From: Terriglobia bacterium
GTDB lineage: Bacteria > Acidobacteriota > Terriglobia > Terriglobales > Acidobacteriaceae
Assembly: GCA_020073565.1 (NCBI GenBank)
Contig: JAIQEY010000025.1
Coordinates: 23,347-87,346, forward strand
Direction of reading: 5' to 3'
Length of the DNA stretch: 64,000 nt
Shown here: positions 1 to 64,000 of the stretch, piece after piece
Layout: each line of letters opens with the position of its first letter
Position numbering within the stretch: position 1 is the stretch's first letter
Notes under the pieces: model-generated
What the model saw: only the letters and a program-made list of their open reading frames with translations
What the model was told of the DNA's origin: nothing
Database searches by the model: none
Position numbers and translations under genes: made by a program

Positions 1-1
1 C

Positions 2-286
2 GTTTTCTCAGGACACGTGCACAACTATGAACGCCATGAGCACGGCGGCGTTACCTACTTCGTGACGGGCGGTGCGGGAGCGCACGCTTATGCCATTGAG
101 CGCGCAACGGACGACCCTTTCCAGAGTAAGGAAGTGAACTACCATTACCTCGTGGTGGAAGTCGATCGAGATAACCTCAAGATCACTATGCACCGTCTGG
201 ACTTGACGAGTGGCACGGCCGTCTGGACGCAGCCTGACTCGGTCGCGATTTCGGTGCCGGCAGCGAAGGCTGTGAGCGCAAGGTAA
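2..286 (+). CDS. Metallophosphoesterase, C-terminal fragment (runs off left edge)
   Basis: The reading frame is open from the first bases of the window and begins VFSGHVHNYER. This is the GHxH-x-YER block that supplies metal-binding histidines near the end of calcineurin-like and purple-acid-phosphatase-like phosphoesterases. A glycine-rich VTGGAGAH segment follows, as in those enzymes, and then a short beta-rich tail. The ORF-track start (a GTG at 17) is internal, so the true start lies outside the window. The likely role is hydrolysis of a phosphate ester outside the cytoplasm, but neither substrate nor signal peptide can be seen. The family call is fairly safe; the exact enzyme is not. Confidence 0.75.
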   Translation, partial: VFSGHVHNYERHEHGGVTYFVTGGAGAHAYAIERATDDPFQSKEVNYHYLVVEVDRDNLKITMHRLDLTSGTAVWTQPDSVAISVPAAKAVSAR

Positions 287-597
287 ACAACGAAGACAGA
301 GCCTTTTACTATTGGACGATCTTCCTCCGGCATCATGCCGATTTCCAAGTTGCTCGTCATCCGGGACGGACTTGGTTGGATGGTCTAACTCGTCTCCGGA
401 GGATGCCTCACGCGACCGCGCTGCAGATCTCCTGCCCTCCCGAGGGCACTGGGATCGGAAGGTAGGGCAATCGGTCCGAGGAGGCCCATCGCGAGCGTAC
501 CGGACCCAGTAATACGCTGGAAATGTCTTTTTGGGCTCTTCTCATGGAGAGGAACTTCTTCGTCGTCCCCACCAGCCAGTCTTTTCCATAGCAGGAG
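287..597. other. Gene-poor stretch between phosphoesterase and receptor remnant
   Basis: I see no convincing gene here. The minus-strand frame that continues out of the receptor remnant (ORF 385..804) loses all receptor similarity below about base 620, and the plus-strand ORFs have no recognisable motif. It is probably decayed or rearranged sequence next to the pseudogene. Confidence 0.4.
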
Positions 598-1440
598 CGG
601 AACCCCTGCTCGTGTCAGGTTCGGGCGTGCCCGCCAGTCGTCTTGCAGGTATGCACCGAAAAGAGCCTGCCGCAGATTGCGTGGCGAAAGCGTGCTGGCA
701 ATTCCACCCTGGAATTTCGTGGGCTGGTTGGTGAGAAATCCTTCCAGATTATCGAAGTTCCAGATTCCATTTGGATCGGTGTCCGCCAGCACATTCAGAA
801 GCACCCGTTCGGCGGCGACTCCGAAGCGGATGGAATGCGTGCCTTTCGTGAAAAAAGCGTCGTCTTACGGCTGGATCGAATTCCAGTGGTAGAAATAGGT
901 CGGGCTCCCGCCGACCCCACCTGTAAAGTCCGACACTCCACCGCCCATGAGCACCTGAGGCGCTTTCCGGCCTGCAAATGCAGTGCCTCCGACACCGAGA
1001 TCGGTCCGGTCTGCATCCGGATTGATCGCTTTCAGGCTCTGATTGTTGCTGACTGCTTCGTGGTTGCCACCAATGCGAATGGAATTCGCGAAGCGAGGCG
1101 TGAAGATGTGAGTCTCCTCCAGCGCAGCGAACTGCCGCGACGTCACCGTGTCGAACTCAACGTTATTCAGCCCGTCGGGCGACGAACAAGGGGTTTTGTC
1201 GTACATGTGAGACCCGAATAGGCTGTCGTTGCTGGAGAACCGGTGGTCAACACGCGCAGTGAGGAAGTTTTCGTTGACCACCTGCTGGCCCACTAACGTG
1301 TAGGTTCCCAGATCTCCATTCCCGAAGACCGTGCCGGCGTCGGGTAGATGGTAAAAGGTAAGAAATTGAGCAGCCGCTGAATCGACTGTAACGGGATGTG
1401 GCCTGCAGCCCGTAGGATCGGTTAGGTCCGGGATCTGGAG
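598..1440 (-). pseudogene. TonB-dependent receptor remnant (Oar-like), in-frame stop and both ends lost
   Basis: Translating the minus strand from about 1440 gives continuous receptor-like sequence: IPDLTDPTGC, then LGTYTLVGQQVVNENFLTAR, ARVDHRFSSNDSLFG and FTPRFANSIRIGGNHE. This is typical of the mid-barrel of large acidobacterial receptors. A TAA (plus-strand 865-867) interrupts the frame right after YHWNSIQP. Reading resumes in the same frame with DDAFFTKGTHSIRFGV and continues to FGAYLQDDWRARPNLT, after which similarity ends. Upstream of 1440 the frame meets a TGA with no signal peptide or plug domain. So only an internal piece remains, carrying one nonsense codon. Intact relatives lie at 9724 and 30018. 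Confidence 0.85.
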
Positions 1441-1548
1441 TTCATGCTCGCTTCACCACTCTGGTACAGATTGATCAGAGTCCCGCATGATAGTTTGGGT
1501 AAGAAGGACACACAGCTCCAGCTTCAGGATTGAGGAAGTTCGGTGCAC

Positions 1549-2913
1549 ATGCTCAAGCGCCACTGGTTAATTGCAGCGGGAATGATCGTCGCCGCCGCCG
1601 TCTTTGCTGCCTTTAAGTTCGGAGGGCAGGACAAGCCGCAATACTTCACGACTAAAGCCGATCGCGGCGACATTCGCCAGGTAGTTGAGGCGACCGGCAC
1701 GATCAACGCGGTCATCACGGTTCAAGTCGGCTCGCAAGTTTCGGGGACGATTTCTCATCTTTTCGTGGATTTCAACTCTCGAGTCAAGAAAGGCCAGGTC
1801 GTCGCACAAATTGATCCTGCTCTGTTCGAAGGTGCGGTTTTGCAGGCAAAGGGTGACCTCGCCAACGCAAGGGCGAATGTCACCTCGGCCAAAGCTAACC
1901 TGGAAAAAGCCAGAGCAACCGCAGTTCAGACCAAGGCGGACTACGAACGTGCCGCCGGATTGACCAAAGAAGCGGTGATGAGCCAGCAGCAGCTCGATCT
2001 GGCGAAAGCCAACTACGATTCGGCGATTGCGGCCGTTTCAGCAGCGGAAGCTCAGGTTACTCAAGCCGCGGCTCAGGTCGAGCAGAAACAAGCCGCGTTG
2101 ACCGTGGCACAGACAAACCTCGACTACACCACCATTCACGCGCCCATTGACGGCACCGTGATCGCCCGCAACGTGGATGTAGGTCAGACGGTGGCGGCGT
2201 CATTGCAGGCGCCTACGCTTTTCACGATCGCCCAGGACTTGACCAAGATGCAGGTGTACGCCAGTACCGACGAATCGGATGTCGGCATGATCAAGAGCGG
2301 GCAGGAGGTCACATTCAAAGTCGACGCGTTTCCCCGCGATACGTTTACCGGGCGGGTCTCTCAAATCCGAATGAACGCGACCACGGTGCAGAACGTTGTC
2401 ACCTACAATACGGTGATTGATTTTTCCAACCCGGATCTGAAGCTCTTCCCGGGAATGACAGCCTATATCACGATTCCGGTCGCTTCGACGAGGAATGTCG
2501 TGCGCGTACCCAACGGCGCGTTACGGTTCAAACCTGATCTAAGCGCAGAAGAGATTCGAGCGCTATATCAGCGATACGGACTGGCCGATCAAGCAAGTGC
2601 CCCAGTTGCCGGTGTTTCTGCGAGCGGTGATCTTCCCGGAAAGCAAACTCGCGTCCGTGCGCCTGGTCAAGGAACTGGCGGAAACGACAGCGGGCAAACA
2701 CGGACGCCCCTTCTTGATGTAGCGGTGCTTTGGAAGCTCCGTCCCGACAGTACCCTTGAGCCAGTCAAGATTCGCACCGGCATCACGGACCACACGGTGA
2801 CCGAGGTCGCGGAGATTCTCAAGGGCGAGTTAAAGGAAGGCGACGAACTGGTCACCGGTTCAATGGTTGCGCGCAAGACCTCCGGTCCGGGCACGGGCGC
2901 ACCACGCCGGTAG
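1549..2913 (+). CDS. MacA-like periplasmic adaptor subunit of an ABC/RND exporter
   Basis: This is an HlyD/MacA membrane-fusion protein that would link an inner-membrane MacB-type transporter to an outer-membrane channel. An N-terminal membrane anchor (LIAAGMIVAAAVFAAF) is followed by a lipoyl-type half motif (ATGTINAVITVQVGSQVSGT). Next comes a long Ala/Gln/Lys-rich helical hairpin (about residues 100-195), the second lipoyl half (TTIHAPIDGTVIARNVDVGQ), and beta-barrel and membrane-proximal domains. A Gly/Pro/Ser-rich insertion of some 50 residues interrupts the C-terminal region. The ATG at 1549 and the GTG at 1543 are both possible behind TGAGGAAG; I prefer the ATG because it starts MLKRHW just before the anchor. 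It is followed by an ATPase and a permease on the same strand, as in macAB operons. The substrate is unknown. Confidence 0.9.
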   Translation: MLKRHWLIAAGMIVAAAVFAAFKFGGQDKPQYFTTKADRGDIRQVVEATGTINAVITVQVGSQVSGTISHLFVDFNSRVKKGQVVAQIDPALFEGAVLQAKGDLANARANVTSAKANLEKARATAVQTKADYERAAGLTKEAVMSQQQLDLAKANYDSAIAAVSAAEAQVTQAAAQVEQKQAALTVAQTNLDYTTIHAPIDGTVIARNVDVGQTVAASLQAPTLFTIAQDLTKMQVYASTDESDVGMIKSGQEVTFKVDAFPRDTFTGRVSQIRMNATTVQNVVTYNTVIDFSNPDLKLFPGMTAYITIPVASTRNVVRVPNGALRFKPDLSAEEIRALYQRYGLADQASAPVAGVSASGDLPGKQTRVRAPGQGTGGNDSGQTRTPLLDVAVLWKLRPDSTLEPVKIRTGITDHTVTEVAEILKGELKEGDELVTGSMVARKTSGPGTGAPRR

Positions 2914-2955
2914 TGCCTCGATACAGAGCAAAGAGTTACAGAAGAACATTTCGAC

Positions 2956-3741
2956 ATGGCCACGACCTCCCAACCCGACGCGAAGGCCACGAGCAAGCAA
3001 GATCACGAAACGATCATCCTCGTGCGGGAGGTTCACAAATACTACGAACTGGGCGAAACCCGTGTGCACGCCCTGCGCGGGGTGAGCATTGAAATCAAAC
3101 GTGGCGAATTCGTGACCATCATGGGTGCGAGTGGCAGCGGCAAATCGACCTTCATGAACATTTTAGGTTGTCTCGATAAGCCGAGTGCCGGACGCTACCT
3201 GCTCGAAAACGTCGAAGTCTCCAGCCTCACCAAGGGAGAGCTCGCCGCAATCCGCAACCGCAAGATCGGTTTTGTCTTCCAGGGATTCAATCTGCTCGCG
3301 CGGACCACTGCGCTGGAAAACGTTGAGTTGCCTACGCTGTACGCGCGCATCAGCAAGGCGGAAGGCCAAAAGCGATCGCGTGGGGCGCTGGATTTGGTCG
3401 GACTCGGAGACCGCGTCGCGCACTTCCCTTCGCAACTGTCTGGCGGCCAGCAGCAGCGAGTGGCGATCGCCCGTGCGCTCGTCAACCGGCCCTCGATCCT
3501 GCTGGCGGACGAGCCTACCGGCAATCTCGACAGCCGCACCTCGGTCGAGATCATGGATATTTTTCAGAAGTTGAACGATGAAGGCCTGACCATCGTGCTG
3601 GTGACGCACGAACCGGACATCGCACAGTTCGCCAAGCGCAGCATTCAGTTTCGTGACGGCAGGATCCACCGCGATGAGCGCATCCAGAATCGGCCCAGGG
3701 CATCTGAAGTGATCCAGAACCTGCCAAAGTTGGAGGATTAA
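2956..3741 (+). CDS. ABC transporter ATP-binding protein, MacB/LolD type
   Basis: A stand-alone nucleotide-binding domain of 261 residues that powers the adjacent permease. It shows Walker A (GASGSGKST, about residues 57-65), a Q-loop region ([12 protein letters not shown]), the ABC signature [15 protein letters not shown], Walker B with the catalytic glutamate ([12 protein letters not shown]) and the switch histidine (VTHEPD). The FQGFNLL and DEPTGNLD spellings are characteristic of the MacB/LolD/FtsE group. In E. coli MacB, ATPase and permease are fused; here they are separate genes 7 bases apart, so translational coupling is likely. About 25 hydrophilic residues precede the domain. It is cytoplasmic, bound to the membrane partner. 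Confidence 0.95.
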
Positions 3742-3748
3742 GCAAGCC

Positions 3749-4969
3749 ATGAATCTGCTCGCCATCATTCGAATCGCTCTGCGGGCTCTGGGGCGCAACA
3801 AGATGCGCTCGGTCCTGACCATGCTGGGCATCATCATCGGGGTGGGCGCAGTGATCGCTATGTTGGGGGTGGGCCAGGGCGCACGGCAGACCATGCAGGA
3901 GCAGATCCAGGCCATGGGTTCCAACCTGTTGTTCGTTGGCGCCGGTACGGTGACCCGCAGCGGTATGCACATGGGGTGGGGTTCGACGAAAAGCCTGATT
4001 TACGATGACATGCTGGCCATCATGCGAGAATGCCAGGCGGCACACGCGGCCGCCCCGGGCAGCAACTCCAGCGGCCAGGTCGTTTTTGGCAACGATAATT
4101 GGGCGACGCGGGTGAATGGCACCGAACCCCAATACTTCGATATCCGCACGTGGCCGTTTCAGGAGGGAACATCGTTTACCCAAAATGATGTAGAGATGGC
4201 TGCCAATGTAGCGGTGATCGGCGAAACCGTTCGCAAGAACCTGTTTGGCGCGACCGACCCGATTGGCCAGACCATCCGCATCAACAACCTGCCCTTCCGC
4301 GTCGTGGGTGTCCTCGTTCCCAAGGGAACGTCGGCTGCCATGGGCGATGACCAGGACGACATCATCCTGGTCCCGATTACCACGCTGCAGAAAAAGATTA
4401 CCGGCCAAAACTGGTTGCGCTGGATCATGGTGTCGGCCGTCTCCCGGCAGGGGAGTTATGCGGCGCAGCAGCAAATCGCGGCACTGCTACGCGATCGCCA
4501 TCGCATTCGCCCCGGACAGGATGATGATTTTTTTGTGCGCAATCTTGCCGACATGGCTGATGTCGCCGACGAGGCGGGACGGGTCATGACCCTGTTGCTA
4601 GCCTCGATCGCCGGCGTGTCGCTCCTCGTTGGCGGTATCGGAATCATGAATATCATGCTGGTCTCGGTGACGGAACGTACCCGCGAAATCGGCGTTCGCA
4701 TGGCGGTGGGTGCAACCGAACGCGACGTCCAGCAGCAGTTCTTGACCGAGGCGGTGGTGTTGAGCCTGTTCGGTGGAGCGATGGGCATTCTCTTCGGATT
4801 GAGCGCTTCGTACCTGATCACGAAAACCCTTGGCTGGCCCGTCCTGGTGTCTCCGGTTGTGATCGTGATCGCAGTCCTGTTCTCGATGGCCGTGGGTGTT
4901 TTTTTTGGCTTCTATCCGGCACGCAGGGCAGCGCAACTCGATCCCATTGAAGCTCTCCGCTACGAATAA
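3749..4969 (+). CDS. ABC transporter permease, MacB/FtsX family
   Basis: A 406-residue permease with the four-helix MacB layout. The first transmembrane helix (LTMLGIIIGVGAVIAMLGVG) is followed by a periplasmic core of about 230 residues and then three helices. The core contains the usual GxTVRKNLFG and FRVVGVL elements. The family hallmark GGIGIMNIMLVSVTERTREIG sits before the last helices, and the protein ends PARRAAQLDPIEALRYE, the standard MacB C-terminus. It lies 7 bases behind the ATPase gene and forms the third gene of the exporter operon. It has a close relative on the opposite strand immediately downstream. Cargo cannot be predicted. Confidence 0.93.
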   Translation: MNLLAIIRIALRALGRNKMRSVLTMLGIIIGVGAVIAMLGVGQGARQTMQEQIQAMGSNLLFVGAGTVTRSGMHMGWGSTKSLIYDDMLAIMRECQAAHAAAPGSNSSGQVVFGNDNWATRVNGTEPQYFDIRTWPFQEGTSFTQNDVEMAANVAVIGETVRKNLFGATDPIGQTIRINNLPFRVVGVLVPKGTSAAMGDDQDDIILVPITTLQKKITGQNWLRWIMVSAVSRQGSYAAQQQIAALLRDRHRIRPGQDDDFFVRNLADMADVADEAGRVMTLLLASIAGVSLLVGGIGIMNIMLVSVTERTREIGVRMAVGATERDVQQQFLTEAVVLSLFGGAMGILFGLSASYLITKTLGWPVLVSPVVIVIAVLFSMAVGVFFGFYPARRAAQLDPIEALRYE

Positions 4970-4981
4970 ATGCCGGAGAAC

Positions 4982-6199
4982 CTACTCGTACCGCAATCCT
5001 TGAATAGGGTCTAACTGAGAGGCCTTGCGCGCGGGATAGTAGCCAAAAAGGATTCCGATGCCGGCCGAGAATAGGCCTCCGACGGCAAAGATAGAAGGGG
5101 AAAGCTCGGTTGGCATCTGGAACATACGTTCCACTAATGCCGAGGAGAGATAGCCAGCCCAAAGGCCGAGAAGACCGCCGAGCAAGCTCAGTACGATTGC
5201 TTCGCTCAAGAACTGAAGTTGCACGTCCCACTCCGTCGCACCCACTGCCAGGCGTACGCCAATCTCACGCGTACGCTGGGTAACGGACACCAGCATGATG
5301 TTCATGATGCCAATGCCGCCCACCAGTAAGGATAGGGAGGCAACGCTGGCCAGCAAGATGGTCATAATCCGGCTCGTCGCCAGCTGAGCCTGCACGACAT
5401 CTTCCGGCCTCCGGATGTTGAAATCGTCGTCCTCCGCCGGATTGAGGTGGTGCCGTTCCCGCAGTAGACCCACAATTTGCTTGGTCGCTTCCGGCATGGC
5501 TTCGCGCGAGACCGCGGAACAGAAAATGTCGTCCAGCCAAAATGTTCCGGAAATTCTCTTCTCCGCGGTCGTGAACGGCATCACTACAAAATCGTCCTGG
5601 TCTTGCCCAGTGGCAGAAAACCCTTTCGCCCGCAAGACACCCACGACCATACAAGGCACACTCTGCACACGAACGGTCTGGCCAACCGGATTCTGATCGC
5701 CGAACAGATTGTCGACCACCGTCTGCCCGAGAACGCAAACGGGCGCAGCCGCATCCACGTCGGCGTCGGTGAAGAAGGACCCCAAGCGAACATCCCAGCG
5801 GCGAATCTGCAGAAACTCGGGCGTGACGCCACGAAACTGGGTTGCCCAGTTCTGCCCCTCGTAAACGACCTGAATGTGTCCGTCGACATTAGGAGACATA
5901 GTCTTGATCAAGGGAACCTGCTCCACAATCGCGGTGGCGTCCCCCAGAACCAGAGTGCGATCCCCGCGGGCGCCATAGCGAATCCCATTTCTGGAACGGC
6001 TTCCTGCCTCGACCCAAATAAAGTTGTCGCCCAAATTCTGCAGTTGCTTCTCGATGCTGCTGCTCCCTGCATTGCCAATCGCGACCACACAGATGAACGC
6101 GCCCACTCCTACCGAGATGCCGAGTATGGTAAGTATGCTTCGGATCGCGTTACGCCTGATCACCGCGGTTGCTTCCTGAATGATGTTTCTGAAATTCAT
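4982..6199 (-). CDS. Second MacB/FtsX-family ABC permease, convergent with the first
   Basis: A 405-residue permease with the same architecture as the preceding gene: LTILGISVGVGAFICVVAIG as helix 1, a periplasmic domain with GQTVVDNLFGDQNPVGQTV, GGIGIMNIMLVSVTQRTREIG, and the C-terminus PARKASQLDPIQGLRYE. It is clearly homologous to the 3749 gene but diverged throughout, so this is an old duplication rather than a recent copy. It reads towards its relative with only 12 bases between the stop codons. It has no ATPase or adaptor on its own strand, so it either shares the 2956 ATPase or pairs with one encoded elsewhere. Confidence 0.92.
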   Translation of the reverse strand: MNFRNIIQEATAVIRRNAIRSILTILGISVGVGAFICVVAIGNAGSSSIEKQLQNLGDNFIWVEAGSRSRNGIRYGARGDRTLVLGDATAIVEQVPLIKTMSPNVDGHIQVVYEGQNWATQFRGVTPEFLQIRRWDVRLGSFFTDADVDAAAPVCVLGQTVVDNLFGDQNPVGQTVRVQSVPCMVVGVLRAKGFSATGQDQDDFVVMPFTTAEKRISGTFWLDDIFCSAVSREAMPEATKQIVGLLRERHHLNPAEDDDFNIRRPEDVVQAQLATSRIMTILLASVASLSLLVGGIGIMNIMLVSVTQRTREIGVRLAVGATEWDVQLQFLSEAIVLSLLGGLLGLWAGYLSSALVERMFQMPTELSPSIFAVGGLFSAGIGILFGYYPARKASQLDPIQGLRYE

Positions 6200-6418
6200 C
6201 GGAACCGGATGCTGCGTGATTCAACCTGTTTCTCAATGCCTGGGCGGGTCGCCATCTCTCCAAGATTATAGGCAGAATCCCTGAAAAGCGGGTTAGTGAC
6301 TACTCAACCTTAATCAGTTTGGTCCGCTTTCGGTCTCCATTCTTGACAGGCTTCCGAGGGGGAGGTAGCGTGGCGCGTGGTCACGCGCACACTCTTGGGT
6401 GTGTGTCTGGGGGGAGTT

Positions 6419-6877
6419 ATGTCATTCAAGCCGAGCTGGGTCGCCGTGCTGGTTCTGGTTGCTTCCGGGGTGGCCTTTGCACAAGATCCAACGAAGGTTG
6501 AGCCCTCGCACTACAAATTGGCCTTCGAGAATGAATCGGTGCAGGTCGTGGATGTCCACTATGGTCCGCATGAGAAGTCCAGCATGCATGAACATCCCGG
6601 AGGAGTGGTCGTTGTGATCACCGGCGGACATCTGAGGTTCACGGACCAACAGGGACATGTCCAGGAGGTTTTCGCCAAGGCCGGCGAGTCCAGGTGGTTC
6701 CCGGCTTTCAAACACAAGGTTGAGAACTTGGGCGATACTCCCTATAACGCGGTATACATCGGCATCAAAACCAAGCGGTCAGCATCCAACAGCCACCCCG
6801 TTGAGAGCCCTCCACAAATCGATGCACAAATGGAAGAGATCCTGGCTAAATACATCTCGACATCGCGCAAACCGTAA
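6419..6877 (+). CDS. Small exported cupin-domain protein
   Basis: The ORF track starts at GTG 6377, but the ATG at 6419 follows a strong ribosome-binding site (GGGGGGAG). It opens a signal peptide, MSFKPSWVAVLVLVASGVAFA, with likely cleavage at AFA/QD. The mature part, about 130 residues, is a single cupin barrel. Motif 1 is seen in the segment EKSSMHEHPGGVVVVITGG, with two histidines and a glutamate as candidate metal ligands. The region around AFKHKVENLGDTPYNAVYI matches cupin motif 2. Small cupins of this sort bind metals or sugars or act as isomerases; none of these can be chosen here. It stands alone between two minus-strand genes. Confidence 0.8.
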   Translation: MSFKPSWVAVLVLVASGVAFAQDPTKVEPSHYKLAFENESVQVVDVHYGPHEKSSMHEHPGGVVVVITGGHLRFTDQQGHVQEVFAKAGESRWFPAFKHKVENLGDTPYNAVYIGIKTKRSASNSHPVESPPQIDAQMEEILAKYISTSRKP

Positions 6878-6950
6878 GCAAACGAGCGCGTGCTGCCTGA
6901 CTAAATCCTCGCCGAATACATCTGCCGGTTTCGCGTGCGCGCGCCTCTTC

Positions 6951-8252
6951 TTAGTTGAGCTTTCGCTGCAAGGTCTGTTGTTCCAGTTCTCCGTCCCAGC
7001 GCGCCAGTACTAACGTGGCGACGCCGTTTCCGATCATGTTTACCACACCGCGAAACATACTGAGGAAACGGTCGATGCCCAGGATCAGCGCCATGCCTGC
7101 CACGGGAATGGTGGGGATCACTGAGAGAGTCGCCACGAGAGCGATAAACGATGCGCCCTGTATGCCGCTGGCGCCTTTTGAAGTCAGAATCGCGACGGCC
7201 AGGATAGTCAACTGCTGGGTGAGGGTGAGGTGCGTGTTGGTGGCCTGCGCCACGAACAGAGCGGCCATGGTCATGTAGAGGCTGGTGCCGTCGGTGTTGA
7301 AGGTGTATCCGGTTGGGACCACCAATCCCACCAGCGACTTTGAGCATCCCAGTTTTTCCAGCTTCGACATCAAAGTGGGGATCGCCGTTTCCGACGAGCT
7401 GGTTGCCAACACCAGCAGAATCTCCTCCCTGATGTGCAACAGGAAACGGAAGATGTTGAATCCCGCCGCCCACGCAATGGCACCCAGCACGATCACGACA
7501 AACAACACGGAAGTGAGCCAGAACGTTCCGATTAATCTGGCCAAGGGACCAAGAGAGGCTAGTCCGAACCTGCCGACCGTGTACGCCATGGCCCCGAACG
7601 CTCCGATCGGGGCAAACTTCATCACAATGTTGACCACGGCGAATACCGCCTGGGTCAAGGCTTCTACCATGTCGACCAAGGGCTTGCCCCGCGGTCCGAG
7701 GGCTGCCAAAGCGAACCCAAACAGAAGCGCAACCAAGACCACCTGCAGAATGTCCCCTTTGGCGAAGGCATCGAAGACCGTGGTGGGGATGATGTGAATC
7801 AGGAATTCAGTCACGCTCTGGGCTTTGGCTTGTCCGGCATAATCGGCCACCGACTTGGCATCCAGGGTAGCCACATTGACGTTGAACCCGCTGCCAGGAT
7901 GCACTACGTTGCCCACGGTGAGACCGATCAGCAGCGCTAGGGTGGAAACGACCTCGAAATACAGCAGCGCCAGGCCGCCCACGCGCCCCACTTTTTTCAA
8001 ATTCTCCATGCCGGCGATCCCGGTGACGACGGTACAAAAGATGATCAGCGTGATGATCATCGTGATGAGCCGGATGAACGCATCCCCCAGGGGCTTCATG
8101 GCCACCGCGCGCACGGGATCCACATAACCTAAGATCACGGAGAGGGCCATGGCCACCAGCACCTGCAGCCAGAGGACACGATAGAAAGGGAGGTTGCGTG
8201 AACCCTCCTCCATATTCGCCCGGCCTGCCTGCGCTGTCTGATTCACCGCCAT
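6951..8252 (-). CDS. dctA: Dicarboxylate/amino acid:cation symporter (DctA/GltP family)
   Basis: A 433-residue member of the DAACS family, which imports C4-dicarboxylates or glutamate/aspartate with protons or sodium. Recognisable blocks are [20 protein letters not shown] in helix 2, [15 protein letters not shown], the serine-rich re-entrant loop [20 protein letters not shown], the substrate/cation motif [21 protein letters not shown], and [15 protein letters not shown]. The [20 protein letters not shown] stretch is closer to DctA than to GltP. The ATG at 8252 is preceded by GAGGATTGAAGC, a reasonable ribosome-binding site. It is a single gene with no dctBD two-component system nearby. Length is normal for the family. 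Confidence 0.9.
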
Positions 8253-8385
8253 GCTTCAATCCTCGTGGTTGAGTCGAGATTCCTGAGACTAGTGATGGAG
8301 CGCTGAATCTCCGCGCTCGCGTCCCGCGACGTTAGTAGAGTCGGATCCGCGCAAAAATCCCGGAACGCCGGATCGAACCGAGAAG

Positions 8386-9633
8386 TTAGTGACCATCTCT
8401 TTCCGGCTCAGGCTCAAGCGTGCGCACCAGCCACGGGATAATGACCTGTTTGAATATGACGGGGTCGGGCCACACCTTAACCTGCCGCCCGAGGTGGCCA
8501 CCCTGGGGATTGATCCAGGCAGTCTTCGGCGTGTCGCCTTGGTTGAGGAGCAGGTAGATGTCGGAAATTGGAACTTGAGTGTCCAGAACTCCCGCCAGAA
8601 CGAGCATGGGAGCCATGGGCTTGCCCAGGAGCCCTTGCCGGACGAGCGACATCTTTGGCAAGATCGCAGACATTTCGTCGACCGTCTTCACGTCGTCGAA
8701 AATCGCCATCAGCGCGGGGACTTGATCGAACAGATACTCGCGGTTGCCGAGCAGATGATTCATCAGGAAATCTTTCTGGAAGAACGTGTCGGTAGGCGGC
8801 GATTGCGCGCTCGCCCCTCTCAAGCGGGTGCGCTCGACGATGGCCATCTTGGTTGCCCAGTACGCGCCCCAACTCACACCGTGCATGGCAACTTTGTTCT
8901 TGTCGACTTCCGGCCGCGTGGCTACGTAGTCAAGCACGCGAGAGAGCATGCGCTCAGAATTCTCACTCACTTTGATGGGAGATTGCCCAGTCCCCGGCCC
9001 ATCCACGGCAAGAAAGCCGATCCCATACGGCAGGATCGCACTGAAGCTCTCCGACAAATCTTCCTTGCGGCTGTCCAATCCATTGACGGCCAGCACCAGC
9101 GGCGCGGGTCCACCGGCATTCTTCGGCAAGCGCAGGTAGCCGATAATCTCTTTGCCTTCGAAGGGAATGCGGACAATTTCAAGCGGAGGGTCCCAGAACT
9201 TTGCGTGCGCCAGAAAAGCCTCAATCGCTTTTTCGTAGGAACGCTGCTTGCCCGGCGATGCGGGAATCGGCCAGCGCCCAAAAGAGTAGAGACGCCAAGC
9301 GCGGATGTAATCGGCATCGGCCCTCGCCGGATCCGATTTCTCCAGCGACTTCGCCTCGTTCATGTAGCGATCAGCAACGCCCATGAAAGCTGCCGCCCAC
9401 TCGTCTTTGTCTTTCGTGTGGATCGAGGTGAAGGCTTCTTTCACGTCGCTGGGGTCAAGCCCGATCAGTGGATACATTCCATTTTCGGCGCGACGAACGG
9501 CCTCGGTCTTAATCTCGTCCAGCGTGCGTTCAGCCTTCACTTGGGGAAAAGCTGTGTTGCAGACTGCCAGGATCAGAGCCAATAGAACTGCGCGTTGAGA
9601 AGAATATTGGGGACGCGACCAGTCGGCGTACAC
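8386..9633 (-). CDS. Exported alpha/beta hydrolase, FrsA / dihydroxypseudooxynicotine-hydrolase-like
   Basis: A 415-residue serine hydrolase. After an N-terminal hydrophobic segment (AVLLALILAVCNTAFPQ, probably a signal peptide) there is a helical cap of roughly 130 residues and then the alpha/beta fold. The strand LVLAVNGLDSRKED leads to the oxyanion region, FLAVDGPGTGQSP is typical, and the nucleophile elbow is GVSWGAY (Ser). The acid is probably in GVLDTQVP and the histidine in PQGGHLGR. This arrangement is shared by FrsA-like esterases and 2,6-dihydroxypseudooxynicotine hydrolase, a C-C bond hydrolase. The start is chosen as the GTG at 9633, 4 bases after AAAGGATT; a TTG lies two codons upstream. 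It sits just downstream of the receptor gene on the same strand, beyond a terminator. Confidence 0.78.
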   Translation of the reverse strand: MYADWSRPQYSSQRAVLLALILAVCNTAFPQVKAERTLDEIKTEAVRRAENGMYPLIGLDPSDVKEAFTSIHTKDKDEWAAAFMGVADRYMNEAKSLEKSDPARADADYIRAWRLYSFGRWPIPASPGKQRSYEKAIEAFLAHAKFWDPPLEIVRIPFEGKEIIGYLRLPKNAGGPAPLVLAVNGLDSRKEDLSESFSAILPYGIGFLAVDGPGTGQSPIKVSENSERMLSRVLDYVATRPEVDKNKVAMHGVSWGAYWATKMAIVERTRLRGASAQSPPTDTFFQKDFLMNHLLGNREYLFDQVPALMAIFDDVKTVDEMSAILPKMSLVRQGLLGKPMAPMLVLAGVLDTQVPISDIYLLLNQGDTPKTAWINPQGGHLGRQVKVWPDPVIFKQVIIPWLVRTLEPEPERDGH

Positions 9634-9671
9634 AGACAATCCTTTCGGAATTTTTTCCTTCGGCGACCACC

Positions 9672-9705
9672 AGAAAAATTTGGGGCCGGATCAAGATCCG
9701 GCCCC
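9672..9705 (-). terminator. Rho-independent terminator after TonB receptor gene
   Basis: On the minus strand a perfect 11-bp stem (GGGGCCGGATC / GATCCGGCCCC) with a 2-base loop is followed by AAATTTTTC. It lies 19 bases after the receptor stop codon and separates the receptor from the hydrolase gene. Confidence 0.9.
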
Positions 9706-9723
9706 GCCTTGGGGAAGGCTGAT

Positions 9724-12700
9724 CTAGAAAATCAGCTTCAGACCGAGTTGCACGGCGCGGCTTCCGCCCGATCCGACCACCGGGTTGGCGGCGGCGACGT
9801 CTGGAGTGGCACAGCCGCAACCGAAGCTGCTACCAAAGACGGAAGGATCATTGAAACCGAAACCATTCTGACCGCCGTAGGGATTGGCGAAGTTAGGATG
9901 GTTGAAAATGTTGAAGAACTCCGCCCGGAACTGGGCGCGCAACCGCTCGCCGAAATGCCAGTTCTTGGCTAGCGAGAAGTCCATGTTGCGGAAACCGGAA
10001 TCGGGGAAGATGTTGCGGCCCATCTTGCCGAAGCTCCCCAGCGCCGGAGGAATCATGATCGAATTGCCCTTCGCGTAGCAGCCAAACAGGTTGAGGGCGG
10101 TGGTCGCAGGCCCTTGATTATCTCCTCCATCAAGAGCCAGCGCCTTCGCGTTGCACGCCGCGTTGTCGGTAGGACTCGTCGCACTTAGGTTGCCGGGAAA
10201 GTAGGGGGTTCCGGCCGGACTCGACTTGAAGTCGGACGGCTTCCCATAGAAACTCCACCGGATCGGGCTGCTAGCCGGAGGACTGACCGGCAGCGGTCCA
10301 GTGCCCGCCGCATCTGTGCCCAGATCAATCGTTCCCCAGTACTGCGGACTTTGCAGGGTGATGATCGAGTTGATCTCCCAACCCTCTAAAGCTTGCCCAT
10401 GGCCCTTCTTGCCGGGGATGGCATAGGTGAGCGAAACCGTAAGGCGATGACGGACATCGAAGTCGCTGTTCGCGTATTCGCGTCCCAGGTGTGTGGAATC
10501 CTGTGGCAGTCCCGCTCCGTAACCGAAGTCCCAGTTAGCACCAACATCGTCGAGGGAGTGCGAGTAGGTATAGCCGGCCACCATGCTCAATCCATGGAGA
10601 TTTCGCGAGGTCAAAGTTGCTTGCAGGCCATTGTAGTTGGAGCGATACACATTGCCCATCTGGAAGATGTTGGCAAGGTATGGGAACTTCGCGTTGAAGG
10701 GCCGCGCCGCCTGTTCAGCATCGCCGTCCCCCGCGCAGATGTCGGGGTTACTATAGCCGGAAGCGATGCAATCTTGGACTCTTGTCGGAGACCACCCCGA
10801 CCCCACTGGGGACTGATTAATGTCGCTAATTCCCGTCAGTTTGGAACCATGGTTCCCGACATAAGCCAGTTCCAGCGAAAGGTCCGGGGTAAAGGCGTGT
10901 TGCAGACTGAGGGTCCAGTTCCACACATACGGCGTTTTCAGTTTGCGGTCGACTCCCATGATCCCGCATGGGCTATCGGCGCAGTTAATGAGTTGCGAGA
11001 GATCGCCGTAAATCGGACCGTTGTCCCAAGGAAAATTGGGAAAGACGGTCAGGTTGCCGGTCGTGATCGTTCCCCCGGCAGTGTTGCCGGAACCATCGAT
11101 AATGGCGCCGGTCGGCACGCTCGGAAGGCCGAAGCTATTGTTGAACGCGAGGAACGACTGCCAGTTTACGGTTTCGTAAACCAGCCCGCCGCCGCCCCGG
11201 ATCACAGTCGAACCCTTGGCGTTCGTATCCCAGGCAAATCCGAAACGTGGAGCGAAGTTCTTGTGGTCGGGGTTGTAAGCGGAGCTGATCTGCTTTCCGA
11301 CCTGCACCATTCCGAGATTGGGATCGAAGTTGCCGAGTAGGTTATGGGCTTCCTTAACGACCGAGTTAAATTCATACCGCAGTCCGACGTTGATGGTCAG
11401 GGTCCTGGTGGCACGCCAGTCGTCCTGCACAAAAGCGGCATAGCCCCAATTGCTGAGCTGCCTTCTGGGGTCTCCGGTCAACACGGAGACCTTGAATGCG
11501 GCGCCCGCAAAGAAGTCTTCCAGTTGCGAGGACGTAATCGTGTTGTCGAGGGGGCTGGTAAAGGTTCCACCCAGGAATGTAATACTCCCCCGCGCATTTC
11601 CGAAGGCTCCTCCGGTCACAGCGTTGCGATGGACCTCTCCCCCGAACTTGATCGAGTTATTGCCCTTGGTGAAGGAAACGTGATCGATGAACTGAGTAAT
11701 GCTGTCAGGTCCCTGAAACTTGGGCCATTTGAATCCGCCCAGGCCGGGAAAGAAGTACCCGGCAAACCCGATGCGCGGCAATCCACCCGTGAATGGACCA
11801 GAGACGCCCGTGTCGAGCCCGTAATCGGACGCCGGGGTATTGAGATCGCCAGGCAAGGTCGGCTGGTAGAGGCGGTTATACCCGACCCGCGCTTCGTTGA
11901 CCCAACGGGGATTGGGAGTCCACGCCCAGCTTCCACCAACGACCTGGGCACGGGTGTGAATCTTCGACCGCCACTTTGACTGCAGCTCGGGAAAGTCTTC
12001 GACTGTCCCCGAGTTGTTCCCGAAGAAGTACATCCCGCTGATGCGGTTGCTCTGGCTAAGATTGAAATCCATTTTGCCAAGCGCATTGTAGACTTTGACG
12101 TCGTTGGGGAATCCATTCACGATATTGATGTCTGGATTGTTATTCGTGGGGAAGCCGGTTCCGTTGCATGAAACGGTGGAGCCTGAGAGCGAGCATCCGG
12201 CGACCTGTAAGCTGGCGGGGCTGACTGTGATTCCTCCGGCCTGGAGATCCGCCACAACATCCGGAATGCTATTGGCGCAGTCACCGGTTGTGACGAACAG
12301 GCAGTTGCCCGCGTCGGGCATCGTGACCATCGACGGGCTGGTGACGCCGCCGAAAGAGTTGCCCACGTCATAGATCTGCCCTTCGTAGGCGCCAAAGAAG
12401 AAGACCTTGTCTTTGACGATCGGCCCGCCGACACTGCCGCCGTATTGTTCCAGCGTTCTGGGGAGCTTGGGATTAGGTGCAGTGTTGAAAAAGTTGCGGG
12501 CATCCATCACACCGTCGCGCCCAAACGCGAAGCCGGTGCCATGAAAGCTGTTGGTGCCTGACTTGAGGCCGACGTTGACCGCCGCCCCAGGCTTCCACCC
12601 GAATTCTGCCGGGGCGTTTTCTTCCGTGTTAAATTCCTGAATCGAGTCGATCGGCAGAATGGTCGCCGAATCGCCCGCGATACCGGCACCGTTGATGATG

Positions 12701-13305
12701 GCTTGTCCGGAATAGGGCTCGCTGTTGAGCAAGCCCTCGATGAAATAGGCGTTGTCTTCCGCGCGCAGCCCGTTGGTGCTCGTGGTCGAGAATCCACCGC
12801 CGGGATATCGCTCCACGCCGGGCCGGAGCTGGAGCAGATTTTCGTAATTGCGGCCGTTCAACGGCAGATCGTTGATCTCGGCGTTGCTCAACGTGCCGCC
12901 CAAAGTGGAAGAGACGGTGTTGACCAGCGGGACCTCTTCGGTTACGACTACGGTCTCGGAAACCTGACCAGTCGGAAGGGAAACGTCAACATCGAGATCG
13001 GTGCCTACCTCAACCTGAATACTGGGGCGCTCAACGGTTTTGAAGCCCTTGGCTTCGAAGCGCATTTTGTACACTCCAGGTTGTAGCTGTGGCACGACGT
13101 AATTGCCCGAGGAATCGGTGGGGGCCGTTCGAATCCCGCCACGCTGAACATCGGTGACCGCCACCGTGGCCCCCGCCACGGCCGCACCCATCTGATCAGT
13201 GACCGTACCCCGAATCCTGCCAGTCTGGGAGAAAACGGGGATGGAGACGACGAGCACCAGACACACGATGCCCAGAACCGGAAGGCTATTGATCCTGAAA
13301 TGCAT
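9724..13305 (-). CDS. TonB-dependent receptor with carboxypeptidase-regulatory domain (Oar-like)
   Basis: A giant outer-membrane receptor of about 1193 residues. The ATG at 13305 follows GGAGGTGGTA and opens a signal peptide (LPVLGIVCLVLVVSIPVFSQ). Next comes a CarboxypepD_reg domain (GRIRGTVTDQMGAAVAGATV), a plug region (EINDLPLNGRNYENLLQLRPG) and a long beta-barrel. The barrel includes LSNWGYAAFVQDDWRATRTL, NVGLRYEFN and VHRNAVTGGAFGNARG, and the C-terminus ends in phenylalanine (RAVQLGLKLIF), as outer-membrane proteins do. It would import a bulky ligand using TonB energy. Its promoter lies between FadR-type operators shared with the divergent GntR gene, so it is likely regulated by that protein and may take up the substrate of the catabolic genes downstream of it. 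Confidence 0.93.
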   Translation of the reverse strand: MHFRINSLPVLGIVCLVLVVSIPVFSQTGRIRGTVTDQMGAAVAGATVAVTDVQRGGIRTAPTDSSGNYVVPQLQPGVYKMRFEAKGFKTVERPSIQVEVGTDLDVDVSLPTGQVSETVVVTEEVPLVNTVSSTLGGTLSNAEINDLPLNGRNYENLLQLRPGVERYPGGGFSTTSTNGLRAEDNAYFIEGLLNSEPYSGQAIINGAGIAGDSATILPIDSIQEFNTEENAPAEFGWKPGAAVNVGLKSGTNSFHGTGFAFGRDGVMDARNFFNTAPNPKLPRTLEQYGGSVGGPIVKDKVFFFGAYEGQIYDVGNSFGGVTSPSMVTMPDAGNCLFVTTGDCANSIPDVVADLQAGGITVSPASLQVAGCSLSGSTVSCNGTGFPTNNNPDINIVNGFPNDVKVYNALGKMDFNLSQSNRISGMYFFGNNSGTVEDFPELQSKWRSKIHTRAQVVGGSWAWTPNPRWVNEARVGYNRLYQPTLPGDLNTPASDYGLDTGVSGPFTGGLPRIGFAGYFFPGLGGFKWPKFQGPDSITQFIDHVSFTKGNNSIKFGGEVHRNAVTGGAFGNARGSITFLGGTFTSPLDNTITSSQLEDFFAGAAFKVSVLTGDPRRQLSNWGYAAFVQDDWRATRTLTINVGLRYEFNSVVKEAHNLLGNFDPNLGMVQVGKQISSAYNPDHKNFAPRFGFAWDTNAKGSTVIRGGGGLVYETVNWQSFLAFNNSFGLPSVPTGAIIDGSGNTAGGTITTGNLTVFPNFPWDNGPIYGDLSQLINCADSPCGIMGVDRKLKTPYVWNWTLSLQHAFTPDLSLELAYVGNHGSKLTGISDINQSPVGSGWSPTRVQDCIASGYSNPDICAGDGDAEQAARPFNAKFPYLANIFQMGNVYRSNYNGLQATLTSRNLHGLSMVAGYTYSHSLDDVGANWDFGYGAGLPQDSTHLGREYANSDFDVRHRLTVSLTYAIPGKKGHGQALEGWEINSIITLQSPQYWGTIDLGTDAAGTGPLPVSPPASSPIRWSFYGKPSDFKSSPAGTPYFPGNLSATSPTDNAACNAKALALDGGDNQGPATTALNLFGCYAKGNSIMIPPALGSFGKMGRNIFPDSGFRNMDFSLAKNWHFGERLRAQFRAEFFNIFNHPNFANPYGGQNGFGFNDPSVFGSSFGCGCATPDVAAANPVVGSGGSRAVQLGLKLIF

Positions 13306-13335
13306 TACCACCTCCACATTGAGGACGGAACATTT

Positions 13336-13346
13336 TGGTCGGACCC
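13336..13346. promoter_or_regulatory. Imperfect FadR-type operator (TGGTCGGACCC)
   Basis: It matches the TGGT-N3-ACCA palindrome in all but the last base. It lies between the receptor promoter and the receptor start, in the expected untranslated leader. It is the weakest of three such sites in this intergenic region. Confidence 0.5.
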
Positions 13347-13391
13347 GCCGCGACCCAACCGGCCTGATAGGGAAAGACCGGGCGATTGGAA

Positions 13392-13420
13392 GATATAGCT
13401 CGACGTGGCCTACCCGTCAA
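13392..13420 (-). promoter_or_regulatory. Predicted sigma70-type promoter of TonB receptor gene
   Basis: The minus strand reads TTGACG (13420-13415), a 17-base spacer and TATATC (13397-13392). Spacing is ideal and the elements match the consensus at 5/6 and 4/6 positions. Operator sites flank it on both sides. Confidence 0.6.
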
Positions 13421-13429
13421 GTAGTATTG

Positions 13430-13440
13430 TGGTCCGACCA
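13430..13440. promoter_or_regulatory. Perfect FadR-type operator (TGGTCCGACCA)
   Basis: A perfect 11-base palindrome with the TGGT...ACCA half-sites bound by GntR regulators of the FadR/LldR/PdhR kind. The core is nearly that of the E. coli FadR box. It begins 9 bases upstream of the receptor -35 element, so the bound protein could contact or block RNA polymerase. Confidence 0.75.
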
Positions 13441-13575
13441 TAGGACAGCTAGCTCCGCGGATCGAGTCTCGCTGGCACTGGGTCAGATGGGGATATGGCC
13501 TAGAAATCGAGGGCATGACGGCTCCTTGACATCAAGACGCTGAGGATTTTCGTGTGAAGCCCTCGTGACAGTCTA

Positions 13576-13613
13576 TTGAAATCGGAATGTTGTATGGTAC
13601 AGTGGTCATACCA
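13576..13613 (+). promoter_or_regulatory. gntR promoter overlapping a third operator (TGGTCATACCA)
   Basis: TTGAAA (13576-13581), a 16-base spacer and TACAGT (13598-13603) form a plausible promoter for the GntR gene. The palindrome TGGTCATACCA (13603-13613) begins at the last base of the -10 element, an ideal position for repression. The regulator therefore probably represses itself. Confidence 0.65.
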
Positions 13614-13659
13614 GTGATCCTGCCGAAAGAACCCGGCGCTGTTTGGTTCGAGGGGCCCA

Positions 13660-14424
13660 ATGACAAGTGAAACAGTAGATTCCTTGGGAGCCAAGCCTGT
13701 GTATAGGGCAGTCAAGACGTCACGGCTTTATGAGTTGATTGTGCAGCAGGTTGAGGAGTCAATCCTGAAGGGGCAGCTCAAGCCGGGCGATCAACTACCG
13801 GCGGAGCGCGACCTGGCCCAGCGATTCGGAGTCAGCCGAACTGCGGTTCGAGAGGCTGTGAAAGCCCTGCGCGAGAAGGGTCTGGTGGAAGCGTATTCCG
13901 GGCGCGGAACATTCGTGACCGATGGGACCTCGCACGCCATCCGGCACTCGCTCGACCTGCTGATCCGCATCAACCAACAGGAAGGTTGGACTCACTTGGC
14001 GGAGTTGCGCTACATCCTGGAGCCGGAGATCGCGGCCCTGGCTGCTCCACGGATTGAGGAACAACTGCTCAGCACTATGCGGGAGGCGGTCGCCGCCATG
14101 GAGCGCAGCCTGCACGATCCGGAGGCATACGTTGAGGCGGATCTCGATTTTCACCTGGCTTTGGCAGAAGCTGCCGGGAATCCCCTGGTTCTATCCCTGC
14201 TTGACTCCATCGTAGGACTCCTGCGCGAGCAGCGCAGTCGTATTTTTAACGTGGAGGGCGGACCGGAGCGTGGGCAATTTCACCACAAGCGGATCCTGGC
14301 CGCGGTGGAAGGCCGGAATGCCGAGGCTGCGCGAGAGACCATGCGCGATCATCTGCAGCAGGTTCTGGCGGACTCAGATGTTGCCGTGAAGGACAATTCT
14401 CAGTCGAAGCTGCCTCATAACTAA
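13660..14424 (+). CDS. GntR-family transcriptional regulator, FadR (FCD) subfamily
   Basis: A 254-residue DNA-binding regulator. The winged helix-turn-helix is at about residues 22-92, including LKPGDQLPAERDLAQRFGVS, RTAVREAVKALREKGLVE and the wing YSGRGTFVTD. The rest is an all-helical FCD ligand domain with LAELRYILEPEIAALAA, a DLDFHLALAEAAGNPLVLSL block and HHKRILAAVEGRNAEAARE; the Asp and His residues there are candidate metal or acid ligands. FCD regulators usually sense organic acids. Three cognate-looking palindromes lie between it and the divergent receptor. The next gene starts 12 bases after its stop, so it heads the catabolic operon. The ligand is probably the imported substrate or an oxoacid made from it. 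Confidence 0.92.
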   Translation: MTSETVDSLGAKPVYRAVKTSRLYELIVQQVEESILKGQLKPGDQLPAERDLAQRFGVSRTAVREAVKALREKGLVEAYSGRGTFVTDGTSHAIRHSLDLLIRINQQEGWTHLAELRYILEPEIAALAAPRIEEQLLSTMREAVAAMERSLHDPEAYVEADLDFHLALAEAAGNPLVLSLLDSIVGLLREQRSRIFNVEGGPERGQFHHKRILAAVEGRNAEAARETMRDHLQQVLADSDVAVKDNSQSKLPHN

Positions 14425-14436
14425 AGGGATTTTGGA

Positions 14437-15318
14437 ATGGCAAAGCTTGGATTCATCGGTCTCGGCGTGATGGGTGGCAACATGGTCGCCCGTTTGATCG
14501 AGAAGGGACACACGGTCACCGGATACAACCGCACTCGCTCCAAGGCCCAGTGGCTGATGGACCGCGGCATGCAGTTAGCAGACTCTCCTAAAGCTGTCGC
14601 GGCCGCGTCCGACGTGACCTTCACCATGGTCACCAACGCCGCAGCGCTCGCGGCGGTGACGGATGGTCCGGACGGATTGCTTGCGGGCATCACCGCTGGC
14701 AAACACCACATCGACATGAGCACAGTGAGCCCGGAAGTCAGCCGGGCTCTCGCTGCCAAGGTCCGGGAGAAGGGTGCCGACATGATCGACGCTCCGGTTT
14801 CCGGCAGCGTCATCACCTTGCAGCAAGGCAAACTCTCGGTGATGGTCGGCGGCCGCAAAGAAACCTTCGAGCGCTTGAAGCCTCTGCTTCTTGATATCGG
14901 CCCGAAAGTAACGCATGTGGGCGACAACGGCGTGGCACTGGCCATGAAGATCGCGGTCAACCTGCAGTTAGCAGTGCAGATGATGGCCTTCTCGGAAGGT
15001 GTTCTGCTGGCGGAGAAGAGCGGGATTCCACGCGAGGTTGCTGTGGACGTCATGGTGCACAGCGCCATCGCATCGCCCATGATTCAGTACCGCGGACCCT
15101 TCGTTCTACAACAGCCGGAAGAAGCCTGGTTCGACTGCAACATGATGCAGAAGGACATGCTGCTGGCCATGGAACTTGGCCGTAAGCTGAACGTTCCGGT
15201 TCCCACCACCGCGGTCAGCAACGAGTTTCTGACCGCCGCGCGCGGCATGGGGTGGGAGAAGCTGGACTTCGCGGTCATGTTTGATGTGCTGGCGCGCATG
15301 TCAGGAGTTCCCAAATGA
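14437..15318 (+). CDS. NAD(P)-dependent beta-hydroxyacid dehydrogenase (3-hydroxyisobutyrate dehydrogenase family)
   Basis: A 293-residue oxidoreductase. The N-terminal Rossmann motif is GFIGLGVMGGNMVARLIEKGH, followed by YNRTRSKA, where an Arg in the loop suggests NADP binding. The substrate region IDAPVSGSVITLQQGKLSVM corresponds to the DAPVSGG motif. The catalytic lysine lies in GVALAMKIAVNL, where family members usually have KxxNN. Relatives oxidise 3-hydroxyisobutyrate or reduce tartronate semialdehyde, succinate semialdehyde or glyoxylate. The ATG follows AAGGGATTTTGGA. The stop overlaps the start of E1alpha by four bases (ATGA), so it is co-translated with an oxoacid dehydrogenase. The substrate is not settled by sequence alone. 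Confidence 0.88.
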   Translation: MAKLGFIGLGVMGGNMVARLIEKGHTVTGYNRTRSKAQWLMDRGMQLADSPKAVAAASDVTFTMVTNAAALAAVTDGPDGLLAGITAGKHHIDMSTVSPEVSRALAAKVREKGADMIDAPVSGSVITLQQGKLSVMVGGRKETFERLKPLLLDIGPKVTHVGDNGVALAMKIAVNLQLAVQMMAFSEGVLLAEKSGIPREVAVDVMVHSAIASPMIQYRGPFVLQQPEEAWFDCNMMQKDMLLAMELGRKLNVPVPTTAVSNEFLTAARGMGWEKLDFAVMFDVLARMSGVPK

Positions 15319-16307
15319 CGACCGCCGCGCAGGCGCGAGGAGTCTCAGAAAAGCTCGACCTGTGGTTGCGGATGTACCGGCAGATGGTCAGCATCCGCCA
15401 GTTTGAAGCGCAGGTCAACGATCTCTACACCCGGGCCCTGATGCCGGGTCTCGCACATCTTTACATCGGTGAAGAGGCGGTCGCGGTGGGCGTTTGCGAA
15501 GCGCTGCAACGGACCGACTACATCACCAGTACCCATCGCGGCCATGGACATTGTTTGGCGAAAGGCGCTTCCCCCGATCGAATGTTCGCCGAACTGCTGG
15601 GCAAAGAGGCCGGGTACTGCAAGGGCAAGGGAGGTTCCATGCACATTGCAGACCCGGCGACCGGCAATCTGGGAGCGAACGCGATCGTATGTGGCAGTGC
15701 CGGCATCGCGACCGGAGCGGCGTTTTCCGCGAAGCGGCTGGGTACGGGCCAGGTAGCGGCCTGCTTCTTCGGAGAAGGCGCTCTCGGGCAGGGTGTTCTG
15801 TACGAAGTGATGAACCTTGCTCAGCTTTTCAAGTTGCCCGTGATCTACGTCTGCGAGAACAATCTTTACACCGAATACACTCACTATGCCGAAACCACCG
15901 CGGGAGACATCCTGGCGCGAGCGATCGCATTCGATCTGGAGGCCGTAGCCGTGGACGGGCAAAATGTGCGCGCCGTGTACGAGTTTGCGGAGCGACTGGT
16001 AGACCGCGCGCGGCGCGGCGGCGGGCCCGCATTTCTGCTCTGCAATACCTATCGCTATCACGGCCACCACGTCGGGGATATCAATCGCGAGTACTATCGT
16101 TCGAAGCAGGAGGAGCACATCTGGAAGACCGAGCGGGATCCGATCACCAATTTCGGAAAATGGTTGATCGACCAGAAACTCGCCGACCAGGCTTCACTCG
16201 ATGGCATGCAGCGCGAGACCGAGGCGGAGATGCAGAAAGCCGTCGAATTCGCCATCGCGGCACCGTATCCGGCCGCCGACAAAGTGGAGCAAGACGTCTA
16301 TGCCTGA
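15315..16307 (+). CDS. Thiamine-dependent 2-oxoacid dehydrogenase E1 component, alpha subunit
   Basis: This subunit supplies the ThDP-binding half of the E1 decarboxylase of a pyruvate, acetoin or branched-chain oxoacid dehydrogenase complex. The ThDP motif begins GEGALGQGVLYEVMNLAQ and ends at the Asn pair in IYVCENN. The upstream block LAHLYIGEEAVAVGVCEAL and the HRGHGHCLAKG region are typical. The phosphorylation-loop area is THYAETT. At 330 residues it matches the AcoA/PdhA type. It overlaps its neighbours at both ends (4 bases with the dehydrogenase, 8 with E1beta). It is cytoplasmic. Which oxoacid is used cannot be told from these motifs; the surrounding genes argue for a dedicated catabolic complex rather than the housekeeping one. 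Confidence 0.93.
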   Translation: MTTAAQARGVSEKLDLWLRMYRQMVSIRQFEAQVNDLYTRALMPGLAHLYIGEEAVAVGVCEALQRTDYITSTHRGHGHCLAKGASPDRMFAELLGKEAGYCKGKGGSMHIADPATGNLGANAIVCGSAGIATGAAFSAKRLGTGQVAACFFGEGALGQGVLYEVMNLAQLFKLPVIYVCENNLYTEYTHYAETTAGDILARAIAFDLEAVAVDGQNVRAVYEFAERLVDRARRGGGPAFLLCNTYRYHGHHVGDINREYYRSKQEEHIWKTERDPITNFGKWLIDQKLADQASLDGMQRETEAEMQKAVEFAIAAPYPAADKVEQDVYA

Positions 16308-17298
16308 AATGGGCGGCCGCGAACTGACCTTTGCGCAGGCAATCCGCGAGGCCTTGGCCGAAGAGATGCGCCGCGACCACACGGTGTGCATCTTGGGCGA
16401 AGATGTCGCGGAAGCCGGCACTCCCTTCAAAGTTCTCTCCGGTCTGCTCGAGGAGTTCGGCAAAGACCGCGTGCTCGATACCCCAATCTCCGAAGCTGGT
16501 TTTACGGGACTGGCCGTCGGAGCTGCCATGACCGGAATGCGCCCGGTCGTGGACATCATGTTTGGCGATTTCATCACCTTGACCATGGACCAGATGGTGA
16601 ACCAGGCTGCCAAAGTTCACTACATGTCGGGCGGAAAGTGGAAAGTGCCGATGGTCATGCGCACGACGCTGGGGGCGACGCGGCGCTCTGCGGCTCAGCA
16701 TTCGCAGTCGCTGCACGCGTGGTTCTGCCATGTGCCCGGGCTGAAGGTCGTACTTCCGTCTACGCCTTACGACGCGAAGGGCCTGTTGAAATCTGCCATT
16801 CGCGACGAGAATCCGGTCGTCTTCTTCGAAGACAAGATGATGTACAAATTGAAAGGCTCTGTGCCGGCAGAAGACTACACGGTCCCGTTGGGCGTGGCCG
16901 ATGTCAAACGAGTAGGCGAAGACATTTCGATCATCGCCACGAGCAGCATGGTGCAGGTTGCGCTGGGTGCTGCCACATTGCTCGAGGAGATCGGCATCAG
17001 TGCGGAAGTGGTGGATCCTCGCACCATGTGGCCGCTCGATGAGAAGACGCTGATCGAATCGGCCAGGAAGACATCGCGGGTGATCGTGCTCGATGAGGGC
17101 TACGAGCGCTACGGCGTCACAGCGGAACTTGCGTCGGTGATTGCTACCGGCGCATTCTACGACTTGGACGCGCCGGTGAAGCGCATGGGCGCGATGCATG
17201 TTCCGATTCCGTTCTCGCCGCCCCTGGAAGATCTGACCGTGCCGACGGCGGAGAGCGTGTTTAAGGCCGCGCGGGCACTGTGTGGAGGTCAGAGGTAA
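16300..17298 (+). CDS. Thiamine-dependent 2-oxoacid dehydrogenase E1 component, beta subunit
   Basis: A 332-residue transketolase-like subunit. The true start is the ATG at 16300 (MPEMGGRELTFAQAIREAL), inside the end of E1alpha; the ORF-track extension upstream is translation of E1alpha in another frame. Family features are GEDVAEAGTPFKVLSGLLEEF with the catalytic glutamate region, DTPISEAGFTGLAVGAAMTG, FGDFITLTMDQMVNQAAK, and the C-terminal domain DPRTMWPLDEKTLIESARK. It forms the alpha2beta2 E1 with the preceding product. No sign of damage. Confidence 0.93.
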   Translation: MPEMGGRELTFAQAIREALAEEMRRDHTVCILGEDVAEAGTPFKVLSGLLEEFGKDRVLDTPISEAGFTGLAVGAAMTGMRPVVDIMFGDFITLTMDQMVNQAAKVHYMSGGKWKVPMVMRTTLGATRRSAAQHSQSLHAWFCHVPGLKVVLPSTPYDAKGLLKSAIRDENPVVFFEDKMMYKLKGSVPAEDYTVPLGVADVKRVGEDISIIATSSMVQVALGAATLLEEIGISAEVVDPRTMWPLDEKTLIESARKTSRVIVLDEGYERYGVTAELASVIATGAFYDLDAPVKRMGAMHVPIPFSPPLEDLTVPTAESVFKAARALCGGQR

Positions 17299-17385
17299 GA
17301 GGTCAGATTGCAGAAGTAAGAACATCCATTCCACATGGGTTTCACCTCTGCAATCTCACCTCTGTCCTCTGACCTGTTCTTGAAG
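17285..17385. repeat. Long imperfect inverted repeat between E1beta and M24 genes
   Basis: The left arm AGGTCAGAGGTAAGAGGTC(AGATTGCAGAAG) starts inside the last codons of E1beta. It is mirrored by CTCTGCAATCTCACCTCTGTCCTCTGACCT about 30 bases later. The arms pair over roughly 30 bases with interruptions, giving a strong hairpin inside the operon. Confidence 0.75.
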
Positions 17386-17410
17386 CGCGGCTGCAGCAAA
17401 GGAGAAAATT

Positions 17411-18757
17411 ATGGCTCTTCCAACTTACGGAACGATGGCGGTCGATTGGGAAGATCGGGTAGATTTCGACCGATTGCGCCGCGAGCGGCTAGCGAAGGCC
17501 AAGGCTCTGCTAGCCAAGTCCGAGATGGGCTCCCTGCTGTGCTTTGACATGAACAATGTGCGCTACCTCACGGCCACGCACATTGGCACCTGGGCCCAGG
17601 ACAAAGCCAATCGCTTCACACTTCTCCCCCAGAACGACGAACCGATTCTGTGGGACTTCGGATCGGCCGCAAAGCATCACCAGTTGCATTGTCCGTGGCT
17701 GGGCGAGCGCTCGCGTCCGGGCATCTCCATGCTTCGCGGCGCCATGACGCCGGAGATGGGGCGCGCCGAAGACGTCGCCAAGAAAATCCGTATCGAACTC
17801 GAAATGCGTGGCCTGCATAAGGAACCGGTGGGCATCGACATCGTCGAACTGCCGGTCCTGTTCGCGCTTCAGAAGGAAGGGATCAAGGTCGTCGATGGTC
17901 AGGCGCTGATGTCCGAAGCGCGGCTGATCAAAACGCGCGACGAGATCACGCTGCTGAACACCTCGGCCATGATGGTCGACGCCGCTTATGACGAACTCTA
18001 CCGCGCCATGAAGCCGGGCATGAGTGAAAACCAAGCCGTGGGCCTGGTCAGCAAGGTGCTCTACGATCTCGGCTCTGAGTACGTGGAAGCCGTGAATGCA
18101 ATTTCCGGGGAGCGCTGCAATCCGCATCCACACGTGTTTTCCGATCGGGTACTGCGTCCGGGTGATCCGGTGTATTACGACATTCTGCATTCCTACATGG
18201 GATACCGGACCTGCTACTACCGCTGCTTTACGATTGGCTACGCTTCGCACGCCATGAACGACGCTTACAAGCGGTGCCGGGAGTACCTGGATGCGGCTAT
18301 CGAACTGGTTCGTCCGGGACGCACGACGGCCGAGATCGCGGCGGTGTGGCCGAAAGCGCAAGAATTCGGATTCCCGAGCGAGGAAGCATGCTTTGCTCTG
18401 CAGTACGGGCACGGCATCGGCTTGGCCATCTGGGAGAAACCGGTCATCAGCCGTCTGGTGTCGTTCGAGCATCCTACCGAAATCAAACCCGGCATGGTGT
18501 TTGCGCTCGAAACGTTCTGGCCCTCGACCGACGGCTGGAGCGCGGCGCGCATTGAAGAGGAAATCGTCGTTACCGAAAAGGGTCATGAGGTGATCACCCG
18601 CTTCCCGGCCGAGGAACTGCTGGTTGCTGGAAGACACTACTTCACGGTGGACGGCCCGCTGCCTGCGCTGCGGGAAAGCGAACCCGAGCCCAGCACGCGG
18701 GTGCGCGAGATGATCGAAGCGAGTTCCAGACAAGAACGAGTTGGGGTTGGCGACTAA
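17411..18757 (+). CDS. M24-fold (Xaa-Pro aminopeptidase/creatinase-like) hydrolase with a substituted metal ligand
   Basis: A 448-residue two-domain protein with a creatinase-type N-terminal domain (GSLLCFDMNNVRYLT) and a C-terminal pita-bread fold. Expected M24 ligands can be placed: Asp257 (YYDI), His334 (YGHGIGLAI), Glu367 (ALETF) and Glu382 (ARIEEEI). The second Asp of the usual D-x10-D pair falls on Cys268 (GYRTCYYR). M24 proteins include peptidases but also creatinase, ectoine hydrolase and the DMSP lyase DddP. The altered ligand and the position between E1 and E2 genes argue for a catabolic enzyme rather than a peptidase. A good Shine-Dalgarno (AAAGGAG) precedes the ATG. The exact reaction is unknown. 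Confidence 0.8.
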   Translation: MALPTYGTMAVDWEDRVDFDRLRRERLAKAKALLAKSEMGSLLCFDMNNVRYLTATHIGTWAQDKANRFTLLPQNDEPILWDFGSAAKHHQLHCPWLGERSRPGISMLRGAMTPEMGRAEDVAKKIRIELEMRGLHKEPVGIDIVELPVLFALQKEGIKVVDGQALMSEARLIKTRDEITLLNTSAMMVDAAYDELYRAMKPGMSENQAVGLVSKVLYDLGSEYVEAVNAISGERCNPHPHVFSDRVLRPGDPVYYDILHSYMGYRTCYYRCFTIGYASHAMNDAYKRCREYLDAAIELVRPGRTTAEIAAVWPKAQEFGFPSEEACFALQYGHGIGLAIWEKPVISRLVSFEHPTEIKPGMVFALETFWPSTDGWSAARIEEEIVVTEKGHEVITRFPAEELLVAGRHYFTVDGPLPALRESEPEPSTRVREMIEASSRQERVGVGD

Positions 18758-18789
18758 GAACCGGTTTCAAGAATACCTTTGAGAGTCAA

Positions 18790-18865
18790 GGAGAGACCCT
18801 CAGGGGCTGAAGCCCGCATTTTTGGCGGCTCTTGGCGGCACGGCTGAAGCCGTGCCCTTCCCAGA
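18790..18865. repeat. Palindromic intergenic repeat (GGCACGGCTGAAGCCGTGCC type)
   Basis: Two nested palindromes, GGGCTGAAGCCC and GGCACGGCTGAAGCCGTGCC, lie between the M24 and E2 genes. The same CTGAAGC core recurs in repeats elsewhere in the window. It may act as a transcript-stabilising hairpin or be a REP-like mobile unit. Confidence 0.75.
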
Positions 18866-18924
18866 ACCGATTTGTGAAACCAGTTCTAGGCGACTGCGTC
18901 CCCTCCGATACGCAAAATTAACTT

Positions 18925-20112
18925 ATGGCGATTAGTGTGGTGATGCCCGCGCTCGAAATGGCTCAGGAAACTGGCAAGCTGATTTCCTGGCTAAAAAAGG
19001 AAGGGGACCCTGTCGCCAAAGGCGAACCGCTGCTCGAAGTGGAAACTGATAAGGCCGTCATGGAAGTCGAGGCCCCCGGCGACGGCGTTCTGGCCGGCGT
19101 CAAAGTCCAGGCCGGAGCGGAGGTTCCCGTGGGACGAACCATAGCCTGGATCGTGAGTCCCGGCGAGACTCCGCCAACTGAAGAAGCTCAGGTTGAGTCG
19201 GGCAGAAAGACTGCCGCAGGCGCGGCTCCCTCTTCGTCTGCAGTCCCTGTTGCAGGCGCGGCAGCCCAGTCGACGGCGCGCGAGATCAAGATCTCGCCCA
19301 AGGCGCGCCGTCTCGCTTCCGAACGCGGCGTCAATCTCGCCGATGTGCGCGGGTCCGGCCCGGGCGGAGACATTCTCGCGTCCGACATCACGGCAGCAGC
19401 CGAGTCGAGGTCCAGTGCGGCGGCCGCAGCCGTTGACACCGGCAGCCCCATTGCCCGGCTGATGGCCGAACGGACCACACAGAGTTGGACCACCGTCCCG
19501 CATTTCTTCGTGGTGCGTGACGTGGATGCTGGGGCGCTGAACGAAGCGCGCCAGAAACTCGCGGCCGAGATCGAAGAAACGCACGGTGTGAAACTTACCC
19601 ACACAGATCTGCTGGTTGCGCTCGTTGCTCGCGTGCTCGTCAAACATCCGCGAATGAACGCCAGCTGGGCGGGCGAGGGCGTCCGCGTAAATTCTGACGT
19701 CAACATGGGCCTCGCGATGGCGGTGGACGAAGGAGTGGTCGCTCCGGTCATCCACAAAGCCGACCAAGCCGAACTGGGTGCGATCGCAGTGCAACGCCGC
19801 GACCTTGCGGAGCGAGCGCGCAGCGGGAAGTTGCGCCCGGCCGACATCGCGGGCGGCACGTTCACCATCAGCAACCTCGGGATGTTCGGGGTCGACGCAT
19901 TCAGCGCGATCATCACCCCGCCCCAGGCAGCCGTTCTTGCTGTCGGACGGATTGCGGACCGCGTGGTGCCGGTGGACGGGGCCCCAAGTATCCGCCCGAT
20001 GATGACCTTGACACTCTCGAGCGATCATCGCGTCGTGGACGGCGCCCGCGCGGCGGAATTTCTTCGGGATGTTGCGGAGGCGATCGGCCACCCGCAGCAG
20101 TGGCTCGGCTGA
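18925..20112 (+). CDS. Dihydrolipoamide acyltransferase (E2) of a 2-oxoacid dehydrogenase complex
   Basis: A 395-residue E2 core protein. A single lipoyl domain carries the modified lysine in VETDKAVMEVEAPGDG (about residue 43). After an Ala/Ser/Pro-rich linker comes the E1/E3-binding domain (ISPKARRLASERGVNLADV, GSGPGGDILASDI). A second linker leads to the acyltransferase domain with TVPHFFVVRDVD, GTFTISNLGMFGVDAF and the active site LSSDHRVVDG (His about residue 368). It completes the E1alpha/E1beta set encoded upstream. No dihydrolipoamide dehydrogenase (E3) gene is present in the window, so E3 must be shared with another complex. It ends 20 bases from the stop of the convergent molybdopterin gene. 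Confidence 0.93.
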   Translation: MAISVVMPALEMAQETGKLISWLKKEGDPVAKGEPLLEVETDKAVMEVEAPGDGVLAGVKVQAGAEVPVGRTIAWIVSPGETPPTEEAQVESGRKTAAGAAPSSSAVPVAGAAAQSTAREIKISPKARRLASERGVNLADVRGSGPGGDILASDITAAAESRSSAAAAAVDTGSPIARLMAERTTQSWTTVPHFFVVRDVDAGALNEARQKLAAEIEETHGVKLTHTDLLVALVARVLVKHPRMNASWAGEGVRVNSDVNMGLAMAVDEGVVAPVIHKADQAELGAIAVQRRDLAERARSGKLRPADIAGGTFTISNLGMFGVDAFSAIITPPQAAVLAVGRIADRVVPVDGAPSIRPMMTLTLSSDHRVVDGARAAEFLRDVAEAIGHPQQWLG

Positions 20113-20131
20113 CCGCCGACGGCAGCACGCG

Positions 20132-22410
20132 CTACTTCAGGCTTCGTAAAATCCGCTGGGGTGTGAATGGAGCCTCTCGCAACCGAACTCCCACCGCGTC
20201 GAACAAGGCATTCGCGATGGCAGCCGGCACGGGTCCGATTGCGGGTTCGCCGGCGCCCAGCGCCGGCAGTTCCGGACGGTTGATTAGCACAATGTCGACT
20301 TCAGGAATCTCCTGGAATGTGAGAACTGGATAACTGCCCCAGTCGAGGCTCCTGATGCCCGAGCTATCAAACTGCACTTCTTCCAGCAATGCCCGGCTTA
20401 TTCCCTGGATAATGTTGCCCTCGATTTGATTCTTCAAGCCGTCCGGATTCACAACCAGCCCGCAATCATGCGCGACCGTGATCCGGTTCACGGAAATTCT
20501 CCCGTTCGTCTTGTCGACATCGATTTCCGCAATGACGGCAACCATAGTATTGGCGCGGTCCGCCACCGCCACACCCCGTCCGGAGGCCTTCGACCCCTTC
20601 GTAGCGGGCGCTGGCGATGGGCGCGCTTGCCATCCCGCGCGCTGTGCCGCTGCACGCAGAACCTCCGTTAGCCTCTTGTTTTCGCCCAGGTAGCGCAAGC
20701 GGAATTCGATTGGATCGACTCCCAGTTGCGAGGCGATGTCATCGAGGAAGGTTTCGCTGGCAAACGTGCGGGCCAAATTCCCGGGCGCCCGCAGATTGCT
20801 CGTCCGCAGCGGCGTAGGATCCGGCTGAACCCAAGGGATCAGGGCGGCGACCACCTTTTGATTGTCAAACGCGTAGACCTGCCCGCCGCCCTCAATCCCA
20901 TTTTGAAAGCCTTCGCTGGTTCCTTTCAATCCAACCTGGCGCGAGGCTAACATGGGATTGCCCATCGCTTCGGTCCACGGAAAGCTTCGATCCTCGAAAC
21001 TCCATGCCGTCACTTTGCCTTGGCCATCGACGGCGGCACGCACCGTCATGACCTGCGCCGGTCCTTTCGGCTCCCATCCATGCTCGTCTTCGCGCATCCA
21101 TTGAACCCGCACGGGCTTCCCCACCGCGCGTGATAGCAAGGCCGCATCCTCAGCCGCGTCGTCGGATTCGAGCCGTCCATAGCTTCCCGAACCCTCTCGA
21201 TAAACCACCTGCACACTCCTCTCCGGCAGACCCAAAAGATCGGCGATTCTCTTCCGCGTGTAGAAAGGTCCCTGGGAGCCGGCCCAAATCGTGGCCTTGT
21301 CCGGACGCACATCGGCCACCGCACACGAAGGCCCGAGCATGCCGTGCAGTTGGAACGGCCAACGATACGTTGCCTGGAATGTCTTCGCCGCCGTGGCAAT
21401 CGCCGATTCTGGATTACCACGGTCGACAGCGGTGCGATCTCTGTAGCTCTTCGTTTTCTTCAGGTAGTCGTACACTTCGTCGGCGTTGGCCGGCAACTTG
21501 GTAGTCGGAGCGCTCCAAGTCACCTTCAAGGCTCTGGCTGCCTGAATCGCAGCCCATTCTGTTTCGGCTACCACCCCGACGAAACCTCCCTCCTGAACCA
21601 CTTTTCTCACGCCGGAAATGCCGCGAATCGAACTCTCGTCAACGCTCTGAGCTTTGGAATTCACAACGGGCGGGCGGACCACTCGGCCGTGCAGCATTCC
21701 GGGGACTCGAACATCCTGCGTAAAGGCGAATTCGCCGGTGAACTTCCCGGGCAGATCCACTCGAAGAACTGATGTACCGACAATCCTGTATCTCTTCGGA
21801 TCCTTCGCCGGCACTTCCGGTGCCACCTTCATATCCCAGCCCGTGCCAGTCGCCGTGATCTTCACGTTGAAGTGTCTGCCCCCGATCAGATCCGCGTAGG
21901 AAGTCGTTTGGCCAGGTTGCTCAGCAACCTTTATCACGCCATTTTCAACCAACAACTTTTCGACAGGCGAACCGAGTTTTGCCGACGCGAGTTTCAGAAG
22001 TTCCTGTCGCGCCGCCGCCGCGGCCTGACGCAGCTGCGGCCCTCCCCGCTCCAAAGTCCTGCTGGCAGCGGTCACCGATTGGTCGATGGTCTTTGCCGTG
22101 TCTCCCGAATCCATCTTCACGCGGGTAAATGGAACATCCAGTTCCTCCGCCACGATCTGGGCGAGTGCGGTTTCGACTCCCGTACCCAGCTCCACTTTGC
22201 TCGTAAAGACAGTAACCGTTCCGTCACGAGCGACTTCCAGCCAGGAATCAAGCAAGGTTGCTTCCGGCGCAGCGGCAATGCCTTCTGCATTCGCCATCCA
22301 AGTCTTTGCTGGCGCAAGAAAGTGGAAGTACACGATCAGCGCTCCCGACTGCTTCAGGAATCGCCTGTAGAGGAGGAGTCGATTGGCGTGCTAGGAGCTT
22401 TTGCGTTCAT
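20132..22410 (-). CDS. Molybdopterin-binding subunit of an IorB-like aldehyde/isoquinoline oxidoreductase (N-terminal frameshift)
   Basis: This is the large subunit of a xanthine-oxidase-family hydroxylase. The intact part (20132..22333) carries SKVELGTGVETALAQIVAEE, GPFYTRKRIADLLGL, NLRAPGNLARTFASE, AHDCGLVVNPDGLKNQIEGN and the C-terminal catalytic block ALGAGEPAIGPVPAAIANAL with the active-site glutamate. The natural start is probably the ATG at 22410, which overlaps the Fe-S gene stop (ATGA). It encodes MNAKAPSTPIDSSS, and then the frame breaks near 22370. One added base would continue into YRRFLKQSGALIVYFHFLAP, a twin-arginine export signal. The protein would thus be periplasmic like other IorB-type enzymes. 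The break is either a sequencing error or a real mutation. Confidence 0.85.
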
Positions 22411-22870
22411 GGCATCTCCTTCGCTGCCCGCTGAATTGCGCGGACAACTCGCAGATGACTGCCGCATCGGCAAAGCACATCATCCAACGCCTGCTTGATC
22501 TCCGACTCAGAAGGATGGGGGTTCGCGTCGAGCAGGACTTTAGCCGTCATAACGATGCCATTCATGCAGAACCCGCACTGCGCCGCTTGCTCTTCAAGAA
22601 AGCCTTCTGCAACGGGTGCGGATGAGCAACGCTGCCAAGGCCTTCCAGGGTGGTGATGCTCCGATCTCGTGCTGCCGAAACCGGCAGATTGCAGGACCGC
22701 ACTGCCTCCCCTTCCATAATCACCGTGCACGCGCCGCACTGGGAAAGGCCGCAACCGAATCGTGGCCCGTTCAGTTCCAAGTCGTTGCGCAGCACATAGA
22801 GAAGAGGAACATCAGGATCGGTATCGACGATCCGTGGCTGGCCGTTGACCTTCAGCGCGATCTTTGCCAT
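22407..22870 (-). CDS. 2Fe-2S subunit of the IorAB-like oxidoreductase, interrupted by a -1 frameshift
   Basis: The protein starts MAKIALKVNGQPRIVDTDPD and contains the plant-type ferredoxin cluster (RFGCGLSQCGACTVIMEGEA). At HPLQKAFL (about base 22595) the frame is lost. The next minus-strand frame continues exactly as expected with EEQAAQCGFCMNGIV and DDVLCRCGSHLRVVRAIQ, which holds the second 2Fe-2S cluster. Adding one base (TTGAAGAG to TTGGAAGAG) restores a normal protein of about 154 residues. It would shuttle electrons from the Mo subunit to a cytochrome, and the gene just upstream encodes one. As written, the gene cannot give a functional subunit. Confidence 0.88.
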
Positions 22871-22969
22871 GAGCTAACTCCTCAGGTGTGAGCAGCAACA
22901 CGGGTGTCTGCAAAGGGTTTTGATTCCTCTGCCCCTAGTTTGGAGACCCAGTCGAGCAGCCGCACCGCT

Positions 22970-23398
22970 TTAGTTCAACAGCGGAATGCTCTTTGCCGGC
23001 GGGGGCTGCGGGATCGATTTCAGAAAAGCGTAAATTTCCTCCAGTTCGGCGTCTGAAAGCACCTTGCTCGTGTACGGCGGCATCTGTCCCCTGGGCTGCC
23101 GGGTATATTCTGTGAATCCGCCGAGCGAAATCGGGGGAGGCCCGAGCCGCGGTCCCGAAAATCGGGATCCTTGTCCTTCGCGCCCGTGGCACTCATAGCA
23201 TCCGGAACTGGTGTACAGCTGCTTTCCCTTTTCGACGTTTCCCCGGGCGCTTTCCGGGGTTGCATTCCTCGCAGGCGCCTGTGCCCCGACTGGCACGCAG
23301 AGCACCAGGAACACGATGGCCGCCGCACTGAGCAATGCAAGCCTGACCGCCGCCGGCAGATTCACTCTGAAAGGATCGCTGCTATCTTGGTTCTTCAC
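22970..23398 (-). CDS. Periplasmic c-type monohaem cytochrome
   Basis: A 142-residue protein with an N-terminal hydrophobic export or anchor segment (LALLSAAAIVFLVLCVPVGAQA) and one haem-binding motif (SGCYECHG). The probable axial methionine is in RGQMPPYTSKVLSDAELEEIYAFL, a typical class I cytochrome C-terminus. The start is GTG after TAGGAGAACGAC. It lies between the exported ThDP enzyme and the Fe-S/Mo subunits in one minus-strand run. In IorAB-type periplasmic dehydrogenases a cytochrome accepts electrons from the Fe-S subunit, so this is the likely electron acceptor leading to the respiratory chain. Confidence 0.9.
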   Translation of the reverse strand: MKNQDSSDPFRVNLPAAVRLALLSAAAIVFLVLCVPVGAQAPARNATPESARGNVEKGKQLYTSSGCYECHGREGQGSRFSGPRLGPPPISLGGFTEYTRQPRGQMPPYTSKVLSDAELEEIYAFLKSIPQPPPAKSIPLLN

Positions 23399-23430
23399 GT
23401 CGTTCTCCTAAAAACACCCGGCCGCGTTCT

Positions 23431-25374
23431 CTAGCGCGGCTGCGTGACCACGTCGACCAGCGCCGGTTCTCCCTGTTCGACAACCGCGATGGCCCGTTGA
23501 ATCGCCGGCCCTAAGTCCTTCGGATCCGTAATCGGACCCTCGCCGTGCACGCCCATACTCTGCGCCAACTTGGCGTAGTCAATCTCGGGCCCGGTGATGG
23601 TAGTGCCGATGGTGGCGCGATCAATGCCGCGGTTGTGGCGATCCGCCATGCGCTGCACGTGCATCAACTCCTGATGCCATCCCCGGTTGTTGTGCATGAC
23701 GCTCAGCAGCGGAATCTTGTGATGAGCCGATGTCCACAGGATACCGGGCGCATACATTAAATCACCATCGCACTGAATCGTAACCGTGAGCCGGCCATGT
23801 TCCTTATTCGCGAGCGCCGCACCGAGCGATGCAGGGGCACAGTAGCCGATCCCGTGACCGCCCGCGCCTCCGATCGACTGATGATGTTTGTCAAACGACC
23901 ACAACCGCATCGGCCAGTTGCTCACCCACGGAATGGTTTCCGACGCCAGCGTCCAGTCTTTGTCCTTGATCTGCGCCCACAACTCCGCCGACAACCGCGC
24001 CGTGCTGATCGGCCTCGCATCCCATCCATAGGTTGCTTCCGTCCGTGCCTGATCGAGCGCCTTCTGCCGGGCCGCGGCGAACCCCTTTCCGCGTTCCTCG
24101 TAGACTCGCTTGCGATCGTCCGTGAGCAACCGCTTGACCTCCTCAATCAACGACGGTAGCGTGGCCTCCCCATCGGCCGCCATCGCAAGGTCGACCTCCG
24201 TATAGCGCTGGAAGTCCTGGTAGTTGCTCTTCAGATACAAGTCCGTGGCAGTTATGCTGATCAGTTTCACGCCCGGACTCGTCATCAGTTGTGAAGTCCG
24301 ATGTAATTGCTCCCGGAAGGAATTGATCGTGCCCCAAAAGTCCGTGAGCTCCAGACCTAAAATCACATCGGCATTCCCGATGAGTCCCATTACCCGTTCC
24401 GACTGGTTCAGCGGGTGTCGCGAGGGAAAATTCATACGCGCTCCCTGATCAATCACCGGTGCTTGCAGCGTTTCCGAGAGTTCGACCAGGAGCGCAACGC
24501 CTGCCGGCGTGCGCGCCATGCGATCCGCGATGATGAGCGGATTTTCCGCCGCCACCAGCAGTCGCGCCGCTTCTTTGACCGAGCCCGAATCTCCCTGCGG
24601 AGGAGTTGGCACAGTAAGCTTCGGAACGCGCAGCCTGGTCCGGTCTTCGATTTCTCGTTCCTGCAGTTCGCTGTCGACCACCAGCAGCACCGGTTCAAAC
24701 GGAGGCGTCACGGCAAGCTTGTAGGCGCGCACTGCGGATTCCGCATAATGAGGGAGCGAGACCGGCATGTCGTCCCACTTCACGAAGTCTCGAACCAGAG
24801 CTGCCGCGTCCTGCACGCTGTGGTCCCACTCTGGACCGGGACGACGGAAAGTCGCGTCCAGCATATTTCCCATGGTCATGTAGATCGGCACCCGGTCGCA
24901 GAAAGCGTTGTAGATCGCCATCGACGCATGTTGCAGTCCGACGGTTCCGTGCAGGAAAACTCCCATCGGCTTGCCTTCGATCTTCGAGTAGCCATGCGCC
25001 ATGCCAACTGCCGATTCTTCGTGACAGCAAGTGATGAACTCCGGGTTCTTGTTCCCTCCGTAATTGATGACCGATTCATGCAAGCCGCGGTAGCTTGATC
25101 CCGGATTCGCAGCGATGTATTCGATGCCCAGGGACTTGATGACATCGACCATGAAGTCAGCCCCGGGGCGATCCGTAGTCAGGACCTCTGCCGTAGCCGG
25201 GTTGCCGGTCTCCGCTTCTTTCGACATGGGTGGAGGACCGCTCTTTGCTTGCGACTTGGAAGTTTGCGCGGCCACCGGCGCCGCGCTCGTAGCCAGCACT
25301 GCCACCCCGGCAGCGGAGCCCTTGAGGAAAACCCGACGGTTGACGGAATCCTTCTTCGACTTCGCCAATTGCAT
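23431..25374 (-). CDS. Tat-exported thiamine diphosphate-dependent decarboxylase/synthase-like enzyme
   Basis: A 647-residue member of the acetolactate synthase / benzoylformate decarboxylase superfamily. I chose the ATG at 25374, preceded by GAGGGGGTA. It gives an N-terminus with a clear twin-arginine signal, VNRRVFLKGSAAGVAVLAT, ending AAPVAAQ. The PYR domain has the catalytic Glu region CHEESAVGMAHGYSKIEG, and the central domain is present. The PP domain has the Mg/ThDP motif CDGDLMYAPG...HNNRGWHQE, with the first Gly of the usual GDG replaced by Cys. Folded, cofactor-loaded export of a ThDP enzyme is unusual. As first gene of an operon with cytochrome c and a Mo-hydroxylase, it may decarboxylate a 2-oxoacid to an aldehyde in the periplasm. 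The substrate is unknown. Confidence 0.85.
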   Translation of the reverse strand: MQLAKSKKDSVNRRVFLKGSAAGVAVLATSAAPVAAQTSKSQAKSGPPPMSKEAETGNPATAEVLTTDRPGADFMVDVIKSLGIEYIAANPGSSYRGLHESVINYGGNKNPEFITCCHEESAVGMAHGYSKIEGKPMGVFLHGTVGLQHASMAIYNAFCDRVPIYMTMGNMLDATFRRPGPEWDHSVQDAAALVRDFVKWDDMPVSLPHYAESAVRAYKLAVTPPFEPVLLVVDSELQEREIEDRTRLRVPKLTVPTPPQGDSGSVKEAARLLVAAENPLIIADRMARTPAGVALLVELSETLQAPVIDQGARMNFPSRHPLNQSERVMGLIGNADVILGLELTDFWGTINSFREQLHRTSQLMTSPGVKLISITATDLYLKSNYQDFQRYTEVDLAMAADGEATLPSLIEEVKRLLTDDRKRVYEERGKGFAAARQKALDQARTEATYGWDARPISTARLSAELWAQIKDKDWTLASETIPWVSNWPMRLWSFDKHHQSIGGAGGHGIGYCAPASLGAALANKEHGRLTVTIQCDGDLMYAPGILWTSAHHKIPLLSVMHNNRGWHQELMHVQRMADRHNRGIDRATIGTTITGPEIDYAKLAQSMGVHGEGPITDPKDLGPAIQRAIAVVEQGEPALVDVVTQPR

Positions 25375-25796
25375 TACCCCCTCAAATCGTGGCGACAATT
25401 TTCTTGCGCTCCGAAATCAGTTGCGATCTCTCATCGGCGTAAAGGCGCTAGCAGCGGGGCATTTCCCGAAGAATTGGAAGGTGCGGAGAATTCCCCGCCG
25501 CTGGACGTATCTGCCAGCCGCGCAGGGCTGACTGCTCCGCTGGCTTCAACCCTGTCCGTGTTGCATGCTGATTTGGGGAAAGCGCACAAGCCAGGTGGCG
25601 ATATTCGCACAGGTGTACGGATCTAGCAAGATATGAGATTTCGCTTGACGATCAAGGGCTCAACAGAGTAGTTTCACGCCCTAATTAGTGATCATCGCTC
25701 AGTAGAGCAGCTCCCCTGTGATCCCCTGCGCCGTTGTGGTGCAAAGCGATTTGCCCCAGGGTACTGCACAAAGGATAGGGGCGAGCCAGGGAGCCT
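25375..25796. other. Divergent intergenic region upstream of the ThDP enzyme operon and the 25797 gene
   Basis: About 420 bases without a convincing gene; the short ORFs here have no recognisable sequence. It must hold the promoters for the minus-strand ThDP/cytochrome/IorAB operon and the plus-strand decarboxylase-like gene. A possible plus-strand -35 (TTGACG, near 25644) lacks a good -10. No TGGT-N3-ACCA operator was found, so the GntR protein may not act here directly. Confidence 0.5.
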
Positions 25797-26789
25797 ATGG
25801 GCAAACTAAGACTGTCATTGGCGTGTTGGAACTACGATCGCGTCCGGGGATTGCTGGAAGGCCGTATCCCCGTCGATGGAATTGACCTGACGTTCCTTAA
25901 CCTGCCGGTGGAAGAGACCTTCTTTCGCATGTTGCGGCATCACGAGTTCGATGCCGCCGAAATGTCACTGTCGTCCTACGTTCTCTCCCTCTTCTCGGAG
26001 AATCCACCGTTCATTGCGATTCCCGTCTTCCCTTCGCGCTTTTTCCGGCACTCCTGCATTTACATCAACCGCAACAGCGGGATCCGCGAGCCCAAAGACC
26101 TGATCGGGAAGCGCGTGGGCACTCCCGAGTACCAGATGACAGCCGGTGTGTGGATCCGGGGCATCCTCAACGACGAGTACAGCGTTCCCGTCAGCAGCGT
26201 GAAGTACTTCAACGGAGGAGAAGAAGAACCCGGCCGTCACGAGAAGCTCAAACTTTCCCTGCCGCCGGAATTTCATCTCGAGCCCATCCCCGAGACCAAG
26301 ACCCTGTCCGCCATGTTGGATGCGGGCGAAATTGACGCTCTCTACACCGCGCGCATGCCCTCCACGTTCACCCGTGGATCGGGAACGGTGAAGCGGTTGT
26401 TCGACGACTACCAAGCGGTCGAGCGCGAATACTATCTCCGCAGCAAGATTTTTCCGATCATGCATACGCTCGTGATCCGCCGTGAAGTCTACGACAAATA
26501 TCCTTGGATCGCTCAGTCCCTCTACAAAGCATTCGTCTATGCGCAGCGCGAGGTTTATCAGGACCTCTATCAGACCGCCGCGCTCAAATACATGTTGCCG
26601 TGGCTTATTCGGCACGTGGAGGACACGCGTGCGCTCATGGGCCAGGACTTCTGGCCCTACGGGTTCGAGCCCAATCTCCTGACGCTGAGCACATTTCTTC
26701 GCTACTCCCACGAGCAGGGACTCGCCAAACGTCTGCTCAAGCCTACGGATCTGTTTGCTGCCGAGTCGCTGGAGTCATTCAAAATCTAG
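25797..26789 (+). CDS. 4,5-dihydroxyphthalate decarboxylase-like / substrate-binding-fold protein
   Basis: A 330-residue protein without a signal peptide. It resembles the Pht5 (4,5-dihydroxyphthalate decarboxylase) family, which has a periplasmic-binding-protein fold. It opens KLRLSLACWNYDRVRGLLEG, then VDGIDLTFLNLPVEETFFRM, DAAEMSLSSYVLS, a PVFPSRFFRHSCIYIN block, DLIGKRVGTPEYQMTAGVW and the C-terminal PYGFEPNLLTLSTFLRYSHEQ. Databases often label such proteins ABC substrate-binding proteins, but no signal peptide or ABC genes are seen here. The ATG follows GGGAGCCT. A permease gene begins shortly after. The family is clear; whether it acts on a phthalate is a guess. Confidence 0.75.
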   Translation: MGKLRLSLACWNYDRVRGLLEGRIPVDGIDLTFLNLPVEETFFRMLRHHEFDAAEMSLSSYVLSLFSENPPFIAIPVFPSRFFRHSCIYINRNSGIREPKDLIGKRVGTPEYQMTAGVWIRGILNDEYSVPVSSVKYFNGGEEEPGRHEKLKLSLPPEFHLEPIPETKTLSAMLDAGEIDALYTARMPSTFTRGSGTVKRLFDDYQAVEREYYLRSKIFPIMHTLVIRREVYDKYPWIAQSLYKAFVYAQREVYQDLYQTAALKYMLPWLIRHVEDTRALMGQDFWPYGFEPNLLTLSTFLRYSHEQGLAKRLLKPTDLFAAESLESFKI

Positions 26790-26828
26790 AAGAGCATCCG
26801 CTCAATGCTGAAGTGGAAAGGAATTTTC

Positions 26829-28367
26829 ATGTCGGCGGAAAACGCAGGTCGCTGGTGGACGCTGGGAAGAGGCGACATCGACGCTACCGTTGCCCAGGTT
26901 GGCTTCAACCTTGCGCAGATGATTATTCCGGTCTTCCTGCTCGCTCCAATCGGCATCCCGCTGGCCTTCAGCATCGACCACCTCGTCCCCGGCTACGCGC
27001 TGGGATTTCTGCTCGGCTCGCTCGGATTGACCTTCCTGGCAGTGCGTTTGAGACGCCGCGAGGGCCGGGCAGACGTAACTGCTCATGTCTACGGAAACAA
27101 CGTTCCCGCGATCATCGCCTACGCCCTATCCATCGTGCTCCCCGTCTACCTGCAAACGAATGATGCGGTCGCAGCGTGGCAGACCGGGGCCGCGGCGGTC
27201 GTATGGACCGGAATCATCAAGCTGGCTGCCGCGCCCTTTGCCAGCATGTTTCGGCGCTTCATCCCGATCCCGGCCTCCATGACAGTTTTTGGCGCCGCCA
27301 TGTACAGCTACCTGGCACTCGTGCTGCTGCAGCGTTTATTCGATCAACCCCTAATCGGGATTGTGGCGCTCTCGATCGTTGCCGTGAGTGTCCTCGGGAA
27401 CGTTCCTATCACGCGCTTGCGCATACCGCCTTTCATTGTTGCGTGGACGGTCCCCTTGTTCGTCGGCTGGCTGATCGGCTACGTGCACCCAGTGTGGCAG
27501 GGCGCATCCGTACGGCTGCCTTTCGTAGCTGCACTGGGCCCATTACGAAGTTTGGCGCTCGCCGTGCCCTATTTATCCGTCATTGCGCCGATCGCGATCT
27601 ATCAGATCCTGCAGGATATTGCTGCGGTGGAAGGCGCGTCCGCTGCCGCGGACAACTATGATGCGCGCAGTGTCGTGGCCTGTGACGCATTGGCGACGCT
27701 CCTCTGCGGCGCTGCTGGAAGCGTAGTGACTCCCGTGGTGTACGCGCTGCATCCGCCTTACAAGGCGATGGGAGCGCGGATCGGCTTTGCACTTTGGACA
27801 CCGATCATTCTGCTGTTGGTCGTTGCCAGCGGCCTGACGCTTTTCATCGCACAGCTGTTTCCGTGGCCGATCCTGGCCGCGATGATTGCCTACGTGTCGG
27901 TCGGTGTTGGCATGGCCACCCTGCGGCGCGTGGATCGCAAGTACCTCAGCGCCGTGCTGCTGGGCTTCGTTCTACCCGCCGGTGCCGTCGTCGCCGCGGC
28001 CGTTAATTCCGCCTTGCCTGCTCTGAAACTCTCCGCCGCGAATCCTGATGTTCAAAGTGTCTTAAACCGCTCGATCTACTGGTCGTCCGTCCAGGGGCTG
28101 GGCAGTGGGTTTCTTTTCCTCGTGCTGGTCGTGACCGCGCTGATCACGGAAGTGATCGACCGCAATTTTGCAAGAGCCAGCTGGTGGTGTCTGGCCGCAG
28201 CGGTGTTCTCCTGGTTGGGGCTGATGCATTCTCCCATCTTCCGCTGGGGAGCCCAGCCAATCTATGCTGAGGGCTGGATCGCGGCTGCCGTCATCGTCTA
28301 CTCCGCACGCTGGTGGAGAGGCGACCTGCCCGACACGAAGGCAACCGAGCCGGCTCGAGTTGCCTAG
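26829..28367 (+). CDS. Multi-pass membrane transporter, NCS2 (xanthine/uracil permease)-like
   Basis: A highly hydrophobic protein of about 512 residues with at least 12 predicted membrane spans. Features suggesting the nucleobase/ascorbate (NCS2/AzgA-like) fold are the early amphipathic FNLAQMIIPVFLLAPIGIPL, the loop VYGNNVPAIIAYALS, the central AIYQILQDIAAVEGASAAAD followed by ARSVVACDALATLLCGAAGS, and paired helices after it. The similarity is only at the level of layout and a few motifs. I chose the ATG at 26829 (AAAGGAATTTTC before it); 26805 is also possible. It probably moves the substrate or product of the neighbouring decarboxylase-like enzyme, since they form a plus-strand pair. Substrate unknown. 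Confidence 0.6.
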   Translation: MSAENAGRWWTLGRGDIDATVAQVGFNLAQMIIPVFLLAPIGIPLAFSIDHLVPGYALGFLLGSLGLTFLAVRLRRREGRADVTAHVYGNNVPAIIAYALSIVLPVYLQTNDAVAAWQTGAAAVVWTGIIKLAAAPFASMFRRFIPIPASMTVFGAAMYSYLALVLLQRLFDQPLIGIVALSIVAVSVLGNVPITRLRIPPFIVAWTVPLFVGWLIGYVHPVWQGASVRLPFVAALGPLRSLALAVPYLSVIAPIAIYQILQDIAAVEGASAAADNYDARSVVACDALATLLCGAAGSVVTPVVYALHPPYKAMGARIGFALWTPIILLLVVASGLTLFIAQLFPWPILAAMIAYVSVGVGMATLRRVDRKYLSAVLLGFVLPAGAVVAAAVNSALPALKLSAANPDVQSVLNRSIYWSSVQGLGSGFLFLVLVVTALITEVIDRNFARASWWCLAAAVFSWLGLMHSPIFRWGAQPIYAEGWIAAAVIVYSARWWRGDLPDTKATEPARVA

Positions 28368-28419
28368 AGAGGTGGAGTTTCATTCTCGGAGCGTAAGTCT
28401 TCATTCGGAGCGCAAACCG

Positions 28420-29529
28420 ATGCAATTTCCAGTTCACAAGAGATGGCCTTTGCACGAATTCTCATCCGATCGCACACGGAAGAAGCTGAACAGACGTGAT
28501 CGCGGCGTTGCGGTGTTCCGGAGTATTTGGCTCGTTCTGGGTAAGGTCGTCATGGCCGCCCTGGTAAGCGCACAAACGAGTCCGGCAACTCAGAAGTCGC
28601 AGCCGCTCGTGCTGACCGGCGCGATCCCGCTCGCAGGCGTACAAGGACGCATTGATCATTTGGGTGTTGATACGAAAGGCCACCTCTTTATTTCTGCCCT
28701 CGGCAACAATACCGAGGAAGTCCTTGACCTCACAGCTGGAAGAGCGATGCGCAGCCTCAACGTGCCCCGGCCGCAAGGCGTCGTGTACGCTCCGGCATCG
28801 AACGAACTGTTTGTCGGAAGCGACGAAGGCAAGCTGTATATATACAGCGGGGACTCGCTGGAGCTCATCACTTCGATCGATTTTGGCGACGACGTCGACA
28901 ACCTTCGCTATGATGCCATTCACAAGCAGGTCTACGTCGGCTATGGCGACGAGGAAGCAGGCGCTATCGCGGTCGTCGATGCGATCACCAACAAGCGTCT
29001 GGATGCGGACTACAAGCTGGGCGCCCATCCCGAGTCGTTCCAATTGGAGGTGTCCGGGCCAAATATCTACGTCAATTTGCCAGACCTGAAACAGATCGCC
29101 GTCATCAATCGCAGTACGCGCAAGATCACGCGATGGCCCCTGGCTCTTGAAAGCAACTTCCCCATGGCCCTGAATGAGACCGACTACCGGCTCTTCGTCA
29201 TCACGCACGCGCCGCCTCGTCTGGTTGTATTCGACACGAGCACCGGGGAACAGCTGGCTGTGCTTCCCTGCGTTCAGAACTCAGACGATATCTTCTACGA
29301 TTCCGCACGCAAGCGCATCTACATTCCCGGTGGGGAAGGATCCATCGACGTCTTCCAACAGCAAGATGCGAGCCACTACAACCACATCGCGAGCGTCCCT
29401 TCCGCAGTCGGCGCACGGACGGGTGGATATTTTGGGAAGGGTAAAAAGGGTTTCGAAGTTCTCTATGTAGCGGTTCCGGCTCGTGCCGATCACGGAGCCG
29501 AGGTATTGATCTATACCGTCCAGGACTGA
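28420..29529 (+). CDS. Exported YncE-like beta-propeller protein
   Basis: A protein of about 369 residues. The ATG at 28420 (GGAG ten bases upstream) clears the end of the permease gene; the longer ORF upstream is not supported. A weak hydrophobic segment (IWLVLGKVVMAALVSAQ) near residue 45 may be a signal or anchor. The rest is a run of blades of about 40-45 residues: RIDHLGVDTKGHLFISALGN, PQGVVYAPASNELFVGSDEG, DVDNLRYDAIHKQVYVGYGD, LPDLKQIAVINRSTRKI and others. This is as in YVTN/YncE and quinoprotein-like propellers. No catalytic residues are evident. Its job near the permease is unclear. Confidence 0.75.
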   Translation: MQFPVHKRWPLHEFSSDRTRKKLNRRDRGVAVFRSIWLVLGKVVMAALVSAQTSPATQKSQPLVLTGAIPLAGVQGRIDHLGVDTKGHLFISALGNNTEEVLDLTAGRAMRSLNVPRPQGVVYAPASNELFVGSDEGKLYIYSGDSLELITSIDFGDDVDNLRYDAIHKQVYVGYGDEEAGAIAVVDAITNKRLDADYKLGAHPESFQLEVSGPNIYVNLPDLKQIAVINRSTRKITRWPLALESNFPMALNETDYRLFVITHAPPRLVVFDTSTGEQLAVLPCVQNSDDIFYDSARKRIYIPGGEGSIDVFQQQDASHYNHIASVPSAVGARTGGYFGKGKKGFEVLYVAVPARADHGAEVLIYTVQD

Positions 29530-29970
29530 GAGCGCAAGCTTTGCATCTTTGGAAATGCTCCCATCGCATTTCCACTGGTTCACACGGACGTGAATTTGGC
29601 GCCGGGAGAAGAAAGCCCGGCCTTTCCGAGAATCAACAACTTATGTTGTATCAATCCCCTGAATAGGTCGACTCCCGCCGCCTCCACCATCGAGCTTACT
29701 ATCAACATTCTACCAACGGTGACTTAGAGTTTGACGGGCGCGCCCTGACACCTGAGCTTGACCCCATGCGCCGGTCTGGAACCAGGCGAAAAGCACAACC
29801 AAAACGAGGGAGAGGAAACTTCGTGGTTCCATGATTGTCCACCTTCGTTGGAGTAACTACAACGGGAGATGAAAGGGGCTCCTTCCGAAGCTCCTATGCC
29901 GCTAACACGGGCCCGCTTCGGAGTGGCTCCAGGAGGAGGTCCGTGGCGACCCGAGGGTGGGAGAGGGCAG
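29530..29970. other. Intergenic stretch without a recognisable gene
   Basis: About 440 bases between the propeller gene and the receptor terminator. The ORFs here are short and composition-driven. I see no repeat, RNA gene or promoter that I would defend. Confidence 0.4.
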
Positions 29971-30011
29971 TTAAAAAGACGGGCCTCCGGCTACGAAACG
30001 GAGGCCCGCCA
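29971..30011 (-). terminator. Rho-independent terminator after the second TonB receptor
   Basis: Minus strand: stem GGGCCTCCG / CGGAGGCCC with a 9-base loop, extended by flanking GC pairs, then CTTTTTAA. It begins a few bases beyond the receptor stop codon. Confidence 0.92.
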
Positions 30012-30017
30012 AAGTAA

Positions 30018-33000
30018 TCAGAACGTGTACTTGACCGACATCTCCATGATCCGGCCGCCGGGGTACCCGTTCTTGAAGTCCAAATATCCCCAGTTCGGGG
30101 CTTGACTGTTGACCTGTGGGTTCAGACGAATCGCGTGCGTGTTGTAGTCCATGATGTACAGCAACTGCAACTGGTTGCCCCCGCTGAACTGCCTCAGCGG
30201 ATGGTTCAGCCAGTTGAAGGCCGAGAATCGGAACTCCACCGCGTGCCTCTCGGTGATGTGAAAGTTCTTCGACAGAGACAGGTCGCTGTCGAAGAAAATC
30301 GGTCCGTGGAGATAGGGGTAATTGCGAACGCCCTGCGTTTGAAAATCCGGAGCTGTGAAGCAACTCAGCTTGGCTCGCTGGTTCGACGCCAGCCCGCTTC
30401 CCGGATTACAAGTCAGTGCGGGCATTACGACGATCGACGAGTCGGTGCCGAAGTAGGTTCTCGGCCCAAGCGAAACGTTGCTGGAGAGTCCCGCCGGGAT
30501 AGTATCCGGGTCGTACTGGAGTCCGAGCCCGAAGTTGGGACCGTTGGCGTTATTGGCAACCTGCAAGTTGGTTCCGGTCTGCCAGGTAGTGGTTCCCGAG
30601 ATCATCCAGCCGTTAGTAATACCCTCCAATACCTTCGATCCGTGAGTGAACTTGGGTAGGTCATAAGCGTATGCCGCACTGATCACCTGCGGGCGATCGA
30701 CTTGGGTAACTCCGTAATTACCATGCAGATTGTAAGGGTCAATGTTAAGGACAGTACCGAGGGTCTTCGACCACACGTAGCTCAGATTGTAAGTGAGACG
30801 CCCGGTCTGCTTGACCCAGCTGAGTTGTAGAGCATTGTAGTTTGCATAGCCCACGTGCACGGGAACGTTAATATGCTGGGTTCCGTAAATCTGTTGACCA
30901 TGAAGCGCTCCGGGGCCCAGATAGACACCAAAAGCATGGTAATCAGCGTTGATGTTGCCAGTTGCCTTCCCATCCAACTGTTTCGTTACATCCTCTGGGT
31001 TCTGCGCGACAACTCCCGTCAACGGATCGGCCCCAAAGAATGCGCCCAAGGGCGCCTTGTTCAGATCAATGAAATCGCCACTGCCGGTTGATGCGCCGCT
31101 GCCGCCTCCCATCAGGGTGTGCTTGGTAGAGTTACCGACATATGCAATTTCCAGGAGTGACTTGCCGGGTAATTCGTGCGAAATCGTGAGGTTGTAGCTG
31201 TTGGTTACGGGAATGTTGTAATCGGTTGCGCTGAGCGCTCCCACTTGACTGGGAGCCCATTGTGCCACCGGCACGGCCGCCTGGCTGATCTGGGAAAGCA
31301 GTGCAGAAGAGCCGTTGGGCAAGTTGTACGCGGAAATTCCCTGGCCCGGCGATAGAGCAGCGGTGAAGTCGTTGTATTGGTCGTTCCAGCGATAAGCGCC
31401 CCAACCGCCTCGGACGACAGTTTTGCCGGTGCCGAAGATGTCCCAGGCGATGCCGAATCGGGGAGATACATGGGCAAAGCGGTCGGGTTCTCCGCTAACC
31501 GGGACCCCCGGATCGTTGGCGTGCCAACGCAGTCCCGGGAACATCTTGCCGGCAGCGAAGTCGGAATTCACAAGGTCTGGTAGGAATACTGCGACCCCCA
31601 CACCGGTGCGGTCATACCAGTGGCCGATATGTTCGAAGCGAACACCAAGTTCCAGAGTCAGACGCTTCGTCACCTTCCAGTTGTCGTTGATGTAGGCTGA
31701 GATGGTTTTGTAGGCAATATCATTGGAGGGCTGGCGGTTCTCCTCCTCATAGCCCTGCGCAATGCCCATCGCGAAGTTGGCAACCCGGTTGTTGGGCGAT
31801 CCAAGCGGGTCTCCGGTGAAGAGATTGTTTCTGAGCCCCGACCAGTTGTTGATGTGGCCATTGGGAAAATTGTAATTGCCCTGAAACTTGCCAACCCGCT
31901 CGTAGAAAGCGCCTACCTTGAGAGTGTGCGTCTTAATTACCTTGGTGAAGTTGTCAGAAAACGACGGCATCTCAGAGCGCACAAAGAATTGTCCGCCGGT
32001 CTCGAAGACGTCTGCCTGCGAGAAGTCGGGCAACTGATTTGGTCCGCAGTAGCCGCAGTCGAAAGAAGGAACCATCTTGATGTTGCTATTGCTGGCAAAA
32101 AGCGTCGGATACGTGTAGCCCAGGTTCGCTCTGCTGATCGCTCCGACGTTAGTAGAAATCGGCGCGTTTCCCCAGCCCCAGGCGGCAATGAACTCGTTCG
32201 TCATTGTTGGGCTGAAGACATGGAGAAAGTGACCGGTTAGAGTCTTCGAGTAAGAAGGACTCTGCAGACCGCCCCCAGGAAATGGAATTGCGTTGCCGGG
32301 CACCCACCACATGTGGGAACCGTTCCCCGACGCAAGCTGGTTGTCATTCCCGTATTGCCAGGAAACAAAAACTTTCGTGTTGTCGCTGAAATTGTAGTCT
32401 CCGCGCGCACGCCAAATGTAGCCATTGTGGACCGCCGGGAACACACCTTTGTAGTTCATTCCACCATTGGCTGCGATCGCGGTTGGGTCGGTTAGGATCC
32501 CAGTTGTAGGAAAGACCTTGGCGAGCGCGGCCGATCCCGGATCGAGAAACTGCGAGGGAATCTGATATCCCGCCGCGCCATTGTCGGGAACTACCGTGCC
32601 ATCTGGCAGGTGCGTGCCCGCCAGGTTATTGCACCAGTTCGTCGCGGTAGAGGAAAAACCGTCTGGGCATACTGCCAAGTTCGCGGTCGTTGGGGTGAAG
32701 TTGCCGCTCAGCATGTCGCTCGTGGGGATCGACGAGGTCAGCGCGCCCGCATTGCCGGTGTTCTGAAGTAGGTGCTCATAGGCGCCCCAAAATAGCACCT
32801 TGTTTTTCGTTCCCGGCACCGGACCGCCGATTTGGCCTCCCGGATAGTAGTAATGGTCAGGTCCTTTGGGCGTCTTTGTGCGGTTGTCCTGCCAGTCATT
32901 CGCGTTCAGAACGTTATGGCGGGCATACAAGTAGGCTTGGCCGTGGTAAGCACTGGTGCCAGACTTGCTGATGTTGTTGATCACGACCGGACCGTGAGGA

Positions 33001-33776
33001 TTGTCGGCGCCGAAGTTCGAGGTCTGGACCTTAACCTCCTGCGTCATATCGGGGTTCACCGTGGCGATTGACCAGCAGTTGCAGCCCGGGTCAATGATAT
33101 TCACGCCGTCAGAGATGAGGGCTGTGCCCCCCCGATTGGGAGCCCCATTTGCGTTAAGCCCATTGCCCACCGCGCTACCTTGAGAGCCGGCGTTCAGGTA
33201 ATTGAACTGGTTGGCATTGGCGAAGTTGCCGCCCGTCGATGTGACGCCGGGTAAGATCTTAATCAACTCCCCGACGTTTCGTCCTTGAAACGCGATGCGG
33301 TCGAGGTCCTTCGAAGTGATGACAGACGACCGCTCGCCCGAATCAACCGGCTTCACTTCGCCCGCCACGGCTTCGACCGAGACGACCTCCGTGGCCGCTC
33401 CAATTTCCATCTTGATGTCGGAAATATTGCGCACGTCTCCGGGATTGATGGTGATTTCGGCGTGTTGCCAAGTCTTAAAGTTGGCCATCTCGACCTTTAG
33501 CGTGTATACGCTTGGCACAAGCCCAGAGAACGAGAAATAGCCGACGCCGTTGCTCACAGTGTGGCGCGTGTCGTTGGTGGCCTGATTCACTAGCGTGACG
33601 TTAGCCTTGGGGATAGCCGCGCCGACCTGATCGGTGACGGTTCCGGTCAGCGTGCCGGTGATCTGAGCTTGGGCGTGCGGCGCGGCCAGTAGCGCGGCCA
33701 GCACCGTCAGTATCGTAACGGTAAGAATTGCAGAGAAGAGGCCGCGGAGTTTGCGGCAGAAGGACAGCGTGCGCAT
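30018..33776 (-). CDS. TonB-dependent receptor with carboxypeptidase-regulatory domain (Oar-like), possible glycan receptor
   Basis: A receptor of about 1252 residues. The ATG at 33776 follows AGGAGGGTAC and starts MRTLSFCRKLRGL, with a signal peptide ending AAPHAQAQ. A CarboxypepD_reg domain (TGTLTGTVTDQVGAAIPKAN) is followed by a plug (DLDRIAFQGRNVGELIKILP). A long barrel includes TISAYINDNWKVTKRLTLEL, SPRFGIAWDIFGTGKTVVRG and LQLSWVKQTGRLTYNLSYVW, and the protein ends RIMEMSVKYTF with the terminal Phe of outer-membrane proteins. Two GTAAACGTT boxes lie just downstream of its promoter and match the box at the lacI gene of the glycoside hydrolase locus. It may therefore import the oligosaccharides that locus consumes. 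Confidence 0.92.
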   Translation of the reverse strand: MRTLSFCRKLRGLFSAILTVTILTVLAALLAAPHAQAQITGTLTGTVTDQVGAAIPKANVTLVNQATNDTRHTVSNGVGYFSFSGLVPSVYTLKVEMANFKTWQHAEITINPGDVRNISDIKMEIGAATEVVSVEAVAGEVKPVDSGERSSVITSKDLDRIAFQGRNVGELIKILPGVTSTGGNFANANQFNYLNAGSQGSAVGNGLNANGAPNRGGTALISDGVNIIDPGCNCWSIATVNPDMTQEVKVQTSNFGADNPHGPVVINNISKSGTSAYHGQAYLYARHNVLNANDWQDNRTKTPKGPDHYYYPGGQIGGPVPGTKNKVLFWGAYEHLLQNTGNAGALTSSIPTSDMLSGNFTPTTANLAVCPDGFSSTATNWCNNLAGTHLPDGTVVPDNGAAGYQIPSQFLDPGSAALAKVFPTTGILTDPTAIAANGGMNYKGVFPAVHNGYIWRARGDYNFSDNTKVFVSWQYGNDNQLASGNGSHMWWVPGNAIPFPGGGLQSPSYSKTLTGHFLHVFSPTMTNEFIAAWGWGNAPISTNVGAISRANLGYTYPTLFASNSNIKMVPSFDCGYCGPNQLPDFSQADVFETGGQFFVRSEMPSFSDNFTKVIKTHTLKVGAFYERVGKFQGNYNFPNGHINNWSGLRNNLFTGDPLGSPNNRVANFAMGIAQGYEEENRQPSNDIAYKTISAYINDNWKVTKRLTLELGVRFEHIGHWYDRTGVGVAVFLPDLVNSDFAAGKMFPGLRWHANDPGVPVSGEPDRFAHVSPRFGIAWDIFGTGKTVVRGGWGAYRWNDQYNDFTAALSPGQGISAYNLPNGSSALLSQISQAAVPVAQWAPSQVGALSATDYNIPVTNSYNLTISHELPGKSLLEIAYVGNSTKHTLMGGGSGASTGSGDFIDLNKAPLGAFFGADPLTGVVAQNPEDVTKQLDGKATGNINADYHAFGVYLGPGALHGQQIYGTQHINVPVHVGYANYNALQLSWVKQTGRLTYNLSYVWSKTLGTVLNIDPYNLHGNYGVTQVDRPQVISAAYAYDLPKFTHGSKVLEGITNGWMISGTTTWQTGTNLQVANNANGPNFGLGLQYDPDTIPAGLSSNVSLGPRTYFGTDSSIVVMPALTCNPGSGLASNQRAKLSCFTAPDFQTQGVRNYPYLHGPIFFDSDLSLSKNFHITERHAVEFRFSAFNWLNHPLRQFSGGNQLQLLYIMDYNTHAIRLNPQVNSQAPNWGYLDFKNGYPGGRIMEMSVKYTF

Positions 33777-33845
33777 GTACCCTCCTAGTCGAACCCGTCC
33801 CAACCAGACGAGGGGCTCCATCTCACGTGCGCCCCCTCGAAGGCG

Positions 33846-33885
33846 GTAAACGTTTCGTCAACGCTTACGTTCATCGTAAACGTTC
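33846..33885. promoter_or_regulatory. Paired LacI-type operator boxes (GTAAACGTT) in receptor leader
   Basis: GTAAACGTTT (33846-33855) and GTAAACGTTC (33876-33885) are spaced 30 bases apart, about three helical turns, with a related CGCTTACG in between. The GTAAACGTT core is repeated at 56545 beside the lacI gene. Sites downstream of the -10 element suit repression by roadblock or looping. Confidence 0.7.
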
Positions 33886-33904
33886 CCGTTTCCTATCGGT
33901 CGAA

Positions 33905-33933
33905 TATTTAAGCCTTATTAACCTGCATGTCAA
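33905..33933 (-). promoter_or_regulatory. Predicted sigma70-type promoter of the second TonB receptor
   Basis: Minus strand TTGACA (33933-33928, perfect), 17-base spacer, TAAATA (33910-33905). Transcription should start near 33898 and run through the two operator boxes. Confidence 0.75.
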
Positions 33934-34207
33934 GGAATTTCGTTACATTCGATCCAATAATTTCATGGTTGTAGCTGCCTATGCCCCAAGCAGAGAGTTG
34001 GATTCCAAATGTCATACGCGGCCTCCAGATACCGGAAGCGATTACGCCCGTAGGGCGTTAAATGATTTCTTCCCAATTTGGCACACCACAATTCGCTTTT
34101 CGGTAGGTTTGTAGGAGACACCTGCTGGTCGCAAACTGACACTCTGAAACTACTCGACCGTCGTTTCGCCACTCTCGTGCGCGGCGTGCTACCATAGCCC
34201 GACTTTC
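33934..34207. other. Intergenic region upstream of the divergent receptor and CRTAC1 genes
   Basis: The remainder of the divergent spacer. It presumably holds the plus-strand CRTAC1 promoter, which I could not locate with confidence. No gene is supported. Confidence 0.4.
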
Positions 34208-35911
34208 ATGCGTCCAGCAGTTCTCCTGCTTGTCCTGCTCACGGCTTGTTTCTCGCAGACCGCCCCGCCCACTCCAGTTCTCAGATTTGAAGATGTCGCG
34301 AAGCAGGCAGGATTGACGGTGGCTCACATCTCTTCTCCGGAGAAGAAATACATCATCGAGACAGTGAGCGGCGGCGTGGGGTTTATCGACTGCGACAACG
34401 ACGGCAAACTGGACATCGTTGCCGTAAACGGTTCCAACGTGGAGCGCTATCGTCAGGGTGGCGATCCGATGGTGACGCTCTATCACCAGGACGCCAAGCT
34501 GGAATTTACGGACGTCACCAAAACCGCCGGCCTCACCACCAAGGGCTGGGGAATGGGAGTGGCCGTCGCCGACTTTGATAACGACGGTTGGCAGGATCTC
34601 TACGTCACCGGCTTCGGACGCTATGTCCTCTACCGCAACCGGGGCAACTGCAAGTTTGAAGACGTCACGGAAAAGGCAGGCGTCGAAGCCGGCGGCTTCG
34701 GGCAGGGAGCTGCCTGGGGCGACTACGATCGCGACGGCTTTGTCGACCTCTTCGTCGCACGTTATCTGCGCATCGACATCAACCACCTTCCCGTGTTCGG
34801 AAGCCCGGAGTGCACGATCATGTCCGTGAAAGTGCATTGCGGACCACTCGGCCTTGCGGGGGAAACGAACTTCCTCTACCGCAATCGCGGGAACGGCACG
34901 TTTGAAGACGTGACCAAGAAAGCTGGGGTCTTGGATCCCGTCGGCGCTTACGGAATGCAGCCACTCTGGTTCGATTACGACAACGACGGCTGGCCCGACC
35001 TGTACGTCAGCAATGACGCTGGGCCGAACTATCTCTACCGCAATCGGCACGACGGCACGTTCGAAGATGTCAGCCTGATCTCGGGGACTGCGGTCGACGG
35101 AAACGGCAAGCCGCAGGGATCGATGGGCGTCGATGCTGCCGATTTCGATCACGACGGCCTGCTCGACCTGTTCGTTCCCGACTACGCCTTTCAATACGAC
35201 ACTCTCTACTGGAACCGGGGCTCAAAAGGGTTCGAGGACATCACGACCAAGGCAAATCTGGCCAAGCCCACCTATCCCTACGTCGGATGGGGCGCGGGTT
35301 TTCTCGACGTCGACAATGATGGTTGGCCCGACATTCTGGTCACCAACGGTCATGTCTATCCGCAAGCTGACTCGATCCCCGGCTCGGCCCCCTACTACGA
35401 ACCAGTTCAGTTATTCCGCAACCATCGCGACCGGACCTTTGAAGACGTAACCGCAATCGCGGGAGTCGACAAGCTGCGTGCTGCTTCGTGGCGAGGCGTG
35501 GCGTTTGGCGACGTGAACAACGATGGCAAGGTCGACGTTCTGGTGCTCGATGCTGACGGACCTCCGTTGCTGCTGCTCAACCGCACCGCAATGACCAATC
35601 ACGCCGTGCTTTTTCATTTAGTCGGCACGAGGAGTAACCGGGCGGCTATCGGCACTCGGGTCACGGTACGAGCCGGAGATCTCATCCAGTTCAATGAAGT
35701 GCGCGGCGGCGCCAGTCTTTTTTCCCAGAATGATCTGCGTCTCCACTTTGGCCTGGCGGAACACGTGCTCATGAACAACGTGGAACTCGCGTGGCCGAGC
35801 GGAAAAAAAGAAGCCTTCGAAAATCTGCCCGCGGATGTGATCTACACCATCGTGGAAGGAGAGGGCATCAAGGAGAAATTCCCTTTCGCGATCGAAGCCA
35901 CGAAAAAATAG
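34208..35911 (+). CDS. Exported CRTAC1-family protein (FG-GAP/VCBS repeats + ASPIC/UnbV domain)
   Basis: A 567-residue protein with a lipoprotein-like or Sec signal (RPAVLLLVLLTACFSQ; the Cys could be a lipid site). The body is a series of calcium-binding FG-GAP/VCBS repeats spelled D-x-D-x-D-G: GFIDCDNDGKLDIVAVNG, VADFDNDGWQDLYVTGFG, GDYDRDGFVDLFVARY, FDYDNDGWPDLYVSND, VDNDGWPDILVTNG and VNNDGKVDVLV. They form an integrin-like propeller. The C-terminal ASPIC/UnbV domain has NEVRGGASLFSQNDLRLHFG and VELAWPSGKKEAFENLPADV. Function is undefined; such proteins often sit near TonB receptors and TPR proteins. It is homologous to the convergent gene at 36036. Confidence 0.9.
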   Translation: MRPAVLLLVLLTACFSQTAPPTPVLRFEDVAKQAGLTVAHISSPEKKYIIETVSGGVGFIDCDNDGKLDIVAVNGSNVERYRQGGDPMVTLYHQDAKLEFTDVTKTAGLTTKGWGMGVAVADFDNDGWQDLYVTGFGRYVLYRNRGNCKFEDVTEKAGVEAGGFGQGAAWGDYDRDGFVDLFVARYLRIDINHLPVFGSPECTIMSVKVHCGPLGLAGETNFLYRNRGNGTFEDVTKKAGVLDPVGAYGMQPLWFDYDNDGWPDLYVSNDAGPNYLYRNRHDGTFEDVSLISGTAVDGNGKPQGSMGVDAADFDHDGLLDLFVPDYAFQYDTLYWNRGSKGFEDITTKANLAKPTYPYVGWGAGFLDVDNDGWPDILVTNGHVYPQADSIPGSAPYYEPVQLFRNHRDRTFEDVTAIAGVDKLRAASWRGVAFGDVNNDGKVDVLVLDADGPPLLLLNRTAMTNHAVLFHLVGTRSNRAAIGTRVTVRAGDLIQFNEVRGGASLFSQNDLRLHFGLAEHVLMNNVELAWPSGKKEAFENLPADVIYTIVEGEGIKEKFPFAIEATKK

Positions 35912-35920
35912 GCGGCTGTT

Positions 35921-36000
35921 GCCTCCTCTGTGTCCTCTGTGGTGGATTGAGGAAGTCTTAACCACAGAGGAAGTCTTAGCCACAGAGGAGCACAGAGGAA
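35921..36000. repeat. Inverted repeat of the CCACAGAGGA-CACAGAGGA type
   Basis: TCCTCTGTGTCCTCTGTGGT is mirrored by ACCACAGAGGAAGTC and again by CCACAGAGGAGCACAGAGGA, between the two convergent CRTAC1 genes. It belongs with the related units at 39890 and 61707. It could serve as a bidirectional transcript end, but no T-tract is seen. Confidence 0.8.
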
Positions 36001-36035
36001 CATGGCGGGGACCAACTCCGCTTACGCCTGGACCA

Positions 36036-37754
36036 CTAGCGAGCATCACCCTTTTTGGCACGAGCATCCTCGACGGGCGGCATCAGCTTGACCGTGTTCT
36101 GGATTCCCTTCCCTTCCACGATCGTGTAAATCGCATCGCCCGCCACATTTTTCAATTCCTCGGTCCGCCCGCTGGGCCACTCGATCTGAACTTTCTTCAT
36201 CGTGAACTCGCTGCCCAATCCGAAATGGAGGCCCTGATCGTTGGAAGATAGGTAACCGCCTCCGCCGCGAACCTCGTCAATCTGGGTCGTGGTCGATGTA
36301 GAGACTGTCACGCGAGTGCCAATTGCGCCATGATTGCTCTTGCTTCCAACGAGCCGAAAAAGAGCGCGGTGATTCCCGTTCTTCGTCTGGTTGATAAAAA
36401 GTGACGGCGGAGCTCCGACGTTGTACACCACCACATCCACGTTGCCATCGTTGTTCAAATCTCCGAAGGCTGCGCCGCGGCGTGATTGCGCGGCGCCGTC
36501 ATTGAGGCCCGCAGCACTACCGATTTCTTCGAACGTCTGGTTTCCCTTGTTCCGGAAGAGTTGGATCGGCTCGCGGAAGGGCAGTTCATGCGGAAGAGCC
36601 TCGAGCACCGGTGAAACATTGCCATTTGCGACGAAGATATCGGGCCAGCCGTCGTTATCGAAATCCACAAATCCAGTACCCCAGCGGACGGGAGAGTAAC
36701 CGGAACCGGAGAGCTGCGCGTTCCATGCGACGTCGGTGAAGCCCTGCGTCGCTTGGTTGCGGTAAAGACTCAAAGGCTGCAATCCATAGCGGGTCACGAT
36801 CAGGTCGAGCTTGCCGTCGCGGTCAAAGTCTCCGAAATCCGCAGCCATGTTGCCCATGGCGCGCCCGTCAGAGCTGAAAGCAGTGCCCGACGCCAGTCCC
36901 ACGTCTTCGAATGTGCCATCGTGCTGGTTGTGATAAAGAAAGTTGGGACCAACGTCATTCGTAACGAAGAGGTCAGGCCAGCCGTCATTGTCGTAATCGC
37001 CCCACACCACGCCCATCCCTCGTTGCTTGCTTGCGTTGTGAACGCCAGCCTTCTCCGACACTTCTTCAAACGTGCCATCTCCACGGTTGTGAAACAGCAG
37101 CGCAGTTTCTCCCTCCACCTGGGGCACTTCAATTGAGATTCCCTTGTAGTCGAACGATGGAGCGCCCGGCTTCGGCAGGTTGTGAATGTCAGAATGAACA
37201 TAGCGAGCGACGAAGAGGTCGAGATGGCCATCGCGATCGTAGTCGGCCCAGGCGGCGCTCACGCTGAATCCTCCCGCAGCGACATGGGCTTTCTCGGTGA
37301 CGTCCTCGAACTTGCATCCACCCAGGTTGCGATAGAGCACGTTGCGGCCATACCCCGTGACATATAAATCGGGCATCCCGTCATTGTCATAGTCGCCGAC
37401 GGCAACGCCCATGCCCCACCCGCGTGCCGTGAGACCTGCCGATTGCGTGATCTCTCTGAAGTGGAGATCGCTGTCCTGGCGGTAGAGGGTGACCAGCGGA
37501 TCGCCTCCCTGGAGATAGCGATCGATCGTCGAGTCGCCCACTACGACAATGTCCAACTTCCCGTCATTGTCGCAGTCAAGGAGGCCGACACCGCCTCCCA
37601 CGGTCTCGACCAGATATCGTTTCTCCGGCGAGAAATGTGGAACGCTCGTCAATCCGGCCTGCTGTGCAATGTCGTGAAAGTGCAGCGGGGGCGCGCTGTC
37701 CGGTTGTGCGGAAAGTGCGATCAACATTCCCAGTCCGATGACAAAATTTCGCAT
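36036..37754 (-). CDS. Second exported CRTAC1-family FG-GAP/ASPIC-UnbV protein
   Basis: A 572-residue paralogue of the 34208 product, on the other strand. Signal peptide RNFVIGLGMLIALSAQPDSA; first block LHFHDIAQQAGLTSVPHFSP. Repeats include GLLDCDNDGKLDIVVVGD, VGDYDNDGMPDLYVTGYG, ADYDRDGHLDLFVARYV, GDYDNDGWPDLFVTNDV, FGDFDRDGKLDLIVTRYG and DLNNDGNVDVVVYN. The ASPIC/UnbV end is VRGGGGYLSSNDQGLHFGLG. The C-terminus adds a charged tail (EDARAKKGDAR). It is 180 bases downstream of the TPR gene on the same strand, separated by a palindromic repeat. Role unknown. Confidence 0.9.
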   Translation of the reverse strand: MRNFVIGLGMLIALSAQPDSAPPLHFHDIAQQAGLTSVPHFSPEKRYLVETVGGGVGLLDCDNDGKLDIVVVGDSTIDRYLQGGDPLVTLYRQDSDLHFREITQSAGLTARGWGMGVAVGDYDNDGMPDLYVTGYGRNVLYRNLGGCKFEDVTEKAHVAAGGFSVSAAWADYDRDGHLDLFVARYVHSDIHNLPKPGAPSFDYKGISIEVPQVEGETALLFHNRGDGTFEEVSEKAGVHNASKQRGMGVVWGDYDNDGWPDLFVTNDVGPNFLYHNQHDGTFEDVGLASGTAFSSDGRAMGNMAADFGDFDRDGKLDLIVTRYGLQPLSLYRNQATQGFTDVAWNAQLSGSGYSPVRWGTGFVDFDNDGWPDIFVANGNVSPVLEALPHELPFREPIQLFRNKGNQTFEEIGSAAGLNDGAAQSRRGAAFGDLNNDGNVDVVVYNVGAPPSLFINQTKNGNHRALFRLVGSKSNHGAIGTRVTVSTSTTTQIDEVRGGGGYLSSNDQGLHFGLGSEFTMKKVQIEWPSGRTEELKNVAGDAIYTIVEGKGIQNTVKLMPPVEDARAKKGDAR

Positions 37755-37839
37755 CCATGTCCCTCAGGGCGTCCACCACAATCAGATCAAAACCGGAAGC
37801 TATCGGGCTCCGTTGACATCCTCGACTCAAACTCATTCC

Positions 37840-37925
37840 CCAATCCCGCAGGGACGGCTGAAAATAGCCCGGCGCTTCAGCGGGCTATTTTCGAAGGTCC
37901 CTCCGGGACCAACGATTCGTCCGCC
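37840..37925. repeat. Palindromic repeat (GAAAATAGCCCGGCGCTTCAGCGGGCTATTTTC type)
   Basis: GAAAATAGCCC and GGGCTATTTTC flank GGCGCTTCAGC, with GGGACGG and GGTCCCTCCGGGACC around it. The same words (GCGCTGAAGCGC, GGGCTATTTTCAG, GGTCCCTCCGGGAC) recur at 59689-59950, so this is a dispersed family. Confidence 0.85.
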
Positions 37926-37936
37926 GTGAGATGCGG

Positions 37937-39853
37937 TTAATGTGCTGCGGACTCACTCGCAAGCTGACGTTTGGCGTCTGCGTCGGAGGGGTTGAGTTCG
38001 AGCGCAATCTGAAACTCCCGCGCCGCGTTCGCATGATCCCCTTGTACCGAAAACGCCTCTCCTAACGCCATATGAACGTCAAACAATCTGGGCATCGCCT
38101 TTGCCAGGGCCAGGAGCAGAGTGACTCCCTTGGCCGGCGCACCGCTCCTCACCAACGACACCGAGTAGATGTAGTCCAGCCGTGAATCCGAACTGATTTG
38201 ACTTTCGAGCGGCTTCAGAGTCTCTACCGCTTCGCGATACCGCTGGACGTGAAACAGGCTGGCCCCGAGTGCCGAGCGAATCATAGTGTCATCTGGATGC
38301 GCTTGCAGCTGCCGGGCTAAGGGCGCAATCGCCTGCTCGTACTGGTTCGCCGCAAACGCCGCTCTTCCCCAGTTGTAGTCGATCCCCTCCAGAGATGGAT
38401 TCCAGCTCGCGGCCTGCTGAAAAAATGTCAGAGCCTGCGAGAGTTCATCGCGGTTCGCCATGATCGCGCCCAGGTTGTTGTAGCTGTCCGCGATGGCGGG
38501 CGCGACTTGCTTTTCATACGCTTCCACTTGTTTCACAGTTTCCAGATCCATCGGCTCTTGAGAAGCGTGCGCTTGCACACTCACATTCGCGCCGGCGTCA
38601 GTCGAGGGCCTGCTTTCGGGTTGTCCTTGATTCGAAGCCACCGATTGCTTGAGCAGTTGGTCAGCGATCTTCAGTTCATGCTTCGCCTCTTCCTCGCGGC
38701 CAGCCTGCAACAGCAGCCTTCCCAACAAATAGTGGGCACGCTGGACCTGGTAGTGATTGTGCGAAACGTCCTTGGTCAATTCGATGGACTTCCGCAAAGA
38801 TGCCTCTGCCTCGGTCCGCCGGTCTGCTTCGGCATACGCTTGTCCAAGTGAAAGGTGGACGTCGGGATTGCCAGGATCCAAGCTGGCGGCACGGCCCAAG
38901 AAACTTTCGGCCTCCTTGAGCTGGTGCTGGCTCACTGCGATGTATCCGAGTTGATAGAGACTGAGGAAATCGTCGGGATGTCTCTCCAATTCTTTTCGGA
39001 ACTCCTCCGCCGCGTCCGGAAAAGCTGCGTCCGCCAGTCCCACCAGATACGCCGCTCCGAGCGAGTAGTGGGCCCCGGGAAACTTGTCGTCCTTGACGAT
39101 CACCTTCTTGAACTCCTGAATTCCCTGCTCGGGATAGCCCGCTTCGGCAAAGGCGCGTCCAAACTCCATGTGGATGGCGGCTGTGTCGCCGAACCCCGCA
39201 AGCATTTCGCCAAAAACGGTAGCGGCCCGGTCGAGAGCCTTAAGGTTCAAGTAAGCGATAGCTAACACGTAGCCGTGCTCGAAAGTAGGTTCCTGGGCCA
39301 CCGCTGTTTCGAGTTGCTCGCTTGCTCTTTGATTCTCCTTACGTTGCAGCAAAATTCGTCCGAGCACAAAGTGAGCACGTGCATTGCGCGGCCCCGACTG
39401 CAAAACGGTCTCGGCTGCAGACTGCGCGTTGACCAGATCACCGGCCGCACGGCGAGCCTCCGCATAGTCGAGACGCAAGCTGCTGTCGTGGGGAGTGAGA
39501 GGCAAGGCTTGTTCGAAGAGTTCGGATGCTCTCGAAGAATCGCCGGCATGGGCACGTCGATCCGCCAGCCGCCGCAAAGCTTCAGCGAGGAAGGCTTTGT
39601 ACTCGACCGCCGCCTGCTCCAGATTGTTTGCCGACTGGGCATTCTGGGCAGCGTCGTAGTGTTGCCGAAGTTTGTCCGGATCTGGGGGAGCAGGCTGTGT
39701 GGTCTGCGCCGCGACCACCGCGCCGGCCGCGACTGCAAGCACAACGACGACAAACCGCGTAACTCGCCTTTCTTCCGCCGTCAATCCGAAGCCTTTGATC
39801 GCCCACCTCCGCACTTCCAGAGTTAAGAGCGGTCCGCAGCAGAAGTCAAGCAT
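37937..39853 (-). CDS. Exported TPR-repeat protein
   Basis: A 638-residue protein. After a hydrophobic segment (FVVVVLAVAAGAVVAAQ, residues about 33-49) nearly the whole chain is tetratricopeptide repeats: YDAAQNAQSANNLEQAAVEY, ARAHFVLGRILLQRKENQRA, SLYQLGYIAVSQHQLKEAES, PDVHLSLGQAYAEADRRTEA, YNNLGAIMANRDELSQALTF and VHMALGEAFSVQGDHANAAR. A Ser/Gln-rich linker of some 30 residues interrupts them in the middle. The start is uncertain: the ATG at 39853 has no clear ribosome-binding site, and a GTG 13 codons later is possible. TPR proteins of this kind are scaffolds; with the CRTAC1 gene just downstream, the two may act together in the cell envelope. Confidence 0.85.
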   Translation of the reverse strand: MLDFCCGPLLTLEVRRWAIKGFGLTAEERRVTRFVVVVLAVAAGAVVAAQTTQPAPPDPDKLRQHYDAAQNAQSANNLEQAAVEYKAFLAEALRRLADRRAHAGDSSRASELFEQALPLTPHDSSLRLDYAEARRAAGDLVNAQSAAETVLQSGPRNARAHFVLGRILLQRKENQRASEQLETAVAQEPTFEHGYVLAIAYLNLKALDRAATVFGEMLAGFGDTAAIHMEFGRAFAEAGYPEQGIQEFKKVIVKDDKFPGAHYSLGAAYLVGLADAAFPDAAEEFRKELERHPDDFLSLYQLGYIAVSQHQLKEAESFLGRAASLDPGNPDVHLSLGQAYAEADRRTEAEASLRKSIELTKDVSHNHYQVQRAHYLLGRLLLQAGREEEAKHELKIADQLLKQSVASNQGQPESRPSTDAGANVSVQAHASQEPMDLETVKQVEAYEKQVAPAIADSYNNLGAIMANRDELSQALTFFQQAASWNPSLEGIDYNWGRAAFAANQYEQAIAPLARQLQAHPDDTMIRSALGASLFHVQRYREAVETLKPLESQISSDSRLDYIYSVSLVRSGAPAKGVTLLLALAKAMPRLFDVHMALGEAFSVQGDHANAAREFQIALELNPSDADAKRQLASESAAH

Positions 39854-39888
39854 GCGAAGAACAGGGTGGGGATCACTTTGCGAAACCG

Positions 39889-39966
39889 CTCACCACCACG
39901 GACACGAAGGTACACGAAGGAAAAGAACAAGAACCTTCATGGTACTTCATGTCCTTGGTGGTTCAC
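39889..39966. repeat. Inverted repeat (CACCACGGACACGAAGG type)
   Basis: CACCACGGACACGAAGGTACACGAAGG is mirrored by CCTTCATGGTACTTCATGTCCTTGGTGGTTCA after about 13 bases. It is a close relative of the unit at 61707-61787. It lies between the divergent TPR genes. Confidence 0.85.
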
Positions 39967-40078
39967 GATTTTTTGGCTGCATCGTGAAACAGAGCCACTC
40001 CCAAATGACGGAATTGTCTGCCCGCTCTTTGGCGGCAGCCGAATAGTGCTAGAATGCAGCCCCAGAAGGAGGACGGTC

Positions 40079-41074
40079 ATGCGACCCCGAATCGCGCTCC
40101 TCCTGCTTCTTCTTAGCGCCCAGCTTTGTTTTCCGCAGCACGACGGGCACCACCTCAGCGGCTACGTACGCGAGGAGACCACGAATGTGCCCATCCAATC
40201 GGTGGCCCTGGAACTCTTGTCCTCGGGTATGCGCGCCGCCCCGGCCATTGTCTCTGGGATGGATGGAGAGTTTCGGTTTGCCGGCCTTCGCGACGGAGAT
40301 TACTACATCGTGGCCACCAAGAAGGGCTATGAAACAGCCACCGTGATGGCTTCGATCATGGGTGGGACAGCGCCTACCATTCTGGTCTACCTGCACAGGC
40401 AAGATACGAGTCAGCCTTCATCGCCGGACAGCCAGGTCTCAGCCCGTCAATTGAGCATACCCGAGAAAGCGCGAGAAGCCTTTGAGAAAGGCTGGAAACT
40501 ACTCTACGAGAAGTCGGCTCCAGAAAAGTCTGTTTCTCAATTTCAACGCGCAATTGGGGAGTTTCCTTTGTACTACGAGGCCTACGCCCAAATTGGCGTT
40601 GCGAACTACCGGCTGGCTAAGTTGTCGGAGGCAGAGAAGGCGCTTCGCAAATCGATCCAGATCAGCGCAGGAAAATATCCTGACGCACTCTTCTTGCTGG
40701 CGCAAATGTTGAATGACCAGCAACGATTCAGCGAAGCGGAGCCGTTGGCGCGGCAAGCCACTACGGCAAGCGATGCCTCATGGCATAGTCAGTTCGAACT
40801 GGCACGCGCGCTGGTTGGCTTGAAACGCAGCGCCGAAGCAGAGACGTGGGCCCAGCAGGCCAAGGAGTTGAAACCGGACAATCCGCAGGTCTATCTCGTG
40901 CTTGCCAACGCGCACATCCAGCAACAGAAGTTTGCTGACGTCGTGCAGGATTTCGACGAGTACCTCAAACTCGCGCCCAATGCTCCCGGGAGCGACCAGA
41001 TCCGTCAACGGCGCGATCGCATGCGGGAAGCTCTGCAGCATGCGTCGCCAGCACCCGACGCTCCGAAGCAGTAG
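40079..41074 (+). CDS. Exported protein with carboxypeptidase-regulatory domain and TPR repeats
   Basis: The real start is the ATG at 40079 behind AGAAGGAGGACGGTC; the upstream 71 codons of the ORF are repeat-derived. The product has 331 residues with a signal peptide (IALLLLLLSAQLCFPQ). A CarboxypepD_reg-like beta domain follows (GHHLSGYVREETTNVPIQSV, GEFRFAGLRDGDYYIVATKK), then a Ser/Gln linker and TPR repeats (YEAYAQIGVANYRLAKLSEA, PDALFLLAQMLNDQQRFSEA, QVYLVLANAHIQQQKFADVV). The combination is common in Acidobacteria and is thought to be a binding module. It is divergent from the other TPR gene and 94 bases before the GH29 gene. Confidence 0.85.
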   Translation: MRPRIALLLLLLSAQLCFPQHDGHHLSGYVREETTNVPIQSVALELLSSGMRAAPAIVSGMDGEFRFAGLRDGDYYIVATKKGYETATVMASIMGGTAPTILVYLHRQDTSQPSSPDSQVSARQLSIPEKAREAFEKGWKLLYEKSAPEKSVSQFQRAIGEFPLYYEAYAQIGVANYRLAKLSEAEKALRKSIQISAGKYPDALFLLAQMLNDQQRFSEAEPLARQATTASDASWHSQFELARALVGLKRSAEAETWAQQAKELKPDNPQVYLVLANAHIQQQKFADVVQDFDEYLKLAPNAPGSDQIRQRRDRMREALQHASPAPDAPKQ

Positions 41075-41167
41075 CTTGACGTCTTCCTATATCCTCTATC
41101 CTCGAAAGTACGTTTGAAAATAATCTTGGACCCGGTCCACTCTCTCTCAGCGGTATAGGAGCACTTC

Positions 41168-42826
41168 ATGACAGAAATGCACGTCCTCTTCCCCCCCTTA
41201 TTTCACGCGTCTCACCCACCTCAACAACTGAGAACACTGGTGATGCTCGCTGTCGTCATGGCCGCTGCGTGTTCCGCTCTGCTCGCTCAGCCACCGCGCC
41301 CGGACCCCGCTGCGATCGAAGACACATGGCAGAAGGCGGTGAGCAAGTACGATGGCGCGCGCAAGAAGGTTCTTGAGAACGTCGAACGGCAAGCGAACGA
41401 CGGCCCATATCGTCCGCAATGGGAATCGCTCCAGAAGTACCAGGTGCCGGCGTGGTATGAAGATGCCAAGTTCGGAATCTTTATTCACTGGGGACTGTAC
41501 TCGGTGCCTGCGTTCGCCAACGAATGGTATTCGCGCAACATGTACCAGGAGGGCTCGAACGAATACAAGCACCACATCGCCACCTACGGACCACAGAGCA
41601 AGATCGGCTACAAAGATTTCGTTCCAATGCTCAAGGCCGAGCACTTTGATGCGCAAGCGTGGGCGCGCCTGTTTCGCGAGGCCGGCGCAAAGTACGTTGT
41701 GCCCGTGGCGGAGCATCATGACGGCTTCCCTATGTACGATTCAAGCCTCACGGATTGGTGCGCCGGCAAGATGGGTCCCAAACGTGACTTGGTCGGCGAA
41801 TTGGCAACCGCCGTTCGAGCGGAAGGGATGCATTTTGGGGCCTCCTCGCATCGCGCGGAACACGACTGGTTCTTCGACGGCGGCCGCCAGTTTGATTCTG
41901 ACGTGAGCGATCCGCGCTATGCAGCTTTCTACGGGCCGGCGCATCTTCGCATTCTCAAGCCGGGCTATGACGACAAGCTGTTTGAGGATTGGACCTACGT
42001 CTCCAGGGAGTTCATGGACGATTGGCTAGCGCGTACTGCCGAAATCGTCGAGAAATATCATCCCGATCTGATTTATTTCGATTGGTGGATTGGCCAGCCT
42101 TCCTTCCGCGAGCATGTGTCGCGCTTCGCCGCGTTCTATTACAACCAAGGGGCCAAGCGGGGCGCGGGCGCGGTCATCAACTACAAGAACAACGCGTTCG
42201 AGGAGCACTCCGCCACACTCGACATCGAGCGCGGTCAGTTGACCGACATCCGGCCTCTGCACTGGCAAACCGACACTTCGATCAGCAATGCGTCGTGGGG
42301 ATACATTGAGGGCGATTCGTTCAAGTCGCCGGAGTTCATCATTCACCTGCTCGCCGATGTGGTCAGCAAGAACGGCAACCTGCTCTTGAACGTCGGCCCA
42401 CGTCCCGACGGCACCATCCCCGAACCCGTGCAACAAGTTCTGCGCGACGTAGGAGCGTGGCTTAAGGTGAACGGGGAAGCAATCTACGGTACCCGTCCAT
42501 GGACGCGCTACGGAGAAGGACCAACCGCAGTAACAGGCGGGGCGTTCCACGAAAAAGATGCGAAACCTTTCACGCCTGAAGATTTCCGTTTCACTGTGAA
42601 GAAAGACACTCTCTACGCGATTGAACTGGGTTGGCCGGCGGAGGGCAAAGTGACGGTCCGCAACTTGGGCAGCGATGCGCTCAAGGGTCAGAAAGTTCAG
42701 AGCGTCGACTTGCTTGGATCAGGAGCGAAGGTCGAGTGGCAGCAGGGCCCGGATGGTTTGCATATACAACTCCCTGCTCAGCCCACCGGGAAGTACGCTT
42801 ATGTGCTGCGAGTGGCTCTCCACTAA
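41168..42826 (+). CDS. Alpha-L-fucosidase, glycoside hydrolase family 29
   Basis: A 552-residue secreted enzyme that removes alpha-linked L-fucose. The ATG follows TAGGAGCACTTC. A signal segment (TLVMLAVVMAAACSALLAQ) precedes the (beta/alpha)8 barrel. GH29 marks include DAKFGIFIHWGLYSVPAFAN, EWYSRNMY, VPVAEHHDGFPMYDS, and the nucleophile Asp in HPDLIYFDWWIGQPSF. NGNLLLNVGPRPDGTIPEPV closes the barrel. A C-terminal beta-sandwich follows (FTVKKDTLYAIELGWPAEGK). It reads convergently to the GH3/GH42/GH31 operon. With those enzymes it could trim fucosyl-galactosyl-xylosyl side chains of xyloglucan; fucose from other glycans is an alternative. Confidence 0.93.
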   Translation: MTEMHVLFPPLFHASHPPQQLRTLVMLAVVMAAACSALLAQPPRPDPAAIEDTWQKAVSKYDGARKKVLENVERQANDGPYRPQWESLQKYQVPAWYEDAKFGIFIHWGLYSVPAFANEWYSRNMYQEGSNEYKHHIATYGPQSKIGYKDFVPMLKAEHFDAQAWARLFREAGAKYVVPVAEHHDGFPMYDSSLTDWCAGKMGPKRDLVGELATAVRAEGMHFGASSHRAEHDWFFDGGRQFDSDVSDPRYAAFYGPAHLRILKPGYDDKLFEDWTYVSREFMDDWLARTAEIVEKYHPDLIYFDWWIGQPSFREHVSRFAAFYYNQGAKRGAGAVINYKNNAFEEHSATLDIERGQLTDIRPLHWQTDTSISNASWGYIEGDSFKSPEFIIHLLADVVSKNGNLLLNVGPRPDGTIPEPVQQVLRDVGAWLKVNGEAIYGTRPWTRYGEGPTAVTGGAFHEKDAKPFTPEDFRFTVKKDTLYAIELGWPAEGKVTVRNLGSDALKGQKVQSVDLLGSGAKVEWQQGPDGLHIQLPAQPTGKYAYVLRVALH

Positions 42827-42844
42827 TGGCACATCTGATTTCCC

Positions 42845-42896
42845 GTAGAGACGCGGCTTGCCGCGTCTCCGGAGACGGGACAAGTCCCGTCTCTAC
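42845..42896. repeat. Double palindrome (TAGAGACGCGG...GACGGGAC)
   Basis: GAGACGCGGCTTGCCGCGTCTC is immediately followed by GAGACGGGACAAGTCCCGTCTC. Two perfect hairpins share the GAGAC ends and lie between the convergent GH29 and GH3 stops. They may stop transcription from both sides. Confidence 0.88.
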
Positions 42897-42905
42897 CAAG
42901 ACTCT

Positions 42906-45137
42906 TTAATCGGCATTCACCCTTACATCTTGATGCAACTTGATGTCCGAGGAAGAACTCCCTACCCTTACGTTCACCTGATCCGGTTCCACTTCGAACG
43001 CGCCCTTGTCAGAATTCCAATATGCCAGGCTGCTGGCTTTCAACCTCAGGGTGATCGTTTTTGTCTCGCCAGGCTCGAGCGCAATCCGTTTGAACCCCTT
43101 CAGCTCTTCGATCGGCCGTTCCACTTTTGAGTTCACATGGGTGACATACATTTGCACGACTTCGTCCCCCGCACGCGAGCCGGTGTTCTTCACGTCAACG
43201 CTCACCGTGATCTCGCCGTCGCGCTTCAGTTGCTCTGAACTTGTCCGCAGATTGGAATAGGCAAACGTGGTGTAGCTCAAGCCATAGCCAAACGGATACA
43301 GCGGCTTCTGCCGAAGATACATATAGGTACGGCCGTGCCGTAGGTCGTAATCTATAATGGGCGGCAGTTGATCGAGCGACATCGTCCATGTCACGACCAA
43401 TCGCCCGGCGGGATCGTAGTCGCCGAACAGCACGTCGGCCAATGCGTTCCCTTCCTCCTGGCTGTTGTGCGCCATGTGCACGATGGCGGGTGCATGTTCC
43501 TTCGTCCATTGAATAGAAAACGGAAAACTGGAAATCAGCACAACTACGGTTCGCGGATTCACCGCGAACACCTGCTTCACCAGTTCTTCTTGCTCGAGCG
43601 TGATGGATTTGCGGTCGATAGCTTCTTTGCCGTCGCTGGGCAGCGGACACTTGGCCCATCCCGCATTGCAGGTGGGATGGTTGCCGACCACCACGATCGC
43701 AACGTCAACGTCGCGCGCAATCTTTACCGCGTCACCCGACGAATTGTCGCGCGCGAAACTCACTTTGACCCCAGCACCAAGCTTGTTCTTGATTCCGTCG
43801 AGCGGGCTCACGGCATACGGCGGAGTTCCGCTGTACCAGTCGAGCGCGACCTGGTCGGCATAGGGCCCGATCACTGCCACGGACTTGAGCGTTCTCCGGT
43901 CGAGCGGCAACAACGGGTGCGGGCTCATCTGCGACACATTCTTCAGCAATTCATTTTTCAGCAACACAATCGATTCCTGCGTGATCTTCCGGGCGAGCGC
44001 TTTGTGCTCGTCGTTGTCCCACGCCGGATTGGTTCCCTTGATTTTCGTGTAAGGGACGAGTTCGGGCGGATCGAGCAAACCTAGCCGGATCATCACGCGG
44101 TACACGCCACGCAAGTTCTCGTCGATCTCTGCGGTATCGACCAGTTTGTTCTCTATGGCACCTTTGGCGCCTTCCCGATACCTGTCCAGAAATTGATTGA
44201 TGCCCGCGTGGATGGCGCCCGCCGTTGCCTGGTTGACGTCCGGAAAATATTTGTGCTTTGTCACCATGTTGGTCAGCGCGCCTGCATCGGTGCAGATGAT
44301 TCCGTCGAATCCCCATTCGTGCATGGTCACGTCGCGCAGGATGGGCTGCGCGGCCATGGGAATTCCGTTGTAGGCGTTGTACGCGGTCATGTACGCGCGC
44401 GATCCACCGTCCATCACGCCCATGCGGAATGGGACCGAGTAGTATTCGCGCAACAAGCGCTCGCCAAAATTGGAAGAAGAACCGTCGCGGCCGTCTTCGT
44501 TGCTGTTCGCGAGGAAATGCTTCATGAGCGAAGCGGTCAGCCAGTAGCGCGGATCATCGCCCTGCAAGCCGCGCACGAAAGCGACCGTCATGGTTCCGGT
44601 CAGGTACGGATCTTCACCGTAGGATTCTTCGCTGCGGCCCCAGCGCGGGTCGCGTGCAAGATCGGCATTGGGGGCGCGGATGACAATGCCTTCCCGGCGC
44701 CGCCCCTCTCTTTCGCCTTCCCAGCTTCTCTTGGAACGCAGGTCTTCGCTCTGAAAAATGTAGCGAGCTTCATAGCCTTCGACAGCCGCGGCCTTCTGCA
44801 GCAGATCGGGATCCCAGGTTTCGCCGAGCCCTACGGACTGCGGAAACTGCGTGGTCGGCAGTGGCGTGAGGCCGTGCCCCTCCCATCCACCCGGACCACC
44901 CAGGGCAACACCGTGCAGACCCTCGATGTGTCCGGAGCCCTGAATTCCCAGACGCGGCACGTCGGGAGACGTGCTGAGCGCACTGATCTTTTCCTCCAGC
45001 GTCATCAGCGAAAGAATGTTATTGACGCGGGCTTCGATCGGTAGGTTCGGATCCTGAAACCGATATTGGTACGGCTGGGTCCAGGCGAGGTTGGCGGCTA
45101 GCAGAAAGAAAGCGAAGGGTAGTCGGCGGGCGTTCAT
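42906..45137 (-). CDS. Beta-glucosidase-type glycoside hydrolase family 3 enzyme
   Basis: A 743-residue exported GH3 enzyme. The ATG at 45137 follows GGGGAGGATCG and starts a signal peptide (LPFAFFLLAANLAWTQ); the longer ORF overlapping the upstream gene is not needed. Motifs are LMTLEEKISALSTSP, an Asp nucleophile in GFDGIICTDAGALTNM, an (alpha/beta)6 domain with SVAVIGPYADQVALDWYSG, GYGLSYTTFAYSNL, and a fibronectin-III-like C-terminus (VDVKNTGSRAGDEVVQMYV). Substrates may be beta-glucosides or beta-xylosides. Third in a minus-strand series after GH31 and GH42, 34 bases from the GH42 stop. It would split the glucan backbone oligomers once side chains are removed. Confidence 0.93.
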   Translation of the reverse strand: MNARRLPFAFFLLAANLAWTQPYQYRFQDPNLPIEARVNNILSLMTLEEKISALSTSPDVPRLGIQGSGHIEGLHGVALGGPGGWEGHGLTPLPTTQFPQSVGLGETWDPDLLQKAAAVEGYEARYIFQSEDLRSKRSWEGEREGRRREGIVIRAPNADLARDPRWGRSEESYGEDPYLTGTMTVAFVRGLQGDDPRYWLTASLMKHFLANSNEDGRDGSSSNFGERLLREYYSVPFRMGVMDGGSRAYMTAYNAYNGIPMAAQPILRDVTMHEWGFDGIICTDAGALTNMVTKHKYFPDVNQATAGAIHAGINQFLDRYREGAKGAIENKLVDTAEIDENLRGVYRVMIRLGLLDPPELVPYTKIKGTNPAWDNDEHKALARKITQESIVLLKNELLKNVSQMSPHPLLPLDRRTLKSVAVIGPYADQVALDWYSGTPPYAVSPLDGIKNKLGAGVKVSFARDNSSGDAVKIARDVDVAIVVVGNHPTCNAGWAKCPLPSDGKEAIDRKSITLEQEELVKQVFAVNPRTVVVLISSFPFSIQWTKEHAPAIVHMAHNSQEEGNALADVLFGDYDPAGRLVVTWTMSLDQLPPIIDYDLRHGRTYMYLRQKPLYPFGYGLSYTTFAYSNLRTSSEQLKRDGEITVSVDVKNTGSRAGDEVVQMYVTHVNSKVERPIEELKGFKRIALEPGETKTITLRLKASSLAYWNSDKGAFEVEPDQVNVRVGSSSSDIKLHQDVRVNAD

Positions 45138-45171
45138 CGATCCTCCCCGGATGTTATTTCCTATTGACGAT

Positions 45172-47256
45172 TCAGCGCTCATCGAGAGCGACGGCGACTC
45201 CGTAGGGAGGCAGCTCAACCGTGTCTCCCTGCTTGCCATCGAGCACGAGTTTCATGGAATGAGGCAGGGCCACTCGGCGGTTTTCCTGTGCGTAGTTGAT
45301 GAGAACGAAAACTTGTTTGCCGGGGCCGACTCGACGGCTGACCTCTACCCCATCGGGCACGGGACCGAACACAGGCGTAACGCCGGATTTCTGCGTCAGC
45401 CATTCGGCGGCCGTTGCCATCAGCTTGTCGTCGAGCACAGCGCCGACATAGGTGATGCGGCCCTTGCCGTAGGCGCGCGTGATGACGGCCGGCTGCTCGT
45501 CTAGCCATCCGTTGCTCTTGCCATATTTCAGGAGAACTTCTTCGCCGGCAGCCTGACTCTTCAGCTGTTCAGCCCAGATGCTTGCCTGCCCGTTACCCCA
45601 GGCGCCGGACATCGGGAAATCCTTTTCGAGCGCGTAGTACTGCTCTACGCGTGCGCCGAGGGCATCGACGAGGAATCCCGGCTGTCGCTGCGGCAGCAAA
45701 GCGTTGAATTCATCCTTCATGCCGGAGCGCGGACCGAGAACCAGATGGCCGCCATTGCGCACATATTCAAGCAAGTGATCCGCGAGATCCTTCGGCAGCA
45801 CGTTCAAGCTAGGGGCGGCCACAAGTTCGTAGCCCTCGAGCGGTGCATAGGCGCTGACTACATCCACTGATTGGGATAGTTGCCGCAGCGCGCGGTAGTA
45901 ACTCGTCAACAGTCCGATGTCGTCGTACTTCTCGGTGTGTTTCTGAAACTGGATGGCCCAGTGGCTGTCGTAGGAGTAGAGTAGCGCCACCTGCGAAACA
46001 GGCGCGGTGTCGCGGAAACTGCTTTCAACTTTTGCAAATTCGTGCGCCGTCTGCGCGGCTTCGTCGTAGAAGGGTACGGGAGTGCCGTCGGGGCCGACCA
46101 GGACGCCGTGAATTTCTTCCTGCCCGTTGAGCGCGCTGCGCCACTGCCAATAGTTGACGTCATCGGCGCCGTGTCCGATGGCCTGCCATGCCATGGCGCG
46201 CGCCTCGCCACGGTTGAGGAAGTTATTGAGCGAGGACCAATTCACCGCGCCGGGCTGCGTCTCCATCACCCAGAAATTCTCGCGCTTGAAGCCGCGAGTC
46301 AGGTCATGGGTAAGACCGTTATGAGCGGGATCGACGTGGCCGGAGCCGACATAGTCATCCCAGGACGCGAAGGTGAGCGGCTCGGTGATCGGATAGTGAT
46401 CGAAGCCGTCGAAAAACCCCATCAAGTTGCCGGTGATGAACTGGCGCGCCTCCGCGTGTTTGCGAATCACGTCAATCTGATTCTGCTGATAAGAAGTCCA
46501 GGTATAGGTGATGAATCGTTTCCAGTCCAGCATCAGCCCGGGATTGTGGCCGCCGATCGGGATCGGGATTTCTCCCCAGTTGTCGTAGGTCTGGCTCCAG
46601 TAGGAAGTTGTCCAATGCGTATTCAGGTTGTCGATCGTCTTGTATTTGGCTTTCAGCCAATCCTGAAATTGTTGCCGCGTGACATCGTCATACGACATGA
46701 GGGCGTAGCCATATTCGTTGTCGATCTGCCAGCCTACAACGTTGGGGTTGTGTCCGAAGCGGATCGCCATCTGCTCGGCGATTCGGCGACAGAATTCCCG
46801 ATAGCGCGGAGAAGTGGCCGACGCATGCGCGCGGTTACCATGCGTGACCCGCTGACCATCGGTTTCCACTCGCAGCGTGTCAGGATACTTCTGTGTTAGC
46901 CAGGCCGGCGGTGTCGCGGTGGGCGTGCCGAGGACGGAAATGATGTGATGTTTGGCTGCAAGATTAATCGCCCGCTCCAGCCAGTCGAAATCATAGTGCC
47001 CCTCGGAGGGCTCCATCCGGCTCCAGGCAAACTCGGCGATGCGGACAACCTTCAGGTCGGCGGCCTCCATCAGGCGCAGGTCTTCTTCCCAGCGCGATTC
47101 GGGCCACTGCTCGGGATACCACGCGTCGCCCATCAAGATTGCGTTCTGTCCCGGGATTTGTGTCGGGACGGGGGCGGTGTGCGCGGGAGGTTGGGCGAGG
47201 GCTGTAAGCGAAAGGATGAAAGTCAGGCACAGGGCGTGCAAAAAAGAAGGCGACAT
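45172..47256 (-). CDS. Beta-galactosidase, glycoside hydrolase family 42
   Basis: A 694-residue enzyme with a signal peptide (LCLTFILSLTALAQP). The TIM-barrel domain has LMGDAWYPEQWPESRWEEDL, VRIAEFAWSRMEPSEGHYDF, the acid/base Glu in VGWQIDNEYGYALMSYDD and the nucleophile Glu in FWVMETQPGAVNW. A middle trimerisation-type domain (SQVALLYSYDSHWAIQFQKH) and a small C-terminal beta domain (GKQVFVLINYAQENRRVALP) follow, as usual. GH42 releases beta-linked galactose (or arabinose) residues; most are cytoplasmic, so export is notable. It lies between GH31 and GH3 in the same operon. Confidence 0.92.
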   Translation of the reverse strand: MSPSFLHALCLTFILSLTALAQPPAHTAPVPTQIPGQNAILMGDAWYPEQWPESRWEEDLRLMEAADLKVVRIAEFAWSRMEPSEGHYDFDWLERAINLAAKHHIISVLGTPTATPPAWLTQKYPDTLRVETDGQRVTHGNRAHASATSPRYREFCRRIAEQMAIRFGHNPNVVGWQIDNEYGYALMSYDDVTRQQFQDWLKAKYKTIDNLNTHWTTSYWSQTYDNWGEIPIPIGGHNPGLMLDWKRFITYTWTSYQQNQIDVIRKHAEARQFITGNLMGFFDGFDHYPITEPLTFASWDDYVGSGHVDPAHNGLTHDLTRGFKRENFWVMETQPGAVNWSSLNNFLNRGEARAMAWQAIGHGADDVNYWQWRSALNGQEEIHGVLVGPDGTPVPFYDEAAQTAHEFAKVESSFRDTAPVSQVALLYSYDSHWAIQFQKHTEKYDDIGLLTSYYRALRQLSQSVDVVSAYAPLEGYELVAAPSLNVLPKDLADHLLEYVRNGGHLVLGPRSGMKDEFNALLPQRQPGFLVDALGARVEQYYALEKDFPMSGAWGNGQASIWAEQLKSQAAGEEVLLKYGKSNGWLDEQPAVITRAYGKGRITYVGAVLDDKLMATAAEWLTQKSGVTPVFGPVPDGVEVSRRVGPGKQVFVLINYAQENRRVALPHSMKLVLDGKQGDTVELPPYGVAVALDER

Positions 47257-47298
47257 GGGCTACTCCTGAATTCGCTTGTTCTGATCCTCACAAGTTCG

Positions 47299-47400
47299 CA
47301 TTGTCATTCCGCGCTCTTGTTTGTCATCCCGAGCGAAGCGAGGGATCTGCATCTTGCCGGCGAACTGCAGATCCCTCGCTTCGCTCGGGATGACAATTCT
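47299..47400. repeat. Perfect 29-bp inverted repeat between GH42 and GH31 genes
   Basis: The arm at 47323-47351 (GTCATCCCGAGCGAAGCGAGG + GATCTGCA) is exactly complementary to 47366-47394, with a 14-base loop. GTCATTCC and GATGACA flanks extend the symmetry loosely. It is inside the operon, so it may form a strong RNA hairpin. Confidence 0.93.
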
Positions 47401-47426
47401 AAAGAAGGGATGACAGTTCATACAGC

Positions 47427-49787
47427 TTACGGCGTTACGGTGACCTGGTTGCCGGAGTACCTGACGATTTTGTCCGGGGTCTCAGAAGGCGCGATGCCAG
47501 CTCCGTGCTTCTCGCCCACGAAGACGACGCGGAACGTCCGGCTGGCGAGCATTCCGGGAAACTCGCCTTGGCGATCTGCGATCGTGAGCACTTGCTTCGC
47601 ATTGTCCCAGCGGAAAGCAATGGTAGCGTGGATGCCCTTCTCGTAGTTGTAATTATCGTTTTCGTCTTCGTAGAGCGTGAACTCACCATCCGCGCCGCGG
47701 TAGACGCGCAACTCAATCGGATCGGCGGGCTTTTCGGTTGACCACTCGACATCTGGGCCCAATGGAACGATCGACCCGGCGCGAACGTAGACGGGCAGTC
47801 GGTCGAGCGGAGCCTCCGCAGTGATCTCATGCGCACCTTGGGCTGATGCGCCGCTCCAAAAGTCGTACCACTTCGCATCCGGCAGATAGACCTGGCGCCT
47901 GGCGGCTGCCGCTTCCGTCACGGGATTTACGAGGAACGCCGGGCCGTACATGAATTCATCCCAGGTATTCTGTGCGCGCACATCGCTGCGGAAATCCATT
48001 ACCAGCGGACGCATCGGAGTATAACTGCCGCTCGTCGTTTTCCAGGCCAGTGAATAGGTGTAGGGCAGCAGACGATAGCGCAAGCGATCGAAGCTGACCA
48101 AGATCTTCTGCGCGTCCGGTCCGTACGACCAGAGCTCGTTTTCGTCAGGATTGCGCGTGCCGTGCACCCGCAAGATCGGGTTGAACGTGCCGTACTGAAA
48201 CCAGCGGACAAACAGTTCACGGAAGGCGGGATCGGTGGGACTGCCGAAAACGAAGCCGCCAATGTCGGTGGTCCAGTAAGGAATGCCGGAGAGAGCAAAG
48301 TTCAGTCCCGCCGGAATCTGGCGACGGAAACTGAACCAGTCGGAGTTGATGTCGCCCGACCACGCGGTGACGGCGTTGCGCTGCGAACCGGCGAAGGCAG
48401 AGCGCGAAAGAATATACACGCGCTTCTTGTCGGACGCCGCGCGCTGGCCCTCGTACACAGCTCCCGTGTCCAGCAAGGGATATGCGTTCACGTACCGATC
48501 GCCACTGCCCATCGCCAGTTTGTGTCCCAGCTGAATATTTTCTTCTTGGCCTTCAGTTTCCGGTTCGGTCGTGTCCATCCACCAGGCATCCAGCCCCATG
48601 CTGAACAGACCTTTGTTAACCTGTTCCCAGTAAAATTTTCGAGCCTCCGCACTGGTCGCGTCGTACACAGCCATCGCATCGGTGTGATAGGGCGGCTTGG
48701 CGAACTTGAACTTGTCGATGAACCAGCCCTTCTTGTCCATGAAGTCGAAATTCGCTGAGCCCGGCTCGAAGAAGGGCCAGATGGAAATCATGAGATGGAA
48801 GTTCTCGCGATGTAGCTCGTCGACCATCCCCTTGGGACCGGGATAGTTTTTGTTGAAGACGAATTCGCCCTTGCGGTTCCACCAGAACCAGTCCTGCACG
48901 ATGTTGTCGGCGGGGATGTGAAGTTCCCGATACTTGCGGGCGACGCCGAGAATTTCGTCCTGCGACTTGTAGCGGTTCTTGCATTGCCAAAACCCATAGG
49001 CCCACTTGCCGAACAGGGGCGCCTGCCCCGTCAGTTCGCGATAGGCGGCGATGACTTTGTCGAGATCAGGCCCGTAGAAAAAGTAGTAGTCGATCACGTC
49101 GGCGACTTCGGAGCTGATGTAGAGATAGTTGGCAAAGCGGTTGTTGAAGCGGCTGCGCGAATCGTTGTTCCAGAAAATGCCGTAGCCCTTGCTCGACACC
49201 AGGAAAGGCACAGCGATGTTGGTGTTGTCCTGCGAGATGTCGACCGATTCGCCGCGGTAGTTCCACACCCCGGCCTGGTGCTGGCCCAGTCCATAGAACG
49301 CTTCGCGCGAGCCGTAGATGTTGACGAAAGATTCGGCGCGATAAGTGTCCTCGCCGTTCACTCTCACGGGTGTCAGTTTCCTGGTTGCTTCCTGCACGAG
49401 TTGCTGCCCGTCGAGGTCACGGTAGGTGATCGCACCGTCCTTGCGAGTGACAACGACCTTCAGTTGCGACGTGGTGAGCGTGACTTCGTCATCATTAGCC
49501 TGCAAGGCGAATTTCGTGGTGGGCCAACTGATCTTGATAACAACCGGATCGGGACGGCTCGGCGGAAAGGACGAAGTCGGTGAATAAATGACGTGGACAA
49601 TCGACTCCGAGCAGATCTGCAACCGAAGAGTTCCAGACTTCATGGTGAAGAGCGCGCCATCCGCCTGCTGCTGGACCGCCACCACGGGGTTCATGGGTGC
49701 CCACTGCGCGCTCGCGGACGATACGAGCCCAAACACGAGCAGCACCGCCAAGAAGGCGCACGGAAAGAAGACGTTCTTATCTCGCAT
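47427..49787 (-). CDS. Alpha-xylosidase/alpha-glucosidase, glycoside hydrolase family 31
   Basis: A 786-residue exported enzyme (signal FFPCAFLAVLLVFGLVSSASA). The N-terminal beta-sandwich has YRAESFVNIYGSREAFYGLG. The barrel has KWAYGFWQCKNRYKSQDEIL, DNIVQDWFWWNRKGEF, the nucleophile Asp in GLDAWWMDTTEPE and the acid/base Asp in VTAWSGDINSDWFSF. PYWTTDIGGFVFG and LPYTYSLAWKTTSGSYTPMR are further GH31 signatures. Within GH31, the FWQCKNRY and DAWWMDTTEPE spellings look like the alpha-xylosidase (YicI/XylS-like) group, which removes xylose from xyloglucan; that subgroup call is my inference. First gene of the GH31-GH42-GH3 series. Confidence 0.9.
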   Translation of the reverse strand: MRDKNVFFPCAFLAVLLVFGLVSSASAQWAPMNPVVAVQQQADGALFTMKSGTLRLQICSESIVHVIYSPTSSFPPSRPDPVVIKISWPTTKFALQANDDEVTLTTSQLKVVVTRKDGAITYRDLDGQQLVQEATRKLTPVRVNGEDTYRAESFVNIYGSREAFYGLGQHQAGVWNYRGESVDISQDNTNIAVPFLVSSKGYGIFWNNDSRSRFNNRFANYLYISSEVADVIDYYFFYGPDLDKVIAAYRELTGQAPLFGKWAYGFWQCKNRYKSQDEILGVARKYRELHIPADNIVQDWFWWNRKGEFVFNKNYPGPKGMVDELHRENFHLMISIWPFFEPGSANFDFMDKKGWFIDKFKFAKPPYHTDAMAVYDATSAEARKFYWEQVNKGLFSMGLDAWWMDTTEPETEGQEENIQLGHKLAMGSGDRYVNAYPLLDTGAVYEGQRAASDKKRVYILSRSAFAGSQRNAVTAWSGDINSDWFSFRRQIPAGLNFALSGIPYWTTDIGGFVFGSPTDPAFRELFVRWFQYGTFNPILRVHGTRNPDENELWSYGPDAQKILVSFDRLRYRLLPYTYSLAWKTTSGSYTPMRPLVMDFRSDVRAQNTWDEFMYGPAFLVNPVTEAAAARRQVYLPDAKWYDFWSGASAQGAHEITAEAPLDRLPVYVRAGSIVPLGPDVEWSTEKPADPIELRVYRGADGEFTLYEDENDNYNYEKGIHATIAFRWDNAKQVLTIADRQGEFPGMLASRTFRVVFVGEKHGAGIAPSETPDKIVRYSGNQVTVTP

Positions 49788-50196
49788 ATTATGAGGACCT
49801 CGGCAAAATCAGGTTTGTTATCCAGGAGCTTGCGATTCGATGAGAGCGCGGAAAACAGGCCACCCCAATTGCAGCAGGCTCGGAACGCACTGCGCCCCCA
49901 CTTTCGGAATCGATTCCGGTAGATTGGGCAACATTGTAGGCAGCCACTCTGTCACTTCAGGATGGCACTTGTCAATGCCGAAGAGCGTCGGGGTCCCCGG
50001 TCGTGCTTTCTCCATAACCAACTATCAGTGCTATGAATTACAGACAATAGGCGCATTGGCTGATTGACCCATTCTTGGGTCTTCATTGAACAGAATTCAC
50101 CCCGCAGTAAGAAGGCGACACTTGCTTTATGACACCGGAAACGATTACGTTAGGTTCGTCCGCTTAGACTCCACCGCCCAAGAGTTGGGAGGCGCG
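49788..50196. other. Divergent spacer between GH31 and aldose epimerase genes
   Basis: About 410 bases without a supported gene. It must carry the promoters of the glycosidase operon and the epimerase/isomerase genes. GGAAACGATTACG (50137-50149) is a weak match (10/13) to the lacI-linked GTAAACGTTAACG box and may be an operator; I am not sure. Confidence 0.4.
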
Positions 50197-51345
50197 ATGA
50201 AACTCGAGGAAGTGAGCCGGAAAGTCTTACAGCTCAGAGCCATGATTTGCATTGCCTCCGGCCCGGTTTGGGCCGCCAAGCACATTGCATCAAGTTCGGA
50301 GGCTTTTGTGGAAACGAGCAAGTTTGGAAGCCTAGATGACGGCCAAGCGGTTGACCTGTACACACTAAAGAATGCCAAGGGCGCCACTGCCAAAGTCATC
50401 TCGTACGGCGCAACGCTGACCGAACTGTGGGTCCCGGATCGAACCGGAAAGCTCGGCGATGTGGTCCTGGGATTCGACAACCTTCAGGGCTATGTGGGAA
50501 AGCATCCCTGGTTCGGAGCCACCGTCGGACGAGTCGCGAACCGCATCGCGAAGGGCAAGTTCACACTGGAAGGTAAAGAATATTCACTGGAGATCAATGA
50601 TCCGCCCAATAACCTGCACAGCGGGTCGAAGGATTTGAGCCGCGTGGTCTGGAAGGCGGAACCGGTTTATGAGCGGGACGCAGCGGCGGTTCGCTTTACT
50701 TATGACAGCCCCGATGGAGACGAAGGCTTCCCGGGAAATCTCTCGGTCACGGTGTTGTACCGGCTGACCAATCATAACGAGTTGGAGCTCGAATACACGG
50801 CAACCGCTGACCAAGCAACTCCCGTCAATCTCACCAATCACAGCTATTTCAACCTGGAAGGAGATAAGAACATCCTGGGGCAGGTGCTGCAGCTCAACGC
50901 GGAGAAGTACACGCCTGTGGACGCTACATTGATTCCGACGGGCGAGATCCGGGCGGTGAAAGGAACGCCGCTCGACTTCACGAGTCCGGTTGCCATCGGG
51001 GCGCACATCGCCGAGATGAAGGGAGATCCCGGTGGCTATGATCACAACTTCGTGCTGAGCACGGAAGCGGTCAAGCTCAAGTTGGCAGCTCGCGTTTTTG
51101 ATGCGGCCTCAGGCCGCCAAATGGAAGTCTGGACAACCGAACCCGGAGTGCAGTTCTATTCGGGAAACTTTCTCGACGGAACCCTCACCGGCAAGCGTGG
51201 AGTCGTGTACCGGAAACATTCCGGTTTCTGCCTTGAAACGCAACACTACCCGGATGCCGTCAATCATCCGGCGTTTCCGTCCGTCATTCTACGGCCGGGT
51301 TCGGTCTACAGTACCCAGACGATCTACAGGTTCTCGACCCGGTGA
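50197..51345 (+). CDS. galM: Aldose 1-epimerase (galactose mutarotase family)
   Basis: About 382 residues. The ATG at 50197 follows TTGGGAGGCGCG; the ORF-track start at 50086 adds unrelated sequence. A short hydrophobic N-terminus (LQLRAMICIASGPVWA) may be a signal peptide. The beta-sandwich fold has VISYGATLTELWVPDRTGKL, ATVGRVANRIAKGKFTLEGK and NNLHSGSKDLSRVVW. The catalytic acid His is in PVNLTNHSYFNLEG, PGGYDHNFVL follows, and the base Glu is in SGFCLETQHYPDAVNHPAFP. It interconverts alpha and beta anomers of sugars such as galactose, glucose or xylose. Next to the isomerase (28 bases) and opposite the galactosidase operon, it speeds use of freed sugars. Confidence 0.93.
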   Translation: MKLEEVSRKVLQLRAMICIASGPVWAAKHIASSSEAFVETSKFGSLDDGQAVDLYTLKNAKGATAKVISYGATLTELWVPDRTGKLGDVVLGFDNLQGYVGKHPWFGATVGRVANRIAKGKFTLEGKEYSLEINDPPNNLHSGSKDLSRVVWKAEPVYERDAAAVRFTYDSPDGDEGFPGNLSVTVLYRLTNHNELELEYTATADQATPVNLTNHSYFNLEGDKNILGQVLQLNAEKYTPVDATLIPTGEIRAVKGTPLDFTSPVAIGAHIAEMKGDPGGYDHNFVLSTEAVKLKLAARVFDAASGRQMEVWTTEPGVQFYSGNFLDGTLTGKRGVVYRKHSGFCLETQHYPDAVNHPAFPSVILRPGSVYSTQTIYRFSTR

Positions 51346-51373
51346 CTCGGAGTGATGACATCTAAGGACTCAT

Positions 51374-52825
51374 ATGTCGCCTCATGAAGTGTCAAATCAA
51401 AAGCAGAAGATGACGTTCGGGATGATTGTCGGGAACCGCGGTTTTTTCCCTGACCATCTGGCTAAGTCCGGCCGGGAGGAGATGCTGCGCGCGCTCGATC
51501 AAGCGGGCATCGACGTGGTAGCACTGGGGCCGGAAGAGAGCAAGTACGGCGCGGTCGAGACCCATGAAGAAGCGAAACGCTGTGCCGCCCTGTTTCGCAA
51601 ACATGCGGACCAGCTCGACGGCGTAATCGTCAGCCTGCCGAACTTTGGGGACGAGCGAGCCATCGCCGACACGCTGCGTCTGGCGCGACTTGACGTTCCC
51701 GTGCTGGTGCAGGCAACACCGGACAGCCCCGGCAAGATGACGATCGCGTTCCGCCGCGACAGCTTCTGCGGCAAGATGTCGGCGTGCAACAACCTGCGAC
51801 AGTACGGAATTCCTTACTCTCTTACCGCGTCGCACACGGTTGCGCCCGACTCAGCGGAGTTCCGGAGGGATCTGGTGTGGTTTGCCGCCGTCTGCCGCAT
51901 CGTGAACGGCCTGCGCAATCTGCGCATTGGGGGCATCGGTGCGCGGCCGGCGGCGTTCAATACAGTTCGGTACAGCGAGAAGATTCTGGAGGCGAACGGC
52001 ATCTCGGTCGAGACCGTGGACCTCTCGGAGATTCTGGGCCAGATTGGGCGACTGGGAGACGCCGAAGCTTGCGTGCAGGGCAAGCTCCAGGAGATCCGCA
52101 AATATGTGCCAACCACCGGAGTTCCTGCGGAAGCGCTGCTCAAGATGGCCAAGCTGGGCGCGGTCATTGACGGCTGGATGAAATCAGCCGACGTTACGGT
52201 CAGCGCCGTGCAGTGCTGGACTGCGCTCGAAGAGTACTTCGGCGTGGTTCCGTGCACCATCATGAGCATGATGAGCAATAATCTGATTCCCAGCGCTTGC
52301 GAGGTAGACGTATGCGGCACGCTCAGCATGCACGTCCTGCGACTGGCCTCGGAGACGCCCAGCGCCCTGCTCGACTGGAACAACAACTACGGCGACGATC
52401 CCGACAAGGCCGTCTGCTTTCATTGCAGCAACCTTCCCAAACACTTCTTTCAGGATGTGCGCATGGACTTCCAGGAGATTATCGCCGGGACGGTGGGCAA
52501 GGACCGCACGTTCGGCACCTGCGTGGGCCGTGTGAAAGCCGGCGCGATGAGCTTCGCGCGCTTCTCGACCGATGACCAAGCGGGCGTCGTCCGTGGCTAC
52601 GTTGGCGAAGGGGCGTTCACCAACGACTCCCTGAATACGTTCGGTGGAGCGGGCGTGGTTGAGATCCCGCGCATGCAGAAACTCCTGCACTACATTTGCG
52701 AGAACGGCTTTGAACATCACGTGGCCGCCAATTTCTCGACAGTCGCGGGCGCGGCGCACGAAGCAGCCACTCGCTATCTTGGCTGGGCCACGTACTGGCA
52801 TGGATGGGATGGAGTGGGTTGCTGA
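51374..52825 (+). CDS. L-fucose/L-arabinose isomerase-family ketol isomerase
   Basis: A 483-residue cytoplasmic protein of the FucI/AraA-related (COG2407-like) family. Seen are MTFGMIVGNRGFFPDHLAKS, GVIVSLPNFGDERAIADTLR, RIGGIGARPAAFNTVRYSE, a region with probable metal-binding acids around VPCTIMSMMSNNLIPSACEVD, CFHCSNLPKHFF, and HHVAANFSTVAGAAHEAATR near the end. It is shorter than E. coli FucI (about 590) but usual for this branch. The family converts aldoses to ketoses; which sugar is not shown by these motifs. With a fucosidase, an alpha-xylosidase and a xylulokinase in the locus, both L-fucose and D-xylose are candidates, since no classical XylA is in the window. Confidence 0.8.
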   Translation: MSPHEVSNQKQKMTFGMIVGNRGFFPDHLAKSGREEMLRALDQAGIDVVALGPEESKYGAVETHEEAKRCAALFRKHADQLDGVIVSLPNFGDERAIADTLRLARLDVPVLVQATPDSPGKMTIAFRRDSFCGKMSACNNLRQYGIPYSLTASHTVAPDSAEFRRDLVWFAAVCRIVNGLRNLRIGGIGARPAAFNTVRYSEKILEANGISVETVDLSEILGQIGRLGDAEACVQGKLQEIRKYVPTTGVPAEALLKMAKLGAVIDGWMKSADVTVSAVQCWTALEEYFGVVPCTIMSMMSNNLIPSACEVDVCGTLSMHVLRLASETPSALLDWNNNYGDDPDKAVCFHCSNLPKHFFQDVRMDFQEIIAGTVGKDRTFGTCVGRVKAGAMSFARFSTDDQAGVVRGYVGEGAFTNDSLNTFGGAGVVEIPRMQKLLHYICENGFEHHVAANFSTVAGAAHEAATRYLGWATYWHGWDGVGC

Positions 52826-53096
52826 CAGCCGGACATTCCAGGTAGCAGAACCTGATGGCTGGCTCGGTTCCGACTCTCGAGGATCCTGTCGACTCGGCAG
52901 GAAATCCAAAACTCAGTAGACGACTAGCCGGCCTCCCTAATTTTATAGGCCGAGGTTCTCAAGAAATATTGACCTTTGAGGACCATGTAGCGACTCCGGC
53001 CTTCCTTTTGCGTTATCATCCACCAACACGCGCTACGAGCATCTGAAGTTCACGCCACTTCTCCTGCGTATGTTCATGGACTTTGTCTCTGGGAGG

Positions 53097-53660
53097 ATGG
53101 TCATGCGTTCGAAATACTCTCTTGCCGCTCTGTTTTTCTGTCTTACCACCTCGATCACACAGGCCCAGGAAATCATCGGCGATATTCGTGGGATCGTGCG
53201 TGACCCTTCCGGTGCCGTGGTCAGCGGCGCCAGCGTACAGGTCATTAACACCGACCGTGACACCGTGATTCGGTCGATGACGACGGGCGCTGACGGCGCC
53301 TATGTCGCGCCTCTCTTGCCTCTCGGCCACTACAGACTCGTCATCACTGCTTCGGGGTTCCAACAATACAATGCGACCGACATGGTGTTGAACGTCAACG
53401 ACCGTCGGGTGATTGACGTCAGCCTTGTCGTGGGCAGCAATTCGCAGACGGTGACCGTTACGGAGGCAGCCGAACCTCGCTTTACAAGAATACCCGTATC
53501 AGCGAGCGCTTCAGCTGGCAGTTCCGCACCGAAGCATTCAACGTGCTCAACCATACCAATTTGAACAACCCGGCTTCGACGTCATTGACCAGCGGGGTCT
53601 ATAACAGGATCACTACCGCACGTGATCCGCGCCAGATGCAATTTCGCGTTGAAGCTGATC
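53097..53660 (+). pseudogene. TonB receptor pseudogene: N-terminus joined to C-terminus by a large deletion
   Basis: It starts with an ATG after GGGAGG and a signal peptide (LAALFFCLTTSITQAQ), then a CarboxypepD_reg domain (GDIRGIVRDPSGAVVSGASV) and the first plug strand (SNSQTVTVTEAAEP). At about 53475 it changes frame and continues as SLYKNTRISERFSWQFRTEA and FNVLNHTNLNNPASTSL, which is the extreme C-terminus of an Oar-like receptor. So nearly the whole plug and barrel (normally about 1000 residues) have been deleted and the join is out of frame. Its end is degraded and touches the stop of xylB. Confidence 0.9.
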
Positions 53661-53686
53661 TTCTAGCGATCAAGGCAAGGAATCGA

Positions 53687-55285
53687 TCAAGAAACCGATG
53701 CGGCGGCCGGTTGTGCGGTGGAGTCAGCGCTCTCAGGATTTGATATCTGGTGGAGTGCTGGATAAATTCTGCGGTAAGTACGGTAAGCTCCGTCGAGGAT
53801 TGCAGAGCTTTTTGGATTGGGTTGAATTTCGTGGGCAGTTTGCACCACGGCGTCACAGGCTTCATCGACGGAGCGCCAATTTCCCGCTCCAGTTCCTGCA
53901 AGAATCGCAGCGCCGTATGCGGCACCCTCTTCGGCCTGGACAACTTCCACCGCATGGCCATAGACGTCAGCCTGAATCTGCCGCCAGAGCGTGGATCGGG
54001 CTCCGCCACCTCCCAGGCGAATGCGATCTACTGGCACGTTCATCTCGCGAAAGATGGTGAAGCTGTCCCGCAGACTGAAAGCGACGCCCTCCAGAATGGC
54101 GCGGATCACGTGGGCACGGGTGTGGGTGGCGGAGAGACCGACTAGGGCGGCGCGCGCATTGGGATCGCAGTGCGGAGTGCGTTCGCCCATCAGGTAGGGC
54201 GCCCAGAACACTCCGTCGCAACCGGGCGGCGCGGCGGCTGCTTCCTCGCACAGTCGCTCGTACGGATCCCGCCCATCTTCCAGCCCAGCGCCGAAGCGAT
54301 CGCGGAACCAGCGCAAGGAGAGGCCGGCGGCCTGGGTCACGCCCATCACATGCCATCGGCCGGGGATCGCGTGGCAGAAGGTGTGGATTCTGCCTTTGCG
54401 ATCGAGCGCGGGCACATCGGTGGCTGCAAACACTACACCGGATGTGCCGATGGTTGCGCTCACAGTTCCGGGACGCACGATTCCCATGCCGACTGCGCCA
54501 GCAGCCTGGTCCCCAGCCCCCGCCACGACGGGTGTTCCAACTCTCAGACCCGTCGCTTCCGCGCCGCGCGCCGAAACTCGCCCGCACACCTCGGGAGACT
54601 CCCACAATGTGGGAAGCAGTTGCTGGTCAATTCCGGTACGGCTTAAGACTTCGGAGGACCACTTGCGCTGGGCAACGTCCAGGAGAAGAGTTCCCGATGC
54701 ATCGGCCATATCGATGGCGCGTTCGCCGGTAAGTTGGAAACGCACGTAATCCTTCGGCAACATCACGTGGGCAACGCGCTCCCAGTTTCGAGGTTCGTTC
54801 TGTCGCACCCAAAGCAGCTTGGTCAGCGTGAAATTGGTAAGAGGCGCATTGCAGGTGAGATGAATGAGGCGATCCACGCCGAACAGATCGGAAAGCTCCT
54901 GAACTTGCGGCTCGGTACGCTGATCGCACCAGATGAGCGCGGGGCGAACTACTTCATCGCGGGCATCCAGTAAGACTGCCCCATGCATCTGCCCGGAGAA
55001 TCCAACGCAGGCGATTTCATCTCGGCTGGCTCCCAAGGCGTCGAGGGCGCGCTGCACGGCCAAGCCGCAGGCTCGCCACCAATCGTGCGGATGCTGCTCC
55101 GCCCACCCTAGCTGAGGCGATGCGAAAGGAACGTGCTCTTCTGAACCGGACGCGACGACTCGCCCATGTTCATCAATGATGAGAGCACGGGTTCCACCGG
55201 TGCCGACATCGATCCCGAGGAACTTGATACTCCCTCCATCAGCGCAGCCCCGGAAGGGGCGTCTTCTTTCGAAAACTCCTGGCAT
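53687..55285 (-). CDS. xylB: Xylulokinase (FGGY sugar kinase)
   Basis: This kinase phosphorylates D-xylulose to D-xylulose 5-phosphate. The family N-terminus is KFLGIDVGTGGTRALIIDEH. GFSGQMHGAVLLD is the xylulokinase signature, and IWCDQRT, LPKDYVRFQLTGERAIDMAD, VAGAGDQAAGAVGMG, ATIGTSGVVFAA and a C-terminal LGGGGARSTLWRQIQADVYG complete the fold. Homologues start directly at MKFLG, but here the codon before KFLG is ATC, just after GGAGGGAG. The nearest in-frame ATG (55285) lies in a palindromic repeat. Either ATC is used, the start has been lost, or translation begins in the repeat. It lies downstream of the LacI gene. Functional identity is strong. Confidence 0.9.
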   Translation of the reverse strand: MPGVFERRRPFRGCADGGSIKFLGIDVGTGGTRALIIDEHGRVVASGSEEHVPFASPQLGWAEQHPHDWWRACGLAVQRALDALGASRDEIACVGFSGQMHGAVLLDARDEVVRPALIWCDQRTEPQVQELSDLFGVDRLIHLTCNAPLTNFTLTKLLWVRQNEPRNWERVAHVMLPKDYVRFQLTGERAIDMADASGTLLLDVAQRKWSSEVLSRTGIDQQLLPTLWESPEVCGRVSARGAEATGLRVGTPVVAGAGDQAAGAVGMGIVRPGTVSATIGTSGVVFAATDVPALDRKGRIHTFCHAIPGRWHVMGVTQAAGLSLRWFRDRFGAGLEDGRDPYERLCEEAAAAPPGCDGVFWAPYLMGERTPHCDPNARAALVGLSATHTRAHVIRAILEGVAFSLRDSFTIFREMNVPVDRIRLGGGGARSTLWRQIQADVYGHAVEVVQAEEGAAYGAAILAGTGAGNWRSVDEACDAVVQTAHEIQPNPKSSAILDGAYRTYRRIYPALHQISNPESADSTAQPAAASVS

Positions 55286-55310
55286 CGCTAAAGCGATGCC
55301 CTGATACCAA
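55230..55310. repeat. Palindromic repeat at the xylB start (GCATCGCTAAAGCGATGC, GCCCCGGAAGGGGC)
   Basis: Two palindromes separated by about 20 bases lie immediately upstream of the KFLGIDVG codons of xylB. They resemble the other GC-rich intergenic units of the window. Insertion of such a unit could explain the missing standard start codon. Confidence 0.75.
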
Positions 55311-55338
55311 TCCCCGTCCACCACCGGTGCCAGCCAGG

Positions 55339-56454
55339 CTAGCCGAAATAGTCGGCCATTTCTGACGAAGCGCTCTGCAGCCGCACGGCCTTCTGAGGGG
55401 TCGATTCTGAGGATTGGCGCTGCAGGAAAAAATCGAGGTTGCCGCGCATCACCAGGTGGGGCGCCAGAGTTACCTGGAAAGACGGACACTCGCCTTCCAC
55501 CAGGAATTCATGCAATACCCGAAACGCCATGCGTCCTTGGGTGCGCGGCCGCTGATAAATCGTAGCGGCCACCGCTCTAGACCTGATCTCGGGTACCAGT
55601 GCCGGAAACAGATCCGTGGTGATAAGGGTGATCTTGTCGAGCACGTGGGCGTGACGGGCGGCATTTAGCACGGGGATGGAGGCTTCGGTCGTGACATAGA
55701 TGCCAGCAAGGTCCGGATGCTTCTTGAACAGCTCACTGCTCTTCTGGTAGCACTCGGATTCGACGTCGTGATCCTCAAGGGGTTCCTGCAGTTGCATCTG
55801 GGGGTACAGTCCACGCAGGGTGCTTTCAAAGGCCCTGTACTTCTCGGCATGTTCAGTGATCGCCAGGGAACTCAGAGTTACGGCAACCTTTCCCTTGCCG
55901 CCCAGGAAACTCCCCATCAGATCGGCCGCTAAAGACCCGCTGGCCAGAGTGTCAATCGAGACGACCGCCAATCTGCCGGTATTGGGCGCGTCGGTGGCCA
56001 CGCACACGACGGGAATGCTGCTTCGGGACGCTCGTCGCATCCAGGACTGCAGACTCTGAGGACGACTGGGAAAGGTAATCATTCCGTCCACGCCTGCTTT
56101 AAGAGCGGCTTCGAAGGCTTCTTCTTCACCCTCCCCCAGGCGCGGATAGGTTCGATATTCAATCTCTACATTCTCCATGACCAGCGCCCGCGCTTCCTCG
56201 CTGATTCCGGCCCGGACTTCGTCCCAGAATGAGGTGGTGCCTTGCAGTGTGTTGACCGAGACGCGCAGATTTCGCTTCGAGGACAGATACCGTGCTGCCA
56301 GATTCGGCCGGTACCCCAGAGTCCTAGCCATCTGCTGCACGCGGGCCTTGGTCATGGGGCTCACACCGGCATGATTGTGCAAGGCGCGGTGGACGGTGCC
56401 GGTCGACACTCCCAATGCTTCGGCGATGTCCAGGAGCTTAGTTTTTCGGTTCAT
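55339..56454 (-). CDS. LacI-family transcriptional regulator
   Basis: A 371-residue repressor-type protein. The N-terminal helix-turn-helix is TKLLDIAEALGVSTGTVHRA, followed by the hinge region ARTLGYRPNLAARYLSSKRN. A sugar-binding, periplasmic-binding-like core follows: NTLQGTTSFWDEVRAGISEE, GVDGMITFPSRPQSLQSWM, PVVCVATDAPNTGRLAVVSI and GIYVTTEASIPVLNAARHAH. A Ser/Gln-rich tail ends it. The effector is probably a sugar released by the nearby hydrolases. Its own promoter overlaps a GTAAACGTTAAC box, which is found twice more at the 33776 receptor, so it likely autoregulates and controls that receptor. It precedes xylB on the same strand. Confidence 0.93.
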   Translation of the reverse strand: MNRKTKLLDIAEALGVSTGTVHRALHNHAGVSPMTKARVQQMARTLGYRPNLAARYLSSKRNLRVSVNTLQGTTSFWDEVRAGISEEARALVMENVEIEYRTYPRLGEGEEEAFEAALKAGVDGMITFPSRPQSLQSWMRRASRSSIPVVCVATDAPNTGRLAVVSIDTLASGSLAADLMGSFLGGKGKVAVTLSSLAITEHAEKYRAFESTLRGLYPQMQLQEPLEDHDVESECYQKSSELFKKHPDLAGIYVTTEASIPVLNAARHAHVLDKITLITTDLFPALVPEIRSRAVAATIYQRPRTQGRMAFRVLHEFLVEGECPSFQVTLAPHLVMRGNLDFFLQRQSSESTPQKAVRLQSASSEMADYFG

Positions 56455-56543
56455 AGGAGCGATCGGAGAATTCTACTGCGCCGTTAGGTGTTGCCTGAGA
56501 TGTGCTGGCTTCCATGGGGGGTTGCCTTTTTGGTGGCTCGGAC

Positions 56544-56586
56544 CGTAAACGTTAACGAAAGTATATCCTGCGTCGCTGGATGTCAA
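56544..56586 (-). promoter_or_regulatory. lacI promoter with overlapping LacI-type operator
   Basis: Minus strand: TTGACA (56586-56581), 15-base spacer, TATACT (56565-56560); a 17-base spacer to TACTTT is an alternative. Directly downstream is CGTTAACGTTTACG (56557-56544), nearly palindromic around AACGTT. This is the usual geometry of an autorepressed LacI-family gene. Confidence 0.75.
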
Positions 56587-56941
56587 TAAGGTTATCTTAA
56601 CTGGCTTGATTCACAATCAGTTGCCTCACATCCTTGGAATTCAAAGTTAGAAAACATCGGAAAGCATTTGTCTTTCCTATGGGTTCTCAGCCGGTGCAGC
56701 GCCAAAACCGCTAACTGGCGTCTTCCGGGCATGTCAAAGGCGCATCCTGGCATCACGCGCCGGTTGCGGAAGAATTTGCACACTGATCATGCTCTTCTTC
56801 CCGCCGCCCTTCGTAAGAATGTTGAGGACAGCTCGGTGAATATCGCCGGGGAACTCCCTGGGTGCGGTCGCCGACCCTTGGACGTAGGCCACACCTAACA
56901 ATGACGAGGTTGGGAGAGAGGGCAGGTGGAAATAGTGGATT
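56587..56941. other. Spacer between lacI promoter and tRNA gene
   Basis: About 350 bases. The ORFs here (for example 56592..56783 and 56668..56898) show no recognisable features. It contains nothing I would annotate. Confidence 0.4.
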
Positions 56942-57016
56942 TGGCTGCCCCCCAGGGATTCGAACCCCGATAACCTGCTCCAGAGGCAGGTGTCCTAGCC
57001 GTTGAACGAGGGGGCA
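56942..57016 (-). tRNA. tRNA-Gln (anticodon CUG), CCA encoded
   Basis: The minus strand folds as a complete cloverleaf. Acceptor TGCCCCC pairs with GGGGGCA, followed by G-CCA. The D stem is GTTC/GGAC with loop AACGGCTA. The anticodon stem is CCTGC/GCAGG around the loop CTCTGGA (anticodon CTG). The T arm is CGGGG-TTCGAAT-CCCTG. The body resembles tRNA-Glu, as in other bacteria whose glutamine tRNA is first charged with glutamate. Without CCA it ends at 56945. Confidence 0.95.
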
Positions 57017-57220
57017 GCGCGGGTTGCGCCGCGACGGAAACACAATTCCCGCTCGGCTATTTCGATTCTATGGATCAGAGTGGCCTTGGTCAACAAGGCG
57101 GCGGGACTGAAGCCTGATCCGATCTTCCCACGCCATCGGCCTTGAGTCTCGGTCGTCAAGCTTGGTCAGAAAGTCTCCTGCGCTGGAGTTACAATCACGT
57201 CAAAGTAGAGGACACGCCCT

Positions 57221-57826
57221 ATGGTTACCGCCGGAAGCATTCAGATCGAGACCGATTACTCCGAAATCGCTCGGCGCACGATCGAGGCTGAGCAGTGCGC
57301 GCTCATCGTCGTGGATATTCAGGAGAAGTTGCTGCCGCCGATCTGGCAGAAAGAACAGCTCATCAGGAACTCGCAGCTGCTGATCCGTCTGGCGGGCCTT
57401 TTGAAGATCCCGGCCATCGTGACCACGCAGTACGCCAGGGGACTGGGCAACGCCGTGCCGGAAATCGCCGCCCTGCTGCCGGAATGTCAGCCCATCGACA
57501 AGGTGATGTTTTCCTGCTTTGGCAGCGATGTGTTCTGCTCTCTGCTGAAACGCCTTCCGGGGCAGCGGACGACCATCCTGCTTTGTGGAATGGAGACGCA
57601 CATTTGTGTGATGCAGACGGCGTTAGCAGCGTTGCGGGAAGGCTACCTCGTGCACGTGGCGTCAGATGCGGTCAGTTCGCGCTCGGAATCGAACTGGCGG
57701 GTCGGGCTGGACCGCATGCGCGCCGCCGGTGCAGTCATCTCCTCCGCGGAAATGATGATGTATGAGTTGCTGCGCTCGTCGGGTTCGCCGGCCTTCAAAG
57801 AGTTGCTGCCTTATTTGAAAGGCTGA
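57221..57826 (+). CDS. Isochorismatase-family cysteine hydrolase
   Basis: A 201-residue alpha/beta hydrolase. The expected Asp-Lys-Cys triad is visible: Asp in ALIVVDIQEKLLPPI, Lys in IDKVMFSCFGSD, and Cys in LLCGMETHICVMQTALAAL. A cis-peptide region precedes the Cys. It ends with the usual ISSAEMMMYELLRSSGSPAF, which resembles YcaC-like and hydrolase-type members rather than true isochorismatase. Substrates in the family include isochorismate, nicotinamide and N-carbamoyl amides; none is indicated. It is a single gene between the tRNA and a convergent kinase gene. It is cytoplasmic. Confidence 0.88.
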   Translation: MVTAGSIQIETDYSEIARRTIEAEQCALIVVDIQEKLLPPIWQKEQLIRNSQLLIRLAGLLKIPAIVTTQYARGLGNAVPEIAALLPECQPIDKVMFSCFGSDVFCSLLKRLPGQRTTILLCGMETHICVMQTALAALREGYLVHVASDAVSSRSESNWRVGLDRMRAAGAVISSAEMMMYELLRSSGSPAFKELLPYLKG

Positions 57827-57847
57827 CGCCGGCTGTCAGCCATCTCT

Positions 57848-58693
57848 TCATTCTGGCAGCTTTTTTTCCGGCTGTTGTTGCTTCACCCGCACCACGGTGA
57901 GCTTCGAGAAGCCCTCCTCAAACGTGGGGGGTTTCAGCTTGGCTGCCATCTTGCGCATGACGTCTTCGGAAACCACGCGGCTCCGGCGAAGGTGGCGCTC
58001 CATGCACACTTCCAGGGGCACGTCGAAAAACACACCCTGCACGTCGTAGCCATAATCTTTGGCGAGCTTGATCCAGCTTTGGCGGTCGTGGGGCGTGAGA
58101 TTGGTCGCGTCCACATAGCTCATAGGCCGGCGCGCGATCAGCCGCGCTTTGAGCATGGAACGCAGGTTGGAAAAAACCAGATCCTGAAAGCGCTGTTCTT
58201 CGGCATCGTCGAACAGAAGCTCGCGCAGCAGGTCGCTCGAAAGGGGACGGATGTTGTGCCGCTTGAACCAGGAACTCTTGCCCGATCCCGGCAGACCGAT
58301 CGCCAGAACGACGGTTCCCTTGCTGGCACGCGCGGGCGCCGCAACGGCCTCGTCCGCAGGGTGCGGCACCGCGAGCGCTTCCGGCGCAGTCGGTTCAACT
58401 TCCGCAACCGGCGCCGGAGCAGCAACGGGCCGCGCGCGCGACCGGCCTCCGCGTCCGCGCCGGCGGCGAGAAGGCCGTGTCTTGGGCTGAGCTTCCGTGC
58501 TACCTGCGGAGGGTTCGGGTGCAGCCTCCGGTTCTGGTTCGGGCTGAGACTCAACCACCGGTGCAGCGGACACGTCCGGCGGTTCGCTATAAAAATCAGG
58601 CTGGAGCGGAGTCGGAGCCGGCGCCTTTTCGCGGGGCTGGGCCTCTCCACCCTTCTTGCGGCGCTCCATGCGCTCGCGCATCCATTTACGCAT
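57848..58693 (-). CDS. P-loop kinase (polynucleotide-kinase-like) with a long basic/disordered N-terminus
   Basis: The start is the ATG at 58693 (MRKWMRERMERRKKGG); the ORF extension above it is not coding-like. About 120 residues of Pro/Glu/Ala-rich, low-complexity sequence contain a basic patch (RPSRRRRGRGGRSRARP). A kinase domain follows with Walker A (AIGLPGSGKSSWFKR), a loop with RPLSSDLLRELLFDD, YVDATNLTPHDRQSWIKLAK, GVFFDVPLEVCMERHLRR and a lid. This is the layout of T4 PNK / PNKP-type and AAA kinases acting on nucleic acid ends or small molecules. The basic patch suggests nucleic acid binding. Function is not established. It is divergent from hemQ (120 bases). Confidence 0.72.
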   Translation of the reverse strand: MRKWMRERMERRKKGGEAQPREKAPAPTPLQPDFYSEPPDVSAAPVVESQPEPEPEAAPEPSAGSTEAQPKTRPSRRRRGRGGRSRARPVAAPAPVAEVEPTAPEALAVPHPADEAVAAPARASKGTVVLAIGLPGSGKSSWFKRHNIRPLSSDLLRELLFDDAEEQRFQDLVFSNLRSMLKARLIARRPMSYVDATNLTPHDRQSWIKLAKDYGYDVQGVFFDVPLEVCMERHLRRSRVVSEDVMRKMAAKLKPPTFEEGFSKLTVVRVKQQQPEKKLPE

Positions 58694-58812
58694 ATAGCGC
58701 TTGTAGCACACCGGAGCGTCTGGTAGCAATCTCGGCCCCGTGGCGGCCAGGGTACGTTCGCGTCGATGCGCTCCCGGTCCCCGATTTACAATAACGTTCC
58801 AGGATAAATTCC

Positions 58813-59688
58813 ATGAATCCAACGCACCCCGTGACCGCTCCCACTGCCGCCGGACAACTGCCCGCGGTGCCGCTGACCATCGAGGGCTATGCCTGCCTGC
58901 ACCAGATGATGCGCTTCCGCTGGACCGCATGGCGCGCGCTGGATGAGCCCAAGCGTCACCAGATTAGCGCCGAGGCCGCGAAACTTCTCGCCGAGATGGA
59001 AGCGAATTCCGGCGGGCAGTCGGCGCTGTTCTCGCTCCTCGGACACAAGGGCGACCTGATGCTGGTCCACTTCCGCGACGGTTTTGACGAGCTGAATCAG
59101 GCCGAACTTACGCTCGCGCGCCTGCAGTTGAGCGAGTATCTTGAGCCCGCCACGTCCTATCTGTCGGTCATCGAACTGGGCCTCTATGAATCGACCCTGA
59201 AAACTTACAAATCACTCGCCGAACGAGGCATCGAACCGCACTCTGAGGAGTGGAACGCAGCCATCCGGGAAACCATCGCGCGCCAGGAGGAAGCCATGAA
59301 GCCACGCCTCTTTCCTGCCATGCCGAAGCATCGCTACATCTGCTTTTATCCCATGGACCGCAAGCGCGGCGAGCACAAGAACTGGTACACACTCCCCATG
59401 GAAGAGCGCCAGCGGCAGATGAATGAGCACGGCTTGGTCGGACGCCGCTATGCAGGAGACGTCAAGCAGATCATCACCGGCTCCATCGGCTTCGATGACT
59501 GGGAATGGGGCGTGGACCTGTTCGCCGACGATCCCATCGTCTTTAAGAAACTGATTTACGAAATGCGATTCGATGAGGTCAGCGCCGTCTATGCCCTGTT
59601 CGGCACCTTCTATATCGGGTTGCGCTGCCCGGCGAACCGACTGCACGAACTGCTGGAGGGCAATCTGCCGCAGCACGCGGAAGGCTGA
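58813..59688 (+). CDS. hemQ: Coproheme decarboxylase HemQ (chlorite dismutase family)
   Basis: A 291-residue enzyme that converts coproheme III to haem b in the coproporphyrin-dependent pathway. The N-terminal half has FRWTAWRALDEPKRHQ and GDLMLVHFRDGFDELNQAE. The C-terminal half carries the family signature FYPMDRKRGEHKNWY (Tyr192 corresponds to the catalytic tyrosine), TLPMEERQRQMNEHGLVGR, YAGDVKQIITGSIGFDDWEW and IYEMRFDEVSAVYALFGTFY. These match Firmicute/Actinobacterial-type HemQ closely rather than chlorite dismutase. The ATG lies about 10 bases after CCAGGATAAATTCC. It indicates that this organism makes haem by the coproporphyrin route. Confidence 0.93.
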   Translation: MNPTHPVTAPTAAGQLPAVPLTIEGYACLHQMMRFRWTAWRALDEPKRHQISAEAAKLLAEMEANSGGQSALFSLLGHKGDLMLVHFRDGFDELNQAELTLARLQLSEYLEPATSYLSVIELGLYESTLKTYKSLAERGIEPHSEEWNAAIRETIARQEEAMKPRLFPAMPKHRYICFYPMDRKRGEHKNWYTLPMEERQRQMNEHGLVGRRYAGDVKQIITGSIGFDDWEWGVDLFADDPIVFKKLIYEMRFDEVSAVYALFGTFYIGLRCPANRLHELLEGNLPQHAEG

Positions 59689-59986
59689 GACTCGAAGAGC
59701 GTTGATTCTGTTGGCATCCTGCAGCCTTGAGAGGGTGACCGAAACCGGTGCCGGAGGCACCAGTGAAAATAGCCCGCCAGTCTACTGGCGGGACTCCACA
59801 TACCCCACAACCGAGTGCCGGAGGCACGACTGACGCGACGCAACCCGCCACTGTTCAGCCGTCCCTACGGGACTTCTGCGTACCGATCTGATTGCACCCG
59901 GCGCTGAAGCGCTGGGCTATTTTCAGCGGTCCCTCCGGGACTAGGACTCGGTTATTCGGAGGATGTCAATAAAGCCGGTTCTACCT
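59689..59986. repeat. Cluster of palindromic repeat units downstream of hemQ
   Basis: Several palindromes in a row: GGTGCCGGAGGCACC, CCCGCCAGTCTACTGGCGGG, GTGCCGGAGGCAC, GTCCCTACGGGAC, GGCGCTGAAGCGC and GTCCCTCCGGGAC, with GAAAATAGCCC and GGGCTATTTTCAG words in opposite directions. It shares several words with the unit at 37840-37925. It lies between convergent genes and holds no coding sequence. Confidence 0.88.
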
Positions 59987-60340
59987 CTACGTTCTCGTTT
60001 TTCTCTTGCGCTTCGCACGCGGAGCGGAAAATCTGTGTTCGTGCTTGGCCATGTCCACGCGCGCACCGCGGAACGTGACGCCTTCCATGCGCAACCGGAA
60101 TCTCTGCTCGGCCCCGTCTTCTCCGGGAATCTTGATGGCTCCCCCGGCGCCCACCACGCGGTGCCACGGCAATCCCGGAACCTGGTTCAGCACCCGCACC
60201 ACTTGCCGTGCCGCGCCCTGCCATCCGGCCGCGGCGGCCACCGCTCCATAACTTGAAACCTTCCCGCGTGGCAAGCTGCGAATACAGCGGATAATGCGGT
60301 TCCGCTTCTCCTGCGATCCGGGTTCTGCCGGCCGATTCAT
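59987..60340 (-). CDS. Alkyltransferase-like (ATL) protein, MGMT C-terminal domain with Trp in place of Cys
   Basis: A 117-residue DNA-binding protein related to O6-methylguanine methyltransferase. The helix-turn-helix and arginine finger are IRSLPRGKVSSYGAVAAAAG and GAARQVVRVLNQVP. The active-site box reads LPWHRVVGAGGAIKIPGEDG; methyltransferases have PCHRV, so the alkyl-accepting Cys is replaced by Trp, the hallmark of bacterial ATL proteins. These bind O6-alkylguanine and flag it for nucleotide excision repair. A basic tail (PRAKRKRKTRT) ends it. The longer ORF on this strand (59952..60602) is a different frame and not coding. Confidence 0.9.
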   Translation of the reverse strand: MNRPAEPGSQEKRNRIIRCIRSLPRGKVSSYGAVAAAAGWQGAARQVVRVLNQVPGLPWHRVVGAGGAIKIPGEDGAEQRFRLRMEGVTFRGARVDMAKHEHRFSAPRAKRKRKTRT

Positions 60341-60476
60341 GGTTCCTTCTTCTCAAGTAAAGATGTCGCGCGACGGCCCGCATTACATACAAATTTTTAC
60401 AGTGCGAATCAAACCAACATTTATGATGGCTGCATCCTACGGTGTTGCTTGCCCGAAAGCTCTTCCGGAGAAAACC

Positions 60477-61199
60477 ATGTTTCGCATGTTGAGAACCCTG
60501 CCCTTCCCGCTTGCGCTCGCCGCCTTGAGTATCTTCACCGCCTGCGGTGGTTCGAGTAGTACCAAGTTTCGCCTGGTCAACGCGATTCCGAACGCTCCTC
60601 AAGCGGTCGATGTTCTCATCGACGGAAAAGTGGTGGAGACGGCTGTTACTTTTCCTAACGTCACCCCTTCCACCGGATACCTTTCCGTTTCATCCGGTAG
60701 CCGCCACCTGCAGATGTTTCCGACGGGAACCACCGCCGGCGCTTATTTCGACGGGAATGTCACCTTCAACAGCGGAAACGCTTATACATTTGTGGCTACT
60801 GGATCCTTCACCAACAACACCATCGTCGCGCCACAGTTTACCGACAACAACACGGCACCCACGTCCGGCAATGCGGAATTGCGCGTGGTTCAGGCATCAC
60901 CGGAAGGCCTTGGCAGCGTTGTGGGTCAGGCCGTAGACATCTACATCGTCGGACCGGGCGATCCTCTCCCCGCGACTAGCCCTGACATTGCCAGTGTCGC
61001 GTACCAAGCTGCAAGCGCTTACAAAACCTTTCCCGCGGGTACCTATGATCTCCTGCTCACCCCGGCTGGAGTTCAATCGCTCAACATTAGGATCCCAAAC
61101 GCCTCCTTCAGTTCAGGAAAGATTTACACCTACGCCCTAGTCGACGTTCCAGGCGGGGGAGCGATGTCGGGCACTCCAGTGGTGTTGAACGATAACTAG
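60477..61199 (+). CDS. DUF4397-type lipoprotein
   Basis: A 240-residue envelope protein. The ATG at 60477 follows CCGGAGAAAACC; the longer ORF start lies in the ATL gene's upstream region. The signal peptide ends in a lipobox, SIFTACGGSS. Two DUF4397-like beta domains follow: TKFRLVNAIPNAPQAVDVLI, SSGSRHLQMFPTGTTAGAYF, then ELRVVQASPEGLGSVVGQAV and TFPAGTYDLLLTPAGVQSLN. The function of the family is unknown. A divergent ATL gene precedes it and a convergent STAS gene follows. Confidence 0.85.
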   Translation: MFRMLRTLPFPLALAALSIFTACGGSSSTKFRLVNAIPNAPQAVDVLIDGKVVETAVTFPNVTPSTGYLSVSSGSRHLQMFPTGTTAGAYFDGNVTFNSGNAYTFVATGSFTNNTIVAPQFTDNNTAPTSGNAELRVVQASPEGLGSVVGQAVDIYIVGPGDPLPATSPDIASVAYQAASAYKTFPAGTYDLLLTPAGVQSLNIRIPNASFSSGKIYTYALVDVPGGGAMSGTPVVLNDN

Positions 61200-61261
61200 T
61201 CAGAATGGATCGCGAGGGTCCCGGTGCCAAATCCGGGGCTCTTGCTGTCTAGGCAGAATCC

Positions 61262-61603
61262 TTACTTGAAAGACTGCGCCGCCGATTGCTCGCTCTCAAA
61301 CACTTCGAAAATGCTGACCAGTTTGGTGAGTTGCAGGAGATCACCCACGCGTTGGGTCAGGCGCGCCAGCTTCAGAGCACCACCCGCATTGCGGGCGGTC
61401 GTATACAGCGCAACCAGCGTTCCGAGGCCACCGCTATCGATGTAGTTGACTTCGGCCAGGTTGAGCACCAACCTCGGGCTTTGCGTGAGGATCTTCTTGA
61501 TTGTGTCGCGCAGAGTGGCCGACTCTTCGCCGAATACGATCCGGCCGCTGCAATCCACCACTATTACCCCATCCAGGGCCCGCGTGCTCATTCGCAGCTG
61601 CAT
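61262..61603 (-). CDS. STAS-domain protein (anti-sigma factor antagonist-like)
   Basis: A 113-residue single STAS domain of the SpoIIAA/RsbV type. The ATG at 61603 is preceded by GGAGGGATAC; upstream codons of the ORF are discarded. It has LDGVIVVDCSGRIVFGEESA, LTQSPRLVLNLAEVNYIDSG and GLGTLVALYTTARNAGGALK. The conserved serine site reads YIDSGGLG where many relatives have DSSGLG. Such proteins are phosphorylated by serine kinases of the RsbW type and release sigma factors. No kinase or phosphatase gene is next to it, so its partner is elsewhere. Confidence 0.88.
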   Translation of the reverse strand: MQLRMSTRALDGVIVVDCSGRIVFGEESATLRDTIKKILTQSPRLVLNLAEVNYIDSGGLGTLVALYTTARNAGGALKLARLTQRVGDLLQLTKLVSIFEVFESEQSAAQSFK

Positions 61604-61705
61604 GTATCCCTCCACTGGAGAAAGACTGCCATAACCTAAGGTTAGAAGCCTACCCCCACGGAACATGCCTTGCAAGCACGGGCGCCAAATGAAGCAATTT
61701 ATCGC

Positions 61706-61788
61706 TTAACCACCAAGGACACGAAGTCCCACGAAGGAACCCCTCGAAACTGAACCTTCGTGACACTTCGTGTCCTTCGTGGTTCATT
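61706..61788. repeat. Inverted repeat (ACCACCAAGGACACGAAG type)
   Basis: TAACCACCAAGGACACGAAGTCCCACGAAGGA is mirrored by CCTTCGTGACACTTCGTGTCCTTCGTGGTTCA with a spacer of about 15 bases. It is almost the same unit as at 39889-39966. It lies between the divergent STAS and dnaX genes, so it is in an upstream region. Confidence 0.88.
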
Positions 61789-61892
61789 ACTTTCTCTGTT
61801 CTATTGCGGACTGACGCCCTACCGTGCGTTAACTCCCGCCATCGCCCGTGAGCAAAACACCTCCTCCCAGCCTGTATAATCAAGAATCTCGC

Positions 61893-63695
61893 ATGAGCTA
61901 CCAGGTCCTGGCCCGCAAGTACCGTCCACAGAAATTCTCCGATGTCATCGGCCAGGAGCACGTCACCCACACACTCACCAACGCCATCGAGCAGGAACGC
62001 ATTGCGCATGGTTACATCTTCAGCGGCCACCGCGGGATCGGCAAAACGACGGTGGCGCGCATCCTGGCGATGGCGCTAAATTGCCGGTCATCGCAGAAGC
62101 CGGTGGCCGAGCCCTGCGGCGTCTGCGATTCCTGCACCGAGATCCGGGCGGGCAATTCCGTTGACGTGATCGAAATCGACGCGGCCACCAACCGCGGCAT
62201 TGACGAGATTCGCGAACTGCGCGAGGCCGCCCGTTATCGTCCCGCGCGCGACCGTTTCAAGATCTACATCCTCGACGAGGCCCACCAGATCACCGACGCC
62301 GCCTTCAATGCGCTGCTCAAAACGCTGGAGGAACCGCCCAGCCACGTGATTTTCATGCTGGCCACCACGCAACCGGAAGATTTCCCGCAGACCATCCGGT
62401 CGCGCTGCCAGCACTTCAGTTTTCGAGCGGTAACGTTTGCAGACATTCTGGGCCAGTTGCGCGACCTCGTGGGCAAGGAACAACTCTCGGCCGACGAAGA
62501 TGCGCTTGCCCTGCTGGCGGAAGCGGGCGACGGCTCCATGCGCGACGCCCTGTCCATTCTCGACCAGGCCATCGCTTCCACATCCGAGCGCCTGACGCTG
62601 GAGTCTGTTCGCGCTTTGATCGGCGCGGCGCCGGCGGGCGTGTTCGAGAGCGTGATGCAGGCCGTGGCAGAAAGTTCGAGCGAGACTGTCCTGCGGCTCG
62701 TCGATGAACTGCTCAATGAAGGACACAGTCCGACTCATTTTGCGCGCCAGTTGGTCCGCTTTCTGCGCAATGCCACGGTCGCGAAAATTGCCGGCAAAGA
62801 CTCTGCTTTGCTGCAGATTTCGTCCGATGAGCGAGCCCGCGTCGGACGAATCGCCGATCTGTTCAGCGAAGAAGACTTGGCGCGCCACCTCCAGATCATG
62901 CTGCGTACCCACGGAGAACTCGGCTACCGGCAGGAACAGCGCTTCCATCTGGAACTCGGCCTGCTGAAGATGGCCCATGCGCAGCGCCTGCTTCCGATCG
63001 AACAGTTCCTGAGCGAGGCGACGCCCACTGCCCCAGGTACGGCGCGACCATCCGTAATCCCGCGTTTGGCAGCGTCCGCAGAAGTCCGCCGAACCGAACC
63101 GACTGCGCCTGCGCGATCGAATTTCATCTCGCCCTTCGCTGCCGACTCTGCGCGCAAGAACACACCCAAGGCCGAATCGCCGAGCGATGCACCGTCAGCG
63201 ATCCCTCTGGCAACCTCGGGCGCAGCCGCAACCAATGTCGTTATCATGGGCTCGGCTGTGCCGGCTGTTCTCGAAATCACACCAGAGCCGGCAGCCACGG
63301 CGAACTCTGCGGTTACCGCCACGGCTTTGCGTGACTGTGCTCTTACCGCGCTGAGTCAGCAACCGATGCTCGTCTCCATGCTGGAAGCCGCCGAGTGGTC
63401 GCTCGAAGGCAACTCGCTGGTAGCCAAGGTGACAGCCTCGAGCACGATGATCGACATGTCGTTCAATGCGGACGCGCGCCGCATCGCCTCAGCTGCCGCC
63501 AGCGGCTTGGCCGGCAGACCGATCCGAGTGCTGGTGCAGCCCGGGGGCACGCCGCAAGCCGTGTCCCCGGCCCGCCGCCCATCCTCGAATGGGAGTGCAC
63601 GCAGCCGAGCCGAACAAGACCCGGTGGTTCGCCGAATGCAGGAGAAGTTCGGAGCCGAGATCCGAACCGTGATTGACTATCGAGAGAAAGGATGA
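61893..63695 (+). CDS. dnaX: DNA polymerase III subunit gamma/tau
   Basis: The clamp-loader ATPase of the replicative polymerase, 600 residues from the ATG at 61893 (MSYQVLARKYRPQKFSDVIG). It shows FSGHRGIGKTTVARILAMAL (Walker A), four zinc-binding cysteines (NCRSSQ... PCGVCDSC), IYILDEAHQITDAAFNALLK (Walker B, DEAH), TTQPEDFPQTIRSRCQHFSF (sensor 1 and arginine finger) and GDGSMRDALSILDQAIAS (sensor 2). The C-terminal part is Ala/Pro/Thr-rich with a final domain (VLVQPGG...RMQEKFGAEIRTVIDYREKG). I did not find an obvious A-rich frameshift signal for a separate gamma form. It is followed by a ybaB-type gene, the usual order. Confidence 0.95.
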   Translation: MSYQVLARKYRPQKFSDVIGQEHVTHTLTNAIEQERIAHGYIFSGHRGIGKTTVARILAMALNCRSSQKPVAEPCGVCDSCTEIRAGNSVDVIEIDAATNRGIDEIRELREAARYRPARDRFKIYILDEAHQITDAAFNALLKTLEEPPSHVIFMLATTQPEDFPQTIRSRCQHFSFRAVTFADILGQLRDLVGKEQLSADEDALALLAEAGDGSMRDALSILDQAIASTSERLTLESVRALIGAAPAGVFESVMQAVAESSSETVLRLVDELLNEGHSPTHFARQLVRFLRNATVAKIAGKDSALLQISSDERARVGRIADLFSEEDLARHLQIMLRTHGELGYRQEQRFHLELGLLKMAHAQRLLPIEQFLSEATPTAPGTARPSVIPRLAASAEVRRTEPTAPARSNFISPFAADSARKNTPKAESPSDAPSAIPLATSGAAATNVVIMGSAVPAVLEITPEPAATANSAVTATALRDCALTALSQQPMLVSMLEAAEWSLEGNSLVAKVTASSTMIDMSFNADARRIASAAASGLAGRPIRVLVQPGGTPQAVSPARRPSSNGSARSRAEQDPVVRRMQEKFGAEIRTVIDYREKG

Positions 63696-63699
63696 GTTC

Positions 63700-63792
63700 A
63701 TTTTGTAATTTGGTAATTGTGTAATTTGGTAATTCCAAACCTGTAGCGGTTTGGCCTTAAATTGCCAAATTACACAATTACAAAATTACGAA
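63700..63792. repeat. AT-rich long inverted repeat between dnaX and ybaB
   Basis: TTTTGTAATTTGGTAATTGTGTAATTTGGTAATT (63701-63734) is mirrored by AATTGCCAAATTACACAATTACAAAATTAC (63760-63789) with only a few mismatches. The loop contains a second small palindrome (CCAAACC...GGTTTGG). Its base composition differs sharply from the GC-rich neighbours. Confidence 0.9.
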
Positions 63793-63800
63793 ATGTCCCT

Positions 63801-64000
63801 ATGCCCGGATTCAATTTGCAAGACCTGATGTCCCAAGCCAAGCAGCACTATGAAACGCTGCAGAAGAAGATGCAGCAGACCGTCGTTGAAGCTTCCTCTG
63901 GCGGAGGCACGGTCACAGTGAAGATGGATGGCCGCAAGCAAGTGCTCGCCATCCACATTGACCCCGAGGCCGTGAAGGCCGGCGACGTCGAAATGCTGCA
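63801..64000 (+). CDS. YbaB/EbfC-family nucleoid-associated protein (5' part, runs off right edge)
   Basis: The ATG at 63801 opens MPGFNLQDLMSQAKQHYETL, then KKMQQTVVEASSGGGTVTVKMDGRKQVLAI and DPEAVKAGDVEML to the window edge. This is the N-terminal helix and the start of the beta sheet of YbaB/EbfC, a small dimeric DNA-binding protein usually encoded between dnaX and recR. Only 66 codons of roughly 105 are present. The ORF track misses it because it is cut by the end. Preceded by the AT-rich repeat. Confidence 0.93.
   Translation, partial: MPGFNLQDLMSQAKQHYETLQKKMQQTVVEASSGGGTVTVKMDGRKQVLAIHIDPEAVKAGDVEML

Follow-up and report, generated by a model that had tools for sequence, protein, structure and literature searches.

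What might a thiamine diphosphate (ThDP)-dependent enzyme with a twin-arginine (Tat) signal be doing outside the inner membrane, and which partner might receive its electrons? ThDP decarboxylases are regarded as cytoplasmic, and the question is raised by a locus in a 64,000-nucleotide stretch of DNA from a Terriglobia bacterium, referred to here as the window. The first-pass annotation had described a ThDP enzyme, a cytochrome c, a 2Fe-2S subunit and a Mo subunit, and all four parts were recovered on the minus strand in that order (Table 1). We consider there to be roughly an even chance (about 0.5) that the core of this locus is a two-gene respiratory unit, in which a Tat-exported, benzoylformate decarboxylase (BFDC)-like ThDP enzyme and a cytochrome c oxidise a 2-oxo acid in the periplasm. 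The ThDP gene was assigned the ATG start at 25374, which has a G-rich Shine-Dalgarno sequence; the mechanically called open reading frame begins at a TTG at 25398.

Table 1. Features of the locus, with positions in the window.
Feature	Position	Strand	Evidence or remark
ThDP-dependent enzyme, benzoylformate-decarboxylase-like, Tat signal	23431..25374	-	Catalytic Glu and metal/ThDP motif intact
Predicted twin-arginine signal MQLAKSKKDSVNRRVFLKGSAAGVAVLATSAAPVAAQ	25264..25374	-	Motif reading; RR and F are the same in all 68 homologues
Monohaem c-type cytochrome, N-terminal hydrophobic signal	22970..23398	-	Conserved partner of the ThDP enzyme
2Fe-2S small subunit of Mo hydroxylase	22407..22870	-	One-base deletion near 22597 splits the gene; intact in L027
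Mo-binding large subunit, xanthine dehydrogenase/aldehyde oxidase type (IorB-like)	20132..22410	-	One-base deletion near 22368; Tat motif RRFLKQSGAL after it; intact in L027
4,5-dihydroxyphthalate decarboxylase homologue, divergent neighbour	25797..26789	+	PDB 9jp7, E 2.3e-86, residues 1-329
Multi-spanning permease-like protein	26805..28367	+	Retained alongside the unit in L027 and L028

Three TPP-enzyme domains were detected in the ThDP enzyme (E 9e-20, 2e-17 and 3e-9), with PF02775, PF02776 and PF00205 each scoring above the Pfam gathering score, as in the pyruvate oxidase (POX)/BFDC superfamily. The catalytic glutamate, E127 (equivalent to Glu47 of BFDC), is kept in 67 of 68 homologues, and the metal/ThDP motif DGD...NN (D544-G545 and N570-N571) in all of them. 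By alignment, the equivalent of BFDC His70 (H150) is likewise present in 68/68 and that of Ser26 (S101) in 60/68, the window's enzyme having the serine, while the alignment is ambiguous in the middle-domain region of His281, the second active-site histidine. By these conserved residues, the ThDP active site is intact and of the BFDC type. An AF2 model (pLDDT 85) matches 2-hydroxyacyl-CoA lyase, benzaldehyde lyase and 4-hydroxybenzoylformate decarboxylase, and the fold resembles that of benzoylformate and 4-hydroxybenzoylformate decarboxylases (PDB 1bfd, 6qsi and 7orx) with a TM of about 0.83 by target length. Concerning FAD in the middle domain, most of the best-matching folds belong to lyases and decarboxylases that are not known to use this cofactor, but glyoxylate carboligase and acetolactate synthase match too.

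Unlike BFDC, to which it is approximately 20% identical, the window's enzyme is longer, carries a Tat signal and has a cytochrome c partner. It scores 146 bits against the BFDC equivalog PRK07092, below the NCBIfam cut-off of 493, while the best-scoring known family, PRK08327 (NF006203, 'thiamine pyrophosphate-requiring protein'), reaches 245 bits, below its curated cut-off of 456; this family and Tat-less rhizobial and roseobacter homologues (33-40%) are the nearest sequence relatives. Among characterised families, the nearest ones are cytoplasmic and act non-oxidatively, an observation that speaks against a two-gene respiratory unit.

The Tat signal, called clear from the outset, is textbook-like, comprising an RRxFLK motif, a hydrophobic stretch and an AxA-like cleavage region that are conserved in homologues; R21, R22 and F24 are invariant in all 68 full-length homologues, and the lysine is found in 47 of them. 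Judged by its motif the signal is genuine, and the ThDP enzyme itself would be exported. The Tat status of the relatives' ThDP genes was set by in-frame scanning. Tat-bearing and Tat-less enzymes split in the tree at 99% SH-aLRT. The clade predicted to be exported occurs in 14 of the 396 acidobacterial genomes sampled as well as in Alpha-, Beta- and Gammaproteobacteria, and the closest relative, L027, shares 93% identity in the ThDP enzyme.

Comparison of 105 distinct homologous ThDP loci revealed that the conserved unit consists of the ThDP enzyme and the cytochrome c only. The cytochrome (142 residues, with one CxxCH motif, CYECH, and a Met-containing MPPY segment) finds its best PDB matches in bc1 and cbb3 cytochrome c subunits. 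A cytochrome gene lies no more than 900 bp downstream of the ThDP gene in 87 of 94 Tat-bearing homologues versus none of the five verified Tat-less ones (L026 and L109-L112), a correlation that rests on few independent events because these five form one clade. The linkage proposed in the first-pass annotation is conserved across phyla; seven Tat-bearing enzymes have no adjacent cytochrome gene. Under a stricter criterion, a cytochrome accompanied 49 of 79 ThDP genes as compared to 1 of 588 other genes. The intergenic gap is usually below 20 bp and the pairing is near one-to-one, with L080 containing two ThDP genes that are each followed by a cytochrome gene. One such pair is encoded on a plasmid of Caballeronia zhejiangensis (WP_244808613.1/WP_244808614.1). 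The distance matrices of the two proteins correlate with an r of 0.56, whereas permutations reached at most 0.20; the correlation is partly due to shared ancestry alone. No conserved third partner emerged when approximately 5000 open reading frames of 81 loci were clustered, or when the Pfam domains of 82 operon neighbours were tallied. No ThDP-cytochrome fusion was seen, the long open frames inspected being N-terminal overreads.

The Mo and 2Fe-2S genes bear on a different proposal, that of the first-pass annotation, whereby the periplasmic ThDP enzyme would generate an aldehyde non-oxidatively, a Tat-exported Mo/2Fe-2S enzyme would oxidise the aldehyde to the acid, and cytochrome c would act as acceptor of the Mo enzyme. 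In sequence, both subunits are most similar to the large and small subunits of the solved aldehyde dehydrogenase 8gy3 (E 1e-61 for Mo and 2.6e-38 for 2Fe-2S), and in the window and in L027 both are encoded downstream of the unit, on its strand. The Mo protein has its own predicted Tat motif, which reads as originally described once the frameshift directly before it is corrected. A cytoplasmic homologue in Salipiger, moreover, has an aldehyde dehydrogenase gene on either side and an alpha-hydroxy acid oxidase gene close by, in a mandelate-like layout. Four-gene synteny, the check that the first-pass annotation had itself suggested, was nevertheless not borne out: the Mo and 2Fe-2S genes neighbour the unit in the window and L027 alone, and in L027 three other genes separate them from the cytochrome; Mo genes occur at 3-4 of 81 other ThDP-cytochrome loci, versus about one expected from their density in the window's genome, and the cytochrome is there regardless. 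An adjacently encoded Mo enzyme thus cannot be a general requirement of the pathway; the Mo enzyme is a lineage-specific, local accessory to the ThDP-cytochrome pair. While the Tat signal, the active site, the cytochrome link and the likeness to aldehyde dehydrogenase all stood, the conserved synteny and a general role for the Mo enzyme did not, and we regard the relay as unlikely. Like the membrane aldehyde dehydrogenase of acetic acid bacteria (8gy3), the locus encodes homologous Mo and 2Fe-2S subunits with a cytochrome c gene nearby and a predicted location on the periplasmic side. The cytochrome c subunit of the acetic-acid-bacterial enzyme is multihaem, whereas that of the window is short, has a single haem and goes with the ThDP gene.

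Two frameshifts in a span of about 230 bp, of which that in the 2Fe-2S gene, giving two frames, went unmentioned in the first-pass annotation, together with the presence of a homologue in only 3 of 24 genomes of the genus, might suggest that the unit is a pseudogene remnant in a decaying locus. This is very improbable given that neither the ThDP frame nor the cytochrome frame is broken and that their dN/dS values are 0.06 and 0.12, respectively. The Mo frame is otherwise open for 733 codons and is under purifying selection (dN/dS 0.093 against L027), and the breaks are therefore either recent or sequencing/assembly errors. It is also conceivable, if improbable, that the ThDP enzyme works in the periplasm as a carboligase or lyase, resembling benzaldehyde lyase or 2-hydroxyacyl lyase, and that the cytochrome only accepts electrons from a different periplasmic dehydrogenase whose gene lies elsewhere. 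Benzaldehyde lyase and 2-hydroxyacyl-CoA lyase are among the nearest folds of the model, and at a few loci genes for PQQ-dehydrogenases are found within the operon or close to it. The tight, near one-to-one pairing and the lack of a constant third enzyme argue against this reading.

In the window's clade the pair resides in protocatechuate clusters (PcaR, PcaHG, PcaB, PcaDC): PcaR, PcaB and PcaDC, all above curated cut-offs, occur in L027, and PcaR, PcaH and PcaG in L029. The 9jp7 homologue is kept beside the unit in L027, L028 and L029, while the permease-like protein, which has no Pfam or NCBIfam match, is a candidate uptake protein. Simple deletion of the L027 pca block from the window's genome was ruled out, as pcaH-pcaB-pcaDC is present on contig C31; the block is therefore an insertion in L027 or was relocated in the window's genome. 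Genes for aromatic-acid MFS transporters or hydroxylases lie by the unit in L039/L054/L073 and L101/L105, and those for a Rieske dioxygenase and PdxA at a Caballeronia plasmid locus. Outside the window's clade, recognisable aromatic genes are mostly absent (about 10 of 82 loci have one), and the substrate may therefore differ among paralogues or be non-aromatic.

Returning to the two-gene respiratory unit, the ThDP enzyme is most likely a periplasmic, BFDC-like protein that takes an aromatic 2-oxo acid as substrate and has a cytochrome c of its own. It would fold with ThDP and Mg2+ in the cytoplasm, be exported by Tat and cleave a 2-oxo acid in the periplasm, the substrate in the window's lineage most likely being aromatic, namely an arylglyoxylate connected with phthalate/protocatechuate metabolism. 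The cytochrome c, co-transcribed with the enzyme, would take the electrons from oxidation of the remaining fragment to a carboxylic acid and pass them to the terminal oxidase chain, while the acid would be taken up and degraded via protocatechuate. Electrons may leave straight from the enamine/acyl-ThDP intermediate or by way of a distinct aldehyde dehydrogenase, a role that would fall to the linked Mo enzyme in the window and L027. The lack of any generally linked aldehyde dehydrogenase favours the direct route. We tentatively propose, at somewhat less than even odds, that a flavin-free, Tat-exported ThDP enzyme performs oxidative decarboxylation or cleavage of a 2-oxo acid and transfers two electrons singly from the ThDP intermediate to its dedicated cytochrome. 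It would thereby resemble POX and pyruvate:ferredoxin oxidoreductase, ThDP enzymes that hand substrate electrons to a redox partner. Those enzymes are cytoplasmic and employ FAD/quinone or Fe-S clusters, whereas the sole constantly encoded redox partner here is a c-type haem protein.

A search of openly accessible papers found no precedent for such a system. If the proposal is correct, the periplasmic PQQ, Mo and flavin dehydrogenases would be joined by a new type, the exported ThDP clade with its dedicated cytochrome, and direct transfer would make the latter a new kind of oxidoreductase, providing a one-enzyme periplasmic entry of 2-oxo acid oxidation into respiration. It would also offer a testable role for proteins whose sole annotation is now 'thiamine pyrophosphate-binding protein' or 'c-type cytochrome'. 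The findings suggest an undescribed path by which electrons from keto acids, perhaps aromatic ones, enter respiration outside the inner membrane, and how soil acidobacteria may use 2-oxo acids, aromatic or otherwise, as an energy source without prior import.

The four genes named in the first-pass annotation were found in the order ThDP enzyme, cytochrome c, 2Fe-2S subunit and Mo subunit on one strand, and the ThDP protein begins with a standard twin-arginine (Tat) signal, MQLAKSKKDSVNRRVFLKGSAAGVAVLATSAAPVAAQ, as that annotation had proposed. Alignment to the closest relative, L027, the locus of Terriglobia isolate SRVP_18 in which both genes are intact, revealed one-base deletions in the 2Fe-2S gene (near 22597) and the Mo gene (near 22368); since the Mo frame is otherwise open over 733 codons, with a dN/dS of 0.093, these breaks are recent or technical.

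Location of features in the window and at related loci
Feature	Locus	Positions	Strand
ThDP enzyme	window	23431-25374	minus
Cytochrome c	window	22970-23398	minus
2Fe-2S subunit	window	22407-22870	minus
Mo subunit	window	20132-22410	minus
2-oxo acid dehydrogenase-type cluster	window	13660-20112	plus
4,5-dihydroxyphthalate decarboxylase-like gene, divergent	window	25797-26789	
YncE-like beta-propeller protein	window	28264-29529	plus
Tandem ThDP genes	L080	5615-10303	
pcaB-pcaDC-metallo-hydrolase block	L027	10579-13887	

All three Pfam TPP-enzyme domains were detected in the ThDP enzyme, while scores for NCBIfam PRK08327 (245 bits, cut-off 456) and PRK07092 (benzoylformate decarboxylase, BFDC; 146 bits, cut-off 493) fell below threshold, placing it in the superfamily without an equivalog assignment. 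By alignment, E127, H150 and S101 correspond to BFDC Glu47, His70 and Ser26 and are conserved in 67, 68 and 60 of 68 homologues, respectively, as are DGD and NN in all 68. The folds nearest to the AlphaFold2 model (pLDDT 85, with low confidence in the signal region) are 2-hydroxyacyl-CoA lyase, benzaldehyde lyase and 4-hydroxybenzoylformate decarboxylase. Tat-less homologues on plasmids of Salipiger abyssi (L111) and Phyllobacterium zundukense (L110) adjoin tripartite tricarboxylate transporters. In Salipiger the neighbourhood also includes a pair of aldehyde dehydrogenases together with an alpha-hydroxy acid oxidase; this mandelate-like arrangement hints at 2-oxo acid decarboxylation.

From the 256 ThDP-enzyme relatives yielded by a contig scan, the best 80 loci were kept; they are top matches of a pattern scan rather than a random sample. 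There the cytochrome gene directly follows the ThDP gene, with a gap mostly of -25 to +20 bp; under a strict criterion this holds for 49 of 79 ThDP genes versus 1 of the 588 other genes with 150 codons or more in these loci. In a profile search with duplicates removed, a cytochrome lay within 900 bp of 87 of 94 Tat-bearing enzymes. None lies beside the five homologues that proved Tat-less on reading of their N-terminal sequence (L026 and those on Sinorhizobium, Phyllobacterium, Salipiger and Thalassospira plasmids); the chance of such a split is approximately 1e-5 by arithmetic from the counts, although the five form one clade. L058, L096 and L100, initially scored Tat-less, were left out as their 5' ends are truncated or masked. 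ThDP and cytochrome distances are correlated (r 0.56; permutation maximum 0.20). The tree separates Tat-bearing from Tat-less enzymes at 99% SH-aLRT and scatters the seven Tat-bearing enzymes without a cytochrome, which fits a single ancient emergence of the exported pair, followed by occasional loss or relocation. Proteobacterial rows interspersed among acidobacterial ones suggest transfer. At L080 a cytochrome gene comes after each of the two tandem ThDP genes; here the pair has duplicated as a unit. Occurrence is patchy and accessory: 14/396 sampled genomes of the phylum, 4/250 of the family and 3/24 of the genus, one of the last a partial match at 50% identity.

Four-gene synteny was not supported: ThDP-cytochrome adjacency is kept, whereas Mo and 2Fe-2S genes occur nearby only in the window, L027 and the betaproteobacterial L098 (42-52% identity), with weak matches in L058 and L106. 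The window's 6.1-Mb genome holds about six such Mo genes, a density at which chance alone would place approximately one in the 1.07 Mb covered by the loci. No third gene common to many loci was found. In four related loci (L055, L059, L060 and L064) the ThDP pair is preceded, 2.5-4 kb upstream, by an XdhC-type gene for Mo-enzyme maturation, with no Mo enzyme seen in the flank.

Converging on the end of the unit is a co-directional cluster encoding a GntR-like regulator, a 3-hydroxyisobutyrate/tartronate-semialdehyde-type reductase, E1 alpha, E1 beta, an M24-family protein (DddP-like, below cut-off) and E2. The divergent gene matches 4,5-dihydroxyphthalate decarboxylase 9jp7 over residues 1-329 (E 2.3e-86). 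Related loci read PcaR/PcaU-type regulator, ThDP, cytochrome, PcaB, PcaDC, metallo-hydrolase, 2Fe-2S, Mo (L027, the pca block lying between the cytochrome and 2Fe-2S genes); PcaR, permease-like, beta-propeller, ThDP, cytochrome, PcaH, PcaG, metallo-hydrolase (L029); and ThDP, cytochrome, 4,5-dihydroxyphthalate decarboxylase homologue, permease (L028). The window's genome carries its pcaH-pcaB-pcaDC cluster on a separate contig (C31), and this difference from L027 in the position of pcaB-pcaDC is a recent rearrangement between congeners. The beta-propeller protein, for which no confident Pfam match was found, has homologues adjoining the unit in L028 and L029. Outside the window's clade, most loci show no aromatic gene, the recurring instances being aromatic-acid symporter and PcaD-like genes (L039, L054, L073), MhpA-like hydroxylases (L101, L105) and a Rieske dioxygenase/PdxA cluster on a Caballeronia plasmid. 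For the window's lineage an aromatic substrate can thus be offered as a reasoned guess, one not extended to the whole family.

Tat exports folded proteins loaded with cofactor, so a ThDP enzyme can function on the outer side of the inner membrane, and one-electron acceptors such as ferricyanide are known to oxidise ThDP enamines. Since the constant partner is a cytochrome and not an aldehyde dehydrogenase, direct electron transfer from the ThDP-bound intermediate to the haem of that cytochrome is the simplest reading, whereby a 2-oxo acid would be released as the next lower acid. The relay proposed in the first-pass annotation, in which the Mo enzyme oxidises an aldehyde made by the ThDP enzyme and cytochrome c takes the electrons, may operate in the window and L027, whose Mo and 2Fe-2S subunits resemble aldehyde dehydrogenase 8gy3. 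Neither an exported ThDP enzyme nor a ThDP-cytochrome operon was found in searches of openly accessible full-text papers, and, if direct ThDP-to-haem transfer were shown, the unit would be categorically new.
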